Shown: positions 1 through 24,312 of the stretch, piece after piece | Position numbering within the stretch: position 1 is the first letter of the stretch | Layout of the letters: every line of letters starts with the position of its first letter | Virus record (IMG/VR): IMGVR_UViG_3300021138_000166 | Location: 1 to 24,312 of that record | Length of the DNA: 24,312 nt | Reading direction: 5' to 3' (one strand) | From: a virus | Notes under the pieces: generated by a model | The model's database searches: none | What the model saw: the letters and a program-made list of their open reading frames with translations, nothing else | What the model was told of the DNA's origin: nothing | Made by a program: the position numbers and the translations under genes

Positions 1-1157
1 CATTTGGATTTACTGGCGGAAATTACAATGGTGTATTTTCAACATTAGCTGATCAAACAACTGGATATACTGTAACATACGGTGCAAGAACAAAAGGTCG
101 AGCACTAATTAGTTCAGGTATTATGACAGGTGTAAGCGAGTGGGAACCAGGAGCAAATTATCAATCGACCCCTACAGTAACATTTACGGATCCAAACGTT
201 ACAACTCTTGCTCAAGTAACACCTAGACTCAGTAGCGGCGTATTAAGTAGCCCAAGCATGGTTAACAAGGGTAATGGATATAATACAAACTCAACTTATG
301 TTTCTGTAACTGGTAACGGTTTTGCTGATTCATATCAAGTTGGATTAACGATTGTACTTAATGGATTAACAAGTCTACCAGCTCCAGGAGCAAGTTTGAC
401 AATCCAAGGAAGTACAACGGTTTATAAAGTTACTAGCGCATACGCTGTATTTGGAACTGTTGCACCTAACTTAGAAGCTAACGTAAGTATCAGCCCAGCA
501 ATGACTACGGCGTTAAGTCCTGCTAATGGAACACAAGTAAGCATTCGTAGTAAGTACAGTCAAGCACGTTTAACCAATCATGACTTTTTAAATATTGGTT
601 ACGGTAATATCATTAATAGTAACTACCCTGGATTCCCAGGAGCCGGTTATGTGGCACTTGCTAATAATCAAACAATTGAAGCAAACTATGGCCGTGTATT
701 TTACACAAGTACTGACCAAGACGGTAACTTTAAAGTTGGTAGCTTATTTGGCGTACAACAGGCAACTGGTATTGTTACATTAAGTGCATCACAATTCGGA
801 CTAACTGGATTGCAAAGTTTGGCATTGGGTGGTATTAGTGTTGGTGGCTCAAGTGTTGTTATTACACAGTTTAGTACAGATGCAACATTTACAGCAAATA
901 GCGATAGTATTTTGCCAACACAAAAAGCTATCAAATCTTACATTACTAGCAGACTAAGTCAAGGTGGTTCAAATACATTTACAGGACAACTTACAGCAGG
1001 TACTGTTGTTATTGGTGGTCCAAATAAAATTGGAACTACTATAACTAATGGTAGTGTAAAAATGGGTAATAAAGTTAACTTCCAAGGTGCCCTTGCTGCT
1101 GTCGACGGCGGCATGGCGGCAATGGACTTTTTCCTTAGAAATGGAATTCATAGATAA
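1..1157 (+). CDS. Virion structural / tail-fibre-like protein, 3' end (5' truncated by window)
   Basis: The frame is open from base 3 to the stop at 1155-1157, so the gene starts before the window; the first ATG at 123 is internal. The visible 384 residues are rich in Thr, Ser, Gly, Ala and Asn, as expected for beta-structured phage fibre proteins. From about base 140 onward the product aligns with the C-terminal 300 residues of the giant protein encoded at 1184-11479. Shared motifs include KYSQxRLTxHDF, TSTDQDGNF, LFGVQQATG, ITQFSTD and LPTQKAIKSYI. An EPGxxY..TPTVT..DPN segment near the window start resembles a domain I recall in T4-like cyanophage structural proteins. The role is inferred to be tail or adhesin structure; no enzymatic motif is visible. 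It sits 26 nt before the next gene on the same strand. Confidence 0.8.
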   Translation, partial: FGFTGGNYNGVFSTLADQTTGYTVTYGARTKGRALISSGIMTGVSEWEPGANYQSTPTVTFTDPNVTTLAQVTPRLSSGVLSSPSMVNKGNGYNTNSTYVSVTGNGFADSYQVGLTIVLNGLTSLPAPGASLTIQGSTTVYKVTSAYAVFGTVAPNLEANVSISPAMTTALSPANGTQVSIRSKYSQARLTNHDFLNIGYGNIINSNYPGFPGAGYVALANNQTIEANYGRVFYTSTDQDGNFKVGSLFGVQQATGIVTLSASQFGLTGLQSLALGGISVGGSSVVITQFSTDATFTANSDSILPTQKAIKSYITSRLSQGGSNTFTGQLTAGTVVIGGPNKIGTTITNGSVKMGNKVNFQGALAAVDGGMAAMDFFLRNGIHR

Positions 1158-1165
1158 GATAAATA
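1158..1165 (+). promoter_or_regulatory. Possible T4-type late promoter (GATAAATA)
   Basis: The octamer matches the NATAAATA form of the T4-like late promoter and lies between the stop of the partial gene and the start at 1184. The expected transcription start falls near the Shine-Dalgarno sequence AGAGG at 1171-1175, which leaves a very short leader. Such AT-rich octamers also arise by chance, so this is only a candidate. Confidence 0.35.
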
Positions 1166-1183
1166 ATATCAGAGGAACATAAA

Positions 1184-4100
1184 ATGGCAGAATTTAAACT
1201 AGGTCGAATTAAGTTTGTATATCAAGGTGCTTGGACTACAGGCACAGCTTATGTAGTTGACGACGTTATAACAGTTGGCGGCAAATCATATATTTGCGTA
1301 GTTAGTCATACAGCATCAGCACTATTTTCTACAGACTTAAACAATAACCCACCCTATTGGAATATTGTATCTGACGGTCAACGTTGGACAGGAAACTGGG
1401 CAAACAGTACCTATTACAATTTGGGCGACCAAGTTTTATACGGTGGTAACGTATATTTTGCTAGCACCGCTCATACTAGCGCAAGTGCTACCGCAACATT
1501 AACAGCAACAGCTGCATCAGCTGATGGTACAACGGCAACTATTACATTTGCTAACCAAGTAGTACAACCTTATCTTGTTGGTGCAAGTATCACAGTTGCC
1601 GGATTTACAAGTCAAACTGGATTTAATGGAACATTTACTGTTACAGCTTGTACCACTTCATCTGTAAGTTATGCTCTTGCACAGACTTTAACTGGAACCA
1701 CAATGGGTACAGTTGCAGGCCCAAGCCAATTAGGTCTAGAAAACGACCTAAGCAAGTGGACATTGTTTGCTTCAAACTTTAACTGGTCAAATGCATGGTC
1801 AACTAATACACGATATAAAGTTCGCGACTTAGTAACATATGGTGGTTATACTTATGTTTGTAACGCAGCACATGTATCAGCAAATACAGCAACACTAGGA
1901 TTAGAAGCTAACTCTGGTGCCTGGGACACATTTAACGCAGGTATTAGCTATCAAAGTAGCTGGAGTGGTTCAAGTGTACGATACAAATTAAACGATGTTG
2001 TTAAATTTGGTTCAGACCTTTGGATTTGTACAACTAATCATACATCAACTGGTACTTCCCCAGACTTAACAAAGTTTTCAATATTTGTAAATGGTTTAGA
2101 ATTTGTTAACAGTTGGTCAAGTGCCACAGCTTATGTGGTAGGCGATTTAGTAACATATGGTGGTTATACATATAGTGCTGTACAAAATAGTACAAATCAA
2201 ACACCTAGTACAGCTTCTTCTTATTGGCAAGTATTCACTACTGGATTCAGCTTCCAGGGCGATTATGTATCTTCTACACCTTACAAGATTGGAAGTGTTG
2301 TACGTCAAGGCGGATACACATATTTAGGAACAGCTGACAGTACTATACAAACTTTAACTATTACTGGCACAACAATTTCAACTGATCCTACCCGCCCTAA
2401 TCAAATTACTACAAGCGGAAATACTAACGTTTTAGTCACTGGATTACCAATTACATTTGGAACATCAGTAGGCGGTCTATCAACAAGTGCAACTTATTAT
2501 GTTGCTACTATTGTTGATTCAACACATTTTACAGTTAGTGCAACTAGTGGTGGCGCAGCATTTACAATTACTAGTACAACTACTGGACAAAGTGTAACAG
2601 CTACAACAAATCCAAGCCCTCCTTTCAGCGGATATTGGACAAAGTTAAATTCAGGTATTCGTTGGAATACTACAAATGCATCCTATACTAACGTTTCAGG
2701 TACAAACTTAACTGGAACAGGTAGCGGTGCAACATTTGATATTACTACAAGTGGAACAGCTTATACAGTAACAGTACACTCTGGTTCTGCTGGTTCTGGT
2801 TACAACGTAAATAACACTATCAAAATTTTAGGTACTAGTGTTGGCGGTTTAAGCCCAGCTAACGACATTACTATTACTGTTAGTGGTGTAACAAGTACAG
2901 CAATTCAAACAATTTCTTATATTGGATATTCAGTTACATGGGGTAGCGGTGTTACGTATGTACTAGGAGATGCAGTATATTTTGGCGCTAACACTTACAT
3001 TTGTGTAAGCGCACACGTAGCTACTTCTGGAAATCGTCCAGATGCAGACTCTACTGGAACATATTGGAACTTATTAGCAAGTGGTGCAGAATCTGCTGTG
3101 TTAACCACACAAGGCGATATGTTCTACTACGGTGCAAACGGACCACAACGTTTACCAATTGGTACAGATGGACAAGTTCTTCGTGTTAATAGCAACACAC
3201 CATCATGGCAATATTACGGACAAATTAATAATTTAGTATATGTTGCACCTACTGGTACAGATACATTAGCATATGGTCAAGGCACAACAATTGACAAACC
3301 ATGGCAAACTGTTCGTTATGCTTGCCAGCAAATTGAAAACGGTTATTTAAATATCAATGCTGCGGCATTGTTGGCTAAGAACAAACAATTTGTAATGAAA
3401 GAAATTAACAACTATGTGAAATATACAAACACAGTTACAATTTCAGCAGCAACAACAAGTTCATTTACAACAACCAGTACAGCTGGTATCTATGTTGGGA
3501 TGCCAATTAGTTTTTCAACAACAGTTGGCGGAGTAACAGTTGGAACAACTTATTATGTTATTGCAACTAACTTTAGCGCCACAGCGTTCTCTATTAGTAC
3601 CACATACAACGGCAGCATTTTTACATTAACAGCTGCTACTGGCGCAAACGTAGGTTCATATGTTTACGATCAAACAAGAACAGAAAGAGATACCGGTATT
3701 GTTTTAGAAGCAATTATATTTGACATTAGCCACGGTGGTAATTTAAATACAACCAATGCCGCACTTGCATATTTTACAACAGCTGGATCAGGATATGTTT
3801 CTGGTGTAAGTGCATACGATATTACAGCGTTTGTTGGTGCTTTAAATTACAAAGCAACTTTACTAGCTAATATTTTAGCTAATACCGCACCAACTAATAA
3901 CTATCAAACTCTAAACGGAGTTAGTTCTGGAAATCAAGCTAAACAAATTATTGATACTACTTTAACAGCTGAGACCGGGACAACTGGCACTACAGCTAGT
4001 TTAATATCAATTGTTACCGTAGGACTTTTAGGTGGTAATACTACTTACATTCCACCTGCACTTCAGCCTAATACTACAATCAGTGTGAAGACTGGTTCTT

Positions 4101-7100
4101 ATAGTGAAGTATTGCCAATGGTATTGCCAAGAAATACGGCAATTGTTGGAGACGAATTACGTAGTACAACAATTCAACCTGCGCAGGCTAATGCTTACTT
4201 AGTAAACGATAAACCAAGATCTATTAACGCATTAACACGTATTCAGTCATTAGTATCAAACTTAATGTCCAATACTCCAATTACAGGAACTGCTGGTAAT
4301 TCACAAGTAATTGCAACTACCGGTGCAAGTAGTGCAGGCGGAACATCAACAATAACATTTGCTGTTCAAACATCTGCACCATTTACAGTAGGTCAAAGTA
4401 TTACAGTTAGCGGTGTTACACCAACAGGATTTAATGGTGCTAAAACAGTTACAGCATGTACAACTTCAAGTGTAAGTTTTGCTGGCTCAACAGCTGGACC
4501 GCAAACAGTGGCAGGTATTGTATCTAGTCAAGTTACAGCATTGCCAGCAGGTGATACAGGAAGTACAACCGCTGTTTCTAGCGTGATTGCAAATGCAGCA
4601 TTGATGCAACAAATCATTTCAAATGGTATTAGCCAAACACCAGCATTTAGCTTTACAAACCCAACTGGATATAATACAGGTTATCTAGTTGGCTTTGGCG
4701 ATGGTAAGGCACAGATTGTACAAAACTATGCATTCATTCAAGGTGATGTAGCAACATTCTTTGCTAACTCGTCTACAACAGCTGGTACAAGTACAGTTAG
4801 TGCTGTATGGACCGCATTGGGTTCAGCAGGTCAAGCTAAATTCTATACACTAGTTCAAAACATTCTTGATGCTATTGTGTATGATATGACTTATGGTACT
4901 AATATACAATCGCAAATTATTGGTAGCAGCTTCTATTCATATAGCGTTGCGCAACTAACAACTAATCAAATTTCTGCCTACGGTACAGTATTTGGTTTCT
5001 TAAAAACTGAAATCAATAATATTGTAACTAAGGCAGCTATTACTCCACAGTCTGGTAACGTATTATCACAAGTCACCGCAGGTACAACAGGTTCTGCAGC
5101 AGCTGGTTCATTTGCTCAAGCCCGTGTACAAAACGTTGTCGATTGGTTAAACGTTGGCCTTGCAGATGCTACAAGTGCAACATTCACTGGTTCTATCAGC
5201 TCAACAACATTAACTGTAAGTTCAGTAACTGGTACAATTAAGATTGGACAAGTTGTAACAGGCGGAACAGTTGCCGCAGGCACTTATATCACAGCAGGTT
5301 CAGGTACAAGCTGGACTGTTAGTGTAAGTCAAACAGCAACCGCTACTGGTTCAACAATGACTATTACACCAATAGCTTCCGGTGCATATGGTTTAGCTAG
5401 CTCAGCATTGCAAACAGCATACACAGCTTTAATTGGCAAGCAAGCAGAAATCCAATCAGATACAGTTGTTTGGGTTAAAAAGTTCTATCAAAGTTTAGCA
5501 TTTAATAGCTCAACTTGTTATCGAGATGCAGGTTATATTGTTCAAGCATTAGCTTACGACTTGCTATTGGGTAGTAACGGTTCAAGTATTTTTGCAGCAC
5601 GCCAGTACTTTAACAACACAGCTAGTGCAGCTGTCGTAACATCTGGTCAGCTATCTGCTGAAGTTGGATCTATTGGATTCATTGCATACAAAGCAAAAGT
5701 TATTGCTTCAAGTGGATCTGTTGCACAAGTTACAACAACTATTGACGATATTAATAACTTAATTTATGGAACAGTATTGTTTAATACTGTGATTTCAGCA
5801 ACAGTTAGTGGAACACAAGCCATTGCTTATAGCCCAAGTGACATTTTAACTGTATCAGGAGTTGGTACAACTACATATTCTGTAACATTAAATTCCGCAA
5901 CAACCGCATTAACTATTATAAATGTTACATCCGGTGGCGTTGCAACATTTAGTTCAGCGTTAACAGTGGTCAAAGGACAATCAGTAGTTGTTCCTAATGC
6001 AAGTGGCGGTATGTCTGCAGGTACTTATTATGTTACAACTAGTGCTACGTATACCACACAGGTAACATTGTCATCGTCATATTCAAACGCTGTTGCAGGA
6101 ACCCCAACGGCATTTACCGGAGGTGTTGTTTCTGGAGCTACTAACGTTACACTCGGTAGTTTATATAATACGGTTGCAAGCGTAACTGTTGTATCAGGCG
6201 GAAATTGGACCACAACTCCAACTACAGCCCAGGCAACTAGCCCAAGTGTAAGTTCAGGTTCTGGAGTTACATTATTACAAAGTTATGGTTTTAGCACTTA
6301 TACAACTACTGTAACAGCTGCCACTACAAGTACTAACCTTATTACAGTTGGAAGCACAACAGGCATGGCTGTAAACATGCCAATTTCGTTCAGCGGTTTA
6401 CCAGCCAATATTACAACTACAGCTAGTGCAATTTCAAGTAGCAGCATCACACTTGGTGCTACAGTGTCTTCATTAGGTATTGTAGTTGGACAAGCAGTTT
6501 ACTTTACAGGTATTACATTTGGCGGTATTGTTCCAAATACAATTTACTATGTAAAAACAGCTAGTGCCAGTGCAATTACAATCAGCGCAACATTAAACGG
6601 TACAGCATTAACACTAACTAATGCTACTGGAACAATGAATGTTGTAGTAAATGCAGCAGGCGGATTGGCAGCAGGAAATGTTTATTGGATTAATAGCATT
6701 GCTAGTTCAACAACTTTAACTGTAACAACTTCTTATAAGAGTGGATCTGCATTTGCAATCACTAACACAGTAAGCGGTTTAACAGCTACCACACTAGCAG
6801 GTTATGGTGCACAAATTAATGTAACAGCTCCGGTTGGATTATTGCCTCATGTAAACGGTACTGTAACTTATAACAACACTTTGACAACTATTCAGGGTGC
6901 TGAAATTTTACGTGCAAATATTACATTCTTAGCATACGAAGCAAGTGCTTATACAAATGCCACTTATGGCGGATCAGTCACAACTACAACAACAGGCACA
7001 AACATTTATACAACAAGTGGTGCTCATAATTTAGTAGTTGGAGATCCTATTGTATTTTCAGGATCTATTATTGCTAATAGCGGTGTAACAGCAGGAACAG

Positions 7101-10100
7101 TTTATTGGATTTTAACAACTCCAACTACATCTTCGTTTACTATTGGCACAACTTCAAATGCTACAATTCCTGTTGCAATAAGTTCAAGCGGGTCAGGTTC
7201 AATGACTGTGAACTACTATTTTAACTTAGCTAAGTGTATAAGAGACACAACAAACTATATCAATGCATTGGTTTATGACTTAACATACACTGGTAACTAC
7301 AAGTCACTGAGAGCCGCACAGCTTTATAATAACGCTGTTAGCGGAAGTACAACACAAAACATGTTCTTGGTACGTAATGGATCTGGTATCAGAAATATTA
7401 CAATGTCGGGTTTATATGGTGGGTTAACAACAGCAAATAGCTACGGAACAAAACGTCCAACAGCAGGATCCTACGCAAGTTTAGATCCAGGTTTTGGACC
7501 AAACGACAGCAACGTATGGATTAACACAAGAAGTTGTTATACACAAAACTGTACAATGTTTGGATACGCTTGCGTTGGTGCAAAGATTGATGCTGCACTC
7601 CATAACGGCGGTAATAAGTCAATGGTTGCAAACGATTATACTACTGTTATCGGCGATGGTATCGGTGTATGGTGTACTGGATCCGGTTCGTTAACTGAAT
7701 TGGTTTCAGTGTTCAACTACTATGGTTATGCTGGTTACCTTGCAGAACTAGGTGGACGTATTCGTGCTACGAACGGTAACAGCTCATATGGTACATATGG
7801 TGTTATTGCTGAAGGAACTGACACATACGAAACACCTATCAGTGGAACTATTAACAACCGTGCATTTAGCGCATATATTTCAAATACAGTTACAGATGCT
7901 GTTAATCAAATTTTACGTCTTGAATATCAAAATGCTGGAACAAACTATACTAATACTGTAACAGGTATTAACGGTAGCGGTTACAACGCATTTACTACAG
8001 CTGACGAATTTAGAGATTCAGCTGTATTTGAATCAAGATTAATTGACTTAAACGATGGTAACGGTGTAGGCGGAACTAGTTATGTTTCTAATGCAAACAC
8101 TAGTCAAGGCGGTGCAATAGGTTATATTACATTGGCGGCAACTGATACATTATTGAGCGCAGCGTATGTTGGTATGAGAATACAACTTACAGCTGGTTCG
8201 GGTGTAGGTCAGTATGCTAACGTTCTATCATATAATAACGGATCTAAGAATGCATTAGTATACAAAGATAGTTTTGCTACATTAACTGTTACAGGATCTA
8301 CCACAACTGTACTACAAGTTGCAAGTACATCTACGTTGTATGTTGGAATGCCAATATACCTAAGTGCTACTACAGCTGGTATATTTACAGCTAATACAGT
8401 TTACTACATTGCAACTATTCCAAGTACAACAACATTTACACTAGCAGCTACAGCTATTACTACTCCAATTACTGGACTAACAGCAACTAGCGGACAAACT
8501 ATTAGTTTATATGCTGCAGGCTGGGATCATGTTGTTCCAGGATGGTATACAGCAACTAATGCTTTAGATTTAACAACAACTTATATTATTGAACCTCGCA
8601 TAAGTTATACAAGTCCAGGTTATCTACAAACAGCAAGAACTATTGGTTCAACTTCAGCAACTTGGAAAGCCGCAACTTGGGCAGCTGGTTATTATGTAGC
8701 TGTTGCTAGCGGTAGTACAACTACAGCATTTAGTTCAAATGGTACAACATGGACAACTGGCGGAGCACTACCAAGTAGCCAATCTTGGACTGACGTTGTT
8801 TACGGCGGTGGACAAGGTGCTACTGCTACAGCAATATTAGGCGGTCAAGGTGGTACTGGAGCAACATTTAGTGCTACTATTGGTACTGGAACAAGTGCTA
8901 CACAGATTGTTTCTATATCAGTTCTAACAGGCGGTTATGGTTACACAACTCCACCAACTATTGTTATTACAGGCGGCGGCGGTACTGGCGCAACAGCAAC
9001 TTGTACGGTACTAAACGGTGCTGTTCAAACTGTTACTGTTACAGTTAACGGTTCAGGATATACATCACAGCCAACAATTACAGCGGTAACTACAGAAGTA
9101 AGTAGCATTACAGTAAACAGCTGGGGACAAAATTATTTCAGCACACCAACTGTTACAATTTCTCAACCACAGGCACTAACACCAAGTGCTTGGGCAGCAA
9201 CTACATCTGTATCTCTAAATGCATACCTACAGACCACAGCTGGAAGAATTTATCAAGTTACCGGTGCAGGTACAACTGGATCAACAGCTCCAACATTTGA
9301 TTTTATGAGTGCTACTCAAACTCAAACTAACGGATCTGCAACATTAACTTATATTGCTACACAAGCTCAAGCAACAGCATTGTTGACTAACAACGGTGTA
9401 AGCGGTTACAATTTAACTAACAACGGTTATGGTTATACTAGTGTACCATCTATCACAATAGTTGATTCAGGTGCAAGATTTGTTACAATTTCAGGTGCAA
9501 GTAATAACTCAGCATATCAAGTTGCTTCAAGTTTAGGATCTGCTTGGGTAGGCGGTAGTAGTACAGGAAAAACTAACTTAGCAAGTCTTGCATACGGTAA
9601 CGGTGTTTATGTAGCTGTTGGCGGTGCAAGTGCAACAGCAAGTGCTGTATCTAGCACAGACGGTGCTACATGGGTCGATCGTTCAAGCGCAATTACAGCA
9701 CTATCTGCTGGTTCATATAGTGCAGTAACTTATGGAAACGGATACTTTGTTGCAATCAATACTGGCGGTAATATTACTAGCGTGTCTGCTAACGGTGTTA
9801 CTTGGACAGCAGGTGGAACACTTCCATCGAGCACTACATGGTCAAGTATAGCTTATGGTAATGGACGTTTTGTTGCTATTGCTTCAGGCGGAACTAGTGT
9901 AGCTTATAGTATTGATAAAGGTGTAACATGGAAGGCAGCTCCAGCAGGCTTGCCAAGTAGCCAAACATGGACAAAGATTGTCTACGGTGAAGGTCTATTC
10001 TTTGCTATTGCTTCGGGAACTCAATCTTGTGCAACTAGCCCAGACGGTATAAACTGGACAGCACAATCGTTATCAAGCAGTTCAAACTGGACAGCACTAG

Positions 10101-11479
10101 CATTTGGTAATCCAACAGCTACAACTACACTTGGTGCCCAACCATTATTTGTAGCAATTAGTAATTCTAGCGGAACTATTGGTTGTAGTGTACGTACAGG
10201 TGCAACTACATTGGCTAGAATGAAATCATCTAGTGGTGTTCTTACTGAAATTAGACTTGTTGAACCAGGTAGCGGATATCCAAAAGGTAACGTTACTGCT
10301 ACAACAGTAACAACTAACGTAATTACAGTCGATGATACAACTAACTTGATAGCTAACCAACCAGTGGTATTCAACGTTAGCTCAGGCGGATTAGTAGCAA
10401 ACAAAGTTTATTACATAATCGGTTCAAGTATTGTTACTAATACTTCATTCCAAGTAGCTGCAACATCTGGAAGTGTAACACCAGTTACATTAACAACATC
10501 AAGCCCGACTGGAATGATTTATCGTGCAAGTCCAATTGCTACGCAAACTGATCCTAATAAGGTTATCACAGCACCGCTTAACATTCGTATGGGAGATGGT
10601 GTATTAGGTAACCCAAGCTTCAGTAACCGTGGTACTAACAATGCTACAGCTACAACCAGCACAGCAGGTGACGGATTTGCTGATATATTCCAAAATACAT
10701 CCTATATTAACGTAGCAGGAATGTTCAGTCAGCCAAGCCCAGGTGCAAATATCCAGTTTGGTAGTATTCCAAACAGCTGGTACAAGCTAGTAGCCGTAAC
10801 AAACTTGCTAGGCGTTGCAGGTAACTATACAATGCAATTCCAAGTTAACCCCGCATTGACAACATTGCTAGCTCCTGTACACGGTGATACTGTTGTGACA
10901 CGTTTGAAGTACAGTCAAGTACGTTTAACTGGACACGATTTCTTGTATATCGGTACCGGTAACCAAACACTAACTAACTATCCAAACGTAGATCCAACTA
11001 AGGCATCGCAAGCTGCACAATCGTTGGCAACAGGCGGTGGTCGTGTATTCTTTACATCAACCGACCAAGACGGTAACTTTAACGTAGGTAACTTGTTTGG
11101 AGTACAGCAAGCAACTGGTACTGCTACATTGAACGCTAGTGCATTCAACTTGGCAGGTCTACAATCCTTGCAATTGGGTAGCGTAAGTATTGGTGTTGGA
11201 AGTGCAACTATTACGCAATTTAGTACAGATCCGTACTTTACAGCTAATAGCGATAACACTTTACCAACCCAAAAAGCTATTAAGAGCTATATTGCCGCAC
11301 AAATCGGCGGTGGACAAAGCGTATTAAATGTAAATACAATAACTTCGGGACAGATATATATTGCTAATAACACTATTACAACTACATCTGGTTCGCAGAT
11401 ATTGGTTACAGCAAGAATGAATTTCGTAGGCGGAATTGATGGAGCACCTGTTGCTCTAGCATTCTTTGGACAAAGATAA
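1184..11479 (+). CDS. Giant modular virion/adhesin protein (3431 aa), mosaic of carbohydrate-binding-like, beta-helix and BNR-like repeats
   Basis: The ATG at 1184 follows AGAGGAACATAAA, a good ribosome-binding site. Order of parts by residue: 11-633, an array of CBM5/12-like modules (W..Y..GD.V.YGG..Y.C...H..); about 640-680, a fibre motif TTQGDMFYYGA..RLPIGTDGQVL; 725-2055, four helical repeats (RD....I..L.YDL..G.N), alternating with Thr/Ser-rich modules; 956-1000 and 2057-2221, beta-helix/pectate-lyase-like stretches; 2491-2976, BNR-like repeats (YGNGxFVAI...S.DG.TWT); 3130-3431, a C-terminal domain shared with the preceding gene. No signal peptide or membrane segment is visible. Its size, composition and neighbours suggest an adhesin or receptor-binding fibre at the tail or baseplate. 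The fold assignments are inferences from motifs. The oddity is several copies of a YYV module inserted inside other domains. Confidence 0.85.
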   Translation: MAEFKLGRIKFVYQGAWTTGTAYVVDDVITVGGKSYICVVSHTASALFSTDLNNNPPYWNIVSDGQRWTGNWANSTYYNLGDQVLYGGNVYFASTAHTSASATATLTATAASADGTTATITFANQVVQPYLVGASITVAGFTSQTGFNGTFTVTACTTSSVSYALAQTLTGTTMGTVAGPSQLGLENDLSKWTLFASNFNWSNAWSTNTRYKVRDLVTYGGYTYVCNAAHVSANTATLGLEANSGAWDTFNAGISYQSSWSGSSVRYKLNDVVKFGSDLWICTTNHTSTGTSPDLTKFSIFVNGLEFVNSWSSATAYVVGDLVTYGGYTYSAVQNSTNQTPSTASSYWQVFTTGFSFQGDYVSSTPYKIGSVVRQGGYTYLGTADSTIQTLTITGTTISTDPTRPNQITTSGNTNVLVTGLPITFGTSVGGLSTSATYYVATIVDSTHFTVSATSGGAAFTITSTTTGQSVTATTNPSPPFSGYWTKLNSGIRWNTTNASYTNVSGTNLTGTGSGATFDITTSGTAYTVTVHSGSAGSGYNVNNTIKILGTSVGGLSPANDITITVSGVTSTAIQTISYIGYSVTWGSGVTYVLGDAVYFGANTYICVSAHVATSGNRPDADSTGTYWNLLASGAESAVLTTQGDMFYYGANGPQRLPIGTDGQVLRVNSNTPSWQYYGQINNLVYVAPTGTDTLAYGQGTTIDKPWQTVRYACQQIENGYLNINAAALLAKNKQFVMKEINNYVKYTNTVTISAATTSSFTTTSTAGIYVGMPISFSTTVGGVTVGTTYYVIATNFSATAFSISTTYNGSIFTLTAATGANVGSYVYDQTRTERDTGIVLEAIIFDISHGGNLNTTNAALAYFTTAGSGYVSGVSAYDITAFVGALNYKATLLANILANTAPTNNYQTLNGVSSGNQAKQIIDTTLTAETGTTGTTASLISIVTVGLLGGNTTYIPPALQPNTTISVKTGSYSEVLPMVLPRNTAIVGDELRSTTIQPAQANAYLVNDKPRSINALTRIQSLVSNLMSNTPITGTAGNSQVIATTGASSAGGTSTITFAVQTSAPFTVGQSITVSGVTPTGFNGAKTVTACTTSSVSFAGSTAGPQTVAGIVSSQVTALPAGDTGSTTAVSSVIANAALMQQIISNGISQTPAFSFTNPTGYNTGYLVGFGDGKAQIVQNYAFIQGDVATFFANSSTTAGTSTVSAVWTALGSAGQAKFYTLVQNILDAIVYDMTYGTNIQSQIIGSSFYSYSVAQLTTNQISAYGTVFGFLKTEINNIVTKAAITPQSGNVLSQVTAGTTGSAAAGSFAQARVQNVVDWLNVGLADATSATFTGSISSTTLTVSSVTGTIKIGQVVTGGTVAAGTYITAGSGTSWTVSVSQTATATGSTMTITPIASGAYGLASSALQTAYTALIGKQAEIQSDTVVWVKKFYQSLAFNSSTCYRDAGYIVQALAYDLLLGSNGSSIFAARQYFNNTASAAVVTSGQLSAEVGSIGFIAYKAKVIASSGSVAQVTTTIDDINNLIYGTVLFNTVISATVSGTQAIAYSPSDILTVSGVGTTTYSVTLNSATTALTIINVTSGGVATFSSALTVVKGQSVVVPNASGGMSAGTYYVTTSATYTTQVTLSSSYSNAVAGTPTAFTGGVVSGATNVTLGSLYNTVASVTVVSGGNWTTTPTTAQATSPSVSSGSGVTLLQSYGFSTYTTTVTAATTSTNLITVGSTTGMAVNMPISFSGLPANITTTASAISSSSITLGATVSSLGIVVGQAVYFTGITFGGIVPNTIYYVKTASASAITISATLNGTALTLTNATGTMNVVVNAAGGLAAGNVYWINSIASSTTLTVTTSYKSGSAFAITNTVSGLTATTLAGYGAQINVTAPVGLLPHVNGTVTYNNTLTTIQGAEILRANITFLAYEASAYTNATYGGSVTTTTTGTNIYTTSGAHNLVVGDPIVFSGSIIANSGVTAGTVYWILTTPTTSSFTIGTTSNATIPVAISSSGSGSMTVNYYFNLAKCIRDTTNYINALVYDLTYTGNYKSLRAAQLYNNAVSGSTTQNMFLVRNGSGIRNITMSGLYGGLTTANSYGTKRPTAGSYASLDPGFGPNDSNVWINTRSCYTQNCTMFGYACVGAKIDAALHNGGNKSMVANDYTTVIGDGIGVWCTGSGSLTELVSVFNYYGYAGYLAELGGRIRATNGNSSYGTYGVIAEGTDTYETPISGTINNRAFSAYISNTVTDAVNQILRLEYQNAGTNYTNTVTGINGSGYNAFTTADEFRDSAVFESRLIDLNDGNGVGGTSYVSNANTSQGGAIGYITLAATDTLLSAAYVGMRIQLTAGSGVGQYANVLSYNNGSKNALVYKDSFATLTVTGSTTTVLQVASTSTLYVGMPIYLSATTAGIFTANTVYYIATIPSTTTFTLAATAITTPITGLTATSGQTISLYAAGWDHVVPGWYTATNALDLTTTYIIEPRISYTSPGYLQTARTIGSTSATWKAATWAAGYYVAVASGSTTTAFSSNGTTWTTGGALPSSQSWTDVVYGGGQGATATAILGGQGGTGATFSATIGTGTSATQIVSISVLTGGYGYTTPPTIVITGGGGTGATATCTVLNGAVQTVTVTVNGSGYTSQPTITAVTTEVSSITVNSWGQNYFSTPTVTISQPQALTPSAWAATTSVSLNAYLQTTAGRIYQVTGAGTTGSTAPTFDFMSATQTQTNGSATLTYIATQAQATALLTNNGVSGYNLTNNGYGYTSVPSITIVDSGARFVTISGASNNSAYQVASSLGSAWVGGSSTGKTNLASLAYGNGVYVAVGGASATASAVSSTDGATWVDRSSAITALSAGSYSAVTYGNGYFVAINTGGNITSVSANGVTWTAGGTLPSSTTWSSIAYGNGRFVAIASGGTSVAYSIDKGVTWKAAPAGLPSSQTWTKIVYGEGLFFAIASGTQSCATSPDGINWTAQSLSSSSNWTALAFGNPTATTTLGAQPLFVAISNSSGTIGCSVRTGATTLARMKSSSGVLTEIRLVEPGSGYPKGNVTATTVTTNVITVDDTTNLIANQPVVFNVSSGGLVANKVYYIIGSSIVTNTSFQVAATSGSVTPVTLTTSSPTGMIYRASPIATQTDPNKVITAPLNIRMGDGVLGNPSFSNRGTNNATATTSTAGDGFADIFQNTSYINVAGMFSQPSPGANIQFGSIPNSWYKLVAVTNLLGVAGNYTMQFQVNPALTTLLAPVHGDTVVTRLKYSQVRLTGHDFLYIGTGNQTLTNYPNVDPTKASQAAQSLATGGGRVFFTSTDQDGNFNVGNLFGVQQATGTATLNASAFNLAGLQSLQLGSVSIGVGSATITQFSTDPYFTANSDNTLPTQKAIKSYIAAQIGGGQSVLNVNTITSGQIYIANNTITTTSGSQILVTARMNFVGGIDGAPVALAFFGQR
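1484..1723 (+). repeat. Inserted module B, copy 1 (GFNGTFTVTACTTSSVSY)
   Basis: This Thr/Ser-rich module sits inside the second CBM-like unit. It shares SITVAGFT..GFNG..TVTACTTSSVSY with a second copy at 4311-4520. The cores at 1637-1675 and 4445-4483 match at 33 of 39 bases by my count, which suggests a recent common origin. Confidence 0.6.
2345..2614 (+). repeat. Inserted YYV module, copy 1
   Basis: The pattern is LPITFGTSVGGL..SATYYVATI....FTVSATSGGAA and then a TIT..T.G tail. It interrupts the sixth CBM-like unit between the ADS loop and the GYW strand. The neighbouring fifth unit lacks the insertion and serves as the uninterrupted comparison. Confidence 0.6.
2701..2932 (+). repeat. Gly-rich GTGSGATFDI module, copy 1
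   Basis: The segment reads TGTGSGATFDITTSGTAYTV and then GSGYN...I.ILGTSVGG. It resembles the GGTGATFSA/GYGYTTPPTI type of module found later at 8815-9475. It lies between the sixth and seventh CBM-like units. Confidence 0.5.
3430..3665 (+). repeat. Inserted YYV module, copy 2
   Basis: The pattern is VGMPISFSTTVGGVTVGTTY and then YVI......FSIST.YNG..FTLTAATG. It splits the first helical repeat between NNYVKYT and QTRTERDTG. Confidence 0.6.
4311..4520 (+). repeat. Inserted module B, copy 2
   Basis: This is the second copy of the GFNG..TVTACTTSSVSFA module; see the first copy at 1484. Here it follows a beta-helix-like segment rather than a CBM-like unit. Confidence 0.6.
5180..5371 (+). repeat. 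FTGSISxTTLTVSSVTG-type module
   Basis: The segment has the layout FTGSIS.TTLTVSSV.GTI..GQVV.GG.VAAGTYIT....SWTVSVSQT. I recall this as a widespread small beta module in phage tail and prophage proteins. One copy was found here, just before the third helical repeat. Confidence 0.5.
5940..6140 (+). repeat. Partial YYV-like module
   Basis: The segment carries KGQSVVVPNASGGMSAGTYY and then VTT......VTLSSSYS. It is the same type as the YYV modules but more diverged, with a Val-rich substitute for the MPI.FS strand. Confidence 0.4.
6301..6790 (+). repeat. Tandem YYV modules (composite, one copy with a partial second)
   Basis: MNMPISFSGL is followed by a second-strand copy VGQAVYFTGITFGGIVPNTI, then YYVKTASASAITISATLNG and LTLTNATG. 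A partial unit AAGGLAAGNVYWINS...LTVTTSYKSGSAF follows directly. This looks like stacked or nested copies of the same module. Confidence 0.5.
6970..7222 (+). repeat. Inserted YYV module, copy in fourth helical repeat
   Basis: The pattern is VVGDPIVFSGS...SGVTAGTVYWIL..P...SFTIGTTSNA..PVAISSSGSG. It separates the amphipathic part ending EASAYTN from CIRDTTNYINALVYDL. The uninterrupted copy at 5437-5625 shows the junction without the module. Confidence 0.6.
8280..8515 (+). repeat. YYV module after the beta-helix region
   Basis: The pattern is YVGMPIYLSATTAGIFTANT and then VYYIATIPSTTTFTLAATA followed by TGLTATSGQTI. It is the same layout as the other YYV modules. Confidence 0.6.
8655..10110 (+). 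repeat. BNR-like repeats with an embedded Gly-rich module
   Basis: At least five units follow the pattern W..V.YGNGxFVAIxxGGxxxxxSxDGxTWTxxxxLPSS. They begin near 8662, 9572, 9716, 9836 and 9968, with a last partial one near 10085. The first unit breaks off at VVYGGG; about 660 nt of GGTGATFSA / GYGYTTPPTIVIT-type Gly-rich repeats (8815-9475) follow before the propeller-like units resume. BNR units usually form sialidase-like beta-propellers; no catalytic set was identified, so a binding role is more likely. Confidence 0.55.
10285..10530 (+). repeat. Inserted YYV module in the shared C-terminal domain
   Basis: The pattern is NQPVVFNVSSGGLVANKVYY and then II......SFQVAATSGSVTPVTL. It lies between EPGSGYPKGN and the TDPN / GDGVLGNPSFSNRG segment. 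The paralogous preceding gene has EPGANYQSTPTVTFTDPN at the same place with no module, so this is a clear insertion relative to that paralogue. Confidence 0.65.
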
Positions 11480-11499
11480 AATTATTGGAGAAATAAATT

Positions 11500-11832
11500 A
11501 TGGCAACAGGAAGATTAGGCACAACACAGCTTACAACAGGAACTATTGGTACCTATACTAACGTATATCCAGTACCGTTTGGTTACTATAGTGTGTTCAA
11601 CGTGTCATTTACTAACACATCATCATCACCGGTTACTATTAGATTGGCATTAAGCTCGTCTAGCAGCACCCCAGCAATTAATGAGTTCCTTGAATATGGT
11701 ACTACTATTGTTGCTAACGGTGTTTTTGAAAGAACTGGACTAGTTGCAGGCGCAGGACTATATGTTCTAGCATCTAGCTCAGGTACTGCTGTAAACGTAA
11801 ATGTATACGGCATTGAAACATCAACATCATAA
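11500..11832 (+). CDS. Small conserved structural-type protein (110 aa), function unknown
   Basis: The start ATG follows TTGGAGAAATAAATT, a good ribosome-binding site, and the gene lies 20 nt after the giant gene on the same strand. The product has alternating hydrophobic and Ser/Thr positions and no charged catalytic cluster. It starts MATGRLGTTQLTTGTIGTYT and has NVSFTNTSSSPVTIRLAL in the middle, a layout expected of a single beta-sandwich domain. I recall similar short proteins next to tail-fibre genes in T4-like marine phages but do not know a function. An accessory fibre or decoration protein is plausible by position; this is inference. Confidence 0.7.
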   Translation: MATGRLGTTQLTTGTIGTYTNVYPVPFGYYSVFNVSFTNTSSSPVTIRLALSSSSSTPAINEFLEYGTTIVANGVFERTGLVAGAGLYVLASSSGTAVNVNVYGIETSTS

Positions 11833-11853
11833 TCAGTATAAGAGAGATAAACT

Positions 11854-13287
11854 ATGGCACGTTATAATACAGTAGTTACACAAAATACAATTAGTTCGAC
11901 ACCGTCGGGTGGTTTGGCATCTCCTAATTCTGGATTATTTACAGAATTCACAGGTACATCATACAACGTTACTGTACCAGATCCTACTTTGTATGCAGGT
12001 GCTACACAAACTTTTTATAATGCAGCCAGTGGAACTATTACTCTACAAACAGGAACAAGTGCAACATTTAATGGACCCGGCGCTTCTGGAACAAGTAGTT
12101 TTTCATTGGCAGCAGGTAGTACAGCAACATTGACTTCTGACGGTACTAACTACATATTAGTATCACAAAACGGTGGTGCTGTAGCTACTAGTTCATTAAC
12201 TGTTTCAGGTAACTTAACAGCTAACGGATCAAATGCTACAATTAGTTTTGCACCAACAGGTACAGGAACAATTACAATTAACCCAGCAACAGCTGGTACA
12301 GTATCAAACGTAGCAGTAAGTGCTACTACATTAAGTGCATCAAGTACAGTTGGCCTAAGCGGAACAAACGCTGTAGTTACAATTAGCCCAACTGGCGCAT
12401 CTGGAAGAGTTGTAATTTCGAGTCCAACCGCAAACAGCACAGCTGGTGCAATGGATAACATTAACATTGGTGCAACTACTCGAGGCACTGGTGCATTTAC
12501 TACACTGGCAGCTAACGGTGCTGTTACATTAACTGGCGGCGGATCGGCCAGTGCATATAACACTGCTGGCGCAGCATTGTTAGTAACAGGCGGTGTTGGT
12601 ATCAGTGGAGCAACATACACAAACAGTACGTTAACTACTAACGGACAATTAACAGTTTCAAGCGGTGGTGCAAATATTACTGGCGGCGCAACTGTTGCTA
12701 GCGGATTAACTGTTACCAGTGGTGGATTCAGTATTACAGGTACAGCAACTTTTGAATATGGTAACTTTGTTAAAGCACGTTATGCAGCAGGCAGCGATAA
12801 CTATGCATCTTACTGGGCATGGTACGGATTGCAACTTGGTAACAACGGTGATAATTTTTTTGTTGCCGGGTCTACTGCAACTGGCGGACAGTTCAAATTC
12901 TATGTTAACAACACCACAGCACCTACAAGTAGTAGTAACTGGGCACCAAACGGAACATTAGCATTAACCATTGGATCAAATGCTAACTGTACTTTTGCTG
13001 GTACTATTACAGAAAACTCAAGTATTGTTTACAAGGAAAATGTAAACCCAATTATGGGCGCATTAGATGCAATTACAAGTTTAGTTGGTGTAACTTATGA
13101 TCGTAAGAGCGGTACTAACAAAAACGAAGCAGGTTTAATTGCTGAAGAAGTTTACAAAGTATTACCAAACTTAGTCGAAATGACAGAAGACGGTAAGCCT
13201 CACGGCATTATGTATACTAAACTTACAGCATATTTGATTGAAGCTGTTAAATCTTTAAAAGCAGAAATTGATAGTTTAAAGAAATAA
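11854..13287 (+). CDS. Tail fibre-like protein with C-terminal S74-type intramolecular chaperone domain (477 aa)
   Basis: The start follows AAGAGAGATAAACT. Residues 1-370 are low-complexity beta repeats typical of fibres, including GATTRGTGAFTTLAANG (about 205-225) and short units such as LTVSSGGANITGGATVASG. Residues 387-477 match the S74 endosialidase-type chaperone layout: SSIVYKEN, then a YDRKSG...AGLIAEEV segment, LP.LVE, the GIMYTKLTAYLIEAVKSLK helix, and a terminal coiled-coil-like tail. In S74 domains a Ser/Lys pair drives autocleavage after trimer folding. Here Ser389 and Lys394 have the expected five-residue spacing, though the usual Asp and Arg of SDxRxK are replaced. The product is probably a trimeric receptor-binding fibre. 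It is the last gene before the terminator. Confidence 0.85.
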   Translation: MARYNTVVTQNTISSTPSGGLASPNSGLFTEFTGTSYNVTVPDPTLYAGATQTFYNAASGTITLQTGTSATFNGPGASGTSSFSLAAGSTATLTSDGTNYILVSQNGGAVATSSLTVSGNLTANGSNATISFAPTGTGTITINPATAGTVSNVAVSATTLSASSTVGLSGTNAVVTISPTGASGRVVISSPTANSTAGAMDNINIGATTRGTGAFTTLAANGAVTLTGGGSASAYNTAGAALLVTGGVGISGATYTNSTLTTNGQLTVSSGGANITGGATVASGLTVTSGGFSITGTATFEYGNFVKARYAAGSDNYASYWAWYGLQLGNNGDNFFVAGSTATGGQFKFYVNNTTAPTSSSNWAPNGTLALTIGSNANCTFAGTITENSSIVYKENVNPIMGALDAITSLVGVTYDRKSGTNKNEAGLIAEEVYKVLPNLVEMTEDGKPHGIMYTKLTAYLIEAVKSLKAEIDSLKK

Positions 13288-13302
13288 GAAATTGAGATCA
13301 AT

Positions 13303-13331
13303 AAAAAAGGACTTGAAAAAGTCCTTTTTTT
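13303..13331. terminator. Strong bidirectional hairpin terminator
   Basis: A 12-bp perfect stem (AAAAAAGGACTT with AAGTCCTTTTTT) closes on a GAAA tetraloop, with a run of seven T on the plus strand. The minus strand has a matching T run, so the same hairpin can stop the convergent minus-strand genes that end at 13346. It lies 15 nt after the fibre stop codon. Confidence 0.85.
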
Positions 13332-13345
13332 ATGAGTTTATAATT

Positions 13346-13564
13346 TTACCACTTGTTGATAGGACAATGCTGTCCGGGTAATCTAGTTTTTGCTGGCATA
13401 AAACAATGGCATATACCGCATATCTTAGTGGTGTTGTTAAAATTCTCACACTGTTTACAAATGTCTAATTTAACCTTAGCTTGAGCTTTGTTTTCAGCTA
13501 AGGATTGTTCGAGAGAATCCTTAGCTTCCAATACTGTGTCTCTAATCTGGTTAAGAAAACTCAT
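13346..13564 (-). CDS. Small Cys-rich zinc-ribbon-like phage protein (72 aa)
   Basis: The N-terminal 30 residues form a probable amphipathic helix (LEAKDSLEQSLAENKAQAK). Residues 36-67 carry six cysteines: C36-x2-C39, C49-x2-C52-x-C54 and C67 in a final CPINKW. This CxxC...CxxCxC...CP..KW layout matches small conserved phage proteins (DUF6171-like, from memory) that probably bind one zinc. Function is unknown. Its ATG overlaps the stop of the upstream 133-residue gene by one base (TAATG), so translation is likely coupled. It is the last gene of the minus-strand block and ends just before the shared terminator. Confidence 0.75.
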   Translation of the reverse strand: MSFLNQIRDTVLEAKDSLEQSLAENKAQAKVKLDICKQCENFNNTTKICGICHCFMPAKTRLPGQHCPINKW

Positions 13565-13965
13565 TATTCGCTAACAGTTGTAACAGCACCCTTAGAGTCA
13601 ATGTTTTGACCATCTGGGCAGCAATCTGCCAACCAATGTTGTTGCATAGTAGCAAGTTTTGTTGTCTTAGGAGCTCGCATATCATCAAGTTCTGCACGAA
13701 GAGCGTTCTCTGTTTCAGTTCTACCGATTTTATCCCAAACAAATCCTAAAATATCTGTGTGGTCTAACTCCAAGTAGTCTGTAAAATTTTCTGGATCTGG
13801 AGCATCTAATGCTGTGCCAGCACGAAGATAGTGAACGCTACCGTCTGTAGTGTCACGTACTTCTAGTTCCCAGTAAACTTCACCAACTACGTCTTGTAGT
13901 GGTAGTTCTGGATGTTGTTGATACCCGTCTACACGAGCGATTTGCCATCTAAAATTGTATGCCAT
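13564..13965 (-). CDS. Conserved phage protein, DUF7936-like (133 aa)
   Basis: The product starts MAYNFRWQIARVDGYQ and continues with a DVVGEVYWELEVRDT strand pair, then APDPENFTDYLELDHTDILG and an amphipathic segment ending ENALRAELDDM. This order (W.I, VV..V.W.., APDPENF, helix) matches a small family frequent in T4-like marine phages, which I recall as DUF7936; the assignment is from memory. The C-terminal 40 residues (QHWLADCCPDGQNIDSKGAV) are longer than I recall for the family. The role is unknown; a place beside fibre genes hints at a virion or assembly role. The ribosome-binding site AAGGAAAAATAAA precedes the start. Confidence 0.7.
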   Translation of the reverse strand: MAYNFRWQIARVDGYQQHPELPLQDVVGEVYWELEVRDTTDGSVHYLRAGTALDAPDPENFTDYLELDHTDILGFVWDKIGRTETENALRAELDDMRAPKTTKLATMQQHWLADCCPDGQNIDSKGAVTTVSE

Positions 13966-13986
13966 TTTATTTTTCCTTAAAATTAA

Positions 13987-14529
13987 TTACCAGCGTGTTG
14001 CTGTATTTGTATCTGCGGTTTCTGTAGCCCATGCATAACTGTTTCTAAAGCCGCCCATATTCCACATACGTACCCAAAGATTACCAGTACAACAGCATGA
14101 TATCTTACCAATGGCAAAACACATTCTGGTATAACCACCATATGTAGCACTTGAACGATATACATATGGGTTACTGTTTGAGTTACCAGTGTTTACACGA
14201 ATTTGACTACCGTAAAAGGTATTATCATATCCGTTATTATTTACGACCGCTTTAAAATCGTGCCATCTTTCACCGCTATAACTATGATATCCTACTACTT
14301 CTAGCAAATAAGGATTCCAGCCAATTCCTGCGGAGTTGTCAGCAGGGTAAGGTGTGCGTACATGTAAGTATGCTCTGCCGTTACCAATACAGTCACTAGT
14401 ACCGTCACTGCTTGGACATACGCAATGGCTCAATTGATACCATTCAGTTGCATCGCTTTGTCCGTCTATAATTGCGGTTGAGTTTGTTAAATCACCGTTA
14501 ATTGATGTATCTAAGTTAAATGTTGCCAT
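13987..14529 (-). CDS. Cys-rich CCC-motif protein, paralogue 3 of a tandem family (180 aa)
   Basis: This is one of three adjacent minus-strand paralogues (13987-14529, 14550-15074, 15087-15620). The shared core is HxRTPxP....GWNPxxxEVxG, HSYSGE/HSTYGGE, DFKAV.N..GY, GSQ, VY.S..YGGYxRxCF, CCCTGN, WVR. Here the centre reads LHVRTPYPAD and RMCFAIGKISCCCTGNLWVR, with an extra N-terminal cluster CVCPSSDGTSDC. The first 30 residues are a fibre-like strand region (NGDLTNSTAIIDG). No signal peptide or membrane segment is present. Five conserved Cys may bind metal or form disulfides. Position and the N-terminal beta region suggest a virion adhesin tip; the function is not recognised. Confidence 0.75.
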   Translation of the reverse strand: MATFNLDTSINGDLTNSTAIIDGQSDATEWYQLSHCVCPSSDGTSDCIGNGRAYLHVRTPYPADNSAGIGWNPYLLEVVGYHSYSGERWHDFKAVVNNNGYDNTFYGSQIRVNTGNSNSNPYVYRSSATYGGYTRMCFAIGKISCCCTGNLWVRMWNMGGFRNSYAWATETADTNTATRW

Positions 14530-14549
14530 GCTTTTACTTATTCCTTAGT

Positions 14550-15074
14550 TTAAAATTGCTTTACAGGACTGGATTGACTATCGCTATAACTAGCTGTGGC
14601 ATATGGATAGCTGTTCCAATAACCATTCCCATTCATCCATCGGACCCAGATGTTACCAGTACAGCAACATGTAATCATATTAGTTGAAAAACAAACTCTA
14701 TAGTCACCACCATATGTAGTGTTTGATAGATAAACATACGGAGCACTATTAGTACCATTGTTTGAAAATACTTGACTTCCGTACCATCCGTTTGGAGCAC
14801 CTTGATATCCGTTGATATTGATAACAGCTTTAAAATCTTCTACGGTTTCACCGCTATAACTATGATAGCCATGTACTTCTAAAATGAATGGATTCCAGCC
14901 TAGTGCTCCTCCGGGTATAGGAGTTCTAACGTGTAGTCTATTGTTAGCAACTGTATATTGTGTTGGGCAATGACTTAATTGAACCCATGGACTAATATTT
15001 GAATTGCCTGTTAATACAGTATTGCCTGTAATAGTTAGTAATCCATTAACTGTTGTCGCTTGTAAATTTGCCAT
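14550..15074 (-). CDS. Cys-rich CCC-motif protein, paralogue 2 (174 aa)
   Basis: The middle copy of the tandem family. It opens with a short beta repeat (NGLLTITGNTVLTGNSNI) of the type seen at fibre N-termini. The core follows: WVQLSHC, LHVRTPIPGG, LGWNPFILEVHGYHSYSGE, DFKAVININGY, GSQVFSNNG, YGGDYRVCFS, CCCTGNIWVRW and a Tyr/Ser-rich tail. It has fewer N-terminal cysteines than its neighbours (only the SHC). It lies 20 nt upstream of paralogue 3, with the ribosome-binding site AAAAGGATAAAGA. Retention of the same core in three diverged copies suggests selection for different binding specificities, which is inference. Confidence 0.75.
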   Translation of the reverse strand: MANLQATTVNGLLTITGNTVLTGNSNISPWVQLSHCPTQYTVANNRLHVRTPIPGGALGWNPFILEVHGYHSYSGETVEDFKAVININGYQGAPNGWYGSQVFSNNGTNSAPYVYLSNTTYGGDYRVCFSTNMITCCCTGNIWVRWMNGNGYWNSYPYATASYSDSQSSPVKQF

Positions 15075-15086
15075 TCTTTATCCTTT

Positions 15087-15620
15087 TTACCAGTATGCTG
15101 CGTTAGAACTGTAACCAATGACACCCCATGGATAGTCTGCTCTATATCCGCTGTTATTCCACCAGCGAACCCAAATCCAGCCGTTACAGCAACATCCTGC
15201 TTTTGGTACAGCGATACATACTCGTTTGTAACTGCCGTACGCACTTGTTGATTGATACACAATAGGTGTAGTATTTCCTTGGTTAGCTCTGATTTGACTA
15301 CCAAACCAAGTGTTATCCGAATACCCACTATTGTTTGTAATAGCTCTAAAGTCGTTTGTATATTCTCCACCGTATGTACTGTGTCCTACTACTTCTACAA
15401 TATTAGGATTCCATCCAATACCACTAGCAGCGTTCGTTGCTGGTAACGGAGTTCTGATGTGAAACCAACCGCAGGAGTATGTTGGATTACAAATGCTAGT
15501 ACTAGCTGCATCGGCACAATATTGCATTTTATACCAAGGGCTTTGATTTCCGCCTGCACGGTACACACCACTAGAAGCAGTTATAATACCCGATGACGTA
15601 GTTCCGACTAATGAAGCCAT
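15087..15620 (-). CDS. Cys-rich CCC-motif protein, paralogue 1 (177 aa)
   Basis: The first copy in the transcription direction. Its start follows AAAGGAAAAACAC and it lies 12 nt before paralogue 2. Core: WYKMQYC, WFHIRTPLPATN, GIGWNPNIVEVVGHSTYGGE, DFRAITNNSGY, WFGSQIRANQG, YGSYKRVCIAVPKAGCCCNG, WIWVRWWNNSGYR. It has an extra Cys pair in the variable loop (SICNPTYSCG). The N-terminal 30 residues (GTTSSGIITASSGVYRAGG) again look like a fibre-type strand region. The late promoter candidates at 15650-15657 and 15689-15696 lie directly upstream, so expression with virion proteins is likely. Confidence 0.75.
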   Translation of the reverse strand: MASLVGTTSSGIITASSGVYRAGGNQSPWYKMQYCADAASTSICNPTYSCGWFHIRTPLPATNAASGIGWNPNIVEVVGHSTYGGEYTNDFRAITNNSGYSDNTWFGSQIRANQGNTTPIVYQSTSAYGSYKRVCIAVPKAGCCCNGWIWVRWWNNSGYRADYPWGVIGYSSNAAYW

Positions 15621-15649
15621 GTGTTTTTCCTTTGACTATTAACTAATAG

Positions 15650-15657
15650 TATTTATC
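15650..15657 (-). promoter_or_regulatory. Possible late promoter (GATAAATA), minus strand
   Basis: The minus-strand octamer fits NATAAATA and lies about 30 nt before the start codon at 15620. It may act together with, or instead of, the perfect octamer further upstream. Confidence 0.4.
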
Positions 15658-15688
15658 ATTAGTTTTATAGTTTTCTTAAGCTCTCGTG

Positions 15689-15696
15689 TATTTATA
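15689..15696 (-). promoter_or_regulatory. T4-type late promoter, perfect TATAAATA, minus strand
   Basis: The minus strand carries the full T4 late consensus octamer in the 133-nt divergent gap, about 70 nt before the Cys-rich paralogue operon. A plus-strand near match (TATAAACA, 15693-15700) overlaps it and faces the oxygenase-like gene at 15754. Confidence 0.6.
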
Positions 15697-15753
15697 AACA
15701 AATTTTTTGGCAAAAATATTTTTGGATGAATATTTGAAATTATAAGTAATAGT

Positions 15754-16308
15754 ATGAATAGCGTATTACAACCATCAATTCTTAAAAACTTTTTATCCGA
15801 AGAGGAAATAACAGAGTTAAATCAGTGGACCAAGGACAATTATCCTTCAGATTTCTTCGAAGATGCAGCTATGGGTCTTCCAAAGACTCAGTATACTACT
15901 CGATATTGGGGAAAATGGGGACAAGATCAATCCTTGTTAGTTTTTCCAGATGTAGTTTATACAGTTAAAGAAAGACTCATCAAACATTTTGACATGGAAG
16001 ATGTTAAATATCCTCCATGGAAGGATGGTATTAGTAATTACATATACTTTGACGGTGCTTCAATACGACCGCATGTAGATGGTATCTTTCAACGAGGATA
16101 TTACACTTTGCATTGTAATACAATTACACAGCCTGCTGATGTCGGCGGCATAACTAAAATAAAGAGCAATCGGTGGGATGAATGGAAAACAGAACCAAAA
16201 GATATGTTATGTTATCCTGTTACCGAAATTACTCACTACATAGATAAGTGTCAAGGACCTACACCTAGGATTATGTGGTCGTGGGCATTTTGTCTAAAAA
16301 AATTATAA
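15754..16308 (+). CDS. 2OG-Fe(II) oxygenase-like protein (184 aa), divergent member
   Basis: The expected metal and 2-oxoglutarate residues of the double-stranded beta-helix dioxygenases can be placed as His107-x-Asp109 (RPHVDG), His161 (THYID) and Arg172, eleven residues after the distal His. The first third (LKNFLSEEEITELNQW) looks like the helical N-terminus of prolyl-hydroxylase-like enzymes. The core between the ligands is short and the usual LNDD..GG strand is replaced by HCNTITQPADVGGITKIK, so this is a remote member. The substrate is unknown. It is read away from the Cys-rich operon and has no clear Shine-Dalgarno sequence. It lies 11 nt before the next plus-strand gene. Confidence 0.6.
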   Translation: MNSVLQPSILKNFLSEEEITELNQWTKDNYPSDFFEDAAMGLPKTQYTTRYWGKWGQDQSLLVFPDVVYTVKERLIKHFDMEDVKYPPWKDGISNYIYFDGASIRPHVDGIFQRGYYTLHCNTITQPADVGGITKIKSNRWDEWKTEPKDMLCYPVTEITHYIDKCQGPTPRIMWSWAFCLKKL

Positions 16309-16319
16309 AGAGAAAAACT

Positions 16320-16730
16320 ATGGAAACAAAATCTGTTATAGCATTACAAGATGGACGAACCATCCGAGCAGTTATGTGCGAAACTGGCGACTATGTCGAT
16401 CTAGCACCAAGATTACACAAACTTTGGAAATTGGATCAGATTAAGAAAATAATTGAAGAAGGAAATCAAGAGTCTATCGAAGATGATAGTAATACTCCAA
16501 GTGATCCTAGCGTTCCAGCAGTCACATTTTATAATTTTTCCGACTTTATGCGATATTATGAAAAAATGTTTTGTGAAGATTACTATATAATGGATACTAA
16601 CGAAGGAACATGGTATTATGCAGGCCTTGGAGACAGATCGACAGTATTACTAGAACTTAAAATTCAGCCGTTGTATAGAAAACGGACAGATCCAGAATCT
16701 GGCGGATTCTGTCACATTCATCCTCACTAA
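16320..16730 (+). CDS. Hypothetical acidic protein (136 aa)
   Basis: The start at 16320 is preferred over an in-frame ATG at 16275, because the latter overlaps the upstream gene by 34 nt and 16320 follows AAAGAGAAAAACT. Visible parts: a beta region (VIALQDGRTIRAVM), an acidic linker (IEEGNQESIEDDSNTPSDPS, about residues 46-65) and a Tyr-rich C-terminal part (FYNFSDFMRYYEKMFCEDYY) ending HIHPH. The C-terminal His cluster and Cys could bind metal, but no known family is recognised. Its stop codon overlaps the stop of the convergent oxygenase gene by two bases (16728-16729). Confidence 0.65.
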   Translation: METKSVIALQDGRTIRAVMCETGDYVDLAPRLHKLWKLDQIKKIIEEGNQESIEDDSNTPSDPSVPAVTFYNFSDFMRYYEKMFCEDYYIMDTNEGTWYYAGLGDRSTVLLELKIQPLYRKRTDPESGGFCHIHPH

Positions 16731-17302
16731 CTAAAATTAAAGTTCACTACTACACGTCTTGGCACAGTTGTAGGAGTTGAACTTGAATGATAAGTCAATC
16801 CGTCAAACAATACCATCCTATTATATTTAGGTTCAATTTCATGGGCAACTTTTAAATTAGGTTTAACAACTTTTTCAAAGTATTGCCCACCATTTAATTT
16901 GCTATTGATGTTGTATTTGTTTTCGTATAATACAGTAGCACCATCTGCATCATTCAAATAGATAAGACCGGTAGTGTGTGGTGTATCTATATCGATGTGA
17001 GGATCATTTATATGTCTTTCACTTGACACAGTTAGCAACCCTAGCCTAATTCTGTAAATTTCTTTTACAGGTACTTCTGCTTTTTCCAACGCTATCAAGA
17101 TAGCTGTGTGTAATGCATCGGCAGCAGCAGTTTTTGGACCGGTATGGTCGAGAGCAATATGCCCCCAACTATATCCGTATAAGTTTTCTGTAGCACCTTT
17201 GTAAGTTGTAGTATTAAAAGTCCAAGGCGTTCCTTCGTGTAGAATCATGTCTCGGATCTTCTTTATTAAAACTTTTGGTAAAATATCGTCATATACTTGC
17301 AT
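16727..17302 (-). CDS. 2OG-Fe(II) oxygenase (191 aa), last of a five-gene run
   Basis: Starts MQVYDDILP and ends RRVVVNFNFS, the same frame ends as the oxygenase at 18471-19076 (MIEVYDDLVP...RIVINFNI), so the two are probably paralogues. Ligands: His102-x-Asp104 (DPHIDID), followed by TGLIYLNDADGATVLYENKY (the strand and turn after the first ligands), distal His172 (FDGLTYHSS) and Arg182 or Arg183 for the 2-oxoglutarate carboxylate. Length and order fit phage prolyl-4-hydroxylase-like dioxygenases, which use O2, Fe(II) and 2-oxoglutarate to hydroxylate a substrate; the substrate is unknown. The ribosome-binding site is AAGGAATTGTT. The gene is separated by 9 nt from the upstream oxygenase gene. 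Confidence 0.85.
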   Translation of the reverse strand: MQVYDDILPKVLIKKIRDMILHEGTPWTFNTTTYKGATENLYGYSWGHIALDHTGPKTAAADALHTAILIALEKAEVPVKEIYRIRLGLLTVSSERHINDPHIDIDTPHTTGLIYLNDADGATVLYENKYNINSKLNGGQYFEKVVKPNLKVAHEIEPKYNRMVLFDGLTYHSSSTPTTVPRRVVVNFNFS

Positions 17303-17311
17303 AACAATTCC

Positions 17312-17905
17312 TTATAGAGTCAACTCGCCTAGATCTTCGCCCATAGTTCCAGATAACCATGTGTTAAAACTTAAACTAATACGAACATTATCGTGCATTA
17401 CTGGAATAATTCTGTGGACAAGACTAGATGGAAACAATAGTAGCTCGCCTTCTACAGCTGGAAACATTGCACCTTCTGCATTCCACGGTGTATCGTATTG
17501 ATTTAACCAAGCCAGTCGTTGATACTCTAGTGTTTTATGAAACATAATAGCATCATCGGCGTCTGTTTGCACATAAAATACTCCGCTAATAATGCTATTA
17601 GAATGATTGTGCATATTACACCATTCGCCTTTTTCTAAATAATTTGCCCAGCTGAGTGTGATATTCAATTTAAGATCATTTTTAGGAGCATAGGCTTTCT
17701 CCCAAAATTCAGTAGTGTAGTATTCGCAAAATGCTTTTATTTGTTTTAGTTCAGGAATATCCAGCATTTTAAGATTGTCACTGATTTTATTAACCATGTC
17801 CTTTTTAAAAGGCTGAGTGGTAATAGCTTGGTACTCGCTATCTGTTAGTTTTCTATTAAGACTTACTTGTGCAAGCGGTGTGGGGAAAAGACTGTGAATA
17901 TTCAT
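17312..17905 (-). CDS. 2OG-Fe(II) oxygenase of the PF13759/TIGR02466 type (197 aa)
   Basis: Opens with LFPTPLAQVSL, a typical start of this family. Central motif MHNHSNSIISGVFYVQTDAD contains His99-x-His101 followed by SGVFYV. The second half has LLLFPSSLVHRIIPV with distal His164, then Arg175 in NVRISLSFN. In this family an HxH pattern replaces the usual HxD; I take this from memory. The region EYQRLAWLNQYDTPWNAEGA is an insert between the strands. Probable soluble hydroxylase, substrate unknown. Its start overlaps the stop of the upstream paralogue by four bases (17902-17905), so the pair is translationally coupled. Confidence 0.85.
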   Translation of the reverse strand: MNIHSLFPTPLAQVSLNRKLTDSEYQAITTQPFKKDMVNKISDNLKMLDIPELKQIKAFCEYYTTEFWEKAYAPKNDLKLNITLSWANYLEKGEWCNMHNHSNSIISGVFYVQTDADDAIMFHKTLEYQRLAWLNQYDTPWNAEGAMFPAVEGELLLFPSSLVHRIIPVMHDNVRISLSFNTWLSGTMGEDLGELTL

Positions 17906-18501
17906 TTTTGACCTTTATTTTTAGTTGCTTTAATGTTGAATGATACGCTAATGCGATTGCCCGGCGTTGTTTGTGTTGATATACCATGTTCTAGCCAACC
18001 AGGAAATAGTATAAACATATTATCAGTTGGAGGAACTGACATGATTGGTTGAGTTGCAGCAAATAGTAATGATGACTGGCATTGTTTAGTGGGAGATGCA
18101 AAATACAACTGACCATCTGTTCCAGCTGTATCTACATAAAATACTCCTGACATATCGCTAGCACCATGTTCGTGTTTAGGAGCAAACTCTCCTTGATTAG
18201 TTAGTGTCATCCAGGATTCTGTAATCTTTAAACTGATGTTAACAGTATTCCAGCCAATCATTTTAAGATATTGCTCTGCTTGCGATAATACTTCTTTTTC
18301 AAAAGTATCTAATTGGAATTCGGCAATCATATTTCCAGAAAACTTAGTGTCGCTAATACGATGCTGATGAGGTTCTCTGCGTTGAAATTTATCATCGGCT
18401 ATTAGTTGTTCAAAGACTCGTTTAAAGTCTGATTGAATAACGTTGGCATTATTTGCCATTCCTTGATAAATTAAAACTGGATAGATTGGTACGACTTGCA
18501 T
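17902..18501 (-). CDS. 2OG-Fe(II) oxygenase of the PF13759/TIGR02466 type (199 aa)
   Basis: Paralogue of the following gene. It opens with VVPIYPVLIYQG. Motifs: KHEHGASDMSGVFYVDTAG with His110-x-His112, then FILFPGWLEHGIS with His172, and NRISVSFNIKA with Arg183. Residues 39-60 (QRREPHQHRISDTKF) are a His/Arg-rich variable segment. The C-terminus is basic (KATKNKGQK). The start is chosen for AAAGGATCGAT eight bases upstream; this gives a 31-nt overlap with the end of the upstream oxygenase gene. Substrate unknown. Confidence 0.85.
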   Translation of the reverse strand: MQVVPIYPVLIYQGMANNANVIQSDFKRVFEQLIADDKFQRREPHQHRISDTKFSGNMIAEFQLDTFEKEVLSQAEQYLKMIGWNTVNISLKITESWMTLTNQGEFAPKHEHGASDMSGVFYVDTAGTDGQLYFASPTKQCQSSLLFAATQPIMSVPPTDNMFILFPGWLEHGISTQTTPGNRISVSFNIKATKNKGQK

Positions 18502-19076
18502 ATCGATCCTTTAATGTTAAAATTTATCACTATTCGTTTATCAGCAAGAATAGGATGTCTTCCAGCATGAAAATATTTGCCGTCAAACACCAAAAATCTG
18601 CCACGTTTAGGCGTTACAGATTTAATAATGTTGCCTTCGTCATCAAATATAGTAGTATCACCGTCACTATCGTTAACATAGTAAATTAGTACAGTATGTT
18701 CTTCTGTACGATCTCTGTGCGGAGTACTATAGAAGTATTCTTTTGAAAAATTACATTGAGTTTGGTAGTTAGCTTTCATTCGACCAACTGCTGTTAGTTC
18801 TATTCCTGCTGTTTTACAAAATTGCTGAAACATTTCACTAACTAAAACAGCAACATCCGATGTGAGCTTTCCTTCCTTTAAGAAATTATGTCCAAACATA
18901 ATGTACTCACGGACTTTGGGATCGTCTCTCAACAGTACATTATCGTCCTCGCTATTACCTACAGACGGACGTGGACCTTCTGGAAATAAAAACCATGGCA
19001 GGTCCGGACCAGACAATATCTTTTCAAGCACAATTTGCTGATCTAATGGTACTAGATCATCATATACTTCAATCAT
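18471..19076 (-). CDS. 2OG-Fe(II) oxygenase, prolyl-hydroxylase-like (201 aa)
   Basis: Ligands are His120-x-Asp122 (TPHRDRTEEHTVLIYYVNDS), then DGDTTIFDDEG, distal His170 (FDGKYFHAG) and Arg181 (DKRIVINFNI). The start MIEVYDDLVPLDQQ is followed by an N-terminal helical segment and an acidic loop (GNSEDDNVLLRDDP). The VLIYYVND..GDT strand is a strong sign of the prolyl-4-hydroxylase-type fold. It shares its ends with the enzyme at 16727-17302. Start site support: AAGGACCATTGTTTAA. The start codon overlaps the upstream stop by four bases. Confidence 0.85.
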   Translation of the reverse strand: MIEVYDDLVPLDQQIVLEKILSGPDLPWFLFPEGPRPSVGNSEDDNVLLRDDPKVREYIMFGHNFLKEGKLTSDVAVLVSEMFQQFCKTAGIELTAVGRMKANYQTQCNFSKEYFYSTPHRDRTEEHTVLIYYVNDSDGDTTIFDDEGNIIKSVTPKRGRFLVFDGKYFHAGRHPILADKRIVINFNIKGSICKSYQSIQF

Positions 19077-19618
19077 TTAAACAATGGTCCTTGTAGAAAT
19101 AATGTTATAGTCCTTCTTGTTCCGCTAGTAACCGGTGTAACTCTGTGTGGAACCCAGCTAGGAAAAACAAAAAAGGATCCTGGTTTTCTAAATTCAACAA
19201 TTTGCTCAGAGCCCGCACTAAAAAATAGCTCTAAATCGCCACCTTCAAACGGCTCGGTGCTTACGTTAAGAAGAATTGTCAGTTTAATATCTTTAACTTC
19301 TCCACGAGAAGCATCGATATGCCAAGTATATTCTTCGTTTACATTATAAACATTATATAACAACACATCTAAATCTGTAAATTGAAATAGATCAAAACCA
19401 AATAAATGCTTATTAGCATCTAATGATAAATCTTTTAATTTTGACAATAGATCTTTTACTTTACCATATTCAACCATGCCTACTTTTGAAGTCTTTACAG
19501 AAGTTTGACTAGGCATGTCTTTCAAGGTAACATTAATATTTTGTTCCATTGCTTTGCATATAGCTACACATTCTTCTTGTGTATAGATATTTGAACGGTA
19601 TGCGTGATCTTGTAACAT
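19073..19618 (-). CDS. 2OG-Fe(II) oxygenase, PKHD/PiuC-like (181 aa)
   Basis: His100-x-Asp102 sits in YTWHIDASRG, followed by KLTILLNVSTEPFEGGDLEL and the late motif KPGSFFVFPSWVPHRVTPVT with distal His158, then GTRRTITLFLQGP with Arg168. The GGDLEL and FVFPS..PHRVTPV motifs are those of PKHD-type hydroxylases (PiuC/YbiX-like), which are known from iron-linked loci in bacteria. The family match is strong, the substrate is unknown. It starts at 19618, sharing one base with the stop of the upstream gene (TAATG), so it is probably translationally coupled. Confidence 0.9.
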   Translation of the reverse strand: MLQDHAYRSNIYTQEECVAICKAMEQNINVTLKDMPSQTSVKTSKVGMVEYGKVKDLLSKLKDLSLDANKHLFGFDLFQFTDLDVLLYNVYNVNEEYTWHIDASRGEVKDIKLTILLNVSTEPFEGGDLELFFSAGSEQIVEFRKPGSFFVFPSWVPHRVTPVTSGTRRTITLFLQGPLFK

Positions 19619-20397
19619 TATTTTTTAAATCCAAAAGGGCATTTGCTTTCTGCTTCTTTTTTCTTTAAAAGATTTCGTTTCTTGTTATGATTATTAAAGA
19701 AAAAAGCTCGGTTAGTTGTTTCGTAAACTCGACGCCATTGCTCATTATCAACAAGATGATTTCTAACAATGACTTCCCTGTCTGTAATGGGGATTAGTTG
19801 TACTAGAGGCTGTCCAGCCTCCATCTGAAGTAGTTTAGGTTCGCCGCTGGCATCTCGTTTACGTATTGAGAAATTAATAAACACGTTAGAATTATACTTA
19901 AATTCAATAATGCCAGGCAACAACACTAGCTCATCCGGGCACTTAAAATTATATGTTGGCTGCGTCCAGATCCAGTCAATATCTTCTGAGCATTTAAAAA
20001 CCCATGGCGAAAATATCTTAAAATGTGTATAATCGTTATCGGGCATAAAATCGGAGCCTAACTGTTTCTGTTCGTGTACTTGGCACTTTGTTATCTGATC
20101 GGCAAACTGCGTAGCCAATTGTACAGTTTTCTGAAATCCGTTGCTAATGGGCGCAAAACCAAATTGGGCATCTGACCAAAGCGGTATGATATAACCGGAT
20201 TTAAAATATCCCATAACACCTGAGCATGTTTTTATAGTAGGCGGTGGGATAATAGACCTAGGGTCTTCGAATGTGCTAGGAAGATTTTTAAACCAACTAG
20301 GAATATGCTTCTTTGTAGATTCGATTTTAAACATGTCGTAGACATGATTATGTGTTGTATAGCAATCTAAATATATTGGTTTCTTTTTAAAAAACAT
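19618..20397 (-). CDS. Conserved T4-like phage protein, function unknown (259 aa)
   Basis: The start MFFKKKPIYLDCYTTHNHVY is followed by PSWFKNLP, then a CSGVMGYFKSGYIIPLWSD segment, FKIFSPWVFKCSEDIDWIW (residues about 126-144), CPDELVLLPG and VFINFSIRKRD. The end is basic (NNHNKKRNLLKKKEAE, then CPFGFKK). I recall proteins of this layout in marine T4-like phages, perhaps DUF6065-like, but know no function. The PWV.....W.QP core suggests a beta-sandwich or cupin-like fold; this is inference. It is the gene before the oxygenase run, and its ribosome-binding site AGGACC may lie in a weak hairpin. Confidence 0.7.
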   Translation of the reverse strand: MFFKKKPIYLDCYTTHNHVYDMFKIESTKKHIPSWFKNLPSTFEDPRSIIPPPTIKTCSGVMGYFKSGYIIPLWSDAQFGFAPISNGFQKTVQLATQFADQITKCQVHEQKQLGSDFMPDNDYTHFKIFSPWVFKCSEDIDWIWTQPTYNFKCPDELVLLPGIIEFKYNSNVFINFSIRKRDASGEPKLLQMEAGQPLVQLIPITDREVIVRNHLVDNEQWRRVYETTNRAFFFNNHNKKRNLLKKKEAESKCPFGFKK

Positions 20398-20402
20398 TTA
20401 TG

Positions 20403-20422
20403 GTCCTATGACTTATAAGGAC
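20403..20422 (-). promoter_or_regulatory. Weak hairpin overlapping the ribosome-binding site of the 259-residue gene
   Basis: GTCCT and AGGAC form a five-base stem with a ten-base loop just upstream of the start codon at 20397. The Shine-Dalgarno bases AGGA lie in the stem. The stem is short, so any effect on translation is only a possibility. Confidence 0.25.
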
Positions 20423-20437
20423 AGTATATAGGAATTT

Positions 20438-20887
20438 TTATATTAAATCAACTAAATCGAACACAGTTTGAAGTTTTGTGCGTATTGTTTTGCTCGAAAA
20501 GCTATTACGCAGACCTTGGTGTAAGGGTTTAGGCGCACGGTCGATAGTTGCCCATGCCCAAGCAATGTGTTCATCACTTAGTTCAGGAACAAATTCTTTT
20601 TCTATAACACAGAGATAGGTATGGAAATTAAACACACGATCATTTGATACAAATGTTTCTAAAGGAATCGTCTTTAAGATTTTTGGTACAGAACCGATTT
20701 CTTCGGTAATTTCTCGTTGTAAGCCCTGCCATGGAGTTTCGCCAGTGATATTAGTACCACCAACTAAACCCCAAGTTCCTTCGTGTTTGCCGTGTGCTTT
20801 TTGTAACAGTAAGAATCTTCGTGTAGATTTGGCGTAGAACAATGCTCCGCTACAAACTATCGATTCTTTTACAGTACTAGACTCCAT
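20438..20887 (-). CDS. Nudix hydrolase (149 aa)
   Basis: The Nudix box is present at residues 44-66 as G44-x5-E50-x7-R58-E59-x2-E62-E63-x-G65, followed by Ser where a hydrophobic residue is usual. The preceding strand reads GALFYAKSTRRFLLLQKAHG and the loop GTWGLVGG, both typical of the fold. A Nudix enzyme hydrolyses a nucleoside diphosphate linked to another moiety; the exact substrate cannot be told from the sequence. T4-like phages often carry such enzymes. The gene overlaps the end of the gp15 gene by 19 nt and lies 40 nt before the next gene in the same direction. Confidence 0.9.
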   Translation of the reverse strand: MESSTVKESIVCSGALFYAKSTRRFLLLQKAHGKHEGTWGLVGGTNITGETPWQGLQREITEEIGSVPKILKTIPLETFVSNDRVFNFHTYLCVIEKEFVPELSDEHIAWAWATIDRAPKPLHQGLRNSFSSKTIRTKLQTVFDLVDLI

Positions 20888-22305
20888 TGACCTGATGTAT
20901 ATACACCCTCAAAACTCTTTGCCCAGGAAACTCCGTTCCACAGGTATTGTACTCCAGTGTATATATTCGTTTGCCACACTAAGGTGTCTTTGTCTTGGTT
21001 TGCGTGGAAAACTACAGTCCATGTTTCTCCAGTCCACTCGATGATGTCGTTTACTTCTGCTACGAAATCATGTCCATAGATGTCCTGCCATGCACTAGCA
21101 CCTTTGCCTGGTGCATTGTGTGTACTACCTATTTCGTCAATTATCAAGTATCGTGTGCCCACAGCAATAGGCTGATCTGTATCTTGTTTTTGAGGACGTT
21201 TTGGATTAAATGATTGTGGATTTATAATAGCATCAAATGTGCCAGGACTATTAGGTCTATAGCAATGTGATAAATCGTAACCTAATTCGTGATCTAGTAA
21301 ACCCGCACTATCAATTCCTGTGTTAGATGTAAGTGTATCAGGATTCCATTGAACATGCATGATTGTATAGTTCAACGGATCGATAGCCACAGTACCTACA
21401 ATTTGACTACCATTTGCTTGTGTTAAAAATAGTCTACTTGAACCTGCAACATATTTTCCAGGGTATTGTTGCATAATGGCCATCCAGTCTACTGGTGTGC
21501 CTTGACGTTCTGGAATATCTAATGTAGGCTCCAATGGAACTGTACTTTCGTGTGGCTCTAATAAAATAGCTTGATTGTTGTATACTTCTAATTTATAACC
21601 AGTAATACTGATAGTAAGCGAATCAAATTGATTTTGAAGTGTTGTAGTCGATCCTAATGGGTCGCTTGATGAACCTAACCCTTCAATATAAGTTCCGCTA
21701 TTAACAGCAGAACCATGCATGTTATTAATAATTTTTGTAATAACACCCAAATGTTTGACCTTAACTGGCGGATTAATCCATATAGGAGTATCTAGTGTTA
21801 TGGTAGCAATGTCAATTGGTGTGTCATTGCCTACAGGAACTGTTCGACTATCCCAGTTAATATCATTTAAGTTTAATACAGTTAAACTGGTCCAGTCAAT
21901 ATAATTGTCTGTAGTTTGTAGTTCTAGACTAGGATTGAACAAGACTAAAATCTGTTCAAGTATTTGTAATTTTTGATCTGTATTGGCACTCCAAATATCG
22001 CACTTCATAGTAAGTTTGAATGGTGTTGGCATCAAACGTTCAATGGTATAATTTTTACCTTGTTCAGGCAAGTATTTGTTAGTGCGAGGATCTATAGCAC
22101 GTTCGCGAATATTAACTGTATCTACAAAAGTTTGATCAGCTAGTCTATCTCGATCCAATGCTAGAGCTGTAACATAGATACTGATACGTGGAACAGAGTT
22201 TACAATATTTTCACTGTTTTGTCTAATAATGCTAGCTACTTGACGTTCAGCATCTCCATACATTACAGGTATACGATGTAAACTACCGTCACCGTATTTT
22301 ACCAC
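20869..22305 (-). CDS. 15: Tail sheath stabilizer / completion protein, T4 gp15-like, with long C-terminal extension (478 aa from GTG)
   Basis: Residues 89-185 carry the family core: IERLMPTPFKLTMKCDIWSA, QKLQILEQILVLFNPSLELQ, TTDNYIDWTSLTVLNL, RTVPVGNDTPIDIATITLD and PIWINPPVKVKHLG. T4 gp15 caps the sheath and tube at the tail end and joins the tail to the neck. The N-terminal RIPVMYGDAERQVASIIRQN is also typical. The rest, residues 200-478, is the extension of cyanophage-type versions, ending YLWNGVSWAKSFEGVY. The 22305 start is a GTG; conserved in-frame sequence continues upstream (FFYDAQIRRYI...RAFSNF), so this start is probably too short. The gene follows the gp14 gene and overlaps the Nudix gene. 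Confidence 0.85.
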   Translation of the reverse strand: MVKYGDGSLHRIPVMYGDAERQVASIIRQNSENIVNSVPRISIYVTALALDRDRLADQTFVDTVNIRERAIDPRTNKYLPEQGKNYTIERLMPTPFKLTMKCDIWSANTDQKLQILEQILVLFNPSLELQTTDNYIDWTSLTVLNLNDINWDSRTVPVGNDTPIDIATITLDTPIWINPPVKVKHLGVITKIINNMHGSAVNSGTYIEGLGSSSDPLGSTTTLQNQFDSLTISITGYKLEVYNNQAILLEPHESTVPLEPTLDIPERQGTPVDWMAIMQQYPGKYVAGSSRLFLTQANGSQIVGTVAIDPLNYTIMHVQWNPDTLTSNTGIDSAGLLDHELGYDLSHCYRPNSPGTFDAIINPQSFNPKRPQKQDTDQPIAVGTRYLIIDEIGSTHNAPGKGASAWQDIYGHDFVAEVNDIIEWTGETWTVVFHANQDKDTLVWQTNIYTGVQYLWNGVSWAKSFEGVYTSGQWSLVL

Positions 22306-22389
22306 AAAATTACTAAACGCACGAATAGTCTGCGTAATATATCGTCTGATTTGCGCATCGTAGAAGAATTGTATAATAGTACAACGGCG
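22306..22389 (-). other. In-frame upstream extension of gp15 without standard start codon
   Basis: Directly before the GTG at 22305 the same frame encodes QFFYDAQIRRYITQTIRAFS and then NF, which matches the conserved gp15 N-terminus. The frame is open back to a TAA at 22390-22392. Within it there is no ATG, GTG or TTG before the conserved part, only ATT (22375-22377) and ATA (22372-22374). Confidence 0.65.
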
Positions 22390-22400
22390 TTAAACCGAAG

Positions 22401-22407
22401 CCTCCTT
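22401..22407 (-). promoter_or_regulatory. Strong Shine-Dalgarno AAGGAGG without a matching start codon
   Basis: AAGGAGG on the minus strand lies between the gp14 stop and the conserved gp15 N-terminus. The codon ten bases downstream is ACG (22388-22390), in a different frame from gp15. The nearest in-frame gp15 candidates lie more than 20 bases away. Confidence 0.5.
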
Positions 22408-22424
22408 GTTTATATAGATGTGCA

Positions 22425-23879
22425 TTATAAATCCGCCTTTGGTCTAAGCACTTTGCTGATGCTTTGTCTTTGTTCTTCTCTATCGTTGTATAAGGTAATA
22501 GTCCATTGTCCAGCGTAAGGAATTGTCTGTTGTTCACCGCCAATTACAGGTAAATTAATTCTTAACAACAATGGACTTGATGGAGTTTTTCTATAAGTTG
22601 TAATTAAGTTTGGATAATCACTGACAGCATAATCAATTAGTATGTTGTCTAGTTTTAAAACTACATAAATTCCCACTGGAGCAGATGGTAAAGTTGTACT
22701 GATAAGACTAACTCCTGCATCAATTTGATCTTGTGTAAATGTTGCAAATGTTGTGGCAATTGCATCTGAATAAGTCCAAAGATTATTGTTGATAAATCCA
22801 GTTTTAAGTGTGCTACGAGTATCAGTTTGTGTCATAGTCATGCGTACACTATCTTCTACAGCTACCCATCCGCCTGTGCCAGAATCAAATCTAAACAATC
22901 TGTTAGGTAAGAAATCTACACGCAAGAAAAAGTCATTGTTAGCTGGCGCCGCTGGAAAATTAACACCAAATCCAAACGCATATCCGTTAACTGGAAAACC
23001 ATCTCCAACCAAGTATCCTGTATAACCTGTACGCAATGGTACACCGTACGTACCACTGGCAAGTTGTCCTGCATTGCTAGCATTGACAGTTTCATCATCT
23101 GCGGCCTGTAGTGTAGTTTGCCCGCCAGTAGCACTGGCCGCAAGAGTATAAAATTGACGAGTTTCATAACCACTCTTAGGAGCATCTGCTTCAGCTTGGG
23201 CAACAACTTGATTGTTAATTTCAATTTCTTTATTATATGTACTGAGCAAATCTTTAAGAGTAGTTCCTGCAACTGGATCTCCATTGGCATCCAAGGCTTG
23301 CTGATTAAAGATTTGTGCAAATTGCTGACTATCTGTAATTCGTTTAAGTTTTAATCTGTACAAATGTGGATACCAAGTTACGCTAAATCCTTCGCTAGCA
23401 CGGCCTACATCTTCGATTACATAATAACGTGGTAAACTAAAGTCAAAATCGTTAAGAGCAAAATCGTCACGCAAATGCGGAAGTTCTATAACGTCCCCAC
23501 TGATAGGTTTGCGCCCAATATACTTGATAAAATCGTTAATGTGTATGGTCATGTACAGGGTATCGTTGTCAATAAACAGGCCAAATTGGCTCAAATTAAA
23601 ATCAATATTTTGTACATTATAAAGCCCGCGAATTCTGTAGATTTCCGAGTCGTATTTTCTGTCACGATTTTCTAAAAATAGCAAATCTTGTATGTTTGTT
23701 ACTGCTGTATTAGCATAGTTAGGCTGATCAGCCGTAGCATTAGCTGGGTCTGTACCAGCACCTAAGTATTTGTGCAGATAGACATCAGTTCCGCCAGCTT
23801 GAAACATTTCGCTGGCTTGGCGGTCAATGAACTTGTAGTCATTGCCTTTTTCTGGTTTATAAAGTGATAAGCGTGGCAT
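22425..23879 (-). CDS. 14: Neck protein, T4 gp14-like (484 aa)
   Basis: The start MPRLSLYKPEKGNDYKFIDR, the GGTDVYLHKYLG loop and the internal block LPRYYVIEDVGRASEGFSVT, WYPHLYRLKLKRI fit gp14 of T4-like marine phages. An insert of about residues 190-340 is rich in Ala, Gly and Thr (TLAASATGGQTTLQAADDE, FPVNGYAFGFGVNFP). The C-terminus is GQWTITLYNDREEQRQSISK followed by VLRPKADL. T4 gp14 is a neck protein acting with gp13 where head and tail join. The stop overlaps the ATG at 22423-22425 by one base. The start codon has no clear Shine-Dalgarno sequence. Confidence 0.8.
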   Translation of the reverse strand: MPRLSLYKPEKGNDYKFIDRQASEMFQAGGTDVYLHKYLGAGTDPANATADQPNYANTAVTNIQDLLFLENRDRKYDSEIYRIRGLYNVQNIDFNLSQFGLFIDNDTLYMTIHINDFIKYIGRKPISGDVIELPHLRDDFALNDFDFSLPRYYVIEDVGRASEGFSVTWYPHLYRLKLKRITDSQQFAQIFNQQALDANGDPVAGTTLKDLLSTYNKEIEINNQVVAQAEADAPKSGYETRQFYTLAASATGGQTTLQAADDETVNASNAGQLASGTYGVPLRTGYTGYLVGDGFPVNGYAFGFGVNFPAAPANNDFFLRVDFLPNRLFRFDSGTGGWVAVEDSVRMTMTQTDTRSTLKTGFINNNLWTYSDAIATTFATFTQDQIDAGVSLISTTLPSAPVGIYVVLKLDNILIDYAVSDYPNLITTYRKTPSSPLLLRINLPVIGGEQQTIPYAGQWTITLYNDREEQRQSISKVLRPKADL

Positions 23880-23886
23880 AGTAACA

Positions 23887-23894
23887 TATTTATC
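23887..23894 (-). promoter_or_regulatory. Possible late promoter (GATAAATA), minus strand, before gp14
   Basis: The octamer lies 8-15 nt before the gp14 start in the 44-nt divergent gap. The expected transcription start would be almost at the start codon, giving a leaderless or nearly leaderless mRNA. This fits the lack of a Shine-Dalgarno sequence, but chance occurrence is possible. Confidence 0.35.
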
Positions 23895-23923
23895 GATAGC
23901 TAAATATGTATGAGGAACTAATT

Positions 23924-24312
23924 ATGGACGAACTCGCACCTACAACGCTATCCGACCCAACAGCTGAACGAAACAAGGTATTTGACTATGTCAAACTAAT
24001 GCTAGGCGACGGCATGGTTGAGGTGGAATTAGACCCAGCACACTATGAAGCAGCACTGGATAGAGCACTAAATCGCTATAGACAAAAAAGCCCAAATGCT
24101 GTGGAAGAAAGCTATTTGTTTATAGAACTAATTCAGGATACAAATGAATATAAATTGCCCGACGAAGTTATTGAAGTTCGTCAGGTATTTCGTCGTGCTA
24201 TCGGTTCAAGAAGTGGTATGGGTGCAGGTGGAACATTGTTCGAACCATTCAACTTGGCGTACACAAACACTTACTTGATGAGTGGTAGCATGATGGGCGG
24301 ACTAGCAACTTA
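23924..24312 (+). CDS. 13: Neck protein, T4 gp13-like, 5' part (cut by window end)
   Basis: The visible 129 residues open MDELAPTTLSDPTAERNKVF and continue with LGDGMVEVELDPAHYEAALD, then RALNRYRQKSPNAVEESYLF. T4 gp13 has the matching [21 protein letters not shown] near its N-terminus. The later RQVFRRAIGSRSG, GGTLFEPFNLAYTNTYLM and GGLAT fit marine T4-like homologues. gp13 works with gp14 at the head-tail junction. The start follows TGAGGAACTAATT. The gene is read away from gp14, 44 nt apart, which differs from the co-directional T4 order. Confidence 0.85.
   Translation, partial: MDELAPTTLSDPTAERNKVFDYVKLMLGDGMVEVELDPAHYEAALDRALNRYRQKSPNAVEESYLFIELIQDTNEYKLPDEVIEVRQVFRRAIGSRSGMGAGGTLFEPFNLAYTNTYLMSGSMMGGLAT

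Follow-up and report, generated by a model that had tools for sequence, protein, structure and literature searches.

A hypervariable slot filled with 2OG-Fe(II) oxygenase genes, between neck and tail-fibre genes, in freshwater phages with a jumbo-myophage backbone

Few accessory genes of marine phages are as common as those for 2OG oxygenases, and none of the papers that we found names their target. Marine cyanophages are already known to have batteries of these enzymes, in many cases together with flavin halogenases. The preliminary description of the locus studied here had implied that only single enzymes of this kind were known in cyanophages, which is incorrect: syn9, S-RIM44 and P-RSM6 have 2OG batteries with Trp-halogenase genes downstream of tail-fibre genes, S-SCSM1 carries 24 2OG genes (PMC9602691) and S-CREM1 carries ten (PMC9964418). 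The halogenase of S-SRM01 has a tail-fibre gene on one side and an adhesin tip on the other; those of S-MbCM6, S-B64, Sf-CH3 and S-SCSM2R are located away from annotated fibres.

The locus lies within a stretch of viral DNA of 24,312 nucleotides (IMG/VR record IMGVR_UViG_3300021138_000166), the whole of which we call the window. Like the T4-like cyanophage batteries (syn9 gp41-gp54, S-RIM44, P-RSM6 and S-CREM1), it has runs of PF13640 and PF13759 genes and contiguous 2OG genes that adjoin fibre genes, and the nearest kin of two of its genes (ox1 and ox4) are found in those batteries. The cyanophage batteries, however, belong to Kyanoviridae and include a halogenase, whereas the window has a jumbo-myophage backbone and a NUDIX/gp15 border, and no halogenase was found among its slot genes. 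S-SCSM1 resembles the window in that four of its 2OG genes stand side by side, flanked by virion and tail-fibre genes, and holds the sole relative of oxA found among phages, but its 2OG genes are scattered over the genome and were interpreted by its authors as metabolic (PMC9602691). In the jumbo cyanophage S-SSM6a, a predicted metabolite cluster (PMC7824862) of halogenase, 2OG oxygenases, carbamoyltransferase and methylase adjoins a giant fibre gene; here, in contrast, there is no constant core across alleles, and the window's island consists solely of oxygenases and a DUF6065-like protein, with carbamoyltransferase and methylase absent from its slot genes by Pfam. The hyperplastic regions of T4-like phages (g15-g18) share with the slot the variable insertions among conserved structural genes, although they are reported to contain genes for carbon metabolism and electron transport (PMC2984593) and the slot contains mostly oxygenases and halogenases. 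New here is that oxygenases fill a hypervariable slot, which extends from the NUDIX gene, adjoining gp15-like neck genes, to the tail fibres. The features of the window are listed in Table 1.

Table 1. Location of the oxygenase genes and their neighbours in the window
Feature	Position	Strand	Evidence
Giant fibre	1184-11479		Fibre PHROG match
S74 fibre	11854-13287		Fibre PHROG match
Three CCC paralogues, adhesin side of slot	13987-15620		
oxA, divergent probable 2OG-Fe(II) oxygenase	15754-16308	+	S-SCSM1 ORF241, 36% identity
ox1, 2OG-Fe(II) oxygenase, PF13640	16727-17302	-	E 6e-6, 27.6 bits (cut-off 27)
ox2, 2OG-Fe(II) oxygenase, PF13759/TIGR02466, HxH type	17312-17905	-	PF13759 1e-18; HNH...H...R
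ox3, 2OG-Fe(II) oxygenase, PF13759, HxH type	17902-18501	-	PF13759 2e-16; HEH...H...R
ox4, 2OG-Fe(II) oxygenase, PF13640	18471-19076	-	E 1e-6, 29.9 bits (cut-off 27)
ox5, PKHD-like 2OG-Fe(II) oxygenase, PF13640	19073-19618	-	PF13640 E 5e-13
phrog_7084/DUF6065-like protein, heads oxygenase run	19618-20397	-	phrog_7084 2e-23
NUDIX hydrolase, conserved slot border	20438-20887	-	PF00293 2.5e-15
gp15-like sheath stabiliser	20869-22305	-	PHROG 1e-60; sister-contig protein 99.6% identical
Virion structural protein	22425-23879	-	PHROG 3e-89; sister-contig protein 100% identical

Six 2OG-Fe(II) oxygenases had been proposed within 4 kb. The six ORFs are present at the positions given, one on the plus strand and five on the minus strand, the latter (ox1-ox5, 16727-19618) overlapping one another. 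These five match curated Pfam 2OG-Fe(II) oxygenase profiles above cut-off, and the columns of the first His, the distal His and the 2OG-binding Arg are kept in all of them, with HxD in three and HxH in both PF13759 members. On sequence grounds, the profiles, the iron ligands and the 2OG arginine confirm ox1-ox5 as 2OG-Fe(II) oxygenases; the sixth, oxA, is only a probable one. As 25% of unrelated ORFs of comparable length (117 of 461) also contain the loose H-x-[DE]...H...R pattern, little weight attaches to the residues by themselves and the profile matches carry the assignment; a test based on the loose pattern was dropped as unspecific. The proposed subfamilies agree with our results, namely, a PF13759 pair, a prolyl-hydroxylase-like PF13640 pair, a PKHD-like gene and one divergent gene. 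Of the PF13640 pair, ox1 (HID...H...R) clusters with battery genes of syn9, S-CREM1 and P-RSM6, and ox4 (HRD...H...R) forms one clade with those of syn9 and S-CREM1; the viral-contig scan gave one weak relative of ox4. ox2 scores over the TIGR02466 cut-off, and ox3 has a relative with a solved structure (3bvc, E 3e-4). ox5 matches the solved PKHD hydroxylase 3dkq (E 2e-5) and is 44% identical to an enzyme in the same slot of contig L080. Its score against the PiuC/PKHD-type equivalog (44.3 bits) is far below the cut-off (143), and with 181 aa against about 225 aa it covers the central part only. We rejected ox5 as a full equivalog on score and length and describe it as PKHD-like and related to PiuC.

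oxA has no match in Pfam or NCBIfam, a search of its profile against solved structures gave no match, and no close relatives were found in the viral-contig scan. The one phage relative found, S-SCSM1 ORF241, is annotated as a 2OG oxygenase, and the two proteins have H107, D109, H161 and R172 in common. Comparison of the oxA profile with the other five enzymes was weakly supportive (E 0.005, probability 7%). The AlphaFold model, made from the single sequence, has a pLDDT of 36. Because a family match is missing and the profile comparison is weak, while the residues are shared with ORF241, we regard oxA as a probable, not a proven, sixth enzyme.

Within the local family of the DUF6065-like protein, one member gives a DUF6065 match with an E value of 6e-5, which is below cut-off; the viral-contig scan found no close relatives of the DUF6065-like protein, and its AlphaFold model from four sequences has a pLDDT of 31. 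The CCC proteins on the opposite side have one relative locus, which ends at a contig end. The window contains a single copy of the late promoter TATAAATA, which is below chance expectation, and promoter and terminator scans of the window gave no excess over shuffles.

A sister contig (L005) is 98.7% identical in DNA to the window from 20436 to 24312 (3.9 kb), with no identity beyond. The identity ends at the NUDIX stop codon, and the reading frames are intact on both sides. Past the NUDIX gene, the island of L005 has about ten oxygenases, three PF04820 flavin halogenases (E<1e-89) and a methyltransferase. The same L005 junction is seen again in L230 and L232, and two contigs of the same population (L006 and L007) end near it. 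The syntenic fibres of the window and L005 are 57-65% and 38% identical. Between the NUDIX/gp15 neck genes and the tail-fibre genes lies a hypervariable island of tailoring enzymes, of which the six genes represent one allele. Near-identical phages of a large freshwater group with a jumbo-myophage backbone exchange the island as a whole, and its alleles are drawn from a common pool of 2OG-Fe(II) oxygenases, flavin-dependent halogenases, DUF6065-like proteins, methyltransferases and carbamoyltransferases.

The slot was surveyed in 43 distinct relative loci among the matches listed, with at most 80 loci per search. Within this set, 2OG genes occupy the slot in 27 loci, 20 of which also have halogenases, and a full-length halogenase without a 2OG gene is found in none of the 43 (Fisher p 9e-7); the first slot sample gave 5/0/2/20 (p 2.6e-4). 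The DUF6065-like family is present in 14 of the 27 oxygenase-bearing slots and in 1 of the 16 others, again among the matches listed. All 34 slot halogenases have the catalytic Lys and the EP motif; in the WxWxIP motif, the first Trp is kept in 34/34 and the second in 23/34. Carbamoyltransferases and methyltransferases occur in sister slots as separate elements. No enzyme is common to all slot alleles, and combinations and copy numbers vary freely. In the phage group of the window, the battery beside the fibres occupies a defined slot.

In marine cyanophages, the relation to giant fibres was assessed by rotation of gene order in nine complete Kyanoviridae genomes. ORFs of at least 1000 aa served as proxies for giant fibres because the phrog_9851 and PF13884 profiles miss most cyanophage fibres. 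An earlier, distance-based form of the test was replaced, since it scored any position within a giant ORF as close. With p values that ignore kinship among the phages, 12 of 14 halogenases are located at most eight genes from giant fibre ORFs (4.6 expected, p 2e-4), and 2OG batteries are nearer to these ORFs than by chance (p 0.014). Single 2OG genes in the nine genomes show no enrichment (60/120 within 12 genes, 50 expected, p 0.10). The co-occurrence check named in the preliminary description thus gives a mixed picture, with nearness to giant fibre ORFs in these genomes seen for batteries and halogenases only. gp13 (phrog_211) was discarded as an anchor for cyanophage batteries; in syn9, it is about 55 kb from the battery.

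Our tentative explanation, held with somewhat less than even confidence, is that the island enzymes tailor virion adhesins or a surface-facing product. The oxygenases, singly or in series, would hydroxylate surface-exposed residues of the adjacent fibre or adhesin proteins, or such a product; the enzymes of other alleles would also halogenate, methylate or carbamoylate such targets. Late co-expression with the virion genes would fit, because the oxygenases overlap and share their strand with the virion genes upstream. Swapping of the island together with the fibres would change the receptor-binding surface chemically. In favour of tailoring are the exchange of the slot at the NUDIX stop codon, the differing fibres beyond it, the coupling of halogenases to 2OG genes and the comparable batteries of other phage lineages. 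Against it count the carbamoyltransferases and methyltransferases of sister slots, which would suit a metabolite or capsule pathway equally, as well as the absence of enrichment of single 2OG genes near giant fibre ORFs in cyanophages, the halogenases located away from annotated fibres in several phages and the island of the window being without a halogenase.

The main rival, which we consider possible though doubtful, is that the island directs biosynthesis of a halogenated or hydroxylated small molecule derived from amino acids or sugars, or decorates capsule or LPS. Iyer et al. 2021 (PMC7824862) proposed such a role for the S-SSM6a cluster, in which a halogenase and 2OG/cupin enzymes accompany carbamoyltransferases and an amino-acid methylase. 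That cluster likewise comes after a giant fibre gene, and sister slots hold halogenases, carbamoyltransferases and methyltransferases alongside 2OG genes. One conserved pathway, however, would not be expected to lack an enzyme present in every allele or to vary freely in copy number; carrier-protein or NRPS-type assembly genes were not found among the slot proteins scanned, and the island of the window is without a halogenase.

An effect on host metabolism, in which the enzymes use up 2-oxoglutarate or turn it to succinate and so shift nitrogen signalling in infection, is improbable. Sullivan et al. 2010 (PMC3037559) put it forward for cyanophages, in view of NtcA sites and the large number of 2OG genes, but the backbone of the window has its relatives among jumbo phages of proteobacteria rather than among cyanophages, and the diverse, diverged paralogues, the swapping at a single slot and the tight coupling to halogenases are left unexplained. 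We consider repair or modification of phage or host DNA or RNA by AlkB-like or denV-like enzymes, suggested earlier for the 2OG genes of syn9, to be very unlikely. Its appeal comes from phrog_274, the top PHROG of both ox1 (1e-36) and ox4, which is labelled DNA endonuclease V. The members of phrog_274 score with 2OG-oxygenase profiles and with no glycosylase family: in ox1, ox4 and the cyanophage 'DNA endonuclease V' proteins, there was no match to the pyrimidine-dimer glycosylase family, and the only matches of note were of 2OG type. We therefore rejected denV as the identity of ox1 and ox4, and the widespread annotation of phrog_274 is probably wrong. According to a review (PMC2984593), cyanophages lack a homologue of T4 denV, and no AlkB family match was found within the window using Pfam. 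That the junction of battery and virion genes is an assembly chimera is most improbable; the window is a metagenomic fragment whose exact junction did not recur in another contig, but homology stops at a stop codon with intact frames on either side, and many related contigs have the analogous order of NUDIX followed by oxygenases.

Of these explanations, we prefer the one in which the enzymes tailor adhesins of the virion or a surface-facing product. Its boldest form, an island of large freshwater phages dedicated to diversifying the chemistry of receptor-binding fibres through post-translational hydroxylation, halogenation and related reactions, such that near-identical phages would alter host recognition when island and fibres are swapped together, is rather unlikely in our estimation. 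With 2OG and halogenase genes in one swappable slot beside adhesin genes, a specific target becomes testable. If virion adhesins are chemically tailored, the host range of such phages would not be predictable from sequence alone.

Five minus-strand genes, overlapping or nearly abutting, run from 19618 down to 16727 in this linear virus record of 24.3 kb. Three match PF13640 and two PF13759, all above the curated profile cut-off, and every one of the five keeps the alignment columns of the first His, the distal His and the Arg. The preliminary description had counted six 2OG-Fe(II) oxygenase (2OG) genes, which holds for these five. The sixth, oxA, on the opposite strand, had no match among the curated profiles and is probably an oxygenase, as it has 36% identity to ORF241 of S-SCSM1 with HxD, distal His and Arg common to both. 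A loose residue motif is non-specific, since it matches 25% of unrelated ORFs of similar size. An ORF on the same strand overlaps the 3′ end of oxA; no relatives of it were found in the libraries used. The window oxygenases score better against outside relatives than against any gene inside the window, and in a tree of 184 proteins they are interspersed with enzymes from marine and freshwater phages; by these comparisons, they are old paralogues.

Coordinates of features in the window
Feature	Position	Strand
Tail-fibre side	1184-15620	
Gene with homologue in L228	13564-13965	
Three tandem paralogues, invariant CCC motif	13987-15620	
oxA	15754-16308	+
ORF overlapping oxA	16275-16730	+
ox1	16727-17302	-
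ox4	18471-19076	-
phrog_7084 / DUF6065-like	19618-20397	
NUDIX gene	20438-20887	-
Structural protein	22425-23879	

The family of ox1 and ox4, phrog_274, which also has members in the syn9, P-SSM2 and S-H38 records (L125, L123 and L121), carries the label DNA endonuclease V, in use in many RefSeq cyanophage records. It matches 2OG profiles, and the profile search gave no match to a glycosylase family, the pyrimidine-dimer type included; denV is absent from cyanophages according to a review (PMC2984593). The label is probably mistaken, and the mistake has been carried over into RefSeq phage records.

The oxygenases occupy a slot between the NUDIX gene and the tail-fibre side. The sister contig L005 is 98.7% identical in DNA to the window over 20436-24312, with no detectable DNA identity from the NUDIX stop codon onward into the slot; reading frames are intact on both sides of the junction. 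In L005, the interval from the NUDIX gene to the S74 fibres contains about ten genes that match 2OG profiles; it also encodes a methyltransferase and three full-length flavoproteins resembling Trp halogenases. The junction is repeated in L230 and L232, and two more contigs of this population terminate near it. Syntenic fibre genes have diverged (protein identity 57-65% and 38%), so island and fibre side differ together in this one pair, in which the island has been swapped. The CCC paralogues adjoin the window fibre genes; a relative in L228 (55% identity) adjoins the 13564-13965 homologue and S74-like fibre genes.

Among the 80 relatives listed via the structural protein, 27 distinct ones extend at least 3 kb past the NUDIX gene; of the matches listed, seven have 2OG genes in the slot, five of these with a full-length halogenase, and none has a full-length halogenase without 2OG genes (p = 2.6e-4). 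Among the matches listed via the NUDIX gene (43 distinct loci), 27 carry one to nine 2OG genes, 20 of them with halogenases too; 16 have neither, and again no full-length halogenase occurs without 2OG genes (p = 9e-7). Six contigs are common to both sets; when they are removed from the second, the listed matches stand at 18/0/7/12 (both, halogenase only, 2OG only, neither; p about 3e-5). The catalytic Lys and EP motif are present in all 34 distinct full-length halogenases. Carbamoyltransferases, methyltransferases and DUF6445 proteins are also encoded repeatedly in the slot. So are DUF6065-like proteins akin to the one at 19618-20397; that family occurs in 14 of 27 oxygenase-bearing slots, where it can reach three or four copies. 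In a few relatives (L233, L235, L263, L277 and L035), GroEL and/or GroES-like genes separate the NUDIX gene from the oxygenases. In island-less loci, long fibre-like genes usually follow soon past the NUDIX gene; in several slots without 2OG genes (L018, L022, L240, L279 and L294), a shorter halogenase-like protein (~400 aa) comes directly after it. L101, L103, L089, L095 and L097 have a second, separate site, where a single strongly conserved 2OG gene, flanked by conserved genes, forms a tight clade (support 100).

Reading the phage as a cyanophage suits its oxygenases but not its backbone: the neighbouring structural protein is nearest to proteins from jumbo myophages, namely Agrobacterium phage Atu_ph07, Sinorhizobium phage Phosso, PA5oct and RaK2. 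The relatives of the window are presumably freshwater, going by IMG sample numbers. The view that cyanophages carry single enzymes and that a battery is unusual had to be abandoned, as batteries of this kind are already known: in syn9, S-RIM44 and P-RSM6, tail-fibre and fibre-assembly genes are followed by two halogenases and a 2OG-type run. One syn9 battery gene, gp52 (L125:13921-14532), labelled 'minor coat protein', matches DUF6445 (2e-13) and weakly PF13640, and may encode an oxygenase-type enzyme too. In pelagiphage HTVC008M, gp13-14-15 are immediately preceded by four genes annotated as 2OG, and in S-SRM01 a halogenase is flanked by genes for a tail fibre and an adhesin tip. S-SCSM1 has 24 2OG genes (PMC9602691) and S-CREM1 ten (PMC9964418). 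In the lake actinophage DSL-LC01 (Actinomycetia phage, L128), a halogenase lies near annotated collagen-like genes and adjoins a glycosyltransferase. Our literature search, of incomplete coverage, found no paper tying these enzymes to fibres or reporting island swapping.

The link to fibres was measured in nine Kyanoviridae genomes, all complete or nearly so, using ORFs of at least 1000 aa as fibre proxy and gene-order rotation as null. With several distances tried, p values uncorrected and related phages counted as if independent, 12 of 14 halogenases have such an ORF no more than eight genes away (expected 4.6, p = 2e-4), as have 45 of 63 members of 2OG/halogenase runs within 12 genes (expected 28, p = 0.014); for 2OG genes taken singly there is no enrichment near these ORFs (p = 0.10-0.62). 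Thirty of 120 2OG genes are within 6 kb of a halogenase (expected 9.4). Given these features of the p values, and because some halogenases are far from annotated fibres, support for fibre targets is moderate.

The chief alternative, that the island encodes a pathway for a metabolite or for capsule, is judged somewhat less likely than tailoring. The S-SSM6a cluster has been predicted to make a halogenated amino-acid/sugar product (Iyer et al. 2021, PMC7824862); it is also located downstream of a giant fibre gene. The island enzymes recombine freely, with no constant pathway core, which points instead to tailoring of adhesins or a surface-facing product, as do the island position, the joint divergence of island and fibres in the sister pair, and the strand common to, and overlap with, virion genes. 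Tentatively, the targets of the island enzymes would be residues exposed on the surface of virion adhesins, or else a surface-facing product.
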